From assembly GCA_947564645.1 (NCBI GenBank), contig CANOCU010000017.1, positions 1 through 59,924 of the forward strand: a stretch of 59,924 nucleotides of DNA. Direction: 5' to 3'. The stretch comes from an uncultured Lachnospiraceae bacterium (lineage in GTDB: Bacteria; Bacillota; Clostridia; Lachnospirales; Lachnospiraceae). The stretch's first letter is position 1. The number at the start of each line of letters is the position of its first letter. The translations under genes were made by a program, and so were the position numbers. A model generated the notes under the pieces. That model saw only the letters and a program-made list of their open reading frames with translations, searched no databases and was not told the DNA's origin. Below are positions 1 through 59,924 of this stretch, in pieces.

Positions 1-48
1 AACGGACTCTGACTCCGTCATTTCAAGGTTCGAATCCTTGTAGCCCAG
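1..48 (+). tRNA. tRNA-Gln (CUG), 3' part only
   Basis: The window opens inside a tRNA gene. The anticodon stem ACGGA/TCCGT closes a seven-base loop whose middle bases read CTG. The T arm (CAAGG-TTCGAAT-CCTTG) and the 3' acceptor strand TAGCCCA plus discriminator G follow. Anticodon CUG and an acceptor that would pair with a TGGGCTA 5' end are typical of bacterial tRNA-Gln. No CCA is encoded. The 5' half lies outside the window. Confidence 0.9.
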
Positions 49-55
49 TGTAGAA

Positions 56-86
56 CCCCGGTAAGAATGACTTGCCGGGGTCTTTT
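56..86 (+). terminator. Rho-independent terminator after tRNA-Gln
   Basis: CCCCGGTAAG pairs with CTTGCCGGGG (one G-U pair) around a five-base loop and is followed by TCTTTT. It sits eight bases past the tRNA end. Confidence 0.85.
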
Positions 87-91
87 AATGT

Positions 92-532
92 TCAGAAAAA
101 AACAACACCCTTTTGCAGCATGATATTGGCATACAGCGCTTCTTCTCCGGTAGCGATGACAGCATAAGCGCTGCGTGCTTTCTCATAGAACGCAAAGCGT
201 TCTATTTCCCCGATGACTGCTTCTCCTCTTGGATCGGCGGCATTTACAATCTCGCGGTATCGATTCCAGATAGGCGTCTCTACCGGATCTCCTTTCATCA
301 CCTGCATTAGGTGAAAAGGCTTTTCTACATAAGTATCCAGGGGAAACAACTGCAGGATGGCTTCCAGGATCTCACAGGTTCCGTGCCCATCCATCCGTAT
401 TACAACAGCATCCTTACCGATACTCTCGGCCGGAAAATTACCGTCCGCAATGACGATCGTGTCGCTGTGTCCCATCTCGCAGAGCACCTTCAGAAGCTGT
501 GGCGATAGTATTTTCGGAATTCCTTTCAGCAT
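92..532 (-). CDS. FucU/RbsD family sugar mutarotase
   Basis: A 146-aa protein of the RbsD/FucU fold, which interconverts sugar anomers (ribopyranose/furanose or alpha/beta fucose) in the cytoplasm. The N-terminus MLKGIPKILSPQLLKVLCEMGHSD with the following IVIADGNFPAES is the family signature and holds the catalytic His; the C-terminal EEALYANIMLQKGV is also typical. The start at 532 is chosen because a purine-rich GGAAAGGAAAG site precedes it; upstream in-frame codons do not look like the family. It is the last gene of a three-gene minus-strand operon with an aldo/keto reductase and an alcohol dehydrogenase, so it probably prepares the anomer those enzymes use. Fucose rather than ribose is the likelier substrate from similarity, but this is inference. 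Confidence 0.88.
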   Translation of the reverse strand: MLKGIPKILSPQLLKVLCEMGHSDTIVIADGNFPAESIGKDAVVIRMDGHGTCEILEAILQLFPLDTYVEKPFHLMQVMKGDPVETPIWNRYREIVNAADPRGEAVIGEIERFAFYEKARSAYAVIATGEEALYANIMLQKGVVFF

Positions 533-564
533 AGATAATCTTCTTTCCTTTCCATAAGCTTTTG

Positions 565-1578
565 TTATTGGGTGATCGTTCCGTCCACATCCCAGAGGTC
601 TTCCCAGCTCTTGGAGCCCTCCCACAAAAAGACCTGTCCTTTGACCAGACGGCAGCCCTTGTCGTCCAGACGGATCGCTTCCATCTCATCATCTGTGAGC
701 GGGTCGCAGGTGACGCAATGCAGATTAGCAATATACTGTGGTTCCTTTACCGAAAAGGGAATCGGGATCTGTCCTCTCTGCACTGCCCATTTCAGGCAGA
801 TGACCGCAGGATGTACCTGATGCGCCCTGGCGGCAGCCGCCACGGAAGGCAGCTCTGTATCAGCAACATCTTCCGCTGTCCGGTCTCTTTCAGGACGGGA
901 AGGGGAACCGATCGGGCAATAGCCGATGGGGAGGATATTGTGTGTGACTGCATAATCAAATAGCTCCGGCTGCTGGAAGGACGGATGCAGTTCCATTTCC
1001 AGAGCGGCAGGTTTTATCCTGCATAAGGGCAGCACTGCTTTCAGCTTGGGGATAGTCATGTTACTCATTCCGATATATCGCACAAGTCCCATGTTCACCA
1101 GGGTTTCGCACTGATGCCATACCGACATAAATTCTTCTGTCGAAAACGGTCTGGAATCCGGATTCCTGGCATTTCCGCTGCATCCCGGCGCATGATAATT
1201 TGGGAAGGGCCAATGAACAAAGTACAGATCGATCTGAGAAAGTCCAAGATCGTTTAAGCTTTCTTTACAGGAAGCGATGACTTCCCCTTCTCCATGCCTG
1301 TCATTCCATACCTTGGAAGTGATAAAGAGTTCCTCCCGCGTTACGACGCCCTCCGCGAACACTCGTTGAAGAACCTGCCCGATCTGCGCTTCATTCTGAT
1401 ATACCGAGGCGCAGTCGATCAGGCGGTACCCATATTTGATCGCGCTGTACACTGCCTCTGAGACTACCTCTGCACCATATTTGTCCGATCCGAAAGTGCC
1501 AAGCCCCATACAGGGAATCTGTTCTCCGCCGGGCAATGTTCTCTTTGGGATCAAGGATTGTTCTATTTTCTGTTCCAT
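565..1578 (-). CDS. Aldo/keto reductase
   Basis: A 337-aa NAD(P)H-dependent aldo/keto reductase, a (beta/alpha)8 barrel acting on sugar or other carbonyls. The tetrad is visible: Asp in RLIDCASVY, the Tyr of the same block, Lys in FITSKVWND and His in LYFVHWPF. The N-terminal GGEQIPCMGLGTFG strand and the late KWAVQRGQIPIPFS segment fit the family. ATG 1578 is preferred because AGAGGACAAAGG precedes it; an in-frame start at 1605 would overlap the upstream gene. It lies 19 bases after the dehydrogenase and 32 before the mutarotase, so the three are almost certainly one transcript. The physiological substrate is unknown; an aldose or its lactone would fit the neighbours. Confidence 0.9.
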   Translation of the reverse strand: MEQKIEQSLIPKRTLPGGEQIPCMGLGTFGSDKYGAEVVSEAVYSAIKYGYRLIDCASVYQNEAQIGQVLQRVFAEGVVTREELFITSKVWNDRHGEGEVIASCKESLNDLGLSQIDLYFVHWPFPNYHAPGCSGNARNPDSRPFSTEEFMSVWHQCETLVNMGLVRYIGMSNMTIPKLKAVLPLCRIKPAALEMELHPSFQQPELFDYAVTHNILPIGYCPIGSPSRPERDRTAEDVADTELPSVAAAARAHQVHPAVICLKWAVQRGQIPIPFSVKEPQYIANLHCVTCDPLTDDEMEAIRLDDKGCRLVKGQVFLWEGSKSWEDLWDVDGTITQ

Positions 1579-1597
1579 ATGTTTTACCTTTGTCCTC

Positions 1598-2656
1598 TTA
1601 ATCAAATACTACAGCAACCTTACCGCACTGGCCGCCTGCCATAAGACTGTAGGCTTCTCCTGCTTTTTCCAATGGAAATTCATGCGTAATCAGATCCTCC
1701 GGATGAATGTTCCATCGTACCAGTCTCTCAACCAGTTCTTCCATCCGCCAGAGAGATGTGACCCAGGAACCATAAATAGTCTTCTGCCCGTGAATAATGT
1801 CCGGACTGGGATTGAAGCTGCATGTGCCGCCTTCTCCGACAAATGCGATTTTACCCCATTCTCTGGTGGCACGGATAGCGAGCTGCCTGCCGCCGTCGTT
1901 TGCCGATGCGTCGATAGCGCGCTCCACACCCTTGCCACCCGTGGCTGCCAGAATTTTATCCAAAGCGTCGTCTTCGGGTTTTACGACCAGATCTACCAGT
2001 CCAAGTTTCCTGGCAAGCGCAATCCTGTAATCGTTCATCTCCACGCCGATGAGCTTGTTGGCTCCCAGAGCTTTTGCAAGCATGAGCGCTGCAAGCCCGA
2101 CCGGTCCGAGTCCCGTCACCAGTACCGCATCGTTACCGCAGACACCGATCTTCTCGATCGCCTCATAGACTGTGCCGAATCCGCATGCCACTTGTGCGCC
2201 GTCTTTATAGGACAGTTCGTCGGGCAGAGCGATCAGATCTTTTTCATCTGCCAGAATATAGGGAGCCATACCGCCGTTCCTTTGCCAGCCATAGGCTTGT
2301 CTGAATCTGCTCTTACAGGAAATGTAATATCCCCGGCGACAGTCATTGCATACCCCGCAGCCCGAAATATGATAGACAATTACTCTGTCTCCCTTTTTGA
2401 AACGCTTTAACCCTTCGCCTTCTTCCACGATCTGACCGCAGGGCTCGTGTCCTGCCACCATGCCCGGTATATATCCCTCCGGTCCTTTTCCTGTATGCTC
2501 CCTGTAGATACAGCGGATATCGCTGCCGCAGATCGTGGTTGCCTTTGTCTGAATCACCACCTGTCCGTATCCCGGTTTCGGTATTTCAAAGTCCTTCAAT
2601 TCTACCGTGCTGTTTCCGGGCAGCACGGCTCCTTTCATCAACATTTTTGTCGCCAT
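1598..2656 (-). CDS. Zinc-binding alcohol dehydrogenase (MDR family)
   Basis: A 352-aa medium-chain dehydrogenase/reductase. The catalytic zinc ligand Cys is in TTICGSDIR, the His-Glu pair in AGHEPCG, and the structural zinc site is a Cys4 cluster, GCGVCNDC...C. The Rossmann motif GLGPVGLAALMLAKALGA sits near residue 180. Such enzymes oxidise polyols or sugars with NAD(P). ATG 2656 follows GGAGAGGTGATC; a GTG two codons upstream overlaps that ribosome binding site and is less likely. First gene of the minus-strand operon with the aldo/keto reductase and mutarotase, behind a perfect palindrome at 2675-2684. Together they suggest oxidation or isomerisation of a deoxy- or pentose sugar; the exact sugar cannot be read from sequence. 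Confidence 0.9.
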   Translation of the reverse strand: MATKMLMKGAVLPGNSTVELKDFEIPKPGYGQVVIQTKATTICGSDIRCIYREHTGKGPEGYIPGMVAGHEPCGQIVEEGEGLKRFKKGDRVIVYHISGCGVCNDCRRGYYISCKSRFRQAYGWQRNGGMAPYILADEKDLIALPDELSYKDGAQVACGFGTVYEAIEKIGVCGNDAVLVTGLGPVGLAALMLAKALGANKLIGVEMNDYRIALARKLGLVDLVVKPEDDALDKILAATGGKGVERAIDASANDGGRQLAIRATREWGKIAFVGEGGTCSFNPSPDIIHGQKTIYGSWVTSLWRMEELVERLVRWNIHPEDLITHEFPLEKAGEAYSLMAGGQCGKVAVVFD

Positions 2657-2674
2657 GATCACCTCTCCTTTCCA

Positions 2675-2684
2675 GAAACGTTTC
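2675..2684. promoter_or_regulatory. Candidate LacI/GalR-type operator
   Basis: The perfect 10-bp palindrome GAAACGTTTC lies just upstream of the ribosome binding site of the alcohol dehydrogenase. AAACGTTT-type centres are usual for LacI/GalR family operators. No LacI regulator is encoded nearby, so the cognate protein would be elsewhere. Confidence 0.5.
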
Positions 2685-2812
2685 GTTTTGCTGCCGTAAT
2701 TTCAGTATACGCTTTTCTTCTTCCGATACCAGATTGGAACATGTCAATTTACACTAAAAAGTGTCGTGTTTTTATAGAATATTTTAGAATTTGCCCGTCT
2801 TCCATCTTGTGA

Positions 2813-2841
2813 TTGTCTTTTGGGTGGGGAAGAAGTATAAT
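2813..2841 (+). promoter_or_regulatory. Probable sigma-A promoter of the GH31 gene
   Basis: A perfect TATAAT at 2836-2841 has TTGTCT seventeen bases upstream. The start codon of the GH31 gene is about 60 bases downstream. Confidence 0.55.
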
Positions 2842-2904
2842 GTAAAGAATGATCTTTTCAAAAGGGGTAATCGGCAGGGGAGATGTTCTGATAAGGAGGT
2901 AATC

Positions 2905-5316
2905 ATGCTGGAAGCAGCACCCGCAAAGAAGCGGATGATTCACAACGTATATAAAGAAGGAAACGCCCTGTATCTGGAGCAGGAGGCGGGCATTTTGCGC
3001 ATCCTTCCCCAGGAGGCAGGTATTCTGCGTGTTTCTTATACGGAAAATGGAAGGTTTGGCCAGGATCAGGGGAGGGAGATCTGCGATCTGTCTGTTTCCT
3101 GCGACTGGGACTGGCAGGAGACGGAGGGAGAGATCCTGATTGAGACCGGATATCTTCTGGCGTCTGTCAACAGGCTGACAGGATCTGTTACATACCGGAA
3201 AAAAGATGGTTCTTTGCTTCTGGCGGAGCGGAAGAGGGAAAGCCATGTGTTGGAGGAATTTGATTCCTGTCGTATGGTGATCAACGAAAACACAAGGATT
3301 GAGGAAGTTAAGACCCCGGATGGCATCAAGCGCCGGATTCGGGAGGCCGATAAGGTATTTGACCGTAAATTGTACCATACCAGACTGCATCTTTCCTTTG
3401 AGGAAGAAGAGAGGCTGTTTGGCTTAGGACAGGCAGAGGAGGGTGTATGGAATCTGCGGGGGACTGTCCAGTATCTGCATCAGGCGAATCTGAAGATCGC
3501 GCTTCCGGTGCTTTTGTCGGATAAGGGCTGGGGGATTCTTTCCTCCACGCAAAGTCCGGCTGTTTTCAGTGACACCGCCTACGGTTCTTATCTGTATACG
3601 GAAGCGGATGAATATTTGGATTATTATTTTATGGCAGGGGAGGATCTGCATCAGGTGACGGCGGGGATCCGCCGCCTGACGGGAAAAGCAGCCATGCTGC
3701 CCAGATGGGCCTTCGGTTATATCCAGTCCCAGGAACGTTATGAGAATGCGCAGGAGCTTCTGGATACGGCAGACCGGTTCCGGCAAAGTCATATCGGTCT
3801 GGATGCGCTGGTTCTGGATTGGATGAGCTGGGAGGGGGATTTGTGGGGACAGAAATCTTTTGACGCAAAGCGTTTCCCGGATCCCTCCGGTATGATAAGG
3901 AAGCTGCATGAAAAGGATGTGCATTTCATGCTTTCCATCTGGCCCAATATGAGTGAGCGGTGTGATAATTATCAGGAGTTTCTGGACCGGGGGCTGCTTC
4001 TGCCTGCCAGCGAAATCTACAATGCTTTCAGCGAGGAAGGCAGGAAGCTTTACTGGGAACAGGCTGACAGAGGGCTGTTTTGCCATGGTGTGGATGCATG
4101 GTGGTGTGATTCCAGCGAGCCGGTGACGCCAGAGTGGGGCAGGCCTGTAAAGCCAGAGCCGGGAGAGATGTATCGTGAGTTCGTGGAGACGGCGGGAAGA
4201 TATATGCCGCCGGAGCAGTCCAACGCTTATGGACTTTATCATGCGAGGGCAGTCTATGAGGGGCAGCGGAGCCGTACAGCAAGGAAGCGGGTAACGAATC
4301 TGACCAGGAATGGTTATCTGGGCAGTCAGAAGTATGGAACGATTCTGTGGTCCGGTGATACTTGTGCGCGCTGGGAGACACTGCGTCGTCAGACTGTAGC
4401 AGGTTTACAGTTCAGCGCTTCCGGTCTGCCCTACTGGACACTGGATATTGGCGCCTTCTTTGTGAAGAAGGGTACGCCCTGGTTCTGGGATGGTGAATTT
4501 GAGGATGGAAATGAGGATCCTGGTTACAGGGAGCTGTATACCAGATGGTTTCAGTACGGTGCATTTTTACCGATTTTCCGCAGCCATGGTACAGATTGTC
4601 GCAGGGAGCCATGGAATTTCGGCGGGGAGGGAGAGCCTTTTTATGAGGCGATCCTGGCGGCCATTCGATTGAGATACCGCCTGCTTCCATATATTTATTC
4701 TTTGGCAGGAAGCGTGTGGAAAGAGGACGCGACGATGATGCGGCCGCTGGTATTTGATTTTCCTCATGACAGACGGGCGGCTGATGTGGCGTACGAGTAT
4801 ATGTTTGGCTCTTTTCTTCTGATCTGTCCGGTGACGGAACCTATGTATTATCTGCCGGGCGGTATTCCGGTGGAGCATGTGGAAAAGACAAGAAAAGTCT
4901 ACCTGCCGGAAGGAACACAGTGGTATGATCTGCGGGATGGGAAGAAATATGAGGGTGGTCAGGAAATCAATGCTTTGGCCGGTATCGACAGCATTCCCGT
5001 GTATGTGCGCGCAGGTTCGATCCTGCCTGTGGCGGAAGAAGGAGAGTGGGCGTCTCAGGCTGCGGCGGGCAGGGTGACGTTGCAGATCTATCCTGGCGCG
5101 GACGGACAATTTACTTTATATGAGGATGAGGGGGACGGATATGGATACGAGCAGGGAGAATACTGCCTGACGCATATCACTTACCGGGATGCAGACGGGA
5201 GTGTGAGCTGGGAGACAGAATATTGCGGCCGGGTCGTCTGCGCGCAGGAGCTTCCCGTGTGGTCGAAGGCTGGAGCGTTGGAAGTGAAGATAATAAATCC
5301 GCAGCAAGGCGCTTGA
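2905..5316 (+). CDS. GH31 family alpha-glycosidase
   Basis: An 803-aa cytoplasmic retaining glycosidase (no signal peptide) of family GH31, the family of alpha-glucosidases and alpha-xylosidases. The catalytic nucleophile is Asp402 in AWWCDSSEP and the acid/base is Asp485 in LWSGDT. ALVLDWMSWEGDLWG is the strand entering the active site. The N-terminal beta-sandwich spans about residues 1-240 and C-terminal beta domains follow the barrel from about 600 (PVYVRAGSILP is a typical element). ATG 2905 follows AAGGAGGTAATC exactly; the frame is open upstream but has no other good site. It stands alone behind its own promoter, divergent from the dehydrogenase operon. Specificity (glucoside or xyloside) is not decided by the motifs. 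Confidence 0.93.
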   Translation: MLEAAPAKKRMIHNVYKEGNALYLEQEAGILRILPQEAGILRVSYTENGRFGQDQGREICDLSVSCDWDWQETEGEILIETGYLLASVNRLTGSVTYRKKDGSLLLAERKRESHVLEEFDSCRMVINENTRIEEVKTPDGIKRRIREADKVFDRKLYHTRLHLSFEEEERLFGLGQAEEGVWNLRGTVQYLHQANLKIALPVLLSDKGWGILSSTQSPAVFSDTAYGSYLYTEADEYLDYYFMAGEDLHQVTAGIRRLTGKAAMLPRWAFGYIQSQERYENAQELLDTADRFRQSHIGLDALVLDWMSWEGDLWGQKSFDAKRFPDPSGMIRKLHEKDVHFMLSIWPNMSERCDNYQEFLDRGLLLPASEIYNAFSEEGRKLYWEQADRGLFCHGVDAWWCDSSEPVTPEWGRPVKPEPGEMYREFVETAGRYMPPEQSNAYGLYHARAVYEGQRSRTARKRVTNLTRNGYLGSQKYGTILWSGDTCARWETLRRQTVAGLQFSASGLPYWTLDIGAFFVKKGTPWFWDGEFEDGNEDPGYRELYTRWFQYGAFLPIFRSHGTDCRREPWNFGGEGEPFYEAILAAIRLRYRLLPYIYSLAGSVWKEDATMMRPLVFDFPHDRRAADVAYEYMFGSFLLICPVTEPMYYLPGGIPVEHVEKTRKVYLPEGTQWYDLRDGKKYEGGQEINALAGIDSIPVYVRAGSILPVAEEGEWASQAAAGRVTLQIYPGADGQFTLYEDEGDGYGYEQGEYCLTHITYRDADGSVSWETEYCGRVVCAQELPVWSKAGALEVKIINPQQGA

Positions 5317-5336
5317 GGAAGAGAAGAGTGGGAAAG

Positions 5337-5371
5337 CAGTAACTATGAAGCCGAAGGCTGAATAGTTACTG
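5337..5371. repeat. Long intergenic hairpin (REP-like)
   Basis: CAGTAACTAT at 5337-5346 pairs perfectly with ATAGTTACTG at 5362-5371. Inside, a GA/GA tandem mismatch leads to a second stem AGCC/GGCT with loop GAA. There is no U tract, and the hairpin sits between a gene end and a ribosome binding site. It resembles dispersed intergenic palindromes known from Clostridia, but no second copy was found in this window. Confidence 0.6.
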
Positions 5372-5389
5372 GAAAGGTGATAAAAGACG

Positions 5390-6097
5390 ATGTATACATT
5401 TGACAGCAGAGTAAGATACAGTGAGGTGGGCATTGACGGTAATATGACGCTGATCGCGCTTCTGGACTATTTCCAGGACTGCTCCACGTTTCATTCGGAG
5501 GATATCGGGTTGGGCACGGATTATCTGCGGGAATTGAACCAGGTGTGGATGCTGTCCGCGTGGCAGATCTGCGTCAACAGGTATCCGCATCTGTGTGAGC
5601 GGATCGTGATCGGAACGGCACCCTATGAGTTTAAGGGGTTCGTCGGCTATCGTAATTTTGAGATGAAGACCGCGGAGGGGGAAGTACTCGCTTATGCCAA
5701 TTCCATCTGGAGTCTGATGGATATGGATAAGATGGCGCCGGCGAAGCCCAGCGAGAAGATGCTGGCGGGTTATGTGCTGGAGGAAAAGTACCCAATGGAG
5801 TACGCACCGCGCAAGATCCGCGTGCCGGCAGAGGGCAGGCCCATGGAGCCTTTTGCGGTGAAGGAGCATCATCTGGACACGAACAATCATGTCAATAACG
5901 GGCAGTATGTGCGGATGGCGATGGAATATGTCCCGAAGGACTTATACGTGAAGCAGCTGCGGGTGGAGTATAAGAGTCAGGCGATGCTGGGGGACAGGAT
6001 CTGCCCGGTGGTGTCGGCGGATGAAGACAGCGGGCAGTACATCGTGTCATTGAATAAGGAAGACGGCAGGCCGTACAGTATTGTGGAGCTGAGGTGA
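5390..6097 (+). CDS. Acyl-ACP thioesterase
   Basis: A 235-aa double hot-dog thioesterase of the FatA/FatB type that hydrolyses acyl-ACP to free fatty acid in the cytoplasm. The N-terminal hot-dog contains VRYSEVGIDGNMTLIALLDYFQD; the second contains HHLDTNNHVNNGQYVRMAMEY, where the Asn-His pair (NNHVNNG) is the active-site block of the family. YANSIWSLMDMD is another typical strand. ATG 5390 follows GAAAGGTGATAA. It may share a transcript with cvfB, which starts about 100 bases later. In Clostridia these proteins are common single genes thought to tune fatty-acid chain release; the preferred chain length cannot be inferred. Confidence 0.92.
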   Translation: MYTFDSRVRYSEVGIDGNMTLIALLDYFQDCSTFHSEDIGLGTDYLRELNQVWMLSAWQICVNRYPHLCERIVIGTAPYEFKGFVGYRNFEMKTAEGEVLAYANSIWSLMDMDKMAPAKPSEKMLAGYVLEEKYPMEYAPRKIRVPAEGRPMEPFAVKEHHLDTNNHVNNGQYVRMAMEYVPKDLYVKQLRVEYKSQAMLGDRICPVVSADEDSGQYIVSLNKEDGRPYSIVELR

Positions 6098-6195
6098 CGG
6101 TGCAGCCAGGGCGGCCCGTCTGCGTTTGCGGACAATAAGTCCGGCGGCGCTCTGAGCCGTTATGCACTGAGCGGCAGGAAGAAAGAGAGGAACTT

Positions 6196-7029
6196 ATGAT
6201 TAGACTGGGAGAGATCCAGACGTTACGGATATTGAAAAGAGTGGACTTCGGCGTCTATCTCTGGGATGGGGAAGACAGGGAGGAGCGGGTGCTGCTTCCG
6301 AAGAAGCAGGTGCCGGAAGGGGCGCAGAGCGGCGATGAGGTGGAGGTATTCATCTACCGGGATTCCAGGGACCGCCTGATCGCGACCACCGCAAGGCCGA
6401 AGGTCACGCTCCACAATGTCGCACGTCTGAGCGTAGCGCAGGTGGGGAAGATCGGCGCTTTTCTGGACTGGGGTCTGGAGAAGGAGCTGCTGCTTCCCTT
6501 TAAGGAACAGACGAGGAAAGTATCTGCCGGAGAGGAATGCCTGGCGGCGCTCTACATAGACAAGAGCAGCCGGCTGTGCGCCACCATGAATGTGTATCCG
6601 TATCTGTCCACGGACAGCCCCTATCGGAAGGATGACAGAGTCAGGGGGACGGTCTATGAGATCAGCAGGAACTTTGGCGCTTTTGTGGCGGTGGATGACC
6701 GGTATTCGGGACTGATTCCCCAGAGGGAGCTGTATGGCGCGGTGCAGATCGGGGATGTGATCGAGGCCCGTGTCACGGAAGTGAAGGAGGACGGTAAGCT
6801 GGATCTGAGCATTCGTGAGAAGGCTTATCTGCAGATTGAGAAGGATGCGCGCAGGGTGTTGGAGATCATAGAGAGCTTTGACGGCGCGCTGCCGTTTACG
6901 GATAAAGCTTCGCCGGAGGTGATCAGACGGGAGACGCAGATGAGCAAGAACGAGTTCAAAAGAGCGGTCGGCCACCTGCTGAAAGAAGGCATGATCCAGA
7001 TCACGGAACGCGCGATCCGGCTAAAGTAG
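6196..7029 (+). CDS. cvfB: CvfB-type S1 RNA-binding protein
   Basis: A 277-aa protein with three S1-like beta-barrels followed by a C-terminal winged helix, the architecture of CvfB, an RNA-binding regulator of virulence and metabolism genes in Firmicutes. The repeats are seen at about residues 3-60 (LGEIQTLRILKRVDFGVYL), 70-130 (VAQVGKIGAFLDWGLEKELLLPF) and 145-210 (DRVRGTVYEISRNFGAFVAVD). The winged helix is KNEFKRAVGHLLKEGMIQI. ATG 6196 follows AGAGAGGAACTT. Length and domain order match CvfB of Staphylococcus and Bacillus (YitL). RNA targets are unknown. Confidence 0.92.
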   Translation: MIRLGEIQTLRILKRVDFGVYLWDGEDREERVLLPKKQVPEGAQSGDEVEVFIYRDSRDRLIATTARPKVTLHNVARLSVAQVGKIGAFLDWGLEKELLLPFKEQTRKVSAGEECLAALYIDKSSRLCATMNVYPYLSTDSPYRKDDRVRGTVYEISRNFGAFVAVDDRYSGLIPQRELYGAVQIGDVIEARVTEVKEDGKLDLSIREKAYLQIEKDARRVLEIIESFDGALPFTDKASPEVIRRETQMSKNEFKRAVGHLLKEGMIQITERAIRLK

Positions 7030-7049
7030 GGCAGTTACCGCCTTTATAA

Positions 7050-7120
7050 AATCCCATCTATGACTGCGTCCTGACGGGAATGAGTAGTGTTCCGTACCGG
7101 AAATCAGTGTGGATGGGATT
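7050..7120 (+). terminator. Long inverted repeat after cvfB, possible terminator
   Basis: AATCCCATC at 7050-7058 is complementary to GATGGGATT at 7112-7120, and a smaller TTCC/GGAA hairpin lies in the loop. CTATTTTG follows. The long loop and short U tract make termination uncertain. Confidence 0.35.
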
Positions 7121-7172
7121 CTATTTTGATATAGGAAATTTTCGGCTTTACGAGTTCGCGAAGCAGATCTCA

Positions 7173-7364
7173 CTATATCCGGATATCGATGTTGGCGCCG
7201 AGATTGGGATTGACAGACAGCTCCATACCGGCGGTGTCCATCATTTCCGTGATCTGGTCACCCATGGAAGAAACCTGATCCAGCGATTTACTAAGCATCG
7301 CAACGCCGTAAGCGCTTTGTGTATTTACCGTTGCCATTGCGATCGATAATGCTGCTATATCCAT
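7173..7364 (-). CDS. YjfB-family putative motility protein
   Basis: A 63-aa protein of the YjfB family, small proteins annotated as putative motility proteins because the Bacillus member belongs to the sigma-D regulon. Visible features: MDIAALSIAMATVNTQSAYGVAMLSKSLD, a long amphipathic helix, then a hydrophilic tail ending NPNLGANIDIRI. ATG 7364 is preceded by GGAGGTGATGTC, one of the strongest ribosome binding sites in the window. A sigma-D-like promoter lies directly upstream. It is a single gene on the opposite strand from its neighbours. Biochemical function is unknown; link to flagellar motility is by regulation only. Confidence 0.8.
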   Translation of the reverse strand: MDIAALSIAMATVNTQSAYGVAMLSKSLDQVSSMGDQITEMMDTAGMELSVNPNLGANIDIRI

Positions 7365-7384
7365 GACATCACCTCCTGTAGTAT

Positions 7385-7412
7385 ATATCGTTTTTCGAGG
7401 GAGATTTCTTTA
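7385..7412 (-). promoter_or_regulatory. Sigma-D (FliA)-like promoter of the yjfB gene
   Basis: Read on the minus strand, TAAA (7412-7409) and AACGATAT (7392-7385) are separated by 16 bases, close to the flagellar sigma consensus TAAA-N15-GCCGATAT. The predicted start leaves a leader of about 15 bases containing the GGAGG site. Confidence 0.55.
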
Positions 7413-7646
7413 TTGTTTTATCAAATGTTTTCTGTTTCTCAGTTCACTTTCCGTCTTTGTGTAAAATGTCTAAACATGAAAAACAGGAAAATAATTCCTT
7501 TTCTTTATAAAATACACAAAAAATTCATGAATGGTGGTAGATTTTTTTGTAAATATCAATTAAAATGGAATCTGGATGTTCTATTTTGATGAAATCCGAT
7601 GGTTCATATTTGTGTAATTTGCTTAAAGAATGATAAGAGGTGGGGT

Positions 7647-8735
7647 ATGATTTCGAATCAGATTTTACAGAGTACGATCGAAGGGTTGAAATCGATTGCG
7701 AGGGTGGAGCTTTGTGTTGTGGATACTGATGGGAAGGTAGTAGCCATGACGGCAGAGGAGATGGAGAAATGCGGGAAACCGGCGGCGGAGTTTGCCAGAT
7801 CACCGGCTGATTCGCAGGAGATCCAGGGATATCAGTATTTTAAGATATTTGATGAGCAGCAGTTAGAATATGTCCTGATCGCCGGGGGGATCGGTGAGGA
7901 CGTCTATATGGTGGGCAAGATGGTTGCTTTCCAGATCCAGAATCTGCTGGTCGCCTATAAAGAGCGGTTTGACAAAGACAATTTTATCAAGAATCTGCTT
8001 TTGGATAACCTGCTGTTGGTGGACATTTACAGCAGGGCCAAGAAGCTGCATATTCAGACGGATGTAAAGCGCGTTGCATTGATCATAGAGACAGACAATG
8101 CCAGGGACAGCAATGTGCTCGAGACGATGCGTACTTTCCTGAGCAGCAACAGTAAGGACTTTATTACTGCGGTAGATGAGAGCAATGTGATCGTAGTCAA
8201 GGATCTGTCCGAGGGGGATAATGCAAAAACCATTGACCAGGCGGCATCGTCCATGGCAGCTTTTTTGGAGAAGGAGAATTATCAGAATGTCAGGATAGCC
8301 TATGGCACGACCGTGGGAGAGATCAAGGATGTGAGCCGTTCGTTTAAGGAGGCCAAGATGGCGCTGGACGTGGGCAAGATCTTCTTTGGAGAGCGGGATG
8401 TCATCGCATACAGCGAACTGGGGATCGGGCGTCTGATCTATCAGCTGCCGATTCCTTTGTGCAAAATGTTTATTAAGGAAATATTTGACGGTAAGAGTCC
8501 GGATGATTTTGACGAGGAGACTTTGACAACGATCAATAAGTTTTTTGAGAACTCGCTGAATGTTTCCGAGACTTCCAGACAGTTATTCATTCACAGAAAC
8601 ACGCTGGTATATCGTCTGGATAAGCTGCAGAAGAGCACGGGACTTGATTTGAGAGTGTTTGAGGATGCGATCACTTTCAAGATCGCTCTTATGGTGGTAA
8701 GATATATGAAATATATGGAAAGCTTTGACTATTGA
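7647..8735 (+). CDS. PucR/CdaR-type transcriptional regulator
   Basis: A 362-aa regulator. The C-terminal 60 residues form the PucR-type helix-turn-helix: TINKFFENSLNVSETSRQLFIHRNTLVYRLDKL, typical of CdaR and PucR activators. The central part contains a GGDEF-like fold seen in this family (VRIAYGTTVGEIKDVSRSFKEAKMALD). The N-terminal 130 residues resemble a ligand-sensing domain (sugar-diacid-recognition type), beginning MISNQILQSTIEGLKSIARV. ATG 7647 follows AAGAGGTGGGGT. The gene ends just inside the ftsE start region, and ftsE/ftsX follow on the same strand, so it may be cotranscribed with them. Ligand and targets are unknown; a structural role near ftsEX is not implied. Confidence 0.85.
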   Translation: MISNQILQSTIEGLKSIARVELCVVDTDGKVVAMTAEEMEKCGKPAAEFARSPADSQEIQGYQYFKIFDEQQLEYVLIAGGIGEDVYMVGKMVAFQIQNLLVAYKERFDKDNFIKNLLLDNLLLVDIYSRAKKLHIQTDVKRVALIIETDNARDSNVLETMRTFLSSNSKDFITAVDESNVIVVKDLSEGDNAKTIDQAASSMAAFLEKENYQNVRIAYGTTVGEIKDVSRSFKEAKMALDVGKIFFGERDVIAYSELGIGRLIYQLPIPLCKMFIKEIFDGKSPDDFDEETLTTINKFFENSLNVSETSRQLFIHRNTLVYRLDKLQKSTGLDLRVFEDAITFKIALMVVRYMKYMESFDY

Positions 8736-8760
8736 GAAGCGGTATCATAATACGAAAAAG

Positions 8761-9510
8761 ATGGAAGTGGTGAAGAGCGTGGCAGAGAAACGGAGAAAGA
8801 GAAGTACGGCAGTACCGAATGAGATCATTACGCTGACGAACGTATGTAAAGCTTATTCCACCGGCGCACCGGCGCTTAAGGACGTAAATCTACATATTAA
8901 CAGAGGCGAATTTGTATTTATCGTGGGGGACAGCGGTTCGGGGAAATCTACCCTGATCAAGCTGCTTCTCCGGGAATTGACGATCACAAGCGGATCTATC
9001 AATGTTATGGGATATGATCTGTCGAGGATCAGGCACAGGAAGATACCGAAGTTCAGAAGAAATCTGGGGGTTGTTTTCCAGGACTTCCGTCTGTTGAAGG
9101 ACAGGAACGTATATGACAACGTAGCCTTTGCGCAGCGGATCATTCAGAAATCCAATAAGGAGATCAAGAAGAACGTGCCCAGCATCCTGGCAATCGTGGG
9201 ACTGGCGGGCAAGTATAAGGCGAAGCCGAAGCAGCTGTCGGGTGGCGAACAGCAGCGGGTGGCGTTAGCGAGAGCGCTTGTCAACAAGCCTACGGTCCTT
9301 CTGGCGGATGAGCCTACGGGAAATCTGGATCCGAAGAATTCCTGGGAAATCATGAAACTGTTGGAGCAGATCAACGAAGGCGGAACTACCGTCATCGTGG
9401 TAACCCATAACAGAGAGATCGTAAATGCGATGCAGAAGAGGGTGGTAACATTGAAGAAAGGTGTTATCGTAAGCGACGAGGAAAAGGGAGGATATATCGA
9501 TGAGGATTAG
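8761..9510 (+). CDS. ftsE: Cell division ATP-binding protein FtsE
   Basis: A 249-aa ABC ATPase that with FtsX transmits ATP hydrolysis across the membrane to activate peptidoglycan hydrolases. Walker A is GDSGSGKST, the Q-loop VFQDFRLL (typical of FtsE), signature LSGGEQQRVALARA, Walker B VLLADEPTGNLD, and the H-loop VTHN. The conserved start of the family (IITLTNVCKAY) begins about 22 residues in, so the protein carries a basic N-terminal extension whatever start is used; ATG 8761 is a compromise, with TTG 8725 and GTG 8776 possible. It overlaps ftsX by 11 bases, and a LytM-domain protein follows, the expected output partner. Confidence 0.93.
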   Translation: MEVVKSVAEKRRKRSTAVPNEIITLTNVCKAYSTGAPALKDVNLHINRGEFVFIVGDSGSGKSTLIKLLLRELTITSGSINVMGYDLSRIRHRKIPKFRRNLGVVFQDFRLLKDRNVYDNVAFAQRIIQKSNKEIKKNVPSILAIVGLAGKYKAKPKQLSGGEQQRVALARALVNKPTVLLADEPTGNLDPKNSWEIMKLLEQINEGGTTVIVVTHNREIVNAMQKRVVTLKKGVIVSDEEKGGYIDED

Positions 9511-10396
9511 CAGCTTTTTCTACACGCTCAGACAGGGTGTCCGCAACCTCTTCCGCAATAAGTGGTTTACGCTTGCATCCATCGCCACGATCAGCGCCTG
9601 CCTGTTTCTGTTCGGTTTATTTTATGCGATCGTTATAAACTTTCAACATATTGTGAAAACTGCAGAGGAAGGCGTTTCCGTGACGGTTTTCTTTGACCAG
9701 GGGCTCGAGGATAGCAGGATACAGGCGATCGGAGAGACGATCGCGAGGCGGCCGGAAGTGGCGGATATCAGATTTATCTCCGCCGAGGAGGCCTGGGAAT
9801 CTTTTAAACAGGATTATCTTGGGGAATATGCCGATGGATTTACGGAGAACCCGTTGGCCGATTCCGCCAATTATGAGATCTATCTGAACGATGTATCCAT
9901 GCAGTCGGCGCTTGTGACTTATCTGGAGTCTATGGACGGCGTCAGACTGGTCAATCGTTCGGAACTGGCAGCGACGACGCTGACAGGCGTCAACGCTCTG
10001 ATCGCCTATGTGTCGGTAGGTATTATTGCCATTCTGTTTGCCGTATCGGTCTTTCTGATCAGCAATACGGTTACGATCGGTATCTCTGTGCGTAAGGAAG
10101 AGATCAACATCATGAAATATATCGGCGCTACGGATTTCTTCGTCAGATCGCCCTTCGTGATAGAAGGTATGATGATCGGTGCGATCGGCGCTGCGATTCC
10201 GCTGGGAGTTATTTACACGCTGTACAATATCGTACTGGAGTATGTGCTGCTCAGGTTTCCAATGCTGGCAGATCTGCTCAGCTTCCTGACGGTGGAAGAG
10301 ATATTCAATGTGCTGATCCCGGTTTCTCTGGGCATCGGTATCGGCATCGGTTTTCTGGGAAGTATTGTAACGGTTAGAAAGCATTTGAGGGTCTAA
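9500..10396 (+). CDS. ftsX: Cell division protein FtsX
   Basis: A 298-aa membrane partner of FtsE. A cytoplasmic N-terminus (TLRQGVRNLFRNKWFTLASI) leads into the first membrane segment at about residues 22-45. An extracellular domain follows to about 165 (VSVTVFFDQGLED..., the ECD that touches coiled-coil hydrolases), then three more membrane segments near 170-195, 222-248 and 268-290. The motif RKEEINIMKYIGATDFFVRSPFVIEG is the coupling segment of the family. It overlaps ftsE and ends six bases before the coiled-coil LytM gene. Length and topology match FtsX of Gram-positive bacteria. Confidence 0.94.
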   Translation: MRISSFFYTLRQGVRNLFRNKWFTLASIATISACLFLFGLFYAIVINFQHIVKTAEEGVSVTVFFDQGLEDSRIQAIGETIARRPEVADIRFISAEEAWESFKQDYLGEYADGFTENPLADSANYEIYLNDVSMQSALVTYLESMDGVRLVNRSELAATTLTGVNALIAYVSVGIIAILFAVSVFLISNTVTIGISVRKEEINIMKYIGATDFFVRSPFVIEGMMIGAIGAAIPLGVIYTLYNIVLEYVLLRFPMLADLLSFLTVEEIFNVLIPVSLGIGIGIGFLGSIVTVRKHLRV

Positions 10397-10401
10397 ACGA
10401 T

Positions 10402-11610
10402 ATGAAATATTGGAAAAAGGCAGTATGTCTGCTGCTCAGTGCGGCTATGATATTTGCATACTCACAGCCGGCATCAGCCGCTCTTACCAATGACAGTATT
10501 CGGGAGAAAGAGGCTGAGATCGCCGCTGCAAAGAAGGAAGTCTCAGGGCTTAAATCCAGCAAGACAGATATTGAGAAGCTGAAGAAGGAACTGGAACAGT
10601 CCAAGAACGATTTGACATCCTATGTGACACAGTTGGATCAGCAATTAAGCGGCATACAGGAAAAGATACAGCAATATAATACATTGATCACAGAAAAAGA
10701 GCAGGAGATCGAGGAGACGGCCCTGGAACTGGAAGAAGCGATCAGGCAGCAGGAAGAACAGTACGAGGCCATGAAGAAGCGCATTAAGTTCATGTATGAG
10801 AAGGGGGATACCTTCTATCTGGAGCTGCTTCTGACATCGGGCGGCTTCTCCGATATGACCAATAAGGCGGATTATATAGAGTCGCTGTCCAGATATGACA
10901 GGAATAAACTGGAAGAGTATGTAGAGACCAAAGAACTGGTTCAGCTGTGTAAGGAAGAACTGGAAGCGGAGAAAGAAGTACTGGCCGAGGCAAAAATAGC
11001 CGTGGAAGAGGAAGAGGCAAGCGTCAGCGCACTGATCGATCAGAAAGAGCAGCAGATCAAGTCTGTGACCTCTGATATTTCAACGAAGGAAGCGGCTATC
11101 AAGGAATATGAGGCCATGATCGCCCAGGAGAATGCGGAGATCGCAGCGTTGGAGAAAGCGGTGGCTGAGGAGCGGGCCAGACTGGAAGCAGAGAATGCCA
11201 AGGCCAGAGTCTACAACGGCGGCATGTTTGCGTGGCCATGTCCGGGGTATAAGAGAATCTCTGATGAGTACGGTAACCGTATGCATCCGATTCTGGGAAT
11301 CCAGAAGTTCCATAACGGACTGGATATGGCGGCGCCTGGCGGAACTGCGATCCTGGCGGCATATGATGGAGACGTGGTCGGAGCAGCATACAATAACTCC
11401 ATGGGCAATTATATTATGATCGACCATGGAAGCGGATTGTATACGATCTATATGCACTGCTCCGCGCTTTATGTATCAAAAGGACAGACCGTCACCAAAG
11501 GACAGAATATTGCGGCGGTAGGATCCACAGGGCGTTCTACGGGCAATCATCTTCACTTTAGTGTGCGCCAGAATGGAAATTATGTGAATCCATGGAATTA
11601 TTTAAAATAA
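10402..11610 (+). CDS. Secreted coiled-coil murein hydrolase/activator (M23, LytM domain)
   Basis: A 402-aa secreted protein of the EnvC/PcsB-like group. A signal peptide (MKYWKKAVCLLLSAAMIFAYS, likely cleavage after ASA) precedes a long coiled coil at about 30-265, rich in Glu, Lys and Gln with almost no Pro or Gly. The C-terminal M23 LytM domain spans about 290-400. Its zinc ligands are present: HNGLD, then HCSALYVSKG and HLHFSV, so it may be an active endopeptidase rather than a degenerate activator. Its position immediately after ftsEX fits the model in which FtsX binds the coiled coil and FtsE ATP hydrolysis releases hydrolase activity at the division site. Confidence 0.92.
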   Translation: MKYWKKAVCLLLSAAMIFAYSQPASAALTNDSIREKEAEIAAAKKEVSGLKSSKTDIEKLKKELEQSKNDLTSYVTQLDQQLSGIQEKIQQYNTLITEKEQEIEETALELEEAIRQQEEQYEAMKKRIKFMYEKGDTFYLELLLTSGGFSDMTNKADYIESLSRYDRNKLEEYVETKELVQLCKEELEAEKEVLAEAKIAVEEEEASVSALIDQKEQQIKSVTSDISTKEAAIKEYEAMIAQENAEIAALEKAVAEERARLEAENAKARVYNGGMFAWPCPGYKRISDEYGNRMHPILGIQKFHNGLDMAAPGGTAILAAYDGDVVGAAYNNSMGNYIMIDHGSGLYTIYMHCSALYVSKGQTVTKGQNIAAVGSTGRSTGNHLHFSVRQNGNYVNPWNYLK

Positions 11611-11645
11611 AATGATAGACCGATAACGGACGGAGATGAAGTATT

Positions 11646-13016
11646 TTGAACCAGAACGGAGACAATAATTATTTTAATCAGGATTACAATCAAAGAAATG
11701 CGGATCGGGGAGTGGGTACGCCTTATTATCAGCCACAGCCGCCACTCCCGCCACAGCTTCCGCCGCGGGGAAGCCAAAACAACAAAGGGGGCGGCAATTT
11801 CCTGCTAGGGCTGTTGGTTGGCGTCATCATTACTGCTATGGTGGCCGGCTGCTCCTATGTGGGTGTCAGACTGTATCTGATGGCAACCGGTAGATCAGCC
11901 AGGCCGGCGGCAAGCGCAGACGGCGGCACGGCGGAAGGGCTTGTCAGTGAGGAGACGATCAGGAAGTTGGAAGCGCTTGAAGAAGTGATCGAGGAATATT
12001 ATTACAAAGAAGAAGATATCAGTTCTGAAGCCATGACGGAAGGGCTGTATTCTGGACTGGTCGATTCGCTGGGAGATCCGTATTCCGTTTATTATAACGA
12101 AGAAGAGTGGCAGGATCTGATGGAGTCAACAGAAGGAATCTACTATGGGATCGGCGCCTATCTGAGCCTGGATCCGGCTACCGGACTGGCGAAGATTGCC
12201 GGTGTCATTCCGGGTACGCCTGCAGAGGAGTCGGGACTGCGTGAAAATGATATCATTTATATGGTGGATGGAGAGCAGATCCAGGGATTGGAGTTGTCCG
12301 AGATCGTATCGAAGGTAAAGGGCGAGGAAGGTACCAAGGTACACCTGACTGTTTACAGAGACGGGGAAGACGATTATCTGGAGATCGATGTCATGCGGAA
12401 GAAGATCGAATCTCCTACGGTCAACTATGAGATTTATGATAACGGTATCGGTTATATCCAGATCAGGGAGTTTGACGAGGTTACGACCGATCAGTTTACA
12501 GAGGCGCTGGCTGTGATCAAAGGATCCAAGGCAAAGGGACTGATACTGGATCTGCGTGGCAATCCGGGAGGAAGCCTTCCGGTGGTAGTGGATATTGCGA
12601 GAGAGATCCTGCCGAAGGGGTTGATCGTGTATACGGAAGATAAGTATGGGGAGCGGGAAGAATACAGCTGCGACGGAAGGAATGAGCTGAAGATACCGCT
12701 TGTGGTGCTTGTCAATGGCAATTCGGCCAGCGCCTCTGAGATTCTTGCAGGCGCCGTCAAGGATTATGGGATCGGGACTCTGATCGGGACTACGACTTTT
12801 GGCAAGGGAATCGTACAGCGGGTACTTCCGCTTACGGACGGCACTGCGCTGAAGCTTACGGTCAGTTCCTACTTTACGCCCAAAGGGAATAATATTCATG
12901 GTACCGGGATTGCGCCTGATATAGAGTGTGAGTTGGACGCGGAGGCATATTATGAAGAGGGAACAGACAATCAGTTGGAGCGAGCGAAAGAAGAAATTCT
13001 GAAAATGATTAAATGA
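11646..13016 (+). CDS. S41 C-terminal processing peptidase with PDZ domain
   Basis: A 456-aa membrane-anchored serine protease of the CtpA/CtpB group. A Pro/Gln-rich cytoplasmic tail (about residues 1-55) precedes one membrane segment (LLGLLVGVIITAMVAGCSYVGV). The PDZ domain lies at about 165-250 (IYYGIGAYLSL...GTPAEESGLRENDIIYMVDG). The protease core follows: LILDLRGNPGG, the serine block NGNSASASEI, and the Lys of FGKGIVQ, giving the Ser-Lys dyad. The start is TTG 11646 behind CGGAGATG. It follows ftsEX and the LytM protein and may process envelope proteins at the division site. In many Clostridia uvrB follows this gene; here it does not (see findings). Confidence 0.92.
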   Translation: MNQNGDNNYFNQDYNQRNADRGVGTPYYQPQPPLPPQLPPRGSQNNKGGGNFLLGLLVGVIITAMVAGCSYVGVRLYLMATGRSARPAASADGGTAEGLVSEETIRKLEALEEVIEEYYYKEEDISSEAMTEGLYSGLVDSLGDPYSVYYNEEEWQDLMESTEGIYYGIGAYLSLDPATGLAKIAGVIPGTPAEESGLRENDIIYMVDGEQIQGLELSEIVSKVKGEEGTKVHLTVYRDGEDDYLEIDVMRKKIESPTVNYEIYDNGIGYIQIREFDEVTTDQFTEALAVIKGSKAKGLILDLRGNPGGSLPVVVDIAREILPKGLIVYTEDKYGEREEYSCDGRNELKIPLVVLVNGNSASASEILAGAVKDYGIGTLIGTTTFGKGIVQRVLPLTDGTALKLTVSSYFTPKGNNIHGTGIAPDIECELDAEAYYEEGTDNQLERAKEEILKMIK

Positions 13017-13051
13017 TCTTGGGAATCATAGATAATACGGAGGAATGTGAG

Positions 13052-14377
13052 ATGAATATTGTGCTATTATCCGGTGGATCCGGCAAACGTCTGTGGCCGC
13101 TTTCCAATGAGACCAGATCAAAACAGTTTATCAAGATATTTAAAACAGGTGAGAAGGAATATGAGTCCATGGTACAGCGGGTGTATCGCCAGATCCTGTC
13201 CGTGGACGATCAGGCGGAAGTGACGATAGCTACTTCGAAGTCACAGGTCTCCGCCATACATAACCAGTTGGGAGAAGATGTAGGGATCAGCGTGGAACCG
13301 TGCAGACGGGATACTTTTCCGGCCATCGCTCTGGCGGCAGCCTATCTGCATGATGTAAGAGGGGTGCAGGAGAAGGAGGCAGTGGTAGTCTGTCCCGTGG
13401 ATCCTTATGTGGAAGAGGATTATTTCCAGGCATTACAGAAGCTGAATGACCGTGCTGCCGTAAGCAAGGCAAATCTGGTGCTTATGGGGATAGAACCGAC
13501 CTATCCGAGTGAGAAATACGGGTATATCATTCCTGAGGACAAAGAGGCTGTCAGCAGGGTGGCAGTATTTAAAGAAAAACCAACGGAGGATGTGGCAAGG
13601 GAATATATTGCCAAAGGTGCGCTCTGGAACGGCGGCGTATTTGCGTTCCGTCTGGGCTATGTGTTGCAGCGGGCACATGAATTGATCGACTTTGCGGATT
13701 ATCGGGATCTTTTTCAGAAATATGAGTCACTGACGAAGATCAGCTTTGATTACGCAGTAGTGGAGCATGAACAACGGATAGAAGTAATGCGGTTTGCCGG
13801 TATGTGGAAGGATATGGGCACGTGGAATACGCTGACGGAGGCGATGGAGAGCAGCAGTATCGGGAAGGCCATCCTAAATGAGAAGTGTGTCAATGTGCAC
13901 GTAGTGAATGAATTGAACGTGCCGGTTCTTGGCATGGGCCTTAAGGACGTGGTGGTAGCGGCCAGTCCGGAAGGGATTCTGGTGTCGGACAAGAATCAGT
14001 CCAGCTATATCAAGCCCTACGTAGATCAGATCGATCAGCAGATCATGTTTGCCGAGAAATCCTGGGGCAGCTTTCAGGTAGTGGATATCGGTGAGGGCAG
14101 CATGACAATCAAGGTGACGCTGAATCCGGGGCATGGCATGAATTATCATAGCCATGAACTGCGGGATGAGGTGTGGACGGTGATCGACGGGAAAGGGCGA
14201 ACCATTGTGGATGGTGAGATGCGCCCGGTCGGCCCGGGGGATGTGATACGGATGCCTGCAGGTGTGGCGCATACGATCCTGGCCGATACGAAGCTGCATG
14301 TGATCGAGGTACAGATCGGAACGGAGATCAGTGTGCATGATAAGAAGAAACTGAAAATGCCTGCAATTCATGACTAA
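13052..14377 (+). CDS. manC: Mannose-1-phosphate guanylyltransferase with cupin (type II phosphomannose isomerase-like) domain
   Basis: A 441-aa protein that makes GDP-mannose from mannose-1-phosphate and GTP. The nucleotidyltransferase signature is LSGGSGKRLWPLSN at the N-terminus, with SKQFIKIF nearby; PSEKYGYI and FKEKPT are active-site blocks of the family, and WNGGVFAFR follows. A beta-helix linker leads to a C-terminal cupin (about 335-441) with HSHELRDEVWTVIDGKG and MPAGVAHTI, the metal-binding part of type II phosphomannose isomerases. ATG 13052 follows CGGAGG. It lies directly after the S41 gene, so it may share its transcript. The role would be in surface polysaccharide or glycoconjugate synthesis. 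Confidence 0.9.
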   Translation: MNIVLLSGGSGKRLWPLSNETRSKQFIKIFKTGEKEYESMVQRVYRQILSVDDQAEVTIATSKSQVSAIHNQLGEDVGISVEPCRRDTFPAIALAAAYLHDVRGVQEKEAVVVCPVDPYVEEDYFQALQKLNDRAAVSKANLVLMGIEPTYPSEKYGYIIPEDKEAVSRVAVFKEKPTEDVAREYIAKGALWNGGVFAFRLGYVLQRAHELIDFADYRDLFQKYESLTKISFDYAVVEHEQRIEVMRFAGMWKDMGTWNTLTEAMESSSIGKAILNEKCVNVHVVNELNVPVLGMGLKDVVVAASPEGILVSDKNQSSYIKPYVDQIDQQIMFAEKSWGSFQVVDIGEGSMTIKVTLNPGHGMNYHSHELRDEVWTVIDGKGRTIVDGEMRPVGPGDVIRMPAGVAHTILADTKLHVIEVQIGTEISVHDKKKLKMPAIHD

Positions 14378-14398
14378 ATAAATGGGAACGTATCATTC

Positions 14399-15536
14399 AT
14401 GAAACTACTGAATACAATCTTTTTATCAGACAAAAAATTCTACAAGAAAGTACTTCTGTTGGCGCTTCCGATCTCTCTGCAAAGCCTGATCACGATCGGT
14501 GTTAACATGTTGGATACGATCATGGTGGGGACGCTGGGGGAGCGGGAGCTGTCGGCCACTTCACTTGCCAATCAGTTTATCAATATCTATCATATTTTCT
14601 GTATGGGGCTTGGTATGGGTGCTTCGGTGCTTGTGTCGCGTTATTGGGGTATGAAGGAAAGAGAAGTATGTGTCGATCGGCGCTTTCTTTGTCAATCTGG
14701 GGGCTAATTATGCCTTTATTTTCGGTAAATTCGGAATGCCAAGAATGGAGATTGCCGGTGCAGCCATCGGTACATTGATCGCCCGGCTGTTCGAGGCGGG
14801 GATGATCTGCGGCTATCTCTTTTTCAAAGATGAGAAGATACACTTCCGGCTGCGGGATCTCTTCATGCAGACGCGGGACCTCGTGGGAGAGTATATCCGC
14901 ATCAGCATTCCGGTGTTGATCAGTGACGGTATTCTGGCCATCGGTAATAATACGGTGGCGATGGTCATCGGCCGTCTGGGAGTGGCCTTTGTGGCGGCTA
15001 ATGCGATCACTAGCGTTACGCAGCAGATGAGTAACGTGCTGACGCAGGGTGTGTCGCAGTCGGGCGCTATCGTGACAGGACAGACTCTGGGAGAAGGAAA
15101 GAGGGAGAAGGCGCAACAGCAGGGTTACGCCTTCCTCGGTCTGGGAATCTGTCTGGGATTATTTGCAGGAGGCATCATCCTGTTGATCAGCCGTCCGGTC
15201 ATTGGCGCTTACAATGTATCAGCCGAGACGGTACTGATCGCGCAGCAGCTGATGAACGCTATCAGCTTTATCATGATCTTCCAGTCTGCCAACAGTATTA
15301 TGACCAAAGGAGTGCTGCGTGGTGGTGGCGATACGAAGATGCTGATGCTGGCGGATAATATTTTTCTCTGGGTGCTCTCCATTCCTCTGGGACTGTTGGC
15401 AGGGTTTGTGTTTCATGTGCCCGCTTTCTGGATCTATACGGCTCTGAAATTCGATCAGATCGCGAAGGCAGTCTGGTGTGTATTTCGCCTGCGGAGCGGT
15501 AAGTGGATCAAGAAGATCACGACCGGGGCGGTGTAG
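14399..15536 (+). pseudogene. MATE family efflux transporter, internally deleted and frameshifted
   Basis: The N-terminal piece (14399 on) starts like a MATE exporter, with LPISLQSLITIGVNMLDTIMVGTLGE and ASVLVSRYWGMKER, then stops at 14707. The rest continues in another frame from about 14670, starting at IGAFFVNLGANYAFIFG and running to a normal C-terminus with GGDTKMLMLADN. In intact MATE proteins roughly 75-100 residues (membrane segments 3-4) separate RYWG from the FFVN segment; here they are almost adjacent. So an internal segment is missing and the frame is lost. The total of about 379 codons compares with the usual 450. It cannot make a full transporter unless the assembly is wrong at about 14660-14680. 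Confidence 0.88.
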
Positions 15537-15541
15537 ATGTT

Positions 15542-15991
15542 CTATCCTTTTCGGGTATAGATTCGGGCCAGGATATCCTTTAACACCAGGAAGGCATCTT
15601 CATCGCCATACCCATATCTGCGTTTTAGGTCTGTGAGCATTTCCTGTAATTTCGCGGTATATCCTTCGGTCTTGACTTCCTGTTTGTAGGAGGCCAGGAC
15701 CGGATACTTTTTTGCCCATAATTGTGTCCAGTCGATCTTCTGCTGGGTTTCCTCGCTTGTCTTTTCGATGATCTCCTCAATCTCTTTCACTTTGATATCA
15801 AAGTCAACCAATTCGTCCAAAGTCACGTGATATAACACGGATAATTTCTTGGACTGACGGATGTCCGGGAGCGTTTCGTCGAGCTCCCATTTGGAGATGG
15901 TCTGTCTGCTGACGCCCAGCTTCTCCGCAACTTCTTCCTGTGACAGACCGCTCTTCTTGCGGGCATTAAAAAGACTGTTTCCTAAGCTCAT
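15542..15991 (-). CDS. XRE family transcriptional regulator
   Basis: A 149-aa regulator with an N-terminal Cro/C1-type helix-turn-helix at about residues 5-58: NARKKSGLSQEEVAEKLGVSRQTISKWE, then PDIRQSKKLSVLYHVTLDELV. The rest is an acidic/basic helical region (about 60-149) of unknown role, with no membrane segment. ATG 15991 follows AAAGGAGGTAACAGCC, which decides the start; the frame is open further upstream without a good site. The gene is convergent with the broken MATE gene, five bases away. Regulators of this form often control an adjacent transporter, so the MATE gene may have been its target; that is inference only. Confidence 0.88.
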   Translation of the reverse strand: MSLGNSLFNARKKSGLSQEEVAEKLGVSRQTISKWELDETLPDIRQSKKLSVLYHVTLDELVDFDIKVKEIEEIIEKTSEETQQKIDWTQLWAKKYPVLASYKQEVKTEGYTAKLQEMLTDLKRRYGYGDEDAFLVLKDILARIYTRKG

Positions 15992-16120
15992 GGCTGTTAC
16001 CTCCTTTACTTTTATGAATGATAAGTGCTGCATTGTTACAGTATAAAGGATATTCAGGCAAAAATACACCAAATATTTCACTCATTTGTGCCCGTTTTCC
16101 TGACAGATCAGTGATATAAG

Positions 16121-16148
16121 TTGTGTTTTTTACTGCCGGTATTATAAT
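16121..16148 (+). promoter_or_regulatory. Probable sigma-A promoter of the GH42 gene
   Basis: TTGTGT at 16121-16126 and a perfect TATAAT at 16143-16148 are 16 bases apart; the GH42 start codon is 30 bases downstream behind AAAGGAG. Confidence 0.6.
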
Positions 16149-16177
16149 AGAAGTACAGAGAAAGGAGAGCTTAGATT

Positions 16178-18223
16178 ATGGGAACGATTTTAGACGGAAA
16201 CAGACTGGTATTGGGGACATGCTATTACCCGGAGCATTGGCCGAAAGAGCTTTGGCGGGAGGATCTGGAGCGGATGTTAGCGGCCGGGATCGAGGTAGTG
16301 CGCATCGCGGAATTTGCCTGGAGCAAGGTGGAACTGACGGAGGGAAATTTTAACTACGCATTTTTTGACGAGTTTTTGGATTTGGCAGAAGAGACAGGGA
16401 TGAAGGTGATCTTCTGTACGCCTACCGCGACACCGCCGGCCTGGCTGACGGAGAAGTATCCGGAAGTCCTGAATGCGGATATCAACGGGGTGCTTTACAG
16501 GCATGGCGCAAGGCGGCATTATAATTACAATTCGCCGGTGTATCAGAAGCTTTCGGCGCGGATCGTGGAGGCGTTTGCGTCTCATTATGCGTCAAGGCCG
16601 TGCATTATCGGCTGGCAGATCGACAATGAAGTGAACTGTGAGATGAATGTCTTCTATTCCGAGAGTGACAGTGTGGCATTCCGGGCCTTCCTGCAGGACA
16701 GGTACGGAACGCTTGACGCACTGAATGATGCCTGGGGAACGGCATTCTGGAACCAGACTTATACGGACTGGCAGGAGATCCATGTACCGCGCAGGACCTA
16801 CAGTGATTCCACCAACCCGCACGAGGTATTGGATTATACCCGCTTTATCTCGGACAGCGCGAGGCGTTTCGTGAAAATGCAGAGCGATATTATCAGGAAA
16901 TATGTGAAGCCGGGCGACTTCGTGACCACGAACGGTATTTTCGGTAATCTGGACAATCATCAGATGACGAAGGAAAGTCTGGATTTCATGACATATGATT
17001 CCTATCCGAATTTCGCATACTGTCTGGATGCTTACCGGGATATACCGGGTGAGATCAGAGACCGGAAATGGAGCCGTAATCTGGCGGAGGTACGCTCTGT
17101 TTCGCCGGTGTTTGGCATTATGGAGCAGCAGTCGGGCGCGAACGGCTGGAACACAAGGATGGAGGCACCTACGCCCAGACCGGGACAGATGACGCTCTGG
17201 ACGATGCAGTCGATCGCCCACGGCGCCGATTATGTCAGCTATTTCCGTTGGCGTACCTGTACAATGGGGACAGAGATCTACTGGCACGGTATTCTGGATT
17301 ATTCCGGCAGGGATAACCGCAGGATCGCGGAGGTCAGGCAGATTCATGAGAAACTGCAGGGGATGAAAGAACTGGCCGGCAGTATTTATGAGGCGAAGGT
17401 CGGCATTGTGAAAGATTATGACAATTTATGGGACGCTCAGCTGGATGTGTGGCATGAGAGAGTGGAACGGGCCAGTCAGTCGGCGCTTTTTACGGCGATG
17501 CAGCTAAGTCATACGCCGTTTGATTATGTGTACCTGAATGACAATACGGATGCGGCGGAGTGGAAGAAATATCAGGTGCTGTTCTATCCGCACGCGACGA
17601 TCATGACGAAGGAGAGAGAAGCCACGCTGCGGGCTTATGTGGAGGCCGGCGGTACGCTGGTGTTCGGCTGCCGCAGCGGTTATAAGGGCATGAGCGGAAG
17701 ATGTGTGATGGAGAAGCTGCCGGGACTGCTGGCGGACCTGTCCGGTACGGATATTCCGGAATATTCCTTTATCGCGCCGGATGCCGGGAAGGTGACGATA
17801 CAGTGGGGCGATGCGGAGCTTGAAGCGAGCGTATTTACGGATCTTTTGCAGCCGGTCGGGGAGGGAAGGCAGGAGGCTGTCTATACTTCGGACTATTATG
17901 CGGGCAGCGGTGCGCTGATCAGTAATGCGGTGGGACGAGGGAAAGTATATTATTACGGCACTGCATTCAATGAAGAAAGTGCAAGGATGTTCTTAAAGAA
18001 ACTGGAAGTGATCTCACCTTATCAGGATGTGGTCCGCGTACCGGCAGACTGTGAGATCGCGGTGCGAAAGAAGGGAGAGGAACGGTATCTCTTCGTGCTG
18101 AACTATAGTAAGATGCCGGCACAGATCGAGTTTTGCCGGAAAGGGACTGATCTGTATACAGGAAAGGAAGTTAGCGGCCAGATCGAGCTTGACGGATATG
18201 GGACGTTGGTGGTGAAACTGTAA
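16178..18223 (+). CDS. GH42 beta-galactosidase
   Basis: A 681-aa cytoplasmic retaining glycosidase of family GH42 that removes terminal beta-galactose (some members alpha-L-arabinopyranose) from oligosaccharides. The N-terminus GTCYYPEHWPKELWREDLERM and RIAEFAWSKVE are family hallmarks. The acid/base is Glu151 in WQIDNEV and the nucleophile Glu316 in IMEQQSG. The barrel (to about 385) is followed by a trimerisation domain (about 390-600) and a small C-terminal beta domain. ATG 16178 follows AAAGGAGAGCTTAGATT. It precedes a two-component system on the same strand by 27 bases. Lacking a signal peptide, it must act on imported material, possibly galactan or arabinogalactan side chains of pectin. 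Confidence 0.94.
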   Translation: MGTILDGNRLVLGTCYYPEHWPKELWREDLERMLAAGIEVVRIAEFAWSKVELTEGNFNYAFFDEFLDLAEETGMKVIFCTPTATPPAWLTEKYPEVLNADINGVLYRHGARRHYNYNSPVYQKLSARIVEAFASHYASRPCIIGWQIDNEVNCEMNVFYSESDSVAFRAFLQDRYGTLDALNDAWGTAFWNQTYTDWQEIHVPRRTYSDSTNPHEVLDYTRFISDSARRFVKMQSDIIRKYVKPGDFVTTNGIFGNLDNHQMTKESLDFMTYDSYPNFAYCLDAYRDIPGEIRDRKWSRNLAEVRSVSPVFGIMEQQSGANGWNTRMEAPTPRPGQMTLWTMQSIAHGADYVSYFRWRTCTMGTEIYWHGILDYSGRDNRRIAEVRQIHEKLQGMKELAGSIYEAKVGIVKDYDNLWDAQLDVWHERVERASQSALFTAMQLSHTPFDYVYLNDNTDAAEWKKYQVLFYPHATIMTKEREATLRAYVEAGGTLVFGCRSGYKGMSGRCVMEKLPGLLADLSGTDIPEYSFIAPDAGKVTIQWGDAELEASVFTDLLQPVGEGRQEAVYTSDYYAGSGALISNAVGRGKVYYYGTAFNEESARMFLKKLEVISPYQDVVRVPADCEIAVRKKGEERYLFVLNYSKMPAQIEFCRKGTDLYTGKEVSGQIELDGYGTLVVKL

Positions 18224-18250
18224 GGGCAAATCAAATGGAATGGGGAATTT

Positions 18251-19807
18251 ATGGAATATCTGAAGGTAATGCTGGTAGACGATGAGGATCTGGTGATCGA
18301 AGATATACAGTCGCTGATCGACTGGGAAGCGCATGGTTTCCGGATCGTGGGCTTTGCCTATAACGGAAGGCAGGCGCAGCGGCTAGTGGAGGAAGTGCGG
18401 CCGGATATCGTGTTTATGGACGTATCGCTTCCGGATCTGGACGGCATTTCTCTGTCGCGGAAGCTGCAGGAGCGTCTGCCGGAGGTGGTCATCATTATTC
18501 TGAGTGGATACATGGATTTTAAGTATGCGCAGGGAGCGGTGGAGATCGGGGCGTTGTCTTATATCGTGAAGCATCAGGTTACACCGGAGAGCCTTCTGTC
18601 CACGTTGGCGGATGCCCGTGAGACGGTCGAGAAGAAGAAGTTTTCCCGGCTGATCGAGAGCAGATTTTTTCTGCGCAGTGTTCTGGAGCAGGGGATTTTG
18701 GTCCATGACGGGATGCAGGAGGCACTGTCTGCTTATCAGGATCCGTTTCTGCTGCTGCGTCTGACACCGGTGACGCCCTGGTACGGTGTGCGGGAAGAAG
18801 AGAAGGAGGGCCTGATCCTGCAGCCTCATATATCCCCTCTTTTGCAGATACGGACGGAAGAGTTCCGAATTTTGGATATTTTGATCTATCACGCGGATAT
18901 CCTGGTGTTTCTGGGACTTTGTCCGTCCGCCAGACCCGGGAAGCGTTATCTGGGCAGTTTAGACGGTATCGTGCGGGCATTTCGGGAGGAACTGGAGAGA
19001 CAGACGCAGCAGACCTTTGTGGCGCTCTGTCCGGATCATGAGACGGTTTTGGCAAATCTGTATGGGGATCAGTCCTTGTTGGAAAATGCCAGGGAGATGT
19101 ATCGGCTTCATGAAGGAGAGACATTGCTGTGCGTCAGGAGCGAAGGGACGCCGGGAAGTGATGATCCGGCTACGGGGGATTTGAATGTCCGCTCCGGAGA
19201 GGATCTGCATTTTATTGACAGGGAGTGTTTTCTGGAACATTATGAGGTATTTCAGGATAAACTCACCGGCTGCATGGAAAGGCTGACCGGAGAAGAGGAC
19301 GTGACGGGATTCTTAAACTGCTGTCGGAAAACGTTGGAACTGTTATCCGGATTTCCGGAATGGGAGCAGGAGGAAAGACCCTTTGGATGTTATGCGGAGC
19401 AGATCGCGGAGGAAGTGCTGCGCAGGAGCAGGGCGTGCCATGCGGCCTGCAGACAGCGGCAGCAGTATGCGCCGTCCACGAATTACATGCTGCAGTATAT
19501 CAGGGATAACTATGCCGGTTCCCCGTCGTTAGCGGAAGCGGCGGAGCATCTGCAGAGCAACCCCATGTATCTGGGACAGAAGTTCAAGAAGGATACGGGA
19601 AAGACGTTTCATAACGCATTGAATGAATATCGGATAGACAGGGCCAGAGAACTGTTGGATACCACGAATCTGCGTGTCTTTGAGATCTCGGAGAAGGTGG
19701 GGATCGGCAACAGTCAGTATTTCAGCAAGATCTTCAAGGAGATCACGGGACTTACGCCCAATGAATATAAGACGGCTTCTTATGCGGTATCCAGGAGGAG
19801 ATTATGA
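18251..19807 (+). CDS. YesN-type response regulator with AraC DNA-binding domain
   Basis: A 518-aa response regulator. The receiver domain (about 1-125) has the acidic pair VDDEDLV and phospho-acceptor Asp57 in IVFMDVSLPD, with Lys in SYIVKHQVTP. A long variable middle region (about 135-400) has no recognised motif. The C-terminal AraC domain (about 415-515) carries two helix-turn-helices: SLAEAAEHLQSNPMYLGQKFKKDTG and VFEISEKVGIGNSQYFSKIFKE. ATGA joins it to the histidine kinase. Pairs like this (YesN/YesM) activate neighbouring sugar ABC transporter and glycosidase operons in Firmicutes. The likely targets are the divergent GH78 and binding-protein promoters around 26.7-26.9 kb, which share a sequence element. 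Confidence 0.92.
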   Translation: MEYLKVMLVDDEDLVIEDIQSLIDWEAHGFRIVGFAYNGRQAQRLVEEVRPDIVFMDVSLPDLDGISLSRKLQERLPEVVIIILSGYMDFKYAQGAVEIGALSYIVKHQVTPESLLSTLADARETVEKKKFSRLIESRFFLRSVLEQGILVHDGMQEALSAYQDPFLLLRLTPVTPWYGVREEEKEGLILQPHISPLLQIRTEEFRILDILIYHADILVFLGLCPSARPGKRYLGSLDGIVRAFREELERQTQQTFVALCPDHETVLANLYGDQSLLENAREMYRLHEGETLLCVRSEGTPGSDDPATGDLNVRSGEDLHFIDRECFLEHYEVFQDKLTGCMERLTGEEDVTGFLNCCRKTLELLSGFPEWEQEERPFGCYAEQIAEEVLRRSRACHAACRQRQQYAPSTNYMLQYIRDNYAGSPSLAEAAEHLQSNPMYLGQKFKKDTGKTFHNALNEYRIDRARELLDTTNLRVFEISEKVGIGNSQYFSKIFKEITGLTPNEYKTASYAVSRRRL

Positions 19808-21621
19808 GACGTTTATGGAAAAGAGAACATGCGGCGGTAGAAAAGGGTTCTTTGTCACATGGGCTGAAGTTTCGGATCTTTAGCCGTCTGGTGCTCATTG
19901 TCTCTCTCATCCTGTTGATCCTGTCGATGGCTTTGTTTGGCGTGATCGCCAGTGTCCTGCGGTTTTCACTGGAGAGCAGAGGCAAAGATGATGTTCAGTT
20001 TCTTGCCTATCTTCTGAATGACGCAATGGAGAATGCCATAGCGGCGGGAAAGACGCTGGCGATCCATCCGGAGGTGCAGGAACTGCTGAAACAGGAGTAC
20101 AACCGGGATGAGTCGGAGGATGCATTCGCCATACGTTCCATCATGAACAGTATCGAGAAGAGTGTACTGCTCCAGGACTATGTGCAGAGCTTTTGTATCG
20201 TATCCGCATCGCATCAGGGATATTGGAGCATCAGTCCCAACAGTGATGACTTTCTGGAATGGTTTGAAGGACAGGTCTTACATGGGGAGGCTGTGGAGGA
20301 TTTTCGGGGATTTACGGATATCTATGTCTTTCCGGCCACCATCCATAGTGCCAAGCCGGTCCGGCTGATCAGTTATGTCTGTCCGATGAATGTAATCGTG
20401 TCCAATGACAGGATCGTAACGGCGTATCTGGTGATCAACCTGAACTTTGACCAGATCATCTCCAATGTGAGCAGGCAGACGGGCTTCTTCAATCAGGTGG
20501 CTATCCTGAATTTTGACAGAGACCTGATCTGGATTTCATCGGGGGAGACCGGCGTGTATGAGGAGGAGTTTGCGCAGATGACAGGTTCCTTCGGAAAGAA
20601 CGGTGGGAATTATTACTTTTCTTACCGTCTGTTTTCGGCGGGCTGGTATCTGGTGGCAACGACAGACATTTCGCATATGTATGATTTCATGCAGCCGAGT
20701 TATCTGCTGTTGGGATTTCTGGTGATCGCGTCGGTGATCATTCTGCTGTGGTGTCTGTATCCGCTATTGAACAAGATCACCAGGCAGATTCAGGATTTGA
20801 GCGGCGCTATCGATCAGGTGAGACAGGGGAATCTTGAGGTTGCCATAGACCTGGATGAGGCGAAGGAACTTAAGAATATTTCCGACGGGTTTAACCAGAT
20901 GACGAAATCCATCAAGGAGCATATCCGGAAATCTGTGGAAGAGACGGAGCGTTCCCAACAGCTGGCCTTCGAACTGCTGTTAGCGAAGATCAATCCGCAT
21001 TTTATCTACAATACTTTAAATTCGATCATTTACCTGGCCAGGAAGGGGCGCAGTGAAGATATCGTCCAGATGACGAGTGCATTCATATGGCTGTTACAGG
21101 ACAGCATTCACTTGGGGGAATCGACGCTCTATGCGGGGATCGGGAACGAATTGGAGGTGATCCGGCAGTATATCATCATCCAGAAATATCGTTACAGGGA
21201 ACGGTTCGACTTTGTCCTTTCCTGCGACGAAGGACTGGAAGAATGTTTTATCCCCCGGAACATTCTGCAGCCGCTTGTGGAGAACTCCCTGATCCATGGA
21301 ATCTGTACGGATGATAAGAAGGGGACGATACGGCTGGATATGAGAAAAGAAGAAGAACAGCTGATTATTCTCCTGGAAGACGACGGGGTGGGCATGGAGC
21401 AGGACTATGCATGTCGTCTGCTGCACGCTTCAACGGGAAAGGACGCGGACCGTAGAGCCCGCGTCCGTCCGATCGGAATCAATAATATTGCAGAGCGATT
21501 GGAATACCTGTTTCATGGCCGGCATACATTTGTTATTCAGAGTAGTCCGGGCGCCGGAACCAGGATAACGATTCAGATTCCGTTGGTCTCCCGGATCGAA
21601 ACTGAGGAACCGTTCAAATAG
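19804..21621 (+). CDS. YesM-type sensor histidine kinase
   Basis: A 605-aa membrane kinase. Membrane segment 1 is at about residues 20-45 (LVLIVSLILLILSMALFGVIASV), an extracellular Cache-like domain follows to about 295, segment 2 is at about 300-325, then HAMP (about 325-375). The His_kinase domain contains His399 in AKINPHFIYNTLNSI, the phosphorylation motif of the LytS/YesM group. The ATPase has NILQPLVENSLIHGI, LLEDDGVGM and GIGINNI-like RPIGINNIAERL. It overlaps the response regulator by 4 bases. The extracellular domain probably senses a sugar directly or through a binding protein. Its 3' end overlaps the 3' end of the opposite-strand gene by 49 bases. Confidence 0.93.
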   Translation: MRRLWKREHAAVEKGSLSHGLKFRIFSRLVLIVSLILLILSMALFGVIASVLRFSLESRGKDDVQFLAYLLNDAMENAIAAGKTLAIHPEVQELLKQEYNRDESEDAFAIRSIMNSIEKSVLLQDYVQSFCIVSASHQGYWSISPNSDDFLEWFEGQVLHGEAVEDFRGFTDIYVFPATIHSAKPVRLISYVCPMNVIVSNDRIVTAYLVINLNFDQIISNVSRQTGFFNQVAILNFDRDLIWISSGETGVYEEEFAQMTGSFGKNGGNYYFSYRLFSAGWYLVATTDISHMYDFMQPSYLLLGFLVIASVIILLWCLYPLLNKITRQIQDLSGAIDQVRQGNLEVAIDLDEAKELKNISDGFNQMTKSIKEHIRKSVEETERSQQLAFELLLAKINPHFIYNTLNSIIYLARKGRSEDIVQMTSAFIWLLQDSIHLGESTLYAGIGNELEVIRQYIIIQKYRYRERFDFVLSCDEGLEECFIPRNILQPLVENSLIHGICTDDKKGTIRLDMRKEEEQLIILLEDDGVGMEQDYACRLLHASTGKDADRRARVRPIGINNIAERLEYLFHGRHTFVIQSSPGAGTRITIQIPLVSRIETEEPFK

Positions 21622-23912
21622 ATACAATAATCGGATGCCGGGGCGCCGTATACCTGCACATAGACTGGCGTCTGTAGCAGCCGGTCAGGTATATGGGCCT
21701 GCAGCCGGATCTCGTTTCCGTCGATCTGCATCTGTGTAACCTGGATCCCCCAGAGGCCAAGCGCTTTCTTCTCTTTCACATCCAGATTGATCAGTTCCAG
21801 TCTGCGATCCAGGTATTCTGCGGCAGTGAGGATGATTCCGCCGCCCCAGAGCAGGCTAGAGTCATACTGCATTCCCTCATACCCGCAGTGAGCCCAGTTT
21901 TCATAGGGCAGATTCTGGAAGCCGCCGTGCATGGCAGCTACGGAGCGCTCCAGATATTCCCATTTTCCGGTGCCCAGATAGGCTTCATAGAGCAGGATGG
22001 CACAGAGCGCTTCTCTGGCATCGTTCCACTCGTTGTCCGTGTTCTGGACGGTGAAGCCGCCGAAGGTGTCGATTTGGATTCCCGGATGGTTCCAGATCTG
22101 CTGGGTGAGGAGCAGGTAATCAAGCACCTCTTCCGCCCCGGTGAGATGTTCCGGCTGACGGGTGATCCGATAACGCTTCAGGCAGGCGAAAGCTGCAAAG
22201 ATCTGTGACAGGTTGCATTGCGGATACTGAGCGGTGATCCCGTCATAGAAGGCGAAGGATTTCTTGGCGCAGGAGAGGAATGTCTCCAGGTCATACCATC
22301 GCTGTCTGGGCCGTACTTTCGTATCGATAAAGTCTACTGCCAGCATACCGCTTTCGATGAAATCTTTTCTGCAGGTTGCTTCGCCCAGCTCCAAAAGGAA
22401 GATGGCGCTGGCGGCGGTTTCTGCATTGAAGTCGCGGAACTGCAGCCGGCTGGGCTTGCCTTCCTCATCAAACCAGGAAGGGATACAGCCGTCTTTGTGC
22501 TGTACGCCTGTCAGAAATTCCGCATAGGGGATACAAAATTCCAGGATCTCGGTCTGTCTTTCCTGGAAGACATGCTGTGCCCAGAGAGTCAGGAGCCATG
22601 CGGTATAGGACATCTGCAGGGTATGAAATTCCTTATAGTATCCGGCCCAGCCGTCATCCCGCAGCCAGGTTTCCGTGCCGTCTTCTTCCAGGTAGCAGAT
22701 GACGGGAAACATACCTTTGGTACGGGGAGCGGCCAGGATCAGGTCTAAGATCTGCTCAGCACGCAGCAGCCATGCCGCATCTTTGTTTTTCTTCCCATAG
22801 CAGTACATGCCATATCCGGTGACCAGTTCCTGCAGCCAGCAGGCAAACCAGGCGTCGTGCTTGTAATCGGTCCGGCTGAACCACTCGCCCTGTCTTCGTC
22901 CGGTGATGGCGCCTACGGTCTTTCCGTCTTTTTCATAAGTATAGAAGTCCGCCCGGGCCTGCCTGTCCCAGATCTCGGCTTCCCACTGCTGCAGCGTGAA
23001 TACGCCGGGGAAACGGACATTCTCATAGAGGTCGTGGCAGGTGCTTTCCCGGTAGGCGTGATATCTATGCCATAGATAGCGCAGCGCATCCCGGTAGCCA
23101 AGTCTCCTGGGCGCTTCCTTGACCAGGATGGAGTAGCAGTAGGTACAGCTGTCTCCTTCTTCCAGTTGGATCTGTACGAAGGCTTGATCGCTCCCGCGTA
23201 CGATGTGGGTATGGCCGGCCTCGCAGGGCTGATCGGGGTCGACCCCCTTGATGCCGATTCCGCCGAAGGAGAACCAGGGGTGTGTATTCTCCGTCACATT
23301 CAGATCCATACCCAGCGGAAGACGGTCAAGATCCTGTGCTCCGATGCCTTCCAGTCCGGCGATCAGCCCGGCAAATATACTGCCCTGTTGGAACATGACT
23401 ATGGGCGTGCGGAAATTGTAATGGGATACGATATCCATGGGCACCGTCTTGATCCGCTGACTCCAGACGAAGTCCAGGGGACCCTCCAGAGGCGTATCCG
23501 TTTCCCGCTTGGGGATCTTGTAGTCCCATTTATCTTCGATGGCGCGGAACCCCAGCTTCCTTTTGGATGTTGTAGTCACACGGAAATGCAGTGTGTGGGG
23601 ACAGGAATCCTTCGAGACGGTTCCGTCGGCCTGCATACGGTCTTCCAGACTGATCTCCCGGATACGGGTATAGTCGGGATGTTCTATGCGGACGCGGAGG
23701 ATTCCGTTTTCCACCGTGGCATCTGCCACCGTTTCCGGCTCCTGATAGTAGACGGCGTAGGGCCGATCGTCCTGCAGTGTGGTCACGTGGGGGAAGGATT
23801 CCAAGACCAGTGTCTCCTTGTCATTCTCGGTGAGATAGATTTTTTCCTGATAGGAAGACTGGTCTGTGAGCGCTTCCAGCCTGATGTGATGGCCTTGCAG
23901 TGTCTTTGTCAT
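21573..23912 (-). CDS. Unclassified 779-aa protein, probable (alpha/alpha)6-barrel carbohydrate-active enzyme
   Basis: I do not recognise a named family. The protein has no signal peptide. The N-terminal 280 residues look like beta-sandwich (many alternating strands, e.g. PHTLHFRVTTTSKRKLGF, HPWFSFGGIGIKG). From about 290 to 680 it is helical with repeated aromatic helices (DAWFACWLQELVTGYGMYCYG, FHTLQMSYTAWLLTLWAQHV, WNDAREALCAILLYEAYLGTG), as in six-hairpin glycosidases and lyases. Candidate acid residues include the Glu/Asp of ETAASAIFLLELGEAT and QNTDNEWNDAREA; these are guesses. A C-terminal strand-rich tail follows. ATG 23912 follows GAGAGGAACTT. It is downstream of GH78 on the same strand and probably cotranscribed, so it likely acts on a rhamnose-containing oligosaccharide in the cytoplasm. 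Confidence 0.75.
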   Translation of the reverse strand: MTKTLQGHHIRLEALTDQSSYQEKIYLTENDKETLVLESFPHVTTLQDDRPYAVYYQEPETVADATVENGILRVRIEHPDYTRIREISLEDRMQADGTVSKDSCPHTLHFRVTTTSKRKLGFRAIEDKWDYKIPKRETDTPLEGPLDFVWSQRIKTVPMDIVSHYNFRTPIVMFQQGSIFAGLIAGLEGIGAQDLDRLPLGMDLNVTENTHPWFSFGGIGIKGVDPDQPCEAGHTHIVRGSDQAFVQIQLEEGDSCTYCYSILVKEAPRRLGYRDALRYLWHRYHAYRESTCHDLYENVRFPGVFTLQQWEAEIWDRQARADFYTYEKDGKTVGAITGRRQGEWFSRTDYKHDAWFACWLQELVTGYGMYCYGKKNKDAAWLLRAEQILDLILAAPRTKGMFPVICYLEEDGTETWLRDDGWAGYYKEFHTLQMSYTAWLLTLWAQHVFQERQTEILEFCIPYAEFLTGVQHKDGCIPSWFDEEGKPSRLQFRDFNAETAASAIFLLELGEATCRKDFIESGMLAVDFIDTKVRPRQRWYDLETFLSCAKKSFAFYDGITAQYPQCNLSQIFAAFACLKRYRITRQPEHLTGAEEVLDYLLLTQQIWNHPGIQIDTFGGFTVQNTDNEWNDAREALCAILLYEAYLGTGKWEYLERSVAAMHGGFQNLPYENWAHCGYEGMQYDSSLLWGGGIILTAAEYLDRRLELINLDVKEKKALGLWGIQVTQMQIDGNEIRLQAHIPDRLLQTPVYVQVYGAPASDYCIYLNGSSVSIRETNGI

Positions 23913-23933
23913 AAGTAAGTTCCTCTCTTTCTG

Positions 23934-23947
23934 CCGCCAGATGGCGG
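23934..23947. other. Small hairpin between the GH78 and 779-aa genes
   Basis: CCGCC and GGCGG pair around AGAT, with TATTTTT on the plus-strand side only. On the transcribed (minus) strand the hairpin lies just before the ribosome binding site of the 779-aa gene and has no following U tract, so it is not a terminator for that operon. Confidence 0.4.
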
Positions 23948-23990
23948 TATTTTTCTTGTTTCATAGGAAAGTGCGTCTCGTTTTATTCCC

Positions 23991-26639
23991 TTATTTGCAT
24001 GCCGTTATACGATAGGAGCCGCTTCCAAGATGCAAGATTGTTCCACCGTTTTCTTTCTCGTCCTGACCGGTTTGGTAGGCTGCATTGTTACGGATGATCT
24101 CTTTCACGCTGCCGCATTTTTCCGGGATCCGTATTTTGGCCTGTGTGTTGAAGGGAATTTCTACTTCCAGACAGAATTCTGACGCTGTCTTTGTCCAGGA
24201 GACGGCAACCGTTCCGTTTAAGATCTCCATGCCTGCCTGTGCGTGTTTCATTTTATCCGGCACGCAAGGAGCGATCAGCAGCTGCTGTGCGCCTTCCTCG
24301 TCCATGGAGATGTGGATTCCGCCGAGGTATTTGTAGAACCAGACGCAGGCGGCCGCCAGCATGGGCTGATTCCTGGAATTCATAATGTTGTTGTCTCTGT
24401 CGGCTTCCCAGCGTTCCCAGATGGTGGTGGCTCCCTTATCCAGCATGTATCCGAAGCTGGGAGAAGTCTTCTGCATCATCAGTTCGTAGACCGTATCTTC
24501 CCTGCCATAGCGGCAAAGCACTTCCACCAGGGCTTTGGTGCCCATATTTCCGGTAGTCATGTGGTGATCATGCGCCCGGACATCTGTCAGGATATTGTCC
24601 ACGATGCCTGCGATGTCTTCTTCTGCAGCCAGCCCAAGATCCAGAGAAAGGGCGTTGGCGCTCTGACTTCCCTGATCGTATTGCCTGGTATCCGGGTGGA
24701 AGAAGCGGGCGTTATACTTCCTACGCACATCCTCCATAAGGGCGGTGAGATAGGAAACATCCTTCCTGCCCAGGATCACGGCCATTTCCCGAAGCTGGGA
24801 AAGGGAAAGGTAGAGATATGCCGTGGAGACCAGGGCGGCAGTCACGTGCATGGATACGGCGCCGGCGCCGTAAGGTTCCGGATAACATTCTTCCTGCGGG
24901 CAGGCCCATTCGCCGAACCCGGTACGGGAAATGATGAGATCTTCCGTTTCCTGCAGCAGGACATGAATGTATTTCATAAGGTTATCGTAAGACTCTTCCA
25001 TGAGGCGCCTGTTGCCGTAAGTCCGGTACATCAGCAGGACGAGGCTTACCGGAGTGTTGACCTGGGGATCGCAGGGACGGCGTCCCCAGCGGAAAGGAGC
25101 GGTATCTGCGAAATACCCATCCCGGTTCTGCGTGTCCTGAATGTCTCTGGCCCATTTCTCGAAGAAGCTGGCCATGTCATAATGATAGGTACAGCCCTCC
25201 GCCCGGGAAGTCATATCAGTGGTCCACCCATGCCGCTCGTCTCTCTGGGCGCAGTCCGTAGGGATACCCATCAGGTTACAGGCGTCGGTATGTCTCATGA
25301 TCTGGGACAGCCGGTTGAAAAAGTCGTTGTCGGACTGAAACCAGGCATTCTCGTGAAGGTCGGTGTGTATAAATTCCGCCGACAGATCATGCAATGTTGC
25401 CTCTCCCTGTACCTGGACGGTAAAGTAACGGAATCCGTGATAAGTGAATCGGGGCGCATATTCTTTCACATCCTGGTCGCCGCGCAGGATATAGCTGTCC
25501 TGACACCGGGCCAGTCTGAGAGCGGTGCGGTCGAGGGTGCCTTCTGCGGTCAATTCTTCCGCGAAGGTCAGGGTAACTTTGGCGCCTGCGTTTCCCGAGA
25601 CCCGGATGCGGACCCAGCCGGTCTGGTTTCGTCCGGTATCATAGAGGAGACTGCCGTCCTTCAGCGTGCCGATACAGGAAGGCGTCGAGTGTTCCACGAT
25701 CCGGATCGGCGGGAGCAGCGCACCTGTCCTGATACCGCCCGGATCTTCCACTACCGTGGCCAGAATCCAGCCATTCGGGCGTTGGTGTTCCTGCAGGAAC
25801 CGGGGTTCGTATGCCGGCGTGTCCCAACCGTCCTTTTCCAGCCGGGCATCGTAGTCTTCGCCGTCGTAGATGCTGTTATACAGGATGGGGCCTTTCGCAA
25901 CGCACCAGCCGATGCCCCAGTCGGTATATTCTTCCTGCCGGCTGCCGTCTTCATATTCGATATTAAGCTGAACCAGTACTTTGGGCTGCCCGGCCCATCC
26001 GGTACCTAGGATCAGACCGATCACGTTGTCTTCTGGCAGCAGGGCTTCGGTCACGTCATAGGCGGTATAGAGCACTGTCTTTCCGTAATCCGTGGGCGCC
26101 GGATCCAGGAGATGGTCGCCGATCCTGCGGCCGTTTAAGTGTAATTCGTGATATCCCAGGCAGCAAACATAAGCTCTGGCCCGGGAGATCTTCTTTTGCC
26201 GGCAGTGAAAGGAATAACGCATCAGGAGCCCGTTGCCGATCAGGCCGCCCAGGAAACTCATCCAGTTTCCTTTCCAGTCACGTTCATTTAACAGACCCAT
26301 CTCAAACCAGGTCGGCTCGCCAAAAACGGAGAATTCCCCGGACTGGTCCTGAATGCGGACCGTCCAGTAGACTCGTTCTCCGCTCTCCAGGGCAGTACCC
26401 TGATAGGGAATTGCGTAAGAACGGCGGCTTTTTACCACACCTGAATCCCAACGGTCATAGATGCCGTCCCGCAGCAGGGTTTCACTGGAGGAAGCCACGA
26501 TCTGATAAGCCTGCTGCCAACCGCTTTCGGAAGCGGATCCTGCTTTCACCTGCCAGCTGAGGAGCGGTTGACTCCTCTGTACGCCCAACGGGGTTTTCTC
26601 ATATTCGCAACGTAGATTTTCGGGAATATGGTTGTTCAT
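23991..26639 (-). CDS. GH78 alpha-L-rhamnosidase
   Basis: An 882-aa inverting rhamnosidase that releases terminal alpha-L-rhamnose. Domain order is typical: an N-terminal Fn3-like module with PLLSWQV (about 10-110), a beta-jelly-roll with ISRARAYVCCLGYHELHLNGRRIGD (about 120-290), a second jelly-roll (about 300-420), the (alpha/alpha)6 catalytic barrel and a C-terminal beta domain. The active-site block GIPTDCAQRDERHGWTTDM holds the Asp, Glu and Asp residues of the family. GAWACP-like FGEWACP and TTIWERWEAD are further conserved segments. No signal peptide, so cytoplasmic. ATG 26639 follows AGAGAGGTATA. It is divergent from the ABC importer at 26965, with which it shares a promoter element, and upstream of the 779-aa gene. 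Confidence 0.94.
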   Translation of the reverse strand: MNNHIPENLRCEYEKTPLGVQRSQPLLSWQVKAGSASESGWQQAYQIVASSSETLLRDGIYDRWDSGVVKSRRSYAIPYQGTALESGERVYWTVRIQDQSGEFSVFGEPTWFEMGLLNERDWKGNWMSFLGGLIGNGLLMRYSFHCRQKKISRARAYVCCLGYHELHLNGRRIGDHLLDPAPTDYGKTVLYTAYDVTEALLPEDNVIGLILGTGWAGQPKVLVQLNIEYEDGSRQEEYTDWGIGWCVAKGPILYNSIYDGEDYDARLEKDGWDTPAYEPRFLQEHQRPNGWILATVVEDPGGIRTGALLPPIRIVEHSTPSCIGTLKDGSLLYDTGRNQTGWVRIRVSGNAGAKVTLTFAEELTAEGTLDRTALRLARCQDSYILRGDQDVKEYAPRFTYHGFRYFTVQVQGEATLHDLSAEFIHTDLHENAWFQSDNDFFNRLSQIMRHTDACNLMGIPTDCAQRDERHGWTTDMTSRAEGCTYHYDMASFFEKWARDIQDTQNRDGYFADTAPFRWGRRPCDPQVNTPVSLVLLMYRTYGNRRLMEESYDNLMKYIHVLLQETEDLIISRTGFGEWACPQEECYPEPYGAGAVSMHVTAALVSTAYLYLSLSQLREMAVILGRKDVSYLTALMEDVRRKYNARFFHPDTRQYDQGSQSANALSLDLGLAAEEDIAGIVDNILTDVRAHDHHMTTGNMGTKALVEVLCRYGREDTVYELMMQKTSPSFGYMLDKGATTIWERWEADRDNNIMNSRNQPMLAAACVWFYKYLGGIHISMDEEGAQQLLIAPCVPDKMKHAQAGMEILNGTVAVSWTKTASEFCLEVEIPFNTQAKIRIPEKCGSVKEIIRNNAAYQTGQDEKENGGTILHLGSGSYRITACK

Positions 26640-26710
26640 TTGGTATATACCTCTCTTTCTTGTTCATTGCCTTTGCGGCGGATATTCGACTTGTGGATAA
26701 TTGTAGTGTC

Positions 26711-26740
26711 ATTATGGATCCCGGCAAATGGTAAGGCAAT
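26711..26740 (-). promoter_or_regulatory. Probable promoter of the GH78 operon
   Basis: On the minus strand TTGCCT (26739-26734) and CATAAT (26716-26711) are 17 bases apart. The -35 and its flank, ATTGCCTTACCATTTGC, nearly match the divergent promoter at 26886-26901, suggesting a common activator. The rest of the 325-base region between GH78 and the binding-protein gene is AT-rich, with an inverted repeat CTAATT/AATTAG around 26795-26815. Confidence 0.6.
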
Positions 26741-26885
26741 GGAACAGAGTATAGTTTTTGTGCATCTTTTATAGAAAATTGGATATCTTCCTAATTAATA
26801 TATAAAATTAGCCATATAGAAACTATAAAAATAGTGTATTTATACAAAAGAATATAAATATTGCACAAAATATATAGTTTGCATA

Positions 26886-26915
26886 ATTGCCTTGCATTTG
26901 CTCATCCTTTATGAT
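26886..26915 (+). promoter_or_regulatory. Probable promoter of the ABC importer operon
   Basis: TTGCCT at 26887-26892 and TATGAT at 26910-26915 are 17 bases apart. The element ATTGCCTTGCATTTGC overlapping the -35 matches the divergent GH78 promoter with one substitution and a one-base gap. Confidence 0.6.
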
Positions 26916-26964
26916 GATAGAGCAGTAAGAAATTGGGACCATGAGTAAAGTAAAGGAGGAAGGT

Positions 26965-28326
26965 ATGAAGTACAAGAAAATGAAAAGGTTGTTATCTCTG
27001 GCAATTATGTCGGTATTGACGTTATCTTTGCTGGCAGGCTGCGGCGGTGACTCCGGAGCGAAACCGGAAACGACGGAAGGAAATACGGAGGAAGTACAGG
27101 AAGCACAGGATTCTACAGACGCATCTGACGGTGGGACGGGGGATGCGGAGACGATCACCATGTGGGGTTGGAATGCAGGCGATATAGAGAAGATCTTTGC
27201 GGCCTATAAGGAGAAGACAGGGGCTAATGTGGAACTGGATTATGTGACGGTACAGCAGGAGGAATCGTTCCAGAAGCTGCAGACTACGATCAGCGCAGGA
27301 CTGGATCTGCCGGATATCGTGCCCAGTGAGGTGGGGCAGCGGGGAACGATGTTGTCTCTGGATATCTGGGAAGATTTAAGCAAGGATCCCTATAATTTTG
27401 ATACGAATTGGATCTTTCCCTATCAGATACCGCTGTGCAGCAATGAGCGGGGCGAACTGGTAGCGCTTCCCTGGGATGTGAGTTCGGCGGCACTGGCTTA
27501 TAAGAGACCGCTTGCTCTGGAATATCTGGGAACAGAAGACCCGGATGAACTCAGTGCCATGTTCCCGGATTGGGAAACTTTCATGGAGAAAGGCATTGAA
27601 GTCAAGGAAGCCAGCGGCGGCAAGATCTTCATGTTTGCCAGCCTGACCAACGTAAAGCAGATCATGGACGGACAGAACCCGCAGCCGATCGTGAAAGACG
27701 GCACACTGGATATGACTTCGATCAGAGAGACGCTTGGCTGGATGATCAAGTTCAGGGATGCGGGGATCGTGGACAATATTCTGGAGACATCGACGGCTTA
27801 CAGCGCTTCCTATGCAGATGATCTTCACATATTCTATCCCTGTGCCGGGTGGTCTCCTACGTATGTGATTCAGCCCAATGATCCCGAAGGACAGGGAAAA
27901 TGGGGATTGACGGTTCCGCCGGAAGGATGCTTCAGCTGGGGTGGTTCTGCATTCATGATCCCCAGGGATGCCAAGCATAAAAAGGCGGCTTATGATTTCG
28001 TCTCATGGCTGGATTCGGAAGAAGGCACCAGATCCCAGCGTGACGTGGTGGGCTATAATATTTCCAATGTAGAACCGTATAAAGATGCAGAATTTGCAGC
28101 GCTCTATGACGATTGGTTTGGTGATCAGAACATCGGTGAGATGCTGTTCCAGACAGCGATGGAGAATATCGAGGTAAGACCTGTGAGCACCTATGACGCG
28201 ACGATCACGGAGGTCTGGGCGATGGTGACGGAGGCTGTCAACAGTGATAAGAGTATTGACTTTGAAAGTGCCTGCAACATGTTCGAGGAGGAAATGTATA
28301 CGCTGGCGCCGGAATTAAGAAAGTAG
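26965..28326 (+). CDS. Sugar ABC transporter substrate-binding lipoprotein
   Basis: A 453-aa lipoprotein of the CUT1 (SBP family 1) type that captures an oligosaccharide outside the membrane. The lipobox is LSLLAGCGGD at about residue 20, followed by an acidic, Thr/Glu-rich linker. The mature protein begins TITMWGWNAGDIEKIFAAYKEKTG and contains LPDIVPSEVGQ, LPWDVSSAALAYKR and SWGGSAFMIPRDAKHKKAAYDFVSWL, all standard for the family. ATG 26965 follows AAAGGAGGAAGGT. Two permeases follow after a strong hairpin. The ligand is probably a rhamnose- or galactose-containing pectic fragment, inferred from the neighbouring GH78, GH42 and GH43 enzymes. Confidence 0.93.
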   Translation: MKYKKMKRLLSLAIMSVLTLSLLAGCGGDSGAKPETTEGNTEEVQEAQDSTDASDGGTGDAETITMWGWNAGDIEKIFAAYKEKTGANVELDYVTVQQEESFQKLQTTISAGLDLPDIVPSEVGQRGTMLSLDIWEDLSKDPYNFDTNWIFPYQIPLCSNERGELVALPWDVSSAALAYKRPLALEYLGTEDPDELSAMFPDWETFMEKGIEVKEASGGKIFMFASLTNVKQIMDGQNPQPIVKDGTLDMTSIRETLGWMIKFRDAGIVDNILETSTAYSASYADDLHIFYPCAGWSPTYVIQPNDPEGQGKWGLTVPPEGCFSWGGSAFMIPRDAKHKKAAYDFVSWLDSEEGTRSQRDVVGYNISNVEPYKDAEFAALYDDWFGDQNIGEMLFQTAMENIEVRPVSTYDATITEVWAMVTEAVNSDKSIDFESACNMFEEEMYTLAPELRK

Positions 28327-28342
28327 AGGGAAGTTTACGTGT

Positions 28343-28375
28343 GGTGTCTGCCGGCCGGATGGCGCGGCAGACACC
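28343..28375 (+). other. Intercistronic hairpin between binding protein and permease genes
   Basis: GGTGTCTGCCG (28343-28353) pairs perfectly with CGGCAGACACC (28365-28375), and the loop holds a further GCC/GGC stem. No U tract follows. Such hairpins protect the upstream mRNA and let binding proteins be made in excess over permeases. Confidence 0.7.
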
Positions 28376-28393
28376 GTGCAGATAGGAGTGTAT

Positions 28394-29371
28394 ATGCCGA
28401 GAATAAGATCAGAGACAAAAGGTGGGAAAGGGCTGAAACGAAAACTGAAAGGGCGTTTGATCTGGCCGTATCTGTTCATCCTTCCTTTTTTCATTATTTA
28501 TATTGCGTTTAATTGCTATCCGCTTATCTATACCTTTATCATCAGCCTGAATGACTGGGACGGATTTTCGCAGCCGGTCAGCGTGGGACTGGCCAATTAT
28601 AAGAACATCTTCACGGAAGATCCCTACTTCCTTAAGTCGATCGGAAATACACTGTTCTTCATGGCTTTCGATATCCCGATCGTGATCATATGCGGCCTGA
28701 TCCTGGCATCTGTATTTAACAGCAGGAAACTGAAGGGGGCCGGTTTCTTCCGGACAGCGGTCTTCCTGCCCTACATAACGATCCCGGTGGCGATAGGTGT
28801 TCTGTTCTGTCTGTTGTTCGACTGGAATTCCGGAACGGTCAATTTGATTCTGGCAAAATTCGGGCTGATAAAAGAGCACATCAATTTCCTGGGGGTACCG
28901 AGGCTCGCACGGATGATCGTGATCATGATGATCTGCTGGAAGTATATCGGATATCATATGATATTCTTCAATGCAGGTATCTCCGGCATCTCCATGGAAC
29001 TGTATGAGGCGGCGGATGTGGACGGAGCCAGTGCGCTTGTGAAATTTACCAGGATCACGATACCGCTGCTCAAGCCGATCATAGAGTATCTGGTCATCAT
29101 GAACATTATTTGGGGCTTCCAGCTGTTTGATGAACCGAAGGTGTTGTTCAGTTCCTGGACTTCTTCCTCCGGAGGAAGCGGACTGATGGGCGGGCCGCTG
29201 AAGTCCTGCCTGACAGCGATCTGGTATATCTATGATACTTCCTTCGGCTCCCAGATGCGGTACGGTAAGGGAGCGGCGGCAGCTTACGGGACGTTCCTGT
29301 TTATCCTGCTCTTCTCAATGGCAGCGTTTATCGTCATGAAGATCATCGGAAGAAAGAGCGGAGAAGACTAG
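28394..29371 (+). CDS. Sugar ABC transporter permease (MalF-like)
   Basis: A 325-aa CUT1 inner-membrane permease. Six membrane segments are visible, the first at about residues 25-47 (YLFILPFFIIYIAFNCYPLIYTF). The ATPase-contact EAA loop is ELYEAADVDGASALVKFTRITIPLLKP. ATG 28394 follows ATAGGAG; the N-terminus is basic (RIRSETKGGKGLKRKLKGR). It pairs with the next permease to form the channel for the binding protein upstream. No ATPase gene is present, so it probably uses a shared MsmX-type ATPase encoded elsewhere. Confidence 0.93.
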   Translation: MPRIRSETKGGKGLKRKLKGRLIWPYLFILPFFIIYIAFNCYPLIYTFIISLNDWDGFSQPVSVGLANYKNIFTEDPYFLKSIGNTLFFMAFDIPIVIICGLILASVFNSRKLKGAGFFRTAVFLPYITIPVAIGVLFCLLFDWNSGTVNLILAKFGLIKEHINFLGVPRLARMIVIMMICWKYIGYHMIFFNAGISGISMELYEAADVDGASALVKFTRITIPLLKPIIEYLVIMNIIWGFQLFDEPKVLFSSWTSSSGGSGLMGGPLKSCLTAIWYIYDTSFGSQMRYGKGAAAAYGTFLFILLFSMAAFIVMKIIGRKSGED

Positions 29372-29390
29372 GTTGGAAATGGGGGTTAAA

Positions 29391-30212
29391 ATGACGAAGA
29401 AAAAGCTTAGTAAAATTATTTTATTTTTGATCATGGCACTGATCGCACTGATCTGTCTGCTTCCTTTTTATTTTATGCTTATCATGAGCACCCAGTATAC
29501 AGAGGACATTTATAAAGGGATCACGTTTCTGCCAGGCCGTTATCTGTTGGATAATCTGAAGACGGTGATGAATGCCCATTTTGAGGTGTATTACAAAAAC
29601 AGCCTGATCGTGGCTGCGTCGGCGACGGCGCTGTCCCTGCTTGTCAGTACTCTCTGCGGATTTTCTTTTGCCATGTATGATTTTAAGGGATCGAAGTTTC
29701 TGTTCGCATTCGTTCTGGTGACGATGATGATTCCTACGCAGCTGGGACTGGTGGCCTTCGTGGTGGAGATGAAGACGATCGGCTGGATGAATACCCTGCT
29801 GCCGCTGATCGTTCCGCCTGCGGCGACGGGATTCGGCGTATATTGGATGAAGAATTTTATCGGGAGCAATTTTCCGAAGGAACTGATGGACAGTGCGAGA
29901 ATAGACGGCGCCAGTGAACCGGGCATTTTGTTTTCCATCGCAGTGCCCTGTATCAAACCGGCGATCGCGTCCCTGGGACTGATGAATTTCGTGACCAACT
30001 GGAATTCTTTCCTGGTGCCGCTGATTGTCCTGAACAAATCCGAGACTTATACGGTGCCGATCGGTATCATTAACTTGAATTCCGCCTACCGGAATGACCT
30101 GGCGGCCAAGATCACCGCACTTTCCATAGGGATCATCCCGCTGCTGATCCTGTTCCTGCTGACGGCAAAAACGTTTATCAGCGGCATTACCATGGGGGCG
30201 GTCAAAGAATAG
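29391..30212 (+). CDS. Sugar ABC transporter permease (MalG-like)
   Basis: A 273-aa CUT1 permease with six membrane segments (first at about 10-32, LFLIMALIALICLLPFYFMLIM). The EAA loop reads ELMDSARIDGASEPGILFSIAVPCIKPAI. ATG 29391 is chosen because GGGGGTTAAA precedes it; TTG 29373 and ATG 29379 are also in frame. It forms the importer with the genes at 26965 and 28394, starting 19 bases after the latter. The following GH43 gene is 26 bases away and probably cotranscribed. Confidence 0.92.
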   Translation: MTKKKLSKIILFLIMALIALICLLPFYFMLIMSTQYTEDIYKGITFLPGRYLLDNLKTVMNAHFEVYYKNSLIVAASATALSLLVSTLCGFSFAMYDFKGSKFLFAFVLVTMMIPTQLGLVAFVVEMKTIGWMNTLLPLIVPPAATGFGVYWMKNFIGSNFPKELMDSARIDGASEPGILFSIAVPCIKPAIASLGLMNFVTNWNSFLVPLIVLNKSETYTVPIGIINLNSAYRNDLAAKITALSIGIIPLLILFLLTAKTFISGITMGAVKE

Positions 30213-30238
30213 AGGAATGAGAAAGTTGAGAAAGGAAC

Positions 30239-31828
30239 ATGACCATAAAGATGGAAAAATATTTTGAGAATCCGATCTTGCCGGGCTTCTACCCGGATCC
30301 ATCGATTTGCAGGGTGGGAGAGGATTATTATCTGGCAACATCATCTTTTGTGTATTATCCGGGGCTGCCGGTTTTCCACAGCACTGATCTGGTGAACTGG
30401 GAGCAGATCGGGCACGGGATCTCCAGGCCGGATCAGCTTGACTATAAGAATTGTGAGACGTCTCTTGGTCTCTGGGCGCCTACGATCCGGTATCATCAGG
30501 GGACCTGGTATCTGATCAACACCTTTGTTTCCGGAGGGCGGGAAGCAAAGAGGGAGAACTTTATTCTGACGGCAGAGCGGCCGGAAGGGCCCTGGAGCGA
30601 TCCGGTCTTCATCGAAGGCGCGGACGGCATTGATCCCAGCCTCTTCTTCGATGAAGACGGCAGGATGTGGTATACAGGGAACTTTATCGTGAAAGAGCCG
30701 TTATATGAAGGCCATCATGGTATTTATCTTTGTGAACTGGATCCGGCTTCCTTCCAGATTATCGGAGAGCGCCGCGTGATCTGGGACGGGGCTTTGAGCC
30801 GCAGTCATTGGATTGAAGCGCCGCACCTGTACAGGAGGGGGAAGTATTATTACCTGATGGTGGCGGAAGGCGGGACTTTTGTCGATCACAGTGTGATGAT
30901 GGCCAGAGCGGAATCCGTGGAAGGGCCTTATGAACCTTGTCCCCGCAATCCGATCCTGACGCACAGGCACATGTCCATGGAAGCGCCCATCTCCGTGGTC
31001 GGGCATGGCGATCTGTTCGAGACTCAGAACGGGGAATGGTGGATGGTGGTCCTGGGTATCCGTACCTATCAGAAAACCCATTTCAATACAGGGAGAGAAA
31101 CTTTCCTGGTGCCGATGCGCTGGGAAGAAGACGGATGGCCCATGGTGGATAATGAAGAAGGCCGGGTACGGGTTTGGGAACGCCGGCCGGACTTGCCGGA
31201 GAACAAAGTGCTTCCGGTGTGCGGGGCGGATCAGTTTGAGGAAGAACGGCTGTCCTGGTGCTGGAATACCATTCATCCACCCGGCGAACCTTTCTATTCC
31301 CTGACGGAGAGGAAAGGATGCCTGCGCCTGCATCTGCTTCCGCAGACGATGGAGGAGATCTGCTGCCCTGCTTTTGTGGGAAGACGGCAGCAGCATAAGA
31401 GTTTTCTTATAAAGACGGCGCTGGATTTTGTGCCGGGGAACGAGAAAGAAGAATGCGGACTGGCGCTGGTACAGGATGACAGATATCATTATCTGTTCTT
31501 GTGCGGAGGGACAGGGAAAGGGACGGAAAGCGGTAGGATGCTTCGTCTCTACCGGTGCGCGGGAAACGGCAGGATGCTGGTGGAAGAGCGGCCTGTCAGA
31601 TCGGGCCGGATCTATCTGACGGTGTTCTGCACGGGAGAAACTTATCGGTTTTATTACGGATCTTGTGAAGCGCAGACGGAATATTTCGGGGAACAGGATG
31701 CCGCGTTACTCAGTTCTGATGTGAACGAGGGATTTACGGGCGCTTATCTGGGGATGTATGGCACGTCCAATGGCATGGCGACCGAAGGGTACGGTGACTT
31801 TGACTGGTTTGTTTACCAGGGTGAGTGA
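30239..31828 (+). CDS. GH43 beta-xylosidase/arabinofuranosidase-like enzyme
   Basis: A 529-aa cytoplasmic inverting glycosidase. The five-bladed propeller starts NPILPGFYPDPSI, with catalytic base Asp20; the pKa-modulating Asp is in GADGIDPSLFF and the acid Glu in SHWIEAPHLY. The C-terminal 190 residues form the concanavalin-like domain found in GH43 beta-xylosidases. ATG 30239 lies only three bases after GAAAGGAA, so ATG 30251 is an alternative. It is the last gene of the importer operon and is followed by a terminator. The enzyme probably removes xylose or arabinose from imported oligosaccharides; the two cannot be told apart from motifs. Confidence 0.92.
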   Translation: MTIKMEKYFENPILPGFYPDPSICRVGEDYYLATSSFVYYPGLPVFHSTDLVNWEQIGHGISRPDQLDYKNCETSLGLWAPTIRYHQGTWYLINTFVSGGREAKRENFILTAERPEGPWSDPVFIEGADGIDPSLFFDEDGRMWYTGNFIVKEPLYEGHHGIYLCELDPASFQIIGERRVIWDGALSRSHWIEAPHLYRRGKYYYLMVAEGGTFVDHSVMMARAESVEGPYEPCPRNPILTHRHMSMEAPISVVGHGDLFETQNGEWWMVVLGIRTYQKTHFNTGRETFLVPMRWEEDGWPMVDNEEGRVRVWERRPDLPENKVLPVCGADQFEEERLSWCWNTIHPPGEPFYSLTERKGCLRLHLLPQTMEEICCPAFVGRRQQHKSFLIKTALDFVPGNEKEECGLALVQDDRYHYLFLCGGTGKGTESGRMLRLYRCAGNGRMLVEERPVRSGRIYLTVFCTGETYRFYYGSCEAQTEYFGEQDAALLSSDVNEGFTGAYLGMYGTSNGMATEGYGDFDWFVYQGE

Positions 31829-31857
31829 AGAGGTGGATGTAGTAACGAAGGTTTTGC

Positions 31858-31890
31858 AGCAGGCAGGAAAAACTCCTGTCTGCTTTTTGA
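31858..31890 (+). terminator. Rho-independent terminator of the first glycan locus
   Basis: AGCAGGCAGGA pairs with TCCTGTCTGCT (one G-U) around a five-base loop and runs into TTTTT. It lies 30 bases after the GH43 stop codon. Confidence 0.88.
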
Positions 31891-31898
31891 TTTTAATA

Positions 31899-31914
31899 TT
31901 TAGAAAATACTAAA
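31899..31914. promoter_or_regulatory. Operator-like site 1, TTTAG-N6-CTAAA
   Basis: TTTAG-AAAATA-CTAAA, an inverted repeat just upstream of a promoter. The same arms and spacer occur at 32120 and, with one arm base changed, at 47914 before the ArsR-like gene. Confidence 0.6.
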
Positions 31915-31925
31915 GTACTTTATTA

Positions 31926-31953
31926 TTGAAAAAGAAAAAAGGAATGCTATAAA
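31926..31953 (+). promoter_or_regulatory. Candidate promoter upstream of the endo-arabinanase gene
   Basis: TTGAAA at 31926-31931 and TATAAA at 31948-31953, 16 bases apart, in the 418-base AT-rich region between the two glycan loci. It would give a leader of almost 300 bases. Besides the terminator, two operator-like sites and this promoter, I see no gene or clear RNA structure in the region; a second TATAAA at 32148 lies just after site 2. Confidence 0.4.
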
Positions 31954-32119
31954 TGATGCTTGAATAGACGGAATAAATCAACAAGATTTACAAATTGTGT
32001 ATAAAAAAGCAAAAATAAATAAAAGAAAATGTAAATACAGAGGCGATTTGTCGTGATAGTATCTGATGGAGGATCGTGCGGGGCACCTTATTGTACCCGC
32101 ATAATTATTACCCCCAATA

Positions 32120-32135
32120 TTTAGATAAATCTAAA
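32120..32135. promoter_or_regulatory. Operator-like site 2, TTTAG-N6-CTAAA
   Basis: TTTAG-ATAAAT-CTAAA, with seven-base perfect arms (TTTAGAT/ATCTAAA) and a two-base centre. It lies at the -35 position of a possible TATAAA box at 32148-32153 and about 110 bases before the endo-arabinanase start. Confidence 0.65.
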
Positions 32136-32246
32136 TTTATTTGGTAATATAAAAAGATAAATGAAAACAGTACATCTGCAATCACAGTAAGGTAAGACGG
32201 AACCGCCTGCCGTGCTGCATGTACAGGATTCAGACGGAGATTACCA

Positions 32247-33899
32247 ATGAGAAGGAAATGGTTTATGGCCGGTATGGCGCTTACGGTGGGAATGCTTACG
32301 GCATGTGGAACTGACGGAAAACGTGGAGAGACGGGAGTGGAATCGACAGAGACAGCGGTTGAAGAGAAGCAGAATGCGCAGGAAGCCCAGGAAACGTCAA
32401 GTGCAGAATCGGCGGATGAGCAGCGGACGGCAGATGCAGGATCATCAGACGGGCAGCAGACACAGACGGACCAGGATACGGCAGACACCCTGCCGGAATA
32501 TCTGCAGGGAACAGACTTGTGCGGCACAGAGCTGATCGAGCATACATTCTCGGAAGTATCCGTGCATGATCCGTCGGTCATTAAGGCGGGAGACTCCTGG
32601 TATGTGTTTGGCTCTCATCTGGCGGCGGCTAAGACGGATGACCTGATGCACTGGACGCTGCTTGATTCCGGCGTGCATGAGGGGAATTCTATTATACCCG
32701 ATGCAAGGCAGGAGATGAAGGAGGCTTTTGACTGGGCGAAGACGGATACTTTCTGGGCGCCGGATGTGATACGGCTTGCCGACGGCAGATATTACATGTA
32801 TTACTGCAACTGTGAAGGGAGTTCGCCGCGCTCCGCTCTGGGGCTTGCGGTGGCGGATAACGTGGAAGGCCCCTACGAGGATCTGGGCGTTTTCCTGCGA
32901 TCCGGACAGGACAGCGGGATGCCGGATGAGGACGGGGAAGCTTACGACGCGACGGTGAAGCCGAATGTGGTGGATCCGGCCGTATTCTATGATAAGGAAG
33001 ACAGACTGTGGATGGTCTACGGTTCTTATTCGGGCGGGATCTATATTCTGGAATTGGACGACGCGACGGGACTTCCGCTTGAGACCGGTTATGGAAAGAA
33101 GCTTCTGGGCGGCAATCACCTGCGGATCGAAGCGCCCTACATTCTGTACAGTCCTGAGACCGACTATTATTACCTGTTTCTGTCCTTTGGCGGACTGGCC
33201 GCAGACGGCGGATACAATATCCGGGTGTGCCGGTCAAAGCAGCCGGACGGTCCCTATCTGGATGCGGAAGGGCAGGACATGATCGAGTGTAAGGGGCCTG
33301 TGGGCAGCTTCTTCGATGATTCTGCGGCCGGCAGGTACGGCGTGAAGCTGATGGGTAATTTTACATATCCCTACGTGGAGGGAGAGAACGGAAAATTCCG
33401 CTTCGGCTATGTTTCGCCGGGGCATAACAGCGCCTGTTACGAGGAGGAGACGGGAGAATATTTCCTGTTCTTCCACACCAGGTTTGAGGAGAAAGGCGAG
33501 GAACATCAGGTGCGGGTACACCAGATGTTTCTGAACGAAGAGGGCTGGCCGGTTGTCTCCCCTTATCGCTATACGGGAGAGAAACTAAAGACCGTGGACG
33601 AGAGCAGGATTCCCGGACCCTATAAGCTGGTCAACCACCTGCATAATATTTCTTCGGTGACACGGGCTTCGGAGGATATCGTACTTCACGAAGACCATAC
33701 GGTGAGCGGAAGCTATGAGGGTACCTGGGAACTGAAGGACGGGCACAGGGCGGTGCTTGTACTGAACGGTGTGGAATATAAGGGCGAGTGGATCCTGGAG
33801 TGGGACCAGTTCGGGTATAAGAATGTGATGACCTTTACGGCACTTTCCGACAAGGGCTACGCGGTCTGGGGAAGCGGTTATGCGGCCCAGGTCAACTGA
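32247..33899 (+). CDS. Surface lipoprotein GH43 endo-alpha-1,5-L-arabinanase
   Basis: A 550-aa lipoprotein that cuts the arabinan backbone outside the cell. The lipobox is GMLTACGTD at about residue 20, then a 65-residue Gln/Glu/Ser/Thr-rich linker. The GH43 propeller (about 95-440) has base Asp in VSVHDPSV, Asp in NVVDPAVFY, acid Glu in RIEAPYILY, and the SPGHNS His that binds the central calcium in arabinanases. FWAPDVIRLADGRYYMYY is also typical. A C-terminal beta-barrel domain (about 455-550) matches that of two-domain AbnB-like arabinanases. ATG 32247 follows ACGGAGATTACC. First gene of the second locus; its products would feed the downstream ABC importers and cytoplasmic GH43. Confidence 0.92.
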   Translation: MRRKWFMAGMALTVGMLTACGTDGKRGETGVESTETAVEEKQNAQEAQETSSAESADEQRTADAGSSDGQQTQTDQDTADTLPEYLQGTDLCGTELIEHTFSEVSVHDPSVIKAGDSWYVFGSHLAAAKTDDLMHWTLLDSGVHEGNSIIPDARQEMKEAFDWAKTDTFWAPDVIRLADGRYYMYYCNCEGSSPRSALGLAVADNVEGPYEDLGVFLRSGQDSGMPDEDGEAYDATVKPNVVDPAVFYDKEDRLWMVYGSYSGGIYILELDDATGLPLETGYGKKLLGGNHLRIEAPYILYSPETDYYYLFLSFGGLAADGGYNIRVCRSKQPDGPYLDAEGQDMIECKGPVGSFFDDSAAGRYGVKLMGNFTYPYVEGENGKFRFGYVSPGHNSACYEEETGEYFLFFHTRFEEKGEEHQVRVHQMFLNEEGWPVVSPYRYTGEKLKTVDESRIPGPYKLVNHLHNISSVTRASEDIVLHEDHTVSGSYEGTWELKDGHRAVLVLNGVEYKGEWILEWDQFGYKNVMTFTALSDKGYAVWGSGYAAQVN

Positions 33900-33901
33900 T
33901 A

Positions 33902-34046
33902 AAACATCTGCGCCTTGCAAAGGGTGCCGGATGTTTGGCGAATGCCTGCAGGACGCCGGCCGGCGTGAAGCGGGGAGCGCAGGGTAAGAAGGGGAAGGAA
34001 TCAAACAATTCAGCATAAAAGGCAGCGCCTTAAGGAAGCGGCTGCC
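33902..34046 (+). other. Three hairpins between endo-arabinanase and large binding-protein genes
   Basis: AAACATC (33902) pairs with GATGTTT (ending 33936) with an inner CGCCTT/AGGGTG stem; the perfect 14-base palindrome ACGCCGGCCGGCGT is at 33953-33966; GGCAGC (34021) pairs with GCTGCC (ending 34046) just before the next ribosome binding site. None has a U tract. They probably separate expression of the enzyme from the importer rather than end transcription. Confidence 0.5.
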
Positions 34047-34179
34047 GGAAAGAAGGTGAAGGAATGTTTCCAACAACAAAGTGGCGCAGGGCGTCGGCTT
34101 TCGTGATGGCCGTGGCGGTGGCGGCGAGCGGGCTGACGGTGTGGGCCGGGGAAACGAACGAGAAGGGTTCGACTGACGG

Positions 34180-35310
34180 GTGGTCAATGCGGAATCTGCA
34201 TCCAACTATATCACGGACGATTTTTCCAGTGATATGGTGGAGACCAATTACACTGTCGTCAGCCAGAGCCTGAGCAGCCCTTACTATGAGGGGGAGCCGG
34301 TGATCATCCGGCCGACGGAACAGTTCCTGGCAGTGGACGGCACGCAGATCGAGCAGGAAGTGGACGGCTATGTGGGAGCCGGCGGCAGCAGCGCGGCGGT
34401 ACGGTTCGACATTCATGACTGCGGCGTCGTGACGGTGGAGGCGCCGGAGACCGCCCGCTATTACGTCAGCATGGATTATCTGGATGCGGGTAACAGTGTG
34501 CTGCCGCTGGAACTGTCCCTGAAGGTGAACGGGGAATATCAGTTCTACGAACTGCGGGATCTGGAATTCGAGGCAGTGTGGAGGGATCCGGAGGAGAAGT
34601 CCTTCGACCGGTACGGCAATCAGATCGTGCCGATGCCGGATAAGGTGGCGAAGTGGCAGACGAAGTATGTGATGGACGCCAGCCACAGGCATTCGAGGCC
34701 GCTGGCGATCGAACTGCAAAAGGGAGCCAATGAACTGGAGATCGGCATGATCGAAGGCACCATGCTTCTGGGAGAGATCACGCTGACCAGGGAACCTGCT
34801 ATTGCGGAATATACCGGTTCCGGGAAGGCCGAAGGGCAGGAGATGATCGTGATCGAGGCGGAGGAGATGGCGGAGCGGAATGCCTCATCGATCCGGGCGG
34901 CCTGCGAGTACGATATTGACCTGACGCCCTACGAGGTGGACACGAAGACCCTGAATACCATCGACAACGCTTCTTTTGCGGAGGCCGGACAGAAGATCAG
35001 CTATGAGTTTGAAGTGGAGAAGGCGGGCACCTACTATCTGGCGATGAATTTCAAGCAGAGTGAGAAGGCGGATTTCCCGGTGTTTGTCAACGTGGAGGTG
35101 GACGGGGAGATTCCAAACAGCGCTTTCTACAACTATGGACTGGGTTATGCGAAAGGCTACCAGACCAAAACCTTCGAGGACGGGGAGGGCAATAAGCTGA
35201 GTCTGGATCTGGAACCTGGTTCTCATACCATATCCTTCACGATCTCCGCGGACCCGATCCGCCATGTGCTAGAGGGCGTGGACCGGATCATGGGCGGGTC
35301 AATAACCTAA
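34180..35310 (+). CDS. Fragment: carbohydrate-binding-like middle part of the large binding protein
   Basis: This frame holds two similar beta-sandwich domains. The first (about residues 20-200) has VRFDIHDCGVVTVEAPETARYYVSMDYLD and ANELEIGMIEGTMLLGEITL; the second (about 220-370) has MIVIEAEEMAERNASSIR, YEFEVEKAGTYYLAMNFKQS and LDLEPGSHTISFTISADPI. Both follow the pattern of family 6/35-type carbohydrate-binding modules (the EAEEM strand, then AGTYYLxMxF and GxHTIxF). It has no signal peptide or ribosome binding site of its own, so it only makes sense joined to the flanking frames. Confidence 0.7.
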   Translation: MVNAESASNYITDDFSSDMVETNYTVVSQSLSSPYYEGEPVIIRPTEQFLAVDGTQIEQEVDGYVGAGGSSAAVRFDIHDCGVVTVEAPETARYYVSMDYLDAGNSVLPLELSLKVNGEYQFYELRDLEFEAVWRDPEEKSFDRYGNQIVPMPDKVAKWQTKYVMDASHRHSRPLAIELQKGANELEIGMIEGTMLLGEITLTREPAIAEYTGSGKAEGQEMIVIEAEEMAERNASSIRAACEYDIDLTPYEVDTKTLNTIDNASFAEAGQKISYEFEVEKAGTYYLAMNFKQSEKADFPVFVNVEVDGEIPNSAFYNYGLGYAKGYQTKTFEDGEGNKLSLDLEPGSHTISFTISADPIRHVLEGVDRIMGGSIT

Positions 35311-35330
35311 ATCTGGAGATCACGAAGGTT

Positions 35331-37079
35331 GTGGGCACCAACAAGGATAAATACCGTGATCTGGATATTGAGAAATATATACCGGACGCGATCGACCGTC
35401 TGGAAGAATATGCGGACACGCTGGACGCATTGTGCGAGAGCGTTAAGATCTACAATCCGAAGGTGAAAAAGATCGGGGCGTTTTCCTCCGCATCCGTGGC
35501 GTCCGGGCAGCTTCGGAGCCTGGCGTCCGAGCCGGATAAGCTGGGATTCCGTATCGCGGAACTGACCACCAGCACCAATTCCGTCAACCAGTTCCTGGCA
35601 AACCTGATCGACAGCCTGAATAAGAACCAGCTGGGCATCGACCGGATCTATCTGTACCAGGAAGGGGCGAAGCTGCCGAAGAATGCCGGATTCTTTGCCT
35701 CTGCGGGAGCCAGCGTCAAGCGGTTTGCCACCTCTTTTGCCTCGCAGGCTTACTCCACATCCAACACGGATGAGGCGCATCTGCAGGTGTGGGTGAACCG
35801 TTCCAGGCAGTATCTGGAGATCATGCAGAAGATGATCGACGAGGACTTCACGGCGAAGACAGGCATCGAGGTGGATCTGTCACTGATGCCGGATCAGAAT
35901 AAACTGATCCTGGCCAATGCATCCGGGGATGCGCCGGACATTGCCACCGGCATCAACTATGCCGTACCGTTCGAGCTGGGTATCCGAAACGCGGTCAAGG
36001 ATCTGACGGAGTTTGATGATTTTGTGGAGATCGCGGACCGGTTTGAGGAAGGGCTGCTGGTGCCGGCGACCATCGACGACGGGATCTATGCGCTGCCGGA
36101 GACGATGAATTTCTGGGTACTGTACGTGCGGACGGATATTTTCGACAAGCTAGTCCTGGAGGCGCCGGACACCCTGCAGGATGTGAAGAACCTTCTTCCG
36201 TCCCTGCAGATGAGAGGTATGAATTTCTATTATCCTACGGCGGGCATGCTGGCGCTGCGCAATTTCCACGGCACCACGCCGCTGATCCTGCAGAACGGCG
36301 GATCTTTGTATACACAGTATGCGGGGGATTCCAACCTGACCAGCGAGGAATCCGTGGCAGGCTTTAAGGAACTGACGGAGCTTTTCACGATCTACAATCT
36401 GCCCAAGGATATACCGAACTTCTACCAGCATTTTCGTAACGGCTCCATGCCCATAGGCATTGCGGACTATGCGGTTTACAACATGCTGTTAAACGCTGCA
36501 CCGGAGATCGCCAACAGCTGGGAGATCCGGATGGTGCCGGGCGAGATGGACGAGAACGGCAATGTGCTGCGGTATACTTCCGGCGGTGCGGAGAGTACGG
36601 TGATGTTCAACTCTACGCCGGAGCGGGAAGCACAGGCATGGGAGTTCATGAAGTGGTGGTCCTCTGCAGAGGTGCAGGCCCAGTTCGGACAGACGCTGCA
36701 GATCACCTACGGCAGTTCCTTCTTATGGAATACGGCCAACAAGGAAGCGTTCTCCATGCTGCCCTGGAAGACGAAGGACAAGGAGACGATCCTGGCACAG
36801 GCGGAGTGGATCAACGAATCTCCCAGACTGCCGGGCTCCTATATGGTAGAGCGTGAGATTTCCAACGCCTACAACTCCGTGGTGGTGGACGGTAAGAACC
36901 TGCGCCGGACGTTAGACAACGCGGTCAAGCGGATCAACCGGGAGACGGAGCGCAAGCTGGAGGAATTCGGCTATAACGACCAGAACGGCAATGTGATCAC
37001 GCCGTATGAGGTTCCGACCCTTGAGCGGGTACAGGAGATTCTCGGCAAGACAGACGGGAAGGGAGGCGAGGACGAATGA
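35331..37079 (+). CDS. Fragment: ABC substrate-binding domain of the large binding protein
   Basis: The 582-residue frame begins with a helical linker ([24 protein letters not shown]) and from about 150 is a CUT1 binding protein: [78 protein letters not shown] and [24 protein letters not shown]. The GTG start is arbitrary; the reading frame continues upstream as [11 protein letters not shown] until the frameshift near 35296. The C-terminus overlaps the permease start by ATGA. Binding proteins are normally 400-450 residues, so the added N-terminal 400 residues are unusual. Confidence 0.8.
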
Positions 37080-38044
37080 GCCAGACGATGAATCAGGCTA
37101 AGAACATGGCCCCGGCGCGCAAGGCAGAGACCGGAAAGAAAAGAAACAGCATCGGCAGACGGGAGAATGCGAACCCGGCGGCGAAATGGTTCCTGGCGCC
37201 GTACCTGCTTTTGTTCGTCGTCTTCATCATCGTTCCGATGGTGATTGCGATCGGCCTTTCTTTTACCAACTTTAATACGATCGAATTCCCCAGCTTTGCG
37301 GGATTCATGAACTATATCAACCTGATCACGCAGGACGAGATCTTCATGCAGTATGTCCTGCCCAATACCGTGGTCTATGTGCTGATCGTCGGCGTGGGAG
37401 GCTATATTCTGTCCTTCTTCCTGGCGTGGATCCTGGCACAGCTATCCAGGGTGCCGCGGACCATCCTGGCGTTGATCTTCTATTCGCCCAGTATGACCAG
37501 CGGCGTGGCGATGACCGTGTTGTGGAAGATCATCTTTACCGGGGATCAGACGGGTTACTTAAACAGCATCCTCATGAAGCTTGGCATTATTACGGAGCCG
37601 ATCATCTGGCTGGTGGATGTGCGCTATCTGCTGCCGATCGTGATCATTGTCGCATTGTGGCCCAACATGGGCGTGGGTTTCCTGGCCATGATGGCCGGGA
37701 TCCTGAATGCGGATGAGGAGCTTTACGAGGCGGGCGCCATCGACGGGATCAAGAACCGGTTCCAGGAGATGATCTATATCACGGTCCCGACCATGAAACC
37801 GCAGATGCTCTTCGGCGCGGTCATGGCGGTGGTGAATACGTTCTCCAACGGCGCCATCGGCGTGGCCCTGACGGGAACGAACCCGACGCCCGGCTACAGC
37901 GCGCAGCTGATCGTCAATCATATCGAGGACTATGGCTTTATCCGTTACGAGATGGGCTATGCCGCGGCGGTATCCGTGGTGCTGCTTCTGATCGTATGGC
38001 TGTTCTCGACCATGGCAAAGAAACTGTTTGCCGAGAAAGATTAG
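37076..38044 (+). CDS. Sugar ABC transporter permease (second importer, MalF-like)
   Basis: A 322-aa CUT1 permease. A basic cytoplasmic tail of about 40 residues precedes six membrane segments, the first at about 42-65 ([20 protein letters not shown]). The EAA loop is [29 protein letters not shown]. It overlaps the large binding-protein gene by four bases, so the two are translationally coupled. Pairs with the permease at 38061. Its ligand is probably an arabino-oligosaccharide, inferred from the arabinanase upstream. Confidence 0.93.
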
Positions 38045-38060
38045 AAAGGGGGATGGAGAA

Positions 38061-38933
38061 ATGGCTGGATATAGAGGGAGTAGTATCAATCCCAAAAAAT
38101 TTGAAAAAGGTCAGATCAAGCTGATCCTGGCGGTATCGCCTCTGGCAGTGCTCATGCTGCTGCCGATCATCTTCATCTTCTGCCATGCGTTCAAGCCCAT
38201 GGATGAGTTGTTCGCGTTTCCGCCCCGGTTTTTCGTCACCAGGCCGACGCTCGATAACTTCCGGGGACTGATGAAGGCATCGCAGACATCGGACATCCCG
38301 ATGAGCCGCTATGTGTTTAACTCTCTGGTGGTAACGCTTTCGGATGTGCTTTTGTCCATTGTCTTATCCACATCCGCAGGGTTTGCGCTTTCCAAGCTGC
38401 GATTCAAAGGGAAGGAAGCCCTGATGGAGATCAACAATATGGCGCTGATGTTCGTGCCGGTGGCAGTGATGATCCCCCGCTATCTGGTGATCAACGCGCT
38501 GGGCATGACCAACAATTACCTGGCGCACATCCTGCCGCTTCTGGCCATGCCGGTCAGCCTGTTTCTGGTGAAGCAGTTCATCGACCAGATTCCGGACGCA
38601 CTGATCGACGCGGCGTACATGGACGGCGCAACGGATTTTGTGGTATATGGCAGAATCATCCTGCCGATGGTGAAACCAGCCATCGCCACTTCCGCGATTC
38701 TCGCCTTCCAACAGGTATGGGCGAACGTGGAGAGTTCCAATCTGTACATGAACGAGGACGGCCTGCGTACCCTTGCCTTCTATATGAATACGCTGGCCAA
38801 CGCCAACAATACCGTTGCGGGGCAGGGAATCGCGGCGGCGGCAACGCTGATCATGTTTGTGCCGAATCTGGTGATGTTTATCTTCTGTCAGAAGAGCATT
38901 ATGAACACGATGGCACATTCGGGCATCAAGTAA
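38061..38933 (+). CDS. Sugar ABC transporter permease (second importer, MalG-like)
   Basis: A 290-aa CUT1 permease with six membrane segments (first at about 18-40, ILAVSPLAVLMLLPIIFIFCHAF). The EAA loop reads ALIDAAYMDGATDFVVYGRIILPMVKPAIA. ATG 38061 follows GAAAGGGGGATGG; a TTG at 38028 would overlap the previous gene and lacks a site. It completes the second importer. The NHL/TPR/YIP1 gene starts 13 bases after its stop, so they are certainly cotranscribed. Confidence 0.92.
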   Translation: MAGYRGSSINPKKFEKGQIKLILAVSPLAVLMLLPIIFIFCHAFKPMDELFAFPPRFFVTRPTLDNFRGLMKASQTSDIPMSRYVFNSLVVTLSDVLLSIVLSTSAGFALSKLRFKGKEALMEINNMALMFVPVAVMIPRYLVINALGMTNNYLAHILPLLAMPVSLFLVKQFIDQIPDALIDAAYMDGATDFVVYGRIILPMVKPAIATSAILAFQQVWANVESSNLYMNEDGLRTLAFYMNTLANANNTVAGQGIAAAATLIMFVPNLVMFIFCQKSIMNTMAHSGIK

Positions 38934-38946
38934 AGGGGGAAAGAAC

Positions 38947-40980
38947 ATGAAAAAGTGGAAAATCTGTTTGCTGGCTGTTCTTTCTGCGGTGCTTCTTATG
39001 CAGCCTGTCATGCAGGCCCGGGCGGAGGTTCCCTACAAGACCTATACCATCGACGGGTACGGCTATGTGACGGAGACCCAGACCGCCTATACGCCGAAAA
39101 CGACATTCAGCAAGATCGGGGATCATTCCCGGATACGTCCCTGCGACCTGAAGATTACAGAGGACGGTTATATCTATATCGCGGACGCGGGCGCCGGCGT
39201 GGTCTATGTATCCACCCTGGAAGGGGAGTATGTCAAGACCATCGGCGAGGGAGAACTGACGGAACCCTACGGCGTGTTCGTGACGGAAGAAAAGAACGTA
39301 TACGTGGCGGATCATGCCGGCAAGGTCGTGGTCTTTGACAGCAACGACAATGTATCCGCGGTATACACGAAGCCGGACCATCCGCTCTATGGCAGCGGTG
39401 ACTTCAAGCCGATCAAGATCGTGGTCAATGCAGGCGGCGACTTGTACATCGTCTGCGAGGGTAACTCCAACGGCCTGGTACAGCTGACGCCCACGGAGGG
39501 CGGCACCTTCCTCGGATACTTCGGCACCAACTATGCTTCGGTCACACTGCTGCGTATGGTGCAGGAAGCGGTCTTTACCGATGCGCAGTTAGCCAAAATG
39601 GTCTCCAACCTGCCGTCCACGCCTGTCAATGTGGCGATCGACAGGCAGGGGCTGATCTACACGGTGACGCCCGGCGAGGGGCAGTACAGCTTAAAGAAGC
39701 TGAACATCGCGGGCACGAACCTGATCGAGCCGGACGCCTATGACGGCAAGGAAGCGGCGGTGATCGTGGGCAACCATGACAATGTATATGTGGCATCCTC
39801 GGACGGCTATATCTACGAATATAACTCGGAAGGCGCGCTCCTGTTCGTGTTCGGCGGACGCGACGACGGACGGTTTCGCATCGGTCTGTCCAAGAAGGTG
39901 GAAGCCATCGATGTGGATGCGCAGGACAATATCTATATCCTGGATTCCGACGCAGCGCAGGTGCAGGTGTTCGAGACCACGGAGTTTACCAACCTGCTGC
40001 ACAATGCGCTGAACCTCTACGAGAACGGCCGCTATACGGAGAGCAAGGAACCGCTTGAGCAGGTGCTGGAAATGAACAGCCTGTTCGACTATGCGAACGA
40101 GGCCATGAGCCGTTCCTACCTGCAGGAGGAGAATTACGAGCAGGCGCTGAAATATGCGAGAGTATCCAAGGCATTTAGCGTCTATTCGGACGCCTTCTGG
40201 GAAGTGCGCAATACCTGGCTGCGGAACCATCTGATCGGGGCGGCGGGCATCCTGCTGTTAGTCGTGATCGTGATACAGCTCTTAAAAGCGGCCCAGCGGA
40301 AGAAGGGTATCTTCAATCCCCTGATCCGGGCCACCGAGAGGCCGAGAAACAGCGGCTACTGGCAGAGACTGAAATATATGACCTACTATATGAAGCATCC
40401 GGTGGACGGGGCATACGGCCTGCGCTATGAGGGCAAGAGCTCCTGGGTGACGGCGGGAACGCTGATCGTGCTGACCACCGCCATCTTCGTGATCAACAAG
40501 TATTACTGCGGTTTCCTGCTGCGCAATGTGCGGGAAGGCAGATATACGATCTTCAATGATGTGCTTTCCATCGTCGGCGTGTTCGTGGTCCTGACCGCGT
40601 GTAACTACCTGATGTGCACCATCAACGACGGAGAAGGCAGCTTCAAGCGGCTGTTCTGCGGGTTCGCGTTTGCGCTGACCCCCTATATCCTGTTCCAGCC
40701 GTTGTGTATCATTCTGAGCAATGTGATCACTTACAATGAAGTATTCCTGATCCAGTTCGGGCAGATCTTCATCATGGCATGGACGGTCATCCTGATCTTT
40801 ATGACGATCAAGGAAGTCAACAACTATACGGTCAAGGAAACCTTTAAGATCATTTTCCTGACGGCGTTTACGGTTTCGATCCTGGCGCTTTTGACCTTTA
40901 TCATCTATGTGCTGTTCAGACAGATCGTGGAGTTCTTTGCGGCAGTGGCAGGAGAGGTGGTGTATCGAATTGGCAAATAA
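38947..40980 (+). CDS. Secreted NHL-repeat/TPR protein with C-terminal YIP1-like membrane domain
   Basis: A 677-aa membrane protein of unknown function. A signal peptide (KWKICLLAVLSAVLLMQP) is followed by an NHL-type beta-propeller at about residues 50-345, with blades such as PCDLKITEDGYIYIADAGAGVVYV, EPYGVFVTEEKNVYVADHAGKVVVF and KVEAIDVDAQDNIYILDSDAAQVQVF. Two TPR-like helices follow (ALNLYENGRYTESKEPLEQVLEMN, NYEQALKYARVSK), then a membrane segment at about 425-445. The C-terminal 220 residues resemble the YIP1 fold, with about five membrane segments. ATG 38947 follows AAAGGGGGAAAG. It sits between two ABC importers with a DUF5696-like gene and may sense or organise glycan uptake outside the membrane; this is inference. 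Confidence 0.8.
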   Translation: MKKWKICLLAVLSAVLLMQPVMQARAEVPYKTYTIDGYGYVTETQTAYTPKTTFSKIGDHSRIRPCDLKITEDGYIYIADAGAGVVYVSTLEGEYVKTIGEGELTEPYGVFVTEEKNVYVADHAGKVVVFDSNDNVSAVYTKPDHPLYGSGDFKPIKIVVNAGGDLYIVCEGNSNGLVQLTPTEGGTFLGYFGTNYASVTLLRMVQEAVFTDAQLAKMVSNLPSTPVNVAIDRQGLIYTVTPGEGQYSLKKLNIAGTNLIEPDAYDGKEAAVIVGNHDNVYVASSDGYIYEYNSEGALLFVFGGRDDGRFRIGLSKKVEAIDVDAQDNIYILDSDAAQVQVFETTEFTNLLHNALNLYENGRYTESKEPLEQVLEMNSLFDYANEAMSRSYLQEENYEQALKYARVSKAFSVYSDAFWEVRNTWLRNHLIGAAGILLLVVIVIQLLKAAQRKKGIFNPLIRATERPRNSGYWQRLKYMTYYMKHPVDGAYGLRYEGKSSWVTAGTLIVLTTAIFVINKYYCGFLLRNVREGRYTIFNDVLSIVGVFVVLTACNYLMCTINDGEGSFKRLFCGFAFALTPYILFQPLCIILSNVITYNEVFLIQFGQIFIMAWTVILIFMTIKEVNNYTVKETFKIIFLTAFTVSILALLTFIIYVLFRQIVEFFAAVAGEVVYRIGK

Positions 40981-43411
40981 GAGATTACGGATTTTAAGAA
41001 ACAGAACAGTGGCTGCCTGCCTGGCAGCAGCCCTGCTTGTCACACCGCTGCAGGCTTTGGCGGAAGAAGAAACGCCGGATGCCGAGAGCGGGGAGAGCGA
41101 AGCCTCGGATACCACGGCAGAAAGCGCCGGGGATGCGGCGGCAGCGGACGAGGTGGCGGACGTCACCCTTTCCGTGGAAGACAGGAAGGAAGCGCTGGCG
41201 GAAGCGATCGTTACCGAAGACGCAGCGTCGATCAAGGGGCACGAGCTTGTGGCGCAGAACGACGCCCTGGCCCTGTATCTGTATGAACCGACCCTTTCCC
41301 TGATCGTCCGGGATAAGAAGACCGGCGCCATCATGGAATCCACGGTGCAGGAGAGTGACGGGACGCTGAACACATCCTGGGAGAATTTCATCAAGTCCGG
41401 GATTGGGTTTGACATCCTGAACGATGTGAACGAGGAGCGGTCGGATCTGCTCTCCGCGGAGGCGGATATCGCGGTAACGAAGAGCGGGGACGGATTCAGT
41501 GCGGCCGTGAACCTGACTAAGTATCAGATCTCCTTTACCCTGCAGGTGACTTTGCAGGAGGACGGGATCCTGGTGGAGATTCCCAATGAGTCCATCGTGG
41601 AGGAACAGGAGAAGGTTAAGCTGGGGAATGTCTACGTCTATCCGTTTATGGGCTATACCTATTCCTATGAGCGGGAAGGATACATGCTGATGCCCGACGG
41701 CAACGGCGCGCTGATCTATCTGGAGGATAACGACGGCAGATTCACTTCGCCGCTGACGCTGAAGGTGTGGGGCGACAATGCCGGTGTGGATGAGAGCTAT
41801 GTGCTGTCGCTGTTCTGGGAAGAATACCAGACGGTCAACGACGCGGAGCCCGTGCTGGCCCCGGTGTTCGGTATGGTGCACACGGATTCTGCGTTCGCCA
41901 TGCTGGGCATCATCGAGGAAGGCGCGGAGGATGCGAGGATCACGGCTTATCCCAACGGTGCGATCACCAACTATAACTGGATCTCCCCGCGGTTTACCCT
42001 GCGGCGGATCTATAAGCAGCTGATGAGTAAGGAGGGAACGAGCGCGGTGCAGCTCCAGGAAGAAAAGCGCGCCCAGTGCAATATCCGGATGCGCTACGTC
42101 TTCACCCATGAGGAGGAAGCCGATTACGCGGGGCTGGCCGTCAAGTACAGAGAGTATCTGCTTGAGAAGCTTGGCGCGAAGCAGGAGCAGTTCCGGATCC
42201 GCCTGGATTTCCTGGGGACGGACCGGGAAAACGGTATGATCTTCAAGAAACCGGTGGTCATGACGACGACGGACGATGTCCGGGCTATTTACGACGACCT
42301 GCAGACGGAGGGGGTGACCGATATCTTCTCCATCTACAAGGGCTGGCAGGACGGCGGCATCTGGAGTATGCCGATCTCCAAATACAAGGCGGATAATAAG
42401 ATCGGCGGCACGAAGGACCTGACGAAGCTTCTGCAGGAAGCGGAGGAGAGAGGAATCGAACTGTATCTGTATCAGGACGCGCTGCGCGCCAACCCGGATA
42501 CGGTCAACACCACCTTCAACGTGATCAAGAAGCTGGACGAGAGCGTGTACCAGGAGAATACCTACAAGGAGATCTACGAGAGCTTTAACTTCCAGACGCC
42601 TGCGCAGGCGGTGAAGAAGCTGAACGAGAGCCTGGCCTCCTATCGGAAAAAGGGCGTGAGCAATCTGGCGCTGACGGGGGTGACCAACCATCTGTACAGC
42701 TATAACTATAACGGAAAACAATATAACCGCAGTGAGAACCTGCAGGTATTTTCCCAGGCATTGCAGGAGGCGTCGGCGGATTTCGGCCTGGCGATGGAAC
42801 AGCCTTTTTCCTGCTACTGGGAGATGACGGACAGTGTTGTGGGGATGCCGGTCAGCACATCCGACTATATTTTCACGGATGAGGAGGTGCCGTTTCTCTC
42901 CATCGCATTGAAGGGCGTGCTGCCGATGTATGCGGACTATACGAACTTCGAGGCGAACAAGAGCGAGTATTTCCTGCGTCTCGTGGAGACGGGGATCTTC
43001 CCTTCCTTCTATCTGACCTGGGAAGACCCGGTGGACCTTCTGTATACCAATTCTTCCGACCTGTATACCTCCCGCTACGGTGTATACAGGGATGAGATCA
43101 TAGATACGTACAACCGGCTGAAGGCTGTCAATGAGCAGACCGAAGGCGCCATGATCGTGGACCGGGAAAGAAACGCCGACGATGTGGCAGTGGTGACTTA
43201 CGACAACGGGGTGAAGGTCTATGTGAATTATAATGAGAAATCCGTAACATGTGACGGCACAGCCCTGGATAATCGGTGTGCTCATCTTCGTGCTGCGGCC
43301 TTTGGCACAGTCCTTCCATTTCGCCCTGAGCCGTGTGAAGATGACGCCGAAAGGCAGGGAGATCACCTTCATCGGGATCCAGAACTTTACGCAGATCCTG
43401 CAGGAGGATGA
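40970..43411 (+). CDS. Secreted DUF5696-like protein, probable TIM-barrel glycan-active protein; 3' end damaged
   Basis: An 813-aa frame starting at TTG 40970 behind GGAGAGGTGGTG and overlapping the previous stop by 11 bases. Signal peptide: ILRNRTVAACLAAALLVTPLQALA. An acidic linker is followed by a beta-rich N-domain (about 90-340; NDALALYLYEPTLSLIVRDKKTG) and a TIM-barrel-like part (about 390-720) with TDIFSIYKGWQDGGIWSMP, RGIELYLYQDALRANPD and DFGLAMEQPF. I assign it to DUF5696 from overall resemblance. Native sequence seems to end near NYNEKSVTCDGTAL (about 43265). The last 45 or so residues are the permease gene read in another frame, so the normal end and the intergenic spacer are missing. 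Proteins of this kind recur beside such importers; activity is unknown. Confidence 0.72.
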   Translation: MANKRLRILRNRTVAACLAAALLVTPLQALAEEETPDAESGESEASDTTAESAGDAAAADEVADVTLSVEDRKEALAEAIVTEDAASIKGHELVAQNDALALYLYEPTLSLIVRDKKTGAIMESTVQESDGTLNTSWENFIKSGIGFDILNDVNEERSDLLSAEADIAVTKSGDGFSAAVNLTKYQISFTLQVTLQEDGILVEIPNESIVEEQEKVKLGNVYVYPFMGYTYSYEREGYMLMPDGNGALIYLEDNDGRFTSPLTLKVWGDNAGVDESYVLSLFWEEYQTVNDAEPVLAPVFGMVHTDSAFAMLGIIEEGAEDARITAYPNGAITNYNWISPRFTLRRIYKQLMSKEGTSAVQLQEEKRAQCNIRMRYVFTHEEEADYAGLAVKYREYLLEKLGAKQEQFRIRLDFLGTDRENGMIFKKPVVMTTTDDVRAIYDDLQTEGVTDIFSIYKGWQDGGIWSMPISKYKADNKIGGTKDLTKLLQEAEERGIELYLYQDALRANPDTVNTTFNVIKKLDESVYQENTYKEIYESFNFQTPAQAVKKLNESLASYRKKGVSNLALTGVTNHLYSYNYNGKQYNRSENLQVFSQALQEASADFGLAMEQPFSCYWEMTDSVVGMPVSTSDYIFTDEEVPFLSIALKGVLPMYADYTNFEANKSEYFLRLVETGIFPSFYLTWEDPVDLLYTNSSDLYTSRYGVYRDEIIDTYNRLKAVNEQTEGAMIVDRERNADDVAVVTYDNGVKVYVNYNEKSVTCDGTALDNRCAHLRAAAFGTVLPFRPEPCEDDAERQGDHLHRDPELYADPAGG

Positions 43412-44201
43412 GACCTTCCCTACGGAGCTGGCGGCTTATCTGGTAAAGACCGTTATGGCGGTGCCGATCATCGTGGTGTTTGCGCTGATCATTGCCTTGT
43501 TACTCAATGCGAAGATCAAGGGAAAGGGCGTTTTCAGGCTGATCTTCTTCCTGCCGGTGATCATCGCTAGCGGCCCGGTAATGGCGCAGCTGGTGTCCCA
43601 GGGGGCGGGTTCGATCCCGGCTATGAATACGTCCATGATCGAGTCGATGATCGGTTTTCTGCCCGGTTTTATCGTCAGTGCGATCATGGGGCTGTTCGAG
43701 AATATCGTCATGTATCTCTGGTATTCCGGGGTGCAGATCCTGATCTTCCTGGCCGCAGTGCAGAAGATCGACAATTCGCTGTACGAGGCGGCGAAGATGG
43801 ACGGCGGTTCCACCTGGGAGTGTTTCTGGAAGATCACCCTGCCGACGATCAAACCGATGACGCTTTTGAACGTGGTCTATACCATCGTGTATCTGTCCAA
43901 CAACGAGCAGAACACCATCATTGAGACGATCAAGGATGCCATGTTCGGCACCACGGGCAGCAAGGGATATGGATACGCGTCCGCGATGGCATGGCTGTAC
44001 GCGGTGATCGTGACGCTTCTGGTGATCGTCTTCGCGGCGGCGCTGGCCTTAAAGAAGGACGTCTATGCGAAGAAGGCGAAGAAGTACAGGAAAGAACAGA
44101 AGAAACAGGAAAGACTGATCAGAAAGATCGAGAAGAGGGGGGAGCAATATGAAAAGCAGAAAGCAAAACGAACTGCAAAAGCCGCAAAGGCCGTCCATTA
44201 A
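43251..44201 (+). CDS. Sugar ABC transporter permease (third importer, MalF-like), N-terminus missing
   Basis: A CUT1 permease of 316 residues from GTG 43251, which has no convincing ribosome binding site. Homologous sequence begins at once with PWIIGVLIFVLRPLAQSFHFALS, the first membrane segment. The usual 20-30 residue cytoplasmic start is absent, and the frame overlaps the DUF5696-like frame by 161 bases. The remainder looks intact: six membrane segments and the EAA loop SLYEAAKMDGGSTWECFWKITLPTIKP. A basic C-terminal tail (KKAKKYRKEQKKQERLIRKIEKR) is longer than usual. The arrangement suggests a deletion joining the two genes. If translated by coupling, the protein could still insert in the membrane. 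Confidence 0.85.
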   Translation: MTAQPWIIGVLIFVLRPLAQSFHFALSRVKMTPKGREITFIGIQNFTQILQEDETFPTELAAYLVKTVMAVPIIVVFALIIALLLNAKIKGKGVFRLIFFLPVIIASGPVMAQLVSQGAGSIPAMNTSMIESMIGFLPGFIVSAIMGLFENIVMYLWYSGVQILIFLAAVQKIDNSLYEAAKMDGGSTWECFWKITLPTIKPMTLLNVVYTIVYLSNNEQNTIIETIKDAMFGTTGSKGYGYASAMAWLYAVIVTLLVIVFAAALALKKDVYAKKAKKYRKEQKKQERLIRKIEKRGEQYEKQKAKRTAKAAKAVH

Positions 44202-45168
44202 GGCAAAAGCCGTGGCAGCCCCGGGAAGGAGGCTTGACCGGTATGCGGTCAGGAAATGGTTTTTTGGCTCGAAGGATACGCAGGGCGTGGGCAAACTGAT
44301 CGCCATATACGGCCTGCTGATCTGTATCGGCTTTGTGTATCTGTATCCGCTCCTTTACATGATCTCCAAGAGCCTGATGCAGCGTGCGGACCTGCTTGAC
44401 AGTTCCGTGAACTGGATCCCCAGCGTGCTCTATGTGAAAAACTATGTGGATGCGTTTACGAGTATGGATTTTATGCGGACCCTATGGCAGTCCGTAGTGA
44501 TCGCGGGCGCACCCACGCTGCTCAACATGGTCATGTGCGCGGTGATCGGCTATGGGTTTGCACGGTATGATTTTCCGCTTAAAAATGTGATGCTGGGAAT
44601 CCTGATCTTTTCCTTCATCATTCCGCCGCAGATCACGATGATGCCAAACTATCTGCTGTATAACGATTTAAAGATACTGGATTCCATCAAGGCGTTCTTA
44701 CTGCCGGCGTTTCTGGGGCAGGGGATCAAGGCGCAGCTCTATATCCTGATCTTCTTCCAGTTCTTCCGGCAGATCCCGCAGGCGCTGATCGAGGCGGCGA
44801 AGATCGACGGATGCGGACATTTTAAGACGTTCCTCAGGATTGCGGTCCCGTCTGCGGCGCCGGCGATCCTGGTGGTATTCCTGTTCTCCCTGGTGTGGTA
44901 CTGGAACGAATCCTACCTCACACAGCTGTATGTGTGCGGCGTCCTGGGAGACAGCTTCTGGAATACCCTGATGGTGGCCCTGAAGGGCTTTAACGACAGT
45001 TATTCCCAGGTGGGCGGCTCCGTCACCGGCGAGGCCATGGGCAGTCTGAACGAAGGTATTAAGATGGCGGCGACCATGCTTTCCATCCTGCCGGTGCTTC
45101 TTCTCTACTTCGTCCTGCAGAAGCAGTTCGTGGAGAGCGTGGACCGGACCGGTATCACCGGCGAGTAA
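44149..45168 (+). CDS. Sugar ABC transporter permease (third importer, MalG-like)
   Basis: A 339-aa CUT1 permease. It has an unusually long basic cytoplasmic start (about 55 residues: KQNELQKPQRPSIKAKAVAAPG) before the first membrane segment at about 50-72 (LIAIYGLLICIGFVYLYPLLYM). The EAA loop is ALIEAAKIDGCGHFKTFLRIAVPSAAPA. ATG 44149 follows AGGGGGGAGCAAT, so the 53-base overlap with the previous permease appears genuine. It forms the third importer with the genes at 43251 and 45258. Confidence 0.92.
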   Translation: MKSRKQNELQKPQRPSIKAKAVAAPGRRLDRYAVRKWFFGSKDTQGVGKLIAIYGLLICIGFVYLYPLLYMISKSLMQRADLLDSSVNWIPSVLYVKNYVDAFTSMDFMRTLWQSVVIAGAPTLLNMVMCAVIGYGFARYDFPLKNVMLGILIFSFIIPPQITMMPNYLLYNDLKILDSIKAFLLPAFLGQGIKAQLYILIFFQFFRQIPQALIEAAKIDGCGHFKTFLRIAVPSAAPAILVVFLFSLVWYWNESYLTQLYVCGVLGDSFWNTLMVALKGFNDSYSQVGGSVTGEAMGSLNEGIKMAATMLSILPVLLLYFVLQKQFVESVDRTGITGE

Positions 45169-45257
45169 TGCGAAGAGAAGTTCTAAGAAAGAGTGTTTAC
45201 CCGTCTTCCATAAGGGAGGCGGGAACCTATAAAAACAATAAGGAGGATTTCACAAGT

Positions 45258-46781
45258 ATGAAAAGGAAGATTTTAAGTATACTGTTGAGTACGGCAATGA
45301 TGGTTTCCATGTTGGCGGGATGCGGGAGCGCTCCGGCATCCACTGACAGCGGTTCCGGGCAGGAAGAGAGCGGTGAGGCTGCGGAGAGCGGCGACGCGGC
45401 GGCAGCAGAGGGCGGTGAGGCGTCCGCGCTTCCGGAGATGATCAAGGACGAGATCGAACTGACTTATATGAACTTCGACAACAAGGTGCTGACAGAATAT
45501 CTGGCGGAGAAGTTTATGGAGAAATACCCGAATATCAAGGTGAATGTAGTCTATGTGGCGGCAGGGGAGGAGTATAACGATACGCTGCTGAACCTGGTCA
45601 ATACGGGAAAGACGCCCGACTGTTTCATGATCCTGGGCAACTGCGATTTCGCGCTTTCCAACAGCCTTCTGGGCGATATGACCACTTACTGGGAGAACGA
45701 TCCGGAAAATGAGAACGTGCTTCCTTCCATCAACGGCGCGAAGCTCGGCTACTATGGCTCCGACCAGAAGCTGTCCACGCCGATGAAGTTTTTCCCGGAT
45801 GCACTGTATGCGGATATGGCGGTGTTCGAGAAGCTGAATGTGGCGATGCCGCCCACAGACTGGAGCTGGGACGAGATGATCCAGGCGTTTAAGGACGTGA
45901 CTTCCCCGGACCAGGGCATCTACGGCTTCAACCAGTTCCACTCGATCGTGACTTACTATCCGGTGGCGGCGGATCCCGACTGCATCGGCGAGTTCGGATG
46001 GAACGGCAGGGAATTTGATCTGACCAACTGGGCAGTGGGCGTGAATGCGCTGGGCGATCTGATGAAGGGCAAATACCGTGCGCCGCTCACGGAGGAAGAG
46101 ATCGTGGCATGGCTTGGCTCCAATGAGTGGGCGGGCGCTTCCGGCAAGATCGGTTTCCAGATCGACGCGTTCTGGACCTACCTGAACCTGTTTGACACCG
46201 AGGAATACAGAAACAAGGGAATCGAGTTCGTTCCGTATGCAACGCCTTCCGTGGAAGGAACCAATGCGAAATATAAATTCGGCGTACTGGATTTCGGCGG
46301 CATCTCCTCCGGCACGGAGTATCCCAGAGAGGCATATGAACTGCTGAAATTCATGGGCTGGGGACTGGACGGCTGGAAGGCCAAGATGGAAGCCTATAAG
46401 ACACTGACCGATGAAGAGGCAGGCGTTGAGATCTGGAAACAGTCCATGCCCGCACCGCTGACCATGGACGAGGAGATCTGGACCGATTATCAGACCACTT
46501 TCTTCCCCAGCCTGAAGAAAGCGGATGCTGACCAGACCGATAAGGATAAGAAATACGGCCAGTACTTCGATCAGGTGAAACAGGGCGTGATCCCGTTCGG
46601 CGACTGCCAGATCCCCGGTTTCGCAGGCTTCGTGGGACCGGACGGCCCTTATGCCGGCGTAGAGGATTCCGTATTTAACGGGGAAAAGAACGCCAATGAC
46701 TGGGTGAGCGAGTTGACGGAGAAGGCAAACGAGTACAACAGGCAGGCAATGTCCGACGCGGGATTGACGGCGGCGGAATAA
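45258..46781 (+). CDS. Sugar ABC transporter substrate-binding lipoprotein (third importer)
   Basis: A 507-aa lipoprotein. The lipobox is SMLAGCGSAP at about residue 20, followed by a Ser/Gly/Glu/Ala linker. The mature protein begins IELTYMNFDNKVLTEYLAEKFMEKYPNIKVNVVYV and contains TPDCFMILGNCDF and GGISSGTEYPREAYELLKFMGWGL, as in family 1 binding proteins; it is about 60 residues longer than average. ATG 45258 follows AAGGAGGATTTCACAAGT, the strongest site in this operon, fitting high expression. A terminator follows. Likely ligand: an arabino-oligosaccharide, from context only. Confidence 0.92.
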   Translation: MKRKILSILLSTAMMVSMLAGCGSAPASTDSGSGQEESGEAAESGDAAAAEGGEASALPEMIKDEIELTYMNFDNKVLTEYLAEKFMEKYPNIKVNVVYVAAGEEYNDTLLNLVNTGKTPDCFMILGNCDFALSNSLLGDMTTYWENDPENENVLPSINGAKLGYYGSDQKLSTPMKFFPDALYADMAVFEKLNVAMPPTDWSWDEMIQAFKDVTSPDQGIYGFNQFHSIVTYYPVAADPDCIGEFGWNGREFDLTNWAVGVNALGDLMKGKYRAPLTEEEIVAWLGSNEWAGASGKIGFQIDAFWTYLNLFDTEEYRNKGIEFVPYATPSVEGTNAKYKFGVLDFGGISSGTEYPREAYELLKFMGWGLDGWKAKMEAYKTLTDEEAGVEIWKQSMPAPLTMDEEIWTDYQTTFFPSLKKADADQTDKDKKYGQYFDQVKQGVIPFGDCQIPGFAGFVGPDGPYAGVEDSVFNGEKNANDWVSELTEKANEYNRQAMSDAGLTAAE

Positions 46782-46797
46782 AGTACCCTGTAAGAGC

Positions 46798-46825
46798 GGA
46801 GGGGAGTTTCCCCTCCCTTCTTTTT
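46798..46825 (+). terminator. Rho-independent terminator after the third importer
   Basis: GGAGGGG pairs with CCCCTCC around AGTTT, followed by CTTCTTTTTC. It lies 17 bases after the binding-protein stop. Confidence 0.85.
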
Positions 46826-46855
46826 CAATCTATGTATAGTTTTTTGAAAAAAACT

Positions 46856-46885
46856 TTGGAAAAATGTAAAAAAGGATGCTATGAT
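46856..46885 (+). promoter_or_regulatory. Probable promoter of the cytoplasmic GH43 gene
   Basis: TTGGAA at 46856-46861 and TATGAT at 46880-46885, 18 bases apart, in an A/T-rich stretch after the terminator; GH43 starts 25 bases downstream of the -10. Confidence 0.5.
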
Positions 46886-46909
46886 AATAAAGAAGGATGG
46901 AAGAACAGT

Positions 46910-47881
46910 ATGAGTGAGCGCAATGAAAGTGAAATAAAATGGAATGAACCGTGGATCCTGCAGCGCGCGGATCCTTATGTATACCGCCATGTGGATGGCA
47001 GCTATTATTTTACCGCTTCCGTTCCGGCCTATGACAGTATCGTGCTGCGCCATGCGGATACGCTGGCGGGACTGGCAAAGGCTAAGGAGACGGTGGTGTG
47101 GAGGAAGCATGAGAACGGCCCTATGAGCGAGCATGTGTGGGCGCCGGAGCTGCATTTCCTGGAAGGGAAATGGTATCTTTACTTTGCGGCCGGAGAGGCC
47201 GAAGATATCTGGGAGATCAGACCTTACGTACTGGAATGTGAGGATGCAGATCCGCTTACGGGACGTTGGACGGAGAAGGGGAAGATGCAGTGCGCGGAGG
47301 AAGATCCCTTTTCCTTCCGGGGCTTTTCGCTGGACGGAACGGTCTTCGGGAACAAGGGGGAACATTACTATGTATGGGCGGAGAAAGTCGGCGTGGGCAA
47401 ACAGATCTCCAACCTGTATATTGCGCGGATGGAAAGTCCCTGGAAACTGCAGACCGTGCAGGTGCTTCTGACGACGCCGGATTATGACTGGGAGCGCGTG
47501 GGATTCTGGGTCAATGAGGGCCCAGCGGTGGTGAAACGGGACGGCAGGATCTATCTGACCTATTCCGCCAGCGAGACGGGCGTGGCGTATTGTATGGGGA
47601 TGCTGACGGCGGACGAGGATGCGGACCTCTTAGATCCTCTCTCCTGGAAGAAGGAGCGTTATCCGGTGCTGGCCAGTGACGCACAGAAGGGAATCTACGG
47701 ACCGGGCCACAACTCTTTTACCACGGATGAAGCGGGAAATACGGTGATGGTGTACCATGCCAGGACGGAGACGGAGATCGAAGGAAATCCGCTCTATAAT
47801 CCGAACCGGCATGCCATGCTGATGAAGGTGAAGTGGGACGACGGGGGAAGACTGGTGTTTTCCTTTGGGCAGGAAGCGTAG
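46910..47881 (+). CDS. GH43 alpha-L-arabinofuranosidase-like enzyme (cytoplasmic)
   Basis: A 323-aa single-domain GH43 propeller without signal peptide. The base Asp is in LQRADPYVYRHVDGSYYFTASVP, the central Asp in FSLDGTVF, and the acid Glu in FWVNEGPAVV; GIYGPGHNSF supplies the His of the calcium site. VWAPELHFLEGKWYLYFAAGE is a further hallmark. Close relatives are annotated as exo-acting alpha-L-arabinofuranosidases. ATG 46910 follows AAGGATGGAAG. It has its own promoter and is followed after 67 bases by the ArsR-like regulator. It probably degrades arabino-oligosaccharides that the two importers upstream bring in. Confidence 0.9.
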   Translation: MSERNESEIKWNEPWILQRADPYVYRHVDGSYYFTASVPAYDSIVLRHADTLAGLAKAKETVVWRKHENGPMSEHVWAPELHFLEGKWYLYFAAGEAEDIWEIRPYVLECEDADPLTGRWTEKGKMQCAEEDPFSFRGFSLDGTVFGNKGEHYYVWAEKVGVGKQISNLYIARMESPWKLQTVQVLLTTPDYDWERVGFWVNEGPAVVKRDGRIYLTYSASETGVAYCMGMLTADEDADLLDPLSWKKERYPVLASDAQKGIYGPGHNSFTTDEAGNTVMVYHARTETEIEGNPLYNPNRHAMLMKVKWDDGGRLVFSFGQEA

Positions 47882-47913
47882 AGCAAATATGGGAGAAGGT
47901 AAATGTATACTAT

Positions 47914-47929
47914 CTTAGGAAAATCTAAA
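47914..47929. promoter_or_regulatory. Operator-like site 3, CTTAG-N6-CTAAA
   Basis: CTTAG-GAAAAT-CTAAA, 20 bases before the ArsR-like start. It shares TTAG-N6-CTAAA and most of the spacer with the sites at 31899 and 32120. Its position is right for autoregulation. Confidence 0.6.
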
Positions 47930-47938
47930 GGGGGGGGG
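47930..47938 (+). repeat. G9 homopolymer in the leader of the ArsR-like gene
   Basis: Nine consecutive G end ten bases before the start codon, where the ribosome binding site should be. No other GGAGG-like site is present, so the tract must serve for initiation; its length could vary by slippage. Confidence 0.8.
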
Positions 47939-47948
47939 TAATTTTAAC

Positions 47949-48890
47949 ATGATGTATATCAGGAATCTGGAAGACGGAGTGGAGCTGTTCAAGACGCTTG
48001 GATCCGAGCTGCGGGTGAACATTATCCGTCTTTTGCTCAAAAACAAAGAAATGAACATGAACGAGATTGCCACCAGCCTGAATATTACCTGTGGGGCACT
48101 CACCAGCCATATCAAGAAGCTGGAGGATGTGGGACTGATCCAGGTGCGCGTCGATTTCGGCGGACACGGCAACCAGAAGATCTGCCGGGTGGCGCAGGAG
48201 CGGCTGCTGGTAGATATCGTTCCCACAGAGGAAGACAGTAACGTGGGCTTCTATGAAGCCGAGGTGCCCGTGGGACAGTACAGCAATTACAGTGTGTACC
48301 CTACCTGCGGTATTGCCACGACGACGTCGCTGATCGGCGAAGTGGATGATTCCCGCTATTTCGCCCACCCCGACCGGATCAACGCGGGTATCTTATGGTT
48401 TACCAAAGGGTATGTGGAATATCTGATCCCCAATGTACTGCCGGTGGCACAGAAGATCGATGAGATCACCTTCTCCATGGAACTTTCCAGTGAGGCGCCC
48501 GGGGTCAACAGCAACTGGCCGTCGGATATCTCATTCTGCCTGAACGATGAGCCCATCGGCATCTGGACTTCCCCGGGGGACTTCGGGGATGTGCGCGGTA
48601 TCTTTACGCCGGACTGGTGGTTCCCCAACTGGAACCAGTACGGGCTTCTGAAGATGCTTGTCATCAACAGGCAGGGCACCTTTATTGACGGTTTGAAGAT
48701 ATCGGATGTCTCGTTGGAGCACTTCGGGCTGGATTATAAGAGTACCATCCGGCTGAAGATGGAAGTGCGCGAGGACGCGGTGCATGTGGGCGGGATGACG
48801 CTGTTCGGAAACGGATTCGGCAACTACGGACAGGGTATCCGGGTGCGGATGCGCTACAGTCCGATGGACGGGACGGTGAAGGAACAATAA
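47949..48890 (+). CDS. ArsR-like winged-helix regulator with a large C-terminal beta-rich sensor domain
   Basis: A 313-aa DNA-binding protein. The N-terminal winged helix (about 8-75) reads LFKTLGSELRVNIIRLLLKNKEMNMNEIATSLNITCGALTSHIKKLEDVGLIQ, an ArsR/MarR-like fold, without metal-binding Cys pairs. The C-terminal 220 residues are strand- and aromatic-rich (ITFSMELSSEAPGVNSNWPSDISFCLNDEPIGIWTSPGDFG, then TPDWWFPNWNQYG), suggesting a jelly-roll ligand domain, probably for a sugar. ATG 47949 is ten bases after a G9 tract; ATG 47952 is also possible. It closes the arabinan locus and is the likely regulator acting at TTTAG-N6-CTAAA. ArsR-like regulators with such C-terminal domains occur beside GH43 genes, but the ligand is not established here. 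Confidence 0.85.
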   Translation: MMYIRNLEDGVELFKTLGSELRVNIIRLLLKNKEMNMNEIATSLNITCGALTSHIKKLEDVGLIQVRVDFGGHGNQKICRVAQERLLVDIVPTEEDSNVGFYEAEVPVGQYSNYSVYPTCGIATTTSLIGEVDDSRYFAHPDRINAGILWFTKGYVEYLIPNVLPVAQKIDEITFSMELSSEAPGVNSNWPSDISFCLNDEPIGIWTSPGDFGDVRGIFTPDWWFPNWNQYGLLKMLVINRQGTFIDGLKISDVSLEHFGLDYKSTIRLKMEVREDAVHVGGMTLFGNGFGNYGQGIRVRMRYSPMDGTVKEQ

Positions 48891-48908
48891 AGGAATAATA
48901 AGCAAATG

Positions 48909-48949
48909 GACGGCAGTTTTGGCGGTTGGGTCAAAACTGCCGTCTTTTT
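48909..48949 (+). terminator. Strong Rho-independent terminator after the ArsR-like gene
   Basis: GACGGCAGTTTTG pairs perfectly with CAAAACTGCCGTC around a ten-base loop, followed by TTTTT. It also borders the 3' end of the convergent Nif3-like gene. Confidence 0.92.
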
Positions 48950-49769
48950 ATAGATAGGTAAAAGGTTCCTTCGCGTCGATAAAGGAGATCGGGAAGTCCG
49001 TAAATCTTTCCCGCAGCCACTTTTCCATATATTTCATGCCAAATTCTTCGCTCCTCTCGTGCCCAAGCGTAAGCATCCCTTTATTGAATCCCATCTGATA
49101 AGCGTCGTTTAAGTAAGCGCAGATGGTCCATTCCGTGATATCGCCTACTACCATCAGATCCAGCCTGTCGCGTTCCATTACCTGCATCGGCATTACTTCC
49201 ACACCGAGGCCCAGGCTTCCGCCGCCTACCAGAATGCCGACCCTGTGTACCTTCATATCCGGGGAACCGATGATCTGAATCGTATCCATTTGGAAGATCT
49301 CTTTAAACGTTTCGGCCAGCTTGCGCAGTGTCGTTTCGGGAATTTCATAGATCCATGGCTGCGGCTCATCCTTCTGCAAATATTCGCGCCAACCCAGTTC
49401 TTCGATCAGCCCTTCGTAGATGTAATCGGTCTTAGACCCCATATGCATGTGATCGTGGAGACGCCAGATCGTGACGTCATGTTCTTCCAGATATTTTTTC
49501 TTCGCCAGATAGATACTGTCGTTCTCACACCAGTCGGTCTTATCCAGTCCGTTAAACCAGGTGGGTTCATGGGTGATAATGAAATTTCTGCCCTGCGCTA
49601 CCGCTTCACGGATCACGTCAAAAGTCGCCATAAAGGTGGTTGCCACTCCGGTGACTTCCCTGTCAGGATTACCAATGGAAATGATGTCACAGGTTGGCTC
49701 GATCTTCGCCCCACCGCACATGTCCATAAGGATTTTGTCAATTACCTGCTGTACTGTCCATTTCTTCAT
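48948..49769 (-). CDS. Nif3-like dinuclear metal-centre protein
   Basis: A 273-aa protein of the NIF3/YbgI superfamily, a widespread fold with a two-metal site whose activity is still unclear. The N-terminal half has FIITHEPTWFNGLD and RLHDHMHMG, and the C-terminal half has MLTLGHERSEEFG; these His and Glu residues fit the metal-binding pattern. ATG 49769 follows AAAGGAG at a spacing of 11. The gene stands alone on the minus strand. Its promoter contains a perfect 16-bp palindrome between -35 and -10, so it is tightly regulated, unlike most housekeeping nif3 genes. It may be a specialised, sugar- or stress-controlled family member. Confidence 0.82.
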   Translation of the reverse strand: MKKWTVQQVIDKILMDMCGGAKIEPTCDIISIGNPDREVTGVATTFMATFDVIREAVAQGRNFIITHEPTWFNGLDKTDWCENDSIYLAKKKYLEEHDVTIWRLHDHMHMGSKTDYIYEGLIEELGWREYLQKDEPQPWIYEIPETTLRKLAETFKEIFQMDTIQIIGSPDMKVHRVGILVGGGSLGLGVEVMPMQVMERDRLDLMVVGDITEWTICAYLNDAYQMGFNKGMLTLGHERSEEFGMKYMEKWLRERFTDFPISFIDAKEPFTYL

Positions 49770-49799
49770 AAGTCGATACGCTCCTTTGTACAATTGTTA

Positions 49800-49828
49800 T
49801 CATTATGATCTTAAGATCATTTTAGCAA
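49800..49828 (-). promoter_or_regulatory. Promoter with palindromic operator before the Nif3-like gene
   Basis: On the minus strand TTGCTA (49828-49823) and TAATGA (49805-49800) are 17 bases apart. The spacer is almost filled by the perfect palindrome ATGATCTTAAGATCAT (49805-49820), the classic position for a repressor. Confidence 0.7.
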
Positions 49829-49980
49829 AAAAATTCCTGGACGGCTCTCTTTTACGGCCTTCTTTTTCTATTCTGTATCCCTTTTGGGAAGATTGTCTCG
49901 TGTGTGGACAAAGGATTTTGAAACAAAACGTGATTTCTGCAGGGATAAATCGTGATAATGCGGATCTGACACTTTGCTCG

Positions 49981-50018
49981 TTGACGCATAGGAGTTTCTG
50001 CCTATATAATTTATATAG
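49981..50018 (+). promoter_or_regulatory. Promoter and inverted repeat before the AraC-GH39 gene
   Basis: TTGACG (49981-49986) and a perfect TATAAT (50005-50010) are 18 bases apart. CTATATAA-T-TTATATAG, a perfect 17-base inverted repeat at 50002-50018, covers the -10. The start codon is 45 bases further on. Confidence 0.7.
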
Positions 50019-50054
50019 TCCCGGAAACCAGACCTTGAGTTAAGGAGAAACGCT

Positions 50055-52562
50055 ATGGAAGAGATACGTTTTGAAACTGACTGCAATACGGCCATTCCTC
50101 ACTTCCACAGTGAGATGGAGATCTTATATGTTCTGTCCGGCCGGATCGCCATTATCGGTTCCGGTTATAATTATGTGCTTGAGCCGGAAGATTTTATTGT
50201 CCTGAATCCTTATGAGCATCATGAATTGTATGCGGAAGCGGGATGCCACACCGTTTCCGGCTATATTTCTCCGGATTTGTTTCAGCAGTCGCTGCTTCAG
50301 CGCGTTGCCTGTTGCAGCAAGGATATTTCCTGCCAGGCGGATTATGCGGCGCTGATTCGTGTCAGACTGGCCATGCTGTTTAAGTATCATCTCGGACAGC
50401 CTGCTCCCGCCCGAAAGCTTTATGTCTTAAGCCAGCTTTTTGGGCTGTTGGCTATCCTGAAAGCACAGTTTGAGGTGCCTGGCGGTCAGTTTCATTCATT
50501 CGGTAAAGATGCGGACCGGATGCAGGAAGTACTGACGTATCTGAGTATGCATTTTCACGAAGCTGTCACCATGCAGGAGGTGGCAGACCGGGTTTACCTT
50601 TCAAAAAGCCATCTTTCCCGGGAATTTCAGAAGTATATGGGGATCTCTTTTTCCGATTATCTGCGCAAACTCCGCTTAAACCGCGTCGCCTATCTTCTGT
50701 CTCACAGTGCAAAGACGATCACTGAGATTGCACTGGACAGCGGATTTTCCAATATTAATACGATGATCATTAACTTTCATGAGGAATATGGGGAAACACC
50801 GGGTGTCTATCGCAGAAAACATTATCGACAGGACAGCGGCGCGCCCGAAGCGTCCTTACCCTGTCTGCAGCGGGAAGCAGACTCCGCAGATATTATCTCT
50901 TATATGAATCTGCTGAAACATGCAGCAATGGAGGAAGCGCTGCGCCCTCTGGACAAGAAGCAGCAGGAAACCGTCTGTGTGCAGACAAGTCTGCTCGAGG
51001 ACGCCGGGCCGCTTGTACTGTGCCATAATGATACCATAAGCGTTGGTTGGGCTAGCTCCCTGATGAGCAAGTCCCTTCATACTGTGCTGAAACGCGCTGT
51101 AAGGGAGATCGGGTTTCGCTATATCCGCTTTCATGGCATTCTGGACGATGCCATGGATCTGTATCATGAACACGACGACGGCACACCCTGGCTGAGTTTT
51201 ACTTATATGGATATTGTTTTGGACGAGATCCTGGATCTGGGGCTGAAACCGTTTTTGGAATTCAGCTATATGCCCCGCAGGCTGGCGGATCGCACGGACA
51301 ATATTTTCGGGGTCTCCTGTATAGCGTTGCCCGGAACACCGGAGAAGCTGGCAAAGTGGGAATTTCTGGCAGAGACGGTGATGAGGCATCTTCTGGAGCG
51401 GTATGGACACGAGGAAGTACGGCAGTGGCGGTTTGCTCCCATTAATGCATTGTATCTGTCTTATGGTGTATTTACGGTGGACCAGTACCTTGCTTATTAC
51501 GAAAAGACCTTCCATGCTGTCCGCCGCTGTCTGCCGGAGGCGTCCGTATATGGCTTTGGACTGGATACCGGTTTTCTTACATTGGACGGACCGTCGCTTC
51601 TGGAAGAGCTGCTTATGTATTGCCAGGCGCATGACTGCCTGCCGGATACGTTTACGTTCCAGTGTTTTGGATGTGACTATTCCAGGATTCCCCGCAGTAA
51701 AACGGAAGACAATATTTCCTCCGAGTCCGACCAGATGACAGGAGAACCGGCTGCCGTCAGCATGGATCCGGATATCTTAAGACATGAGATCGTACGCTGC
51801 AGGGAAGTTCTGCAAAAGCATGGGCTGGGAAACCGTGCTGTCCATATATGCGATTGGAATTCTACCATTTGGCAGAATGACCTGGGAAATGATACCTGCT
51901 TCAAGGCGGCTTACATTATGAAAAGTATTTTGGAAAACTGTGAGGGTGTGACGGGAATTTCCTATACTCATCTGACGGATCTGTCTGACCGTCGGGTCAT
52001 TAGGTCCAGCCTTTATCACGGCGGCTACGGCCTGCTCACTTATAACGGCATTCCCAAGGCCGGGTATTTCGCCTATCAGCTGCTGACCATGCTGCAGCAG
52101 GAGAAGGGGATCGTGGCGGCCAGAGGAGAAGGGTATCTTGTTTCCCGTTCTGAGGACTACAAGAGGATTCAGATTGTCCTGTATCATTATTGTCATTATG
52201 ACATGGCAAATCACATAGACCGGATGCTTTCCGTGGAAGAGCAGCGTTCGGTGGACCGCTATTATGGATTTGAACAAAAGGGGGCAAAAAGCTTCCGGAT
52301 CACTCTGAAAGATATTCCGGGGGGGGGTATTTATCTGAAACGGGTATTTACTATTAACCGTGAACATGGAAGCAGTTATGATACCTGGATGCAGTTGGGA
52401 GCGCCGGAGATCAGAGGAGAACAGCAGGTCGGGTACTTAAACAATACAAGCAGCTTTCAGATTCACTATGAGCCTCTTCACATTACCGATTCCGGAGAAT
52501 GGACATTTTCCGCTGTGTTGGACGAGCATGAAGTGCGGCTGATCCTGATCGATAGAAAATAG
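50055..52562 (+). CDS. AraC-type regulator fused to a GH39-like domain lacking catalytic glutamates
   Basis: An 835-aa fusion. Residues 1-110 are a cupin ligand domain (IPHFHSEMEILYVLSGR, LEPEDFIVLNPYEHHEL). Residues 160-260 are the AraC DNA-binding domain with two helix-turn-helices (MQEVADRVYLSKSHLSREFQ, ITEIALDSGFSNINTMIINF). Residues about 330-835 match GH39 beta-xylosidases: GFRYIRFHGILDDAMDLYHE, FSYMPRRLAD and NDTCFKAAYIMKSI. In enzymes the acid/base lies in WNEP; here the segment is WRFAPINALYL, with Ala465 where Glu is expected. The nucleophile block usually TEWN is CDWN, with Asp600. So the domain probably binds but does not cleave a xyloside. ATG 50055 follows AAGGAG. It likely controls the esterase and symporter genes downstream and itself. 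Confidence 0.9.
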   Translation: MEEIRFETDCNTAIPHFHSEMEILYVLSGRIAIIGSGYNYVLEPEDFIVLNPYEHHELYAEAGCHTVSGYISPDLFQQSLLQRVACCSKDISCQADYAALIRVRLAMLFKYHLGQPAPARKLYVLSQLFGLLAILKAQFEVPGGQFHSFGKDADRMQEVLTYLSMHFHEAVTMQEVADRVYLSKSHLSREFQKYMGISFSDYLRKLRLNRVAYLLSHSAKTITEIALDSGFSNINTMIINFHEEYGETPGVYRRKHYRQDSGAPEASLPCLQREADSADIISYMNLLKHAAMEEALRPLDKKQQETVCVQTSLLEDAGPLVLCHNDTISVGWASSLMSKSLHTVLKRAVREIGFRYIRFHGILDDAMDLYHEHDDGTPWLSFTYMDIVLDEILDLGLKPFLEFSYMPRRLADRTDNIFGVSCIALPGTPEKLAKWEFLAETVMRHLLERYGHEEVRQWRFAPINALYLSYGVFTVDQYLAYYEKTFHAVRRCLPEASVYGFGLDTGFLTLDGPSLLEELLMYCQAHDCLPDTFTFQCFGCDYSRIPRSKTEDNISSESDQMTGEPAAVSMDPDILRHEIVRCREVLQKHGLGNRAVHICDWNSTIWQNDLGNDTCFKAAYIMKSILENCEGVTGISYTHLTDLSDRRVIRSSLYHGGYGLLTYNGIPKAGYFAYQLLTMLQQEKGIVAARGEGYLVSRSEDYKRIQIVLYHYCHYDMANHIDRMLSVEEQRSVDRYYGFEQKGAKSFRITLKDIPGGGIYLKRVFTINREHGSSYDTWMQLGAPEIRGEQQVGYLNNTSSFQIHYEPLHITDSGEWTFSAVLDEHEVRLILIDRK
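52319..52327 (+). repeat. G9 homopolymer inside the AraC-GH39 reading frame
   Basis: Nine G in a row encode part of Pro-Gly-Gly-Gly at residues 755-758. A change of one base would truncate the last 80 residues. It equals in length the G9 tract at 47930. Confidence 0.85.
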
Positions 52563-52581
52563 CCATCACGATTTTTATCCT

Positions 52582-52632
52582 AAAAAATCACGATTTGTTT
52601 CGCGTCACAGCAATACAGGTCGTGATTTTTTT
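52582..52632 (+). terminator. Probable terminator after the AraC-GH39 gene
   Basis: AAAAAATCACGA pairs with TCGTGATTTTTT over a 26-base loop and ends in seven T. Another copy of ATCACGATTTTT lies at 52565-52576, which could form an alternative structure with the same 3' arm. Confidence 0.6.
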
Positions 52633-52697
52633 AACATTGGCAATCATCCGGTATGGACTGACTGCCTGGGCGGATAGGCACGGCAGGGCGGCCTTTG

Positions 52698-52741
52698 TAT
52701 AATAATTACTAAATTGTTTGTATAAAGATTGTATCAAACAA
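52698..52741 (+). promoter_or_regulatory. Promoter and operator before the esterase gene
   Basis: A perfect TATAAT is at 52698-52703, with no clear -35. Just downstream the inverted repeat TTGTTTG (52714-52720) / CAAACAA (52735-52741) spans the expected transcription start and ends at the ribosome binding site AAAGGAG. An activator-dependent or repressed promoter is likely. Confidence 0.5.
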
Positions 52742-52757
52742 AGAAAGGAGATTTCAC

Positions 52758-53663
52758 ATGGAAGTAAAGGAATGGACTTATGAGGAAATTCCGGAGTTTA
52801 CGGAGGAGGTGGAGGGGGCGCACGTTATTTCTACCACGGGTGATGAAATGGGCGTCACGTATATTCCTAATGTAGTGTATGCCGAGCCAGACGGCGTCAG
52901 GCTTCACATGCAGATCTTACAGCCGTTTACCCGTAATCAGCCGGAGATGGTCTGCCCCTGCATAGTCTTTGTTCAGGGATCCGCATGGATGCCACAGGAT
53001 GTCTACGCGCAGCTTCCCAGAGTGTCCAAACTGGCGGAACGGGGTTATGTGACGGCGATCGTGGAGTATCGTCATTCCGGCATTGCTCCTTTTCCGGCCC
53101 AGATCATGGATGCCAGGAACGCAGTACGATTTTTGCGTGCCAATGCCGCGCAGTATCACATTAACCCGGATCAGATCATTATGTCAGGCGATTCGTCGGG
53201 CGGCCACACGGCGATGTTTGCGGGCATGATTCACGATGAGACGGAGAGTAACCTCTATCCGGGCGTGTCTGCGGATGTGAAGGGGATCGTCAACTTTTAC
53301 GGCAGTACCAGCGTGATGGCGGAGGACTCCAATCCCGTTCAGATCCTGCATTGTCAGCCGGACAGTCCGGAGGGCATGGTGATGGGGCACGTAGACCTGC
53401 GCAATGATCCGGAGCTGAAACGGAAGCTTTCCGTGGAATGCAACGTTACGGAAGATACTGTGATTCCGCCAACTCTTATTCTGCACGGAACCAAAGACCG
53501 TCTGGTCAACTGTGAAGGCAGTGTGATCCTGTACCGCCAGTTAAAGAAGTGCGGTAAGGATGTTGAACTGTATCTGATCAAGGGAGCCGATCACGGAGGC
53601 GCGGAGTTCTGGACGCCGGAGGCGCTTGCCATTATCGACGGATTTATCCGGAGGTGTATGTAA
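52758..53663 (+). CDS. Alpha/beta hydrolase, probable carbohydrate esterase
   Basis: A 301-aa serine esterase without signal peptide. The nucleophile is Ser146 in MSGDSSGGH, the acid is probably Asp in LHGTKDRLV and the base His in IKGADHGG. PCIVFVQGSAWMPQDVY replaces the HGGGW-type oxyanion block, with Gly-Ser. The protein resembles BD-FAE-like and acetyl-xylan esterase families, which remove acetyl or feruloyl groups from imported xylo-oligosaccharides. ATG 52758 follows GAAAGGAG. It lies between the AraC-GH39 regulator and a GPH symporter, supporting a role in xyloside use. True substrate is not shown. Confidence 0.85.
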   Translation: MEVKEWTYEEIPEFTEEVEGAHVISTTGDEMGVTYIPNVVYAEPDGVRLHMQILQPFTRNQPEMVCPCIVFVQGSAWMPQDVYAQLPRVSKLAERGYVTAIVEYRHSGIAPFPAQIMDARNAVRFLRANAAQYHINPDQIIMSGDSSGGHTAMFAGMIHDETESNLYPGVSADVKGIVNFYGSTSVMAEDSNPVQILHCQPDSPEGMVMGHVDLRNDPELKRKLSVECNVTEDTVIPPTLILHGTKDRLVNCEGSVILYRQLKKCGKDVELYLIKGADHGGAEFWTPEALAIIDGFIRRCM

Positions 53664-53720
53664 ACAGATGCCGCTTACTGTGAAAGGCATGGAGTCACAG
53701 GGAATGTGCGCGGCCGTCCG

Positions 53721-53731
53721 GAAACCGTTTC
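53721..53731. promoter_or_regulatory. Candidate cre/LacI-type site before the symporter
   Basis: GAAACCGTTTC, a palindrome with an odd centre, resembles catabolite-response and LacI-family sites (reverse strand TGAAACGGTTTCC). It lies 30 bases before the symporter start, so it could act as a roadblock. Confidence 0.4.
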
Positions 53732-53760
53732 AAAAAACAAAATAGAGAGAGGGAAAGATT

Positions 53761-55116
53761 ATGCCAAAAGAATCAAACAAGATAAGTTTAGTTGAAAAAG
53801 TCCTGTATGGATCCGGTGACGTTGGTCTGAATGCAATGTATACGCTTTTCAGTTCTTACGTGCTCTTCTTTTATACAGATGTTATTTTTATGAATGCCGC
53901 CCTGATCGGCGCCGTGATCATGGTTTCCAAGATCTTTGATGGCTTCTCCGATCTGATTGCGGGGCAGCTCATCGATACCCATAAATCAAAAAGAGGACAT
54001 TGCATTCCTGTCCTTCTGAAATGGACGCTGCCGATGGTCGCATCCGTGGTGTTAGTATTCCTCGTGCCGGATTCTACGGTTGCTGTCCGCGTAGCCTATA
54101 TTTTTGTTACATATAATCTGTTCAATACGGTGCTTTATACTTACGTTGGCATGGCACATGGTTCTCTGGCGACCTATGTCACCAATAATTCCGAAGACCG
54201 TTCGCAGATGCTGATCTTCAAAATGCTTTTTGCGGCGTTGACACAGACAATTATGGCGAGTGTTATGATGCCGATGGTCAACTTCTTCGGCGGCCAGCAG
54301 GTGCAGAGTGCCTGGATCAAATCCATTCTGGTATTCGGTATAGCAGGGATCATTCCACTGGCGCTGAATATCCTGTTTGTCAAAGAGCGGATCGACAATG
54401 ATGCGCCGCCGGAAAATATCGTACAGGGTGTGAAGTGTGCCTTTGTCAATAAATACTGGTGGATGGCATTCGTGATCAATCTCTGTGCAAACTTTATTCT
54501 GACCTTTAACCTGTCCGTTTCCGTATACTATCTGAACACGGTCATGGGTAATATGGGGCTGATGGGCACTTTCGTTGCGTGCTCCAATATGCCGGGCGTT
54601 GTTCTTTGCGTTGTCTGTCCGTTCCTGCTGAAGAAATTTACCAAACGCCAGATGGTGCTGTTTGGCGCAGCCTGCATGATTGTTGCGCAGGTGGTCTTTA
54701 TTGTGGCGCCTGCGACGGTTCCGGTCCTGTTCGCCACGGCGCTTCTTCGCGGAATCGGTATGGGCTTTGCCATGGGTATGGCGGGCGCTCTGATCGGAGA
54801 CACAATCGATTACGGTGAGTGGAAGACGGGTACCCGTGTGCAGTCCGTCCTCTTCTCGGCAAGCTCCGTAGGCGCTAAAGTAGGACAAGGCGCGATGACG
54901 GCGTTGTTCGGGTTCATCCTGACTGCCATCGGTTATGACGGCCAGGCGGCAGTGCAGACGGCACAGGCAGTTTCCGGTATCAACGGTTTCTTCAAATTCG
55001 GTCCGCTGGTGATCGCTGTGATCCTGCTGATCGATACCTGGTTTCTGGATGTGGAGACGAAGAACCCGCAGTATATTAAAGAACTTGAGGAGCGTAAGGC
55101 GAAGGCAGGGGTTTAA
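53761..55116 (+). CDS. GPH family glycoside/pentoside cation symporter
   Basis: A 451-aa transporter of the glycoside-pentoside-hexuronide:cation symporter family within the major facilitator superfamily. About 12 membrane segments are visible. The N-terminus ISLVEKVLYGSGDVGLNAMYTLFSSYVLFFYTDV and FDGFSDLIAGQLIDTHKSKRGH are family signatures, the latter the conserved loop between segments 2 and 3; GALIGDTIDYGEWKTGTRVQSVLFSA is the second. It imports a sugar with sodium or protons. ATG 53761 follows AGAGAGGGAAAG. Together with the esterase and the GH39-like sensor it probably imports xylosides or xylo-oligosaccharides. Its stop codon lies in the loop of the terminator. Confidence 0.93.
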   Translation: MPKESNKISLVEKVLYGSGDVGLNAMYTLFSSYVLFFYTDVIFMNAALIGAVIMVSKIFDGFSDLIAGQLIDTHKSKRGHCIPVLLKWTLPMVASVVLVFLVPDSTVAVRVAYIFVTYNLFNTVLYTYVGMAHGSLATYVTNNSEDRSQMLIFKMLFAALTQTIMASVMMPMVNFFGGQQVQSAWIKSILVFGIAGIIPLALNILFVKERIDNDAPPENIVQGVKCAFVNKYWWMAFVINLCANFILTFNLSVSVYYLNTVMGNMGLMGTFVACSNMPGVVLCVVCPFLLKKFTKRQMVLFGAACMIVAQVVFIVAPATVPVLFATALLRGIGMGFAMGMAGALIGDTIDYGEWKTGTRVQSVLFSASSVGAKVGQGAMTALFGFILTAIGYDGQAAVQTAQAVSGINGFFKFGPLVIAVILLIDTWFLDVETKNPQYIKELEERKAKAGV

Positions 55117-55129
55117 CCCCTGTCTTTTT
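55104..55129 (+). terminator. Rho-independent terminator overlapping the symporter stop codon
   Basis: GGCAGGGG pairs with CCCCTGTC (one G-U) and is followed by TTTTTG; the loop TTTAA includes the TAA stop, so the last codons form the 5' stem. Confidence 0.85.
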
Positions 55130-55323
55130 GCAGATAGGAAATTCTTTCGCTTATCTGTTTTCGTAAAGCAAATCCTGCAAACGATCTTTGCTTATTACTG
55201 AAAGCTTATTTCTGAAAGAAAACAGTAGGAAAAAAATGCCATTTGTGATATGATTACATTTGCCTGATTGTCAAAGGGGAATTTGTATTCGGCATATAAT
55301 TAGGAAGAATGGAGGATACTGGT

Positions 55324-56397
55324 ATGAAGTTTGCATATGGCAGCAGTAAGAAAGGCGATGTATCAGAAGCCTTACGAACCATTACAGAGCCGGCGGCCCT
55401 GTTTTTTTCTGTTGCGAAGGAGGATATGCTTGAGCGCGCGGCCGCTGAGATCGAGAAGGCTTTTCCGGGGGTGGCGTCGATAGGAGGCGTCGGGCAGGCG
55501 TATATTGGCAGAGAGTTTTTTGACGCGGGTATTACGGTCATCGCGATGAAGGAAAATATTAAGGTGGCGGCGGACGTCCTGGAGCAGGCTTCCGTCATGC
55601 CGATCAAATATATCAGGCGCCTGGAGAATGCGGTAAGGGCAGTGGGCGGCGAGAAAGGGAGAACGGCATGTTTTGATATCTGCTCTGCGGGAGCGGATGT
55701 CCGCGCTGTTACCACACTGTCCGATTATCTGTGCCGTCTGGGGTACGACCTTGCAGGGGGTACGAGCAATTCCGCGTCGGTAGCCTGCAATGGCAAGGTT
55801 TATCAGGATGCCTGCGCTTTCTTTCTCTTTAAGAATCTGAATGGAAAGATAAAGTCCTACAAGGAGAATATCTACATACATCCGCAGGGCAATGAGAAGC
55901 AGTTCATGGTGACGGAGGCAGAACCAAAGAAGTATAAGATTCGTACATTGGAGAATAAGTCTGCCGAGAAAGTGTACACTTCCGAGCTGGGCATCAGCAG
56001 AGATAAGATCACGACGCAGACTTTCAAGAATCCGTTTGGCCATGTCTGCGGTTCCGATACTTATATTGTCTCGATCAAAGGTGTGGAATCGGATGGCAGC
56101 ATCACCACCTTTCGGCCGGCGAACAAGATGGACTTTCTGACGATCTTAAGTATGGGCGACTACAGAGAGGTGGTACAGGATACGATCTCCAGGATCAAGA
56201 GCGATCTTGGCCGTGTATCTGCAGTGCTTTCCGTCAACTGCCTGTTCCGTTACATCATGTTTAACGATGAACAATACTGGGACAGTTATCTTGCACAGAT
56301 GTGTCAGGGTTTTGGCCATGCGGGCATGGTCGGTGTCGGGGAACACTACAATACGCAGTTCGTCAATCAGACAATGTGCTGTCTGGCATTTGAGTAG
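55324..56397 (+). CDS. FIST domain sensory protein
   Basis: A 357-aa soluble protein with FIST N and FIST C domains, a fold thought to bind small ligands and feed signalling proteins. The N-terminal block is ERAAAEIEKAFPGVASIGGVGQAYIG; GYDLAGGTSNSASV lies in the middle, and the C-terminal block holds ALSVNCLFRYIMF-like VLSVNCLFRYIMFND, then GFGHAGMVGVGEHYNTQFVNQTMCCLAFE. ATG 55324 follows GGAGG; an in-frame upstream ATG at 55309 overlaps that site. A weak TATAAT is at 55295. It is 12 bases before a soluble chemotaxis receptor that has no sensor domain, so FIST probably provides the sensory input in trans. Confidence 0.88.
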   Translation: MKFAYGSSKKGDVSEALRTITEPAALFFSVAKEDMLERAAAEIEKAFPGVASIGGVGQAYIGREFFDAGITVIAMKENIKVAADVLEQASVMPIKYIRRLENAVRAVGGEKGRTACFDICSAGADVRAVTTLSDYLCRLGYDLAGGTSNSASVACNGKVYQDACAFFLFKNLNGKIKSYKENIYIHPQGNEKQFMVTEAEPKKYKIRTLENKSAEKVYTSELGISRDKITTQTFKNPFGHVCGSDTYIVSIKGVESDGSITTFRPANKMDFLTILSMGDYREVVQDTISRIKSDLGRVSAVLSVNCLFRYIMFNDEQYWDSYLAQMCQGFGHAGMVGVGEHYNTQFVNQTMCCLAFE

Positions 56398-56409
56398 GAG
56401 GTGATAGAC

Positions 56410-57369
56410 GTGTTCAAATTGTTCGGAAACGCTGGAAAGAATGATAAAGAAAAGGATTCCGCATCCCTTACGGCGCTACAGAAGCAGGCAGAATTTGATA
56501 AGCATCCACTGGATTATGCGCTGTCAAGTGTATACAGGGTGGTGAACGAGCTGGCAGACGACGTTTTTCTGACTACACAGAAGATGCGGTATGCAACGGA
56601 ACGTCTCTCAGGCCTGAAGGAAGATATGGTCGGTCCGCAGGGTGAGGTGAGTGCGCTGGAGGACGGATTTCGGGATATCACGGCGGCAGCGGACCATTTC
56701 AGCGATGTAGAGACGGAGATTGATGCGTCTGTCTCGGAGGCACAGAGGCAGATGGAGCAGTTGAAGGAGGATTCCAATTCTCTGCAGGAGAATTTCAGGA
56801 ATATGTCCAAGACATTTGAGCTGCTGCAGGATGCACTGGATAAGATCAGAAACAGTCTTACGGGGATCAAGTCGGTTGCCGATCAGACTAACCTGTTGGC
56901 GCTGAATGCAAGCATCGAGGCGGCCAGGGCCGGCGAACAGGGAAGGGGCTTCGCGGTCGTCGCGGAGGAGGTAGGTAATCTTGCGAAGACGAGCAGAGAT
57001 ATGGTCGAGGGCATTCACGCGAGCATTGTGGAGGTAGAGCGGCAGAGCAATGAACTGAACAAGTTCATCCAGGCTTCCGATGAAGTGATGCTCTGCAACA
57101 TCGAGAGCATCGAACAGACGGGAAAATACTTCGATGACGTGAAGAGAAGCGCGGCCGGCACGGCCCAGGTACGGGAAGCGATCGAAAGCGCAGTGGAGAG
57201 AAACCGCACTTATGTGCAGACGGTTCAGGACTCTCTTGTCGGGACGGCCGGTGTTTACAGCGACATCATCGATAAGATGGATATCGACGACAGTAAGAAA
57301 GGGGTACTGATCGAGACTTTCCAGAATATTATCGAGCAGGCGATCGCCGTGGTGGAGGAACTGCCGTAA
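56410..57369 (+). CDS. Soluble methyl-accepting chemotaxis protein
   Basis: A 319-aa cytoplasmic chemoreceptor with no membrane segment and no HAMP. The region 35-150 is helical coiled coil. The signalling hairpin tip is at about 160-200: [37 protein letters not shown], the motif that binds CheA and CheW. GTG 56410 follows GGAGGTGATAGAC and is preferred to GTG 56401. Short N-terminal residues show no ligand domain. The gene follows the FIST gene directly, so the two make a split receptor. With the sigma-D-type promoter at 7.4 kb, this suggests a motile organism. Confidence 0.92.
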
Positions 57370-57376
57370 ATGCGAA

Positions 57377-57410
57377 AGCAGCCCTGTACTCAGGTGCAGG
57401 GCTGCTCTTG
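57377..57410 (+). terminator. Hairpin terminator after the chemoreceptor gene
   Basis: AGCAGCCCTG pairs perfectly with CAGGGCTGCT around ten bases. The following CTTG is a weak U tract. The hairpin overlaps the end of the convergent flavodoxin gene and may serve both. Confidence 0.6.
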
Positions 57411-57932
57411 CGGATCGGTGAGACATTTCAGGATCGGTTCGATGTATTTCTGATCCGAAATGTCATAGGAGGCGGAGATCATGCGGATCATTTCCTGGTC
57501 TGCTTCTGTCTTGTCTTTTTTAGTCTGAAGCATTTTTAGAAACATTTTCATCATGAGCTTTGACGAAAGAGACATCTTTTCGTATTGCAGTCCGCCGGGA
57601 CAATAAAATACATGTACCCGCCGGAATTGCTCTTCTGTAAAGTTCTGTCTGAGAGAGGGCATAATTTCCGGACTGTCTGCAGGGCTTGCGCCGACACAGA
57701 ACACGATAAGTTTCTGATCCGGCCACTTGCCCATATTATCTTTGAACCAGTTAAGCTTACTAATACTTCCTGCGCAGGCCCAGCCACCAAAAATGATTGC
57801 TTCATAGGCGGTTAGGTCTTTCTTCTTTGCCACGGATAATTCCATGAAGTCAGCCCCGGAAGCTTCCGCGATCCATTCGGCATACTGCCTTGTAAATCCT
57901 GTCTGTGAATTGAAGATTATTACTGCTTTCAT
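57390..57932 (-). CDS. Flavodoxin-domain protein
   Basis: A 180-aa FMN-binding protein of the flavodoxin type. The phosphate loop is NSQTGFTRQYAEWIAE at the N-terminus (Ser-Gln-Thr-Gly-Phe-Thr); IIFGGWACAG and KLIVFCVGASPADSP correspond to the isoalloxazine-contacting loops. The C-terminal part has a Lys/Met-rich helix (SSKLMMKMFLKMLQTKKDKTE) as in HemG-like and menaquinone-dependent oxidase relatives. ATG 57932 follows AAAAAGGAGAGC. It lies 40 bases downstream of the MarR gene, so one transcript is likely. It is probably a redox carrier or stress protein under MarR control. Confidence 0.88.
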   Translation of the reverse strand: MKAVIIFNSQTGFTRQYAEWIAEASGADFMELSVAKKKDLTAYEAIIFGGWACAGSISKLNWFKDNMGKWPDQKLIVFCVGASPADSPEIMPSLRQNFTEEQFRRVHVFYCPGGLQYEKMSLSSKLMMKMFLKMLQTKKDKTEADQEMIRMISASYDISDQKYIEPILKCLTDPQEQPCT

Positions 57933-57972
57933 GAGTTAGCTCTCCTTTTTCCTCCATTATAAATTTCTTCCG

Positions 57973-58488
57973 TTATAAATGATCAGGTAATCGGAAGTTT
58001 GCAATGTCTTTGCCGGCCTTTTGATCCAAATTATCTATGCCTCTATATAGCCTGGACAGGAGAACAAAAAGCGTTTCAATTTCCTGGTCGGTATAGACTT
58101 CGAAAAGATAGGTTAACTGCTTCTGATATTCGGAAAAATCGTTCTGGAAATAGGCATTCACCTTTTCCGTGGGGCAGATGCACAGGGCTCTTGGATCCAC
58201 AGGACTCTGCCGGAATGTAATGAAGCCTTTTCGCAGCAGGGAGTCGGCCAGCTTCTTAATATTTTGTCTTGAACAGCCGAGAAGATTTCCTAATTGTGTA
58301 AAAGTTAAGGGCTTGTTTGTCTGCCTGATGATTGCCAACAGCATAAATTGCTTAAGGGATAGCTGCGGAATGTGCTTATCGAAAAGTGTCTGCAGTCTGT
58401 TTCCGGCAATAAATAAGGTACTGAAAACAGCTTTCATCTGGTTTTCGGTGGTGTCCGAGAAGCTTGCAATCAAATCGTCCTGGTTCAT
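57973..58488 (-). CDS. MarR family transcriptional regulator
   Basis: A 171-aa regulator with a MarR winged helix at about residues 40-130: LKQFMLLAIIRQTNKPLTFTQLGNLLGCSRQNIKKLADSLLRKGFITFRQSPVDPRAL. The wing contains the family Asp-x-Arg (DPRAL). Long terminal helices for dimerisation flank it. ATG 58488 follows CGGAGAAATCAC, which decides the start over upstream in-frame codons. It is the first gene of an operon with a flavodoxin. A good promoter with an AACTAGTT palindrome downstream of -10 fits autorepression. The inducer is unknown, possibly an oxidant or phenolic compound. Confidence 0.9.
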   Translation of the reverse strand: MNQDDLIASFSDTTENQMKAVFSTLFIAGNRLQTLFDKHIPQLSLKQFMLLAIIRQTNKPLTFTQLGNLLGCSRQNIKKLADSLLRKGFITFRQSPVDPRALCICPTEKVNAYFQNDFSEYQKQLTYLFEVYTDQEIETLFVLLSRLYRGIDNLDQKAGKDIANFRLPDHL

Positions 58489-58506
58489 GTGATTTCTCCG
58501 ATTGGT

Positions 58507-58553
58507 AACTAGTTGCATATATGAATTATGGCAGGATGCAGGCTGTTTGTCAA
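58507..58553 (-). promoter_or_regulatory. Promoter and candidate operator of the MarR-flavodoxin operon
   Basis: On the minus strand a perfect TTGACA (58553-58548) and CATAAT (58530-58525) are 17 bases apart. AACTAGTT at 58507-58514, in the longer imperfect repeat GGTAACTAGTTGC, lies just past the expected start, a typical MarR position. Confidence 0.7.
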
Positions 58554-58702
58554 GATAGAAAAACGGTTGACATGAAACGTTTCTGCAAATAAGAGTATTC
58601 CGGCCAATGCCTTTGAGTATATGCGAAAACATATGGATTTATTGACAGTCAAAAGTAGTCGATCCTTTATCCTCTCTGTATAATTCTGCAAAAAACATAC
58701 AA

Positions 58703-58747
58703 ACTATACTTTGACATATCCATAGACCTTTTTGGTATAAATATAGT
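58703..58747 (+). promoter_or_regulatory. Promoter and flanking repeats before the AbiEi-type antitoxin
   Basis: A perfect TTGACA (58711-58716) and TATAAA (58736-58741), 19 bases apart, are flanked by ACTATA (58703) and TATAGT (ending 58747) as an inverted repeat. AbiEi antitoxins bind inverted repeats at their own promoter. Confidence 0.5.
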
Positions 58748-58777
58748 AGTGTGGAGGTGGAAGGAGTGGATACCTGT

Positions 58778-59419
58778 ATGCTGAAGGAATATCTGGAAAA
58801 AAACTATGGTTACAATGAACCGATCTTCATAAACGAGATTCAGTTGGATGGTCTTAATGATAATGCGTTGCGCCAGCATTTTAAACGGTTGCTGGGGTCA
58901 GGCGATCTGGCCCGTTTTGATACCGGGATTTATTATATCCCTAAAGTGTCACGGCTGCTGAAAAAAAGTTATTTAGATCCTATGAAGGTCATTATGTGTA
59001 AATATGTCCAAAGTGCAACAGAAACCTATGGATACTTCGCCGGAGCCACTTTTGCCAATCAGATTGGTCTGACAACCCAGATGCCGGCAACACTGGAGAT
59101 TGTAACGTCAAAAGAATCGACAAAGGGGCGTACCGTCACCGTAGGCTCCCAGGCCGTCCGGCTGAAACGGCCCGCCACGGCTATAACATCGGAAAATGCC
59201 GGACTGCTCCAGTTTTTGGATGCCGTTTCCCAGGCAGAAAAATATTCCGAGCTTTCTGATTCTGATACGGGGATTCTTCTGAAAAACTATGCAAAGCAGC
59301 GAAATTACAGTAAGGAGCTTCTTTCCAGCGTGCTGTCTGGCATTACGGGTCCTACTGCAAAAAAACTGATTGAATGGGGAATTATTTATGAATTTATATC
59401 AAGACCACGAAGCGTTTAG
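58778..59419 (+). CDS. AbiEi-type antitoxin / transcriptional regulator (DUF6088-like)
   Basis: A 213-aa protein resembling the AbiEi antitoxin group, partner of AbiEii nucleotidyltransferase toxins (type IV toxin-antitoxin). The N-terminal winged helix is IFINEIQLDGLNDNALRQHFKRLLGSGDLARFDTGIYYIP. The conserved block YGYFAGATFANQIGLTTQMPATLEIVTSKES follows, with VGSQAVRLKRPA, and a helical C-terminus. ATG 58778 follows AAGGAG at 11 bases; upstream GTG codons are possible. Its 3' end overlaps the toxin start by 32 bases, as in intact AbiE pairs. The toxin is truncated, so the antitoxin is an orphan here. Confidence 0.85.
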   Translation: MLKEYLEKNYGYNEPIFINEIQLDGLNDNALRQHFKRLLGSGDLARFDTGIYYIPKVSRLLKKSYLDPMKVIMCKYVQSATETYGYFAGATFANQIGLTTQMPATLEIVTSKESTKGRTVTVGSQAVRLKRPATAITSENAGLLQFLDAVSQAEKYSELSDSDTGILLKNYAKQRNYSKELLSSVLSGITGPTAKKLIEWGIIYEFISRPRSV

Positions 59420-59525
59420 CGAATTTATCGTCGCTGCCTCCAATGAACTGCATATGGAACAGAGAACGCTCATCGAACAAAGAACATTCAAACTTCACAG
59501 CGAATACCAGCCCACCGGCGACTAG
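59388..59525 (+). pseudogene. AbiEii toxin, 5' fragment fused to uvrB remnant
   Basis: The 45-codon frame starts MNLYQDHEAFSEFIVAASN, the usual N-terminus of AbiEii toxins, overlapping the antitoxin as expected. After about 30 residues, where the family reads IEKDYW, it switches in frame to FKLHSEYQPTGD, the N-terminus of UvrB, and stops at TAG. The nucleotidyltransferase core, including the catalytic GSxS-type motif, is absent. No toxin activity is possible. Confidence 0.8.
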
Positions 59526-59685
59526 CCCCAGGCTATAGAAGCCCTTGTGAAAGGCTTCAGGGAAGGCAACCAGCTCCAGAACCCCACTCTGGTGATAGCC
59601 CATAATAAGACCCTCGCCGGCCAGTTGTATGGTGAGTTCAAGGAATTTTTCCCGGAAAACGCGGTAGAATACTTTGTGTTCTAGC
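59487..59685 (+). pseudogene. uvrB: uvrB remnant (5' end only, no Walker A)
   Basis: The frame reads FKLHSEYQPTGD, a TAG stop in place of Gln, then [16 protein letters not shown] and [20 protein letters not shown] plus [14 protein letters not shown], and ends at 59685. This is the start of excinuclease subunit UvrB. Between GNQLQ and NPTL the normal 25-30 residues containing Walker A (GVTGSGKT) are missing. Three lesions, a nonsense codon, an internal deletion and a 3' truncation, show it is dead. The join LQ-NPT is where intact UvrB has similar QFQ and QLQ codons, so a short-homology deletion is likely. Confidence 0.88.
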
Positions 59686-59827
59686 ATGTAGATATTTTGA
59701 TGACACTAAATATAGTATCGAAACAATTATCAAAATACAATATATGGTACGCGAGCGGACTCTTAACGCTAAAATGGACTGTATGGAACAGGCATAATGG
59801 TGAACAGAATTTGTGGAGAGAAGTAGA

Positions 59828-59856
59828 TTGAGAAAATGATTTTGGGGGTATATAAT
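59828..59856 (+). promoter_or_regulatory. Probable promoter of the gene at the right edge
   Basis: TTGAGA (59828-59833) and a perfect TATAAT (59851-59856) are 17 bases apart. The region 59686-59827 before it is AT-rich and shows no gene. Confidence 0.7.
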
Positions 59857-59919
59857 AATATAAGATGAGTATAAGAGATATTTAAAGCAGCTTGTATTAA
59901 AATTTGAGGAGGAAAAGCA

Positions 59920-59924
59920 ATGGC
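59920..59924 (+). CDS. Start of a gene cut by the window edge
   Basis: GAGGAGGAAAAGCA precedes ATGGC at the last bases. The ribosome binding site and promoter make a real gene likely. A second codon GCN would fit uvrA, which commonly follows uvrB, but five bases cannot identify it. Confidence 0.5.

Follow-up and report, generated by a model that had tools for sequence, protein, structure and literature searches.

On the 59,924-nucleotide stretch of uncultured Lachnospiraceae DNA analysed here (the window), a run of eight genes appears, on balance, to encode one conserved CUT1-like ABC glycan-uptake system in which two permease pairs share extracytoplasmic accessory proteins. The parts are known singly, and the combined seven-to-eight-gene machine, as recognised from its sequence, seems to be without a description: none of the whole gene set was found in the open-licence literature on DUF5696, bacterial YIP1, and the NHL repeat, judged by title and abstract opening. 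The genes (A to H) and their two glycoside hydrolase neighbors, which likely belong to the same pathway, are as follows.

32247..33899, plus strand: GH43 enzyme with GH43_C domain, upstream neighbor (domain scan)
34064..37079, plus strand: A, large secreted binding protein with two frame breaks (Pfam, PDB profile matches, comparison with relative L091)
37076..38044, plus strand: B, permease with EAA loop (Pfam, loop alignment)
38028..38933, plus strand: C, permease with EAA loop (Pfam, loop alignment)
38947..40980, plus strand: D, signal peptide, NHL propeller, TPR, membrane helix, and Yip1 bundle (Pfam, structure model, hydropathy)
40907..43270, plus strand: E, DUF5696 protein with GH129/GH101 fold and N-terminal hydrophobic segment, start uncertain and C-terminal end lost (Pfam, fold search, alignment)
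43251..44201, plus strand: F, EAA-loop permease that lacks its natural start and first residues in the window (Pfam, loop alignment, alignment with relatives)
44149..45168, plus strand: G, EAA-loop permease of uncertain start (Pfam, loop alignment)
45258..46781, plus strand: H, version-specific lipoprotein solute-binding protein (lipobox, Pfam, match to 6rjy)
46832..47881, plus strand: GH43 enzyme, downstream neighbor (domain scan)

The first-pass annotation had placed these eight parts in the same order on a single strand, and the open reading frames of the window and the Pfam assignments (solute-binding proteins, four BPD_transp_1 permeases, Yip1, and DUF5696) agreed with it. Its large binding protein as one open frame did not hold: compared with the close relative L091 (89% DNA identity), in which A is a single frame, the window gene has two breaks, near 34,180 and 35,297. 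The apparent overlap of the DUF5696 gene with the permease that follows it (43,251–43,411) is not natural either. Relatives carry extra sequence at this junction, with match gaps of 136 bp (L091), 139 bp (L092), and 147 bp (L093), and a global alignment with L091 gives 147 bp missing from the window, so that E has lost its end and F its start. The genome is a draft of 140 contigs (91% complete), and the breaks and the junction loss may reflect either assembly error or real decay. Searches of the window for tRNAs and RNA families gave nothing relevant.

The cluster resembles CUT1 sugar ABC importers (MalFGK2, MsmEFGK, and AbnEFJ type) in having EAA-loop permeases of the MalF/MalG type, a sugar-binding protein, and an ATPase that is often encoded elsewhere. 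All four permeases scored above the Pfam BPD_transp_1 cut-off, and the EAA coupling loop with its Gly is present in each of B, C, F, and G of the window. Across the family, the Gly of the aligned loop is kept in 147/147 B, 150/150 C, 174/174 F, and 171/171 G. The idea that F is a decayed permease, raised by motif counts of 104 and 110 of 175, was therefore wrong; the motif used was too strict. No MalK-type ATPase gene was found within the window cluster. In the genome of the window, the C-terminal fragment of a MalK-like ATPase lies at the edge of a contig, an ATPase gene is directly 5' of A in Paenibacillus cellulosilyticus, and MalK-like ATPases were near 3 of the 180 loci compared across genomes, with none found near most.

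Sugar-type solute-binding proteins are indicated by SBP_bac_1/8 Pfam matches and by PDB profile matches for both A and H. Protein A (~1000 residues) has a carbohydrate-binding, GH115_C/CBM35-like N-terminal part, a helical stretch, and a solute-binding domain, with residues 295–393 matching 5x7g and residues 558–865 matching oligosaccharide-binding proteins. This size, the carbohydrate-binding part, and the absence of a lipobox from most A, along with two permease pairs per operon and the presence of D and E, distinguish the cluster from CUT1 importers. H is a second solute-binding protein, with a lipobox visible in the window sequence. The annotated eight-gene set was not borne out in this respect, as the H type of the window was found mainly with fused D and H was dropped from the core.

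The seven remaining parts are kept in order in 139 of the 180 loci (175 distinct E), more often than by chance, as ABCDEFG in 134 and as DEFGABC in 5. Strong matches to D and E fell in identical sets of genomes, 37 of 398 from the same phylum, in scans that scored only two to three candidates per genome, and 10 of 41 close relatives; the DUF5696 model also gave weak matches, under its cut-off, in 2 of 14 control genomes. The D-E pairs adjoin the permeases F/G, and mostly A-B-C as well, and F is beside E in every locus whose flank extends that far. The coupling of the two central proteins to the importers, as first annotated, is thus supported, and the contrary pattern that it named, in which the central genes would mostly lack importers, did not appear across the loci. 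Nine loci lack an A-B-C immediately adjacent to the DE(FG) block, and an A-B-C block free of DEFG occurred once, which weakens the case for one fixed complex. Such separate blocks, the EAA loops that each permease pair has of its own, and binding proteins for both halves would all suit a rival reading in which A-B-C and F-G-H are separate sugar importers of the ordinary kind and their co-transcription with E, a surface glycosidase, and D, a membrane protein of other function, is fortuitous. We consider this unlikely given that D and E match the same genomes, that F constantly adjoins E, and that the seven parts stay together in both block orders. Distance correlations between parts (0.88–0.96), calculated without species-tree control, were given no weight.

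Downstream proteins were sampled in three sets (101 of 181, 94 of 160, and 93 of 93, with two proteins omitted from the first set and three from the third). The neighbor families across loci include GH43, GH130, GH26, GH3, CBM65, GH42, and GH67, with GH43 being the commonest among the downstream neighbors of the genome-contig loci (35 of 99 scanned). The P. cellulosilyticus copy speaks against a glycan role, as it adjoins flavin oxidoreductases and the portion examined contains no glycosidase. Since the neighboring enzymes vary between versions, this looks like a general glycan system. For the window version, the arabinan cargo first suggested is supported by the GH43 neighbors and by the match of H to the arabino-oligosaccharide-binding protein 6rjy, and arabinan-derived oligosaccharides are the most likely cargo as judged from these similarities.

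Protein E was assigned to DUF5696 (PF18952; 578.7 bits against a cut-off of 25.6; E-value 3.7e-173), and its predicted overall fold matches that of GH129 enzymes over the full length. This link was derived from the fold search and from the GH129 enzymes caught by the DUF5696 model. A sequence profile of E against the PDB returned no true relative, only designed proteins and kinases (E-value 0.037 or worse). The Pfam model Glyco_hydro_129 had no match to E of L091 and L073 at E-value ≤1, and among GH129 enzymes L211, L213, and L216 pass its cut-off, whereas L221 and L222 fall short. The strand end nearest to NagBb Asp435 (DagB Asp486), placed with an uncertainty of a few residues in register, carries Gly in 85 of 172 E and Asp in 43. 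In 20 of 172, acidic residues occupy both position 566 and position 606, the residues of the GH129 metal site are without a match in the E alignment, and the sole acidic column kept in at least 95% of E, Glu669, sits in a helix of the model. We conclude, from the modelled fold and the alignment, that E is probably a GH129/GH101-fold protein that lost its catalytic residues; it differs from the GH129/GH101 alpha-N-acetylgalactosaminidases and DagB in these two respects and in being tied to importers. The earlier description as a secreted DUF5696-like protein has to be changed in that E is not featureless. As some members keep an acidic residue at one putative catalytic position, and those 20 at both, E may act as an enzyme in part of the versions. 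It could even be an active extracellular alpha-glycosidase in general, of a new family near GH129/GH101 with other catalytic residues, that trims chains at the importer mouth. The shared full-length fold, the surrounding glycoside hydrolase genes, the acidic residue that 85 of 106 fused-type members have at position 606, and the precedent of a changed catalytic residue in GH129-like enzymes, as described for DagB (PMC5698469), are consistent with such an enzyme, whereas the scarcity of acidic residues at the catalytic positions and the helical location of Glu669 make it improbable.

Protein D has an NHL propeller (residues 46–346), TPR (346–407), then a membrane helix and a Yip1 bundle. Yip1 scored 49.4 bits (Pfam cut-off 28.6), NHL of the window protein, at 19.2 bits, narrowly missed its cut-off of 20, and the TPR match was weak. 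In the predicted structure, the propeller resembles TRIM71 NHL and Pizza6, and the Yip1 part is a multi-helix membrane bundle by model helices and hydropathy, which agrees with the topology first proposed, with the propeller and TPR outside and Yip1 in the membrane. YknW, a Yip1-family subunit of the ABC transporter YknWXYZ, works with the transporter and affects its assembly (PMC4338810). A similar partnership may hold for D, as suggested by gene linkage. YknWXYZ is a MacAB-kind efflux pump, whereas D bears a propeller plus TPR and is encoded with importers.

The window also encodes a response regulator (18251–19807) and, judged from its open reading frame, a likely histidine kinase (19804–21621), and both types are annotated beside the Butyrivibrio fibrisolvens copy. 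These genes might indicate that D-E and the permeases form a sensing complex signalling extracellular glycan inward, not a part of transport. Ordinary sugar importers often have such two-component genes as neighbors, the coupling loops are kept in all permeases, and neither Pfam nor the structure model revealed a cytoplasmic signalling domain in D, making this reading very improbable.

In the favored uptake system, the Yip1 domain of D would pack against the permeases in the membrane, with its propeller and TPR facing outward as a docking platform at which A, through its carbohydrate-binding part and binding protein and mostly without a lipobox, could be held. E would bind or thread a glycan chain and pass it to the pores, H would be the substrate-specific binding lipoprotein, and a MalK-type ATPase, usually encoded elsewhere, would drive both permease pairs. 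A more ambitious version, which we put forward only tentatively and rather doubt, places all parts in one four-permease membrane assembly. Its A-B-C translocon would be shared, its D-E-F-G(-H) front ends would be interchangeable and specific to the substrate, and the pseudo-glycosidase and the Yip1-anchored propeller would thread large glycan chains into the cell. The likeness to the Sus systems of Bacteroidota would be by analogy and in the proposed role only, i.e., surface glycan capture and passing to a pore. ABC-type permeases are present here in place of SusC/SusD, and no Pfam match to a SusC TonB-dependent porin or a SusD lipoprotein was detected in the nine pieces scanned.

Most of what is known of complex-glycan uptake by Bacillota in gut and soil concerns single importers that handle small oligosaccharides. 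If true, the four-permease assembly would be the Gram-positive equivalent of Sus, without homology to it, and one translocon would serve several front ends. Culturable carriers of the system include Anaeromicropila populeti and Butyribacter intestini, and in two genomes about ten E copies occur with four A copies. Strong E matches were found in 42 of 200 same-family genomes and some genomes have eight to ten E copies, which, with D and E in 37 of 398 genomes, suggests that such systems may represent a sizeable unlabelled share of glycan uptake. The proposed system also provides a hypothesis for the function of DUF5696, of bacterial Yip1 proteins beside importers, and of the 1000-residue binding protein that mostly has no lipobox.

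All eight parts were read from the window sequence in the order that the first-pass annotation had claimed, and Pfam assigned domains to each of them.

A, + strand: large secreted binding protein, GH115_C-like and SBP domains
B and C, + strand: first permease pair, BPD_transp_1 in each
D, + strand: membrane protein, Yip1 at 482–650 (E 6e-13) plus NHL and weak TPR
E, + strand: DUF5696 (E 4e-173)
F and G, + strand: second permease pair, BPD_transp_1 in each
H, + strand: binding lipoprotein, SBP_bac_1

The "very short gaps" also claimed for this copy were in part artefact or decay, as indicated by damage relative to an intact copy on a contig of an uncultured Lachnospiraceae MAG (L091; E protein 90% identical), which was used as the reference. 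Gene A, one unbroken frame in L091, is interrupted in the window near 34,180 and again near 35,297, each time by a single-base frame break within a G-rich stretch. At 43,269, the expected E end and F start, the window lacks 147 bp present in L091; by blastn the missing piece is 136, 139 and 147 bp in L091 and two further relatives (L092 and L093), respectively, and its flanks share an overlap of 8 to 11 bases in the window. All three relatives carry E and F as separate frames. B, C, D, G and H differed from L091 only by changes that keep the reading frame or in the chosen gene ends. The source genome is a draft (140 contigs, 91% complete; the window is contig C17), and the contig end cuts a partial tRNA at 1–48 (+; Rfam 29.5 bits, gathering 29).

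The gene set was profiled in 180 loci (distinct E in 175), i.e., 60 regions from 200 same-family genomes, the best 80 among matches in genome_contigs, and 40 loci from 398 same-phylum genomes. A-B-C-D-E-F-G lay on one strand in 134 loci and D-E-F-G-A-B-C in 5; a stricter count demanding a long A as well also found all parts in 134. Of the remaining 41, 32 run into a contig or region boundary where the missing genes would lie, and nine had no A-B-C adjoining DE(FG) in the flank (L080, L179, L180, L181, L185, L186, L188, L199 and L210; L080 also had no recognised propeller). A was encoded elsewhere in all seven genomes behind the eight of these loci other than L080. A single A-B-C block was seen without D-E-F-G nearby (L234). 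Strong E matches (E ≤ 1e-90) were detected in 42 of the 200 same-family genomes.

Because all 180 loci were found through E, they are uninformative on D occurring alone, and a D profile was run against the 398 same-phylum genomes (2–3 candidates scored per genome). Strong matches (E ≤ 1e-45) occurred in 37, identical to the 37 with full-length E; one genome (G441) had a propeller fragment only (E 1.4e-25), and 34 more gave weak NHL-type matches only. Among 41 close relatives, D and E were both present in the same 10, with weak NHL-type matches in three more.

D was a single gene in 106 of the 174 loci with usable E and two adjoining genes (propeller/TPR, then Yip1) in 66, with two unassigned, and this alternation of fused and split forms suggests that D may act as one working unit. 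E matches exceeded A matches in three genomes (10 versus 4 in G261 and in G334, where one of the ten is a fragment; 8 versus 4 in G364) and equalled them in four (G300, 3; G540, 4; G592 and G438, 1 each); G239 and G281 were excluded for their many fragments. Median pairwise identity in 30 sampled loci was 46% for B, 41% for C, 34% for F and G, 30% for A, 29% for D (propeller gene) and 25% for E. Together, copy numbers and identities suggest, but do not prove, that the B/C pore is the more constant part and the D-E-F-G half the more variable one.

The EAA-loop glycine was kept in all aligned permeases (B 147/147, C 150/150, F 174/174, G 171/171), so both pairs should couple to an ATPase. The cluster itself contains no ATPase gene. 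A motif scan of the available flanks of the 180 loci found a MalK-like ATPase about 3 kb or less from the cluster in three (L151, L153 and L156) and a different ABC ATPase at greater distance in three more. A UgpC ATPase gene directly precedes A on a Paenibacillus cellulosilyticus plasmid (L243), and the window's genome holds the C-terminal part of a MalK-like ATPase at a contig edge.

In PDB profile searches, A matched sugar-binding proteins at 558–865 and, at 295–393, a stretch of a cycloisomaltooligosaccharide glucanotransferase (5x7g, E 5e-7) that we take to be CBM35; Pfam CBM_35 reached only E 0.23. A has a Sec-type start, yet no more than 7 of 62 sequences, with start sites set approximately, carry a lipobox-like motif. 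A stand-alone protein like A's N-terminal part only is encoded far from the cluster in locus L233 (G000:C2, 8479–9693, +). The lipoprotein H matched 22hh best (E 3.5e-11, ligand not named), and an arabino-oligosaccharide-binding protein was also among its matches (6rjy, E 4.8e-11). Among loci L211, L213, L216, L221, L222 and L226, the DUF5696 model was over cut-off on the five GH129-type proteins scanned, and DUF6259 matches overlapped as well; DUF5696, GH101, GH129 and DUF6259 thus look like one superfamily.

The window encodes the following glycan-related genes around the cluster.

16178: GH42
23991: rhamnosidase
30239, 32247 and 46832: GH43
50055–52562, + strand: AraC-type regulator with a fused GH39-like domain, which may be a glycosidase fold recruited for sugar sensing

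Pfam matched nothing at E ≤ 0.001 in a 779-residue protein encoded next to the rhamnosidase gene (21576–23912, −), and the PDB gave no relative by sequence (best E 0.24); the protein possibly represents an undescribed glycan-active family. A separate sugar-type importer precedes a GH43 gene (26941–30212, +; its ORFs suggest a binding lipoprotein and a pair of permeases, the permeases matching weakly). The GH43 gene of the cluster is immediately followed by the gene of a likely regulator (47949–48890, +), which combines an ArsR-like winged-helix domain with a C-terminal part that has no domain assignment.

In the genome_contigs loci, almost all of which carry the version seen in the window, downstream neighbours included GH43 (n = 35), GH43_C (n = 11) and arabinofuranosidase C-terminal domains (n = 5) among 99 of 181 collected proteins scanned. 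Same-family regions, with both versions, had SBP (n = 9), CBM65 (n = 7), GH130 (n = 6), GH43 (n = 6) and GH3 (n = 5; 94 of 160 scanned), and same-phylum regions SBP (n = 15), GH26 (n = 5), GH43 (n = 4) and GH42 (n = 3; 90 of 93 scanned). Downstream of the P. cellulosilyticus set (6110–25430) lie genes for three LLM flavin oxidoreductases and for two binding proteins, which hints at a different cargo, possibly other than plant-type glycans.

The cluster brings together parts of known types in a conserved combination, of which literature searches returned no published description. Linkage, folds and motifs are the basis for reading ABC and DEFG(+H) as one glycan-uptake system, in which contacts between parts, transport activity and E's function are proposals. 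The varied glycan-enzyme neighbours suggest that the system handles several plant-type glycans, with arabinan the likeliest cargo of the window's copy.
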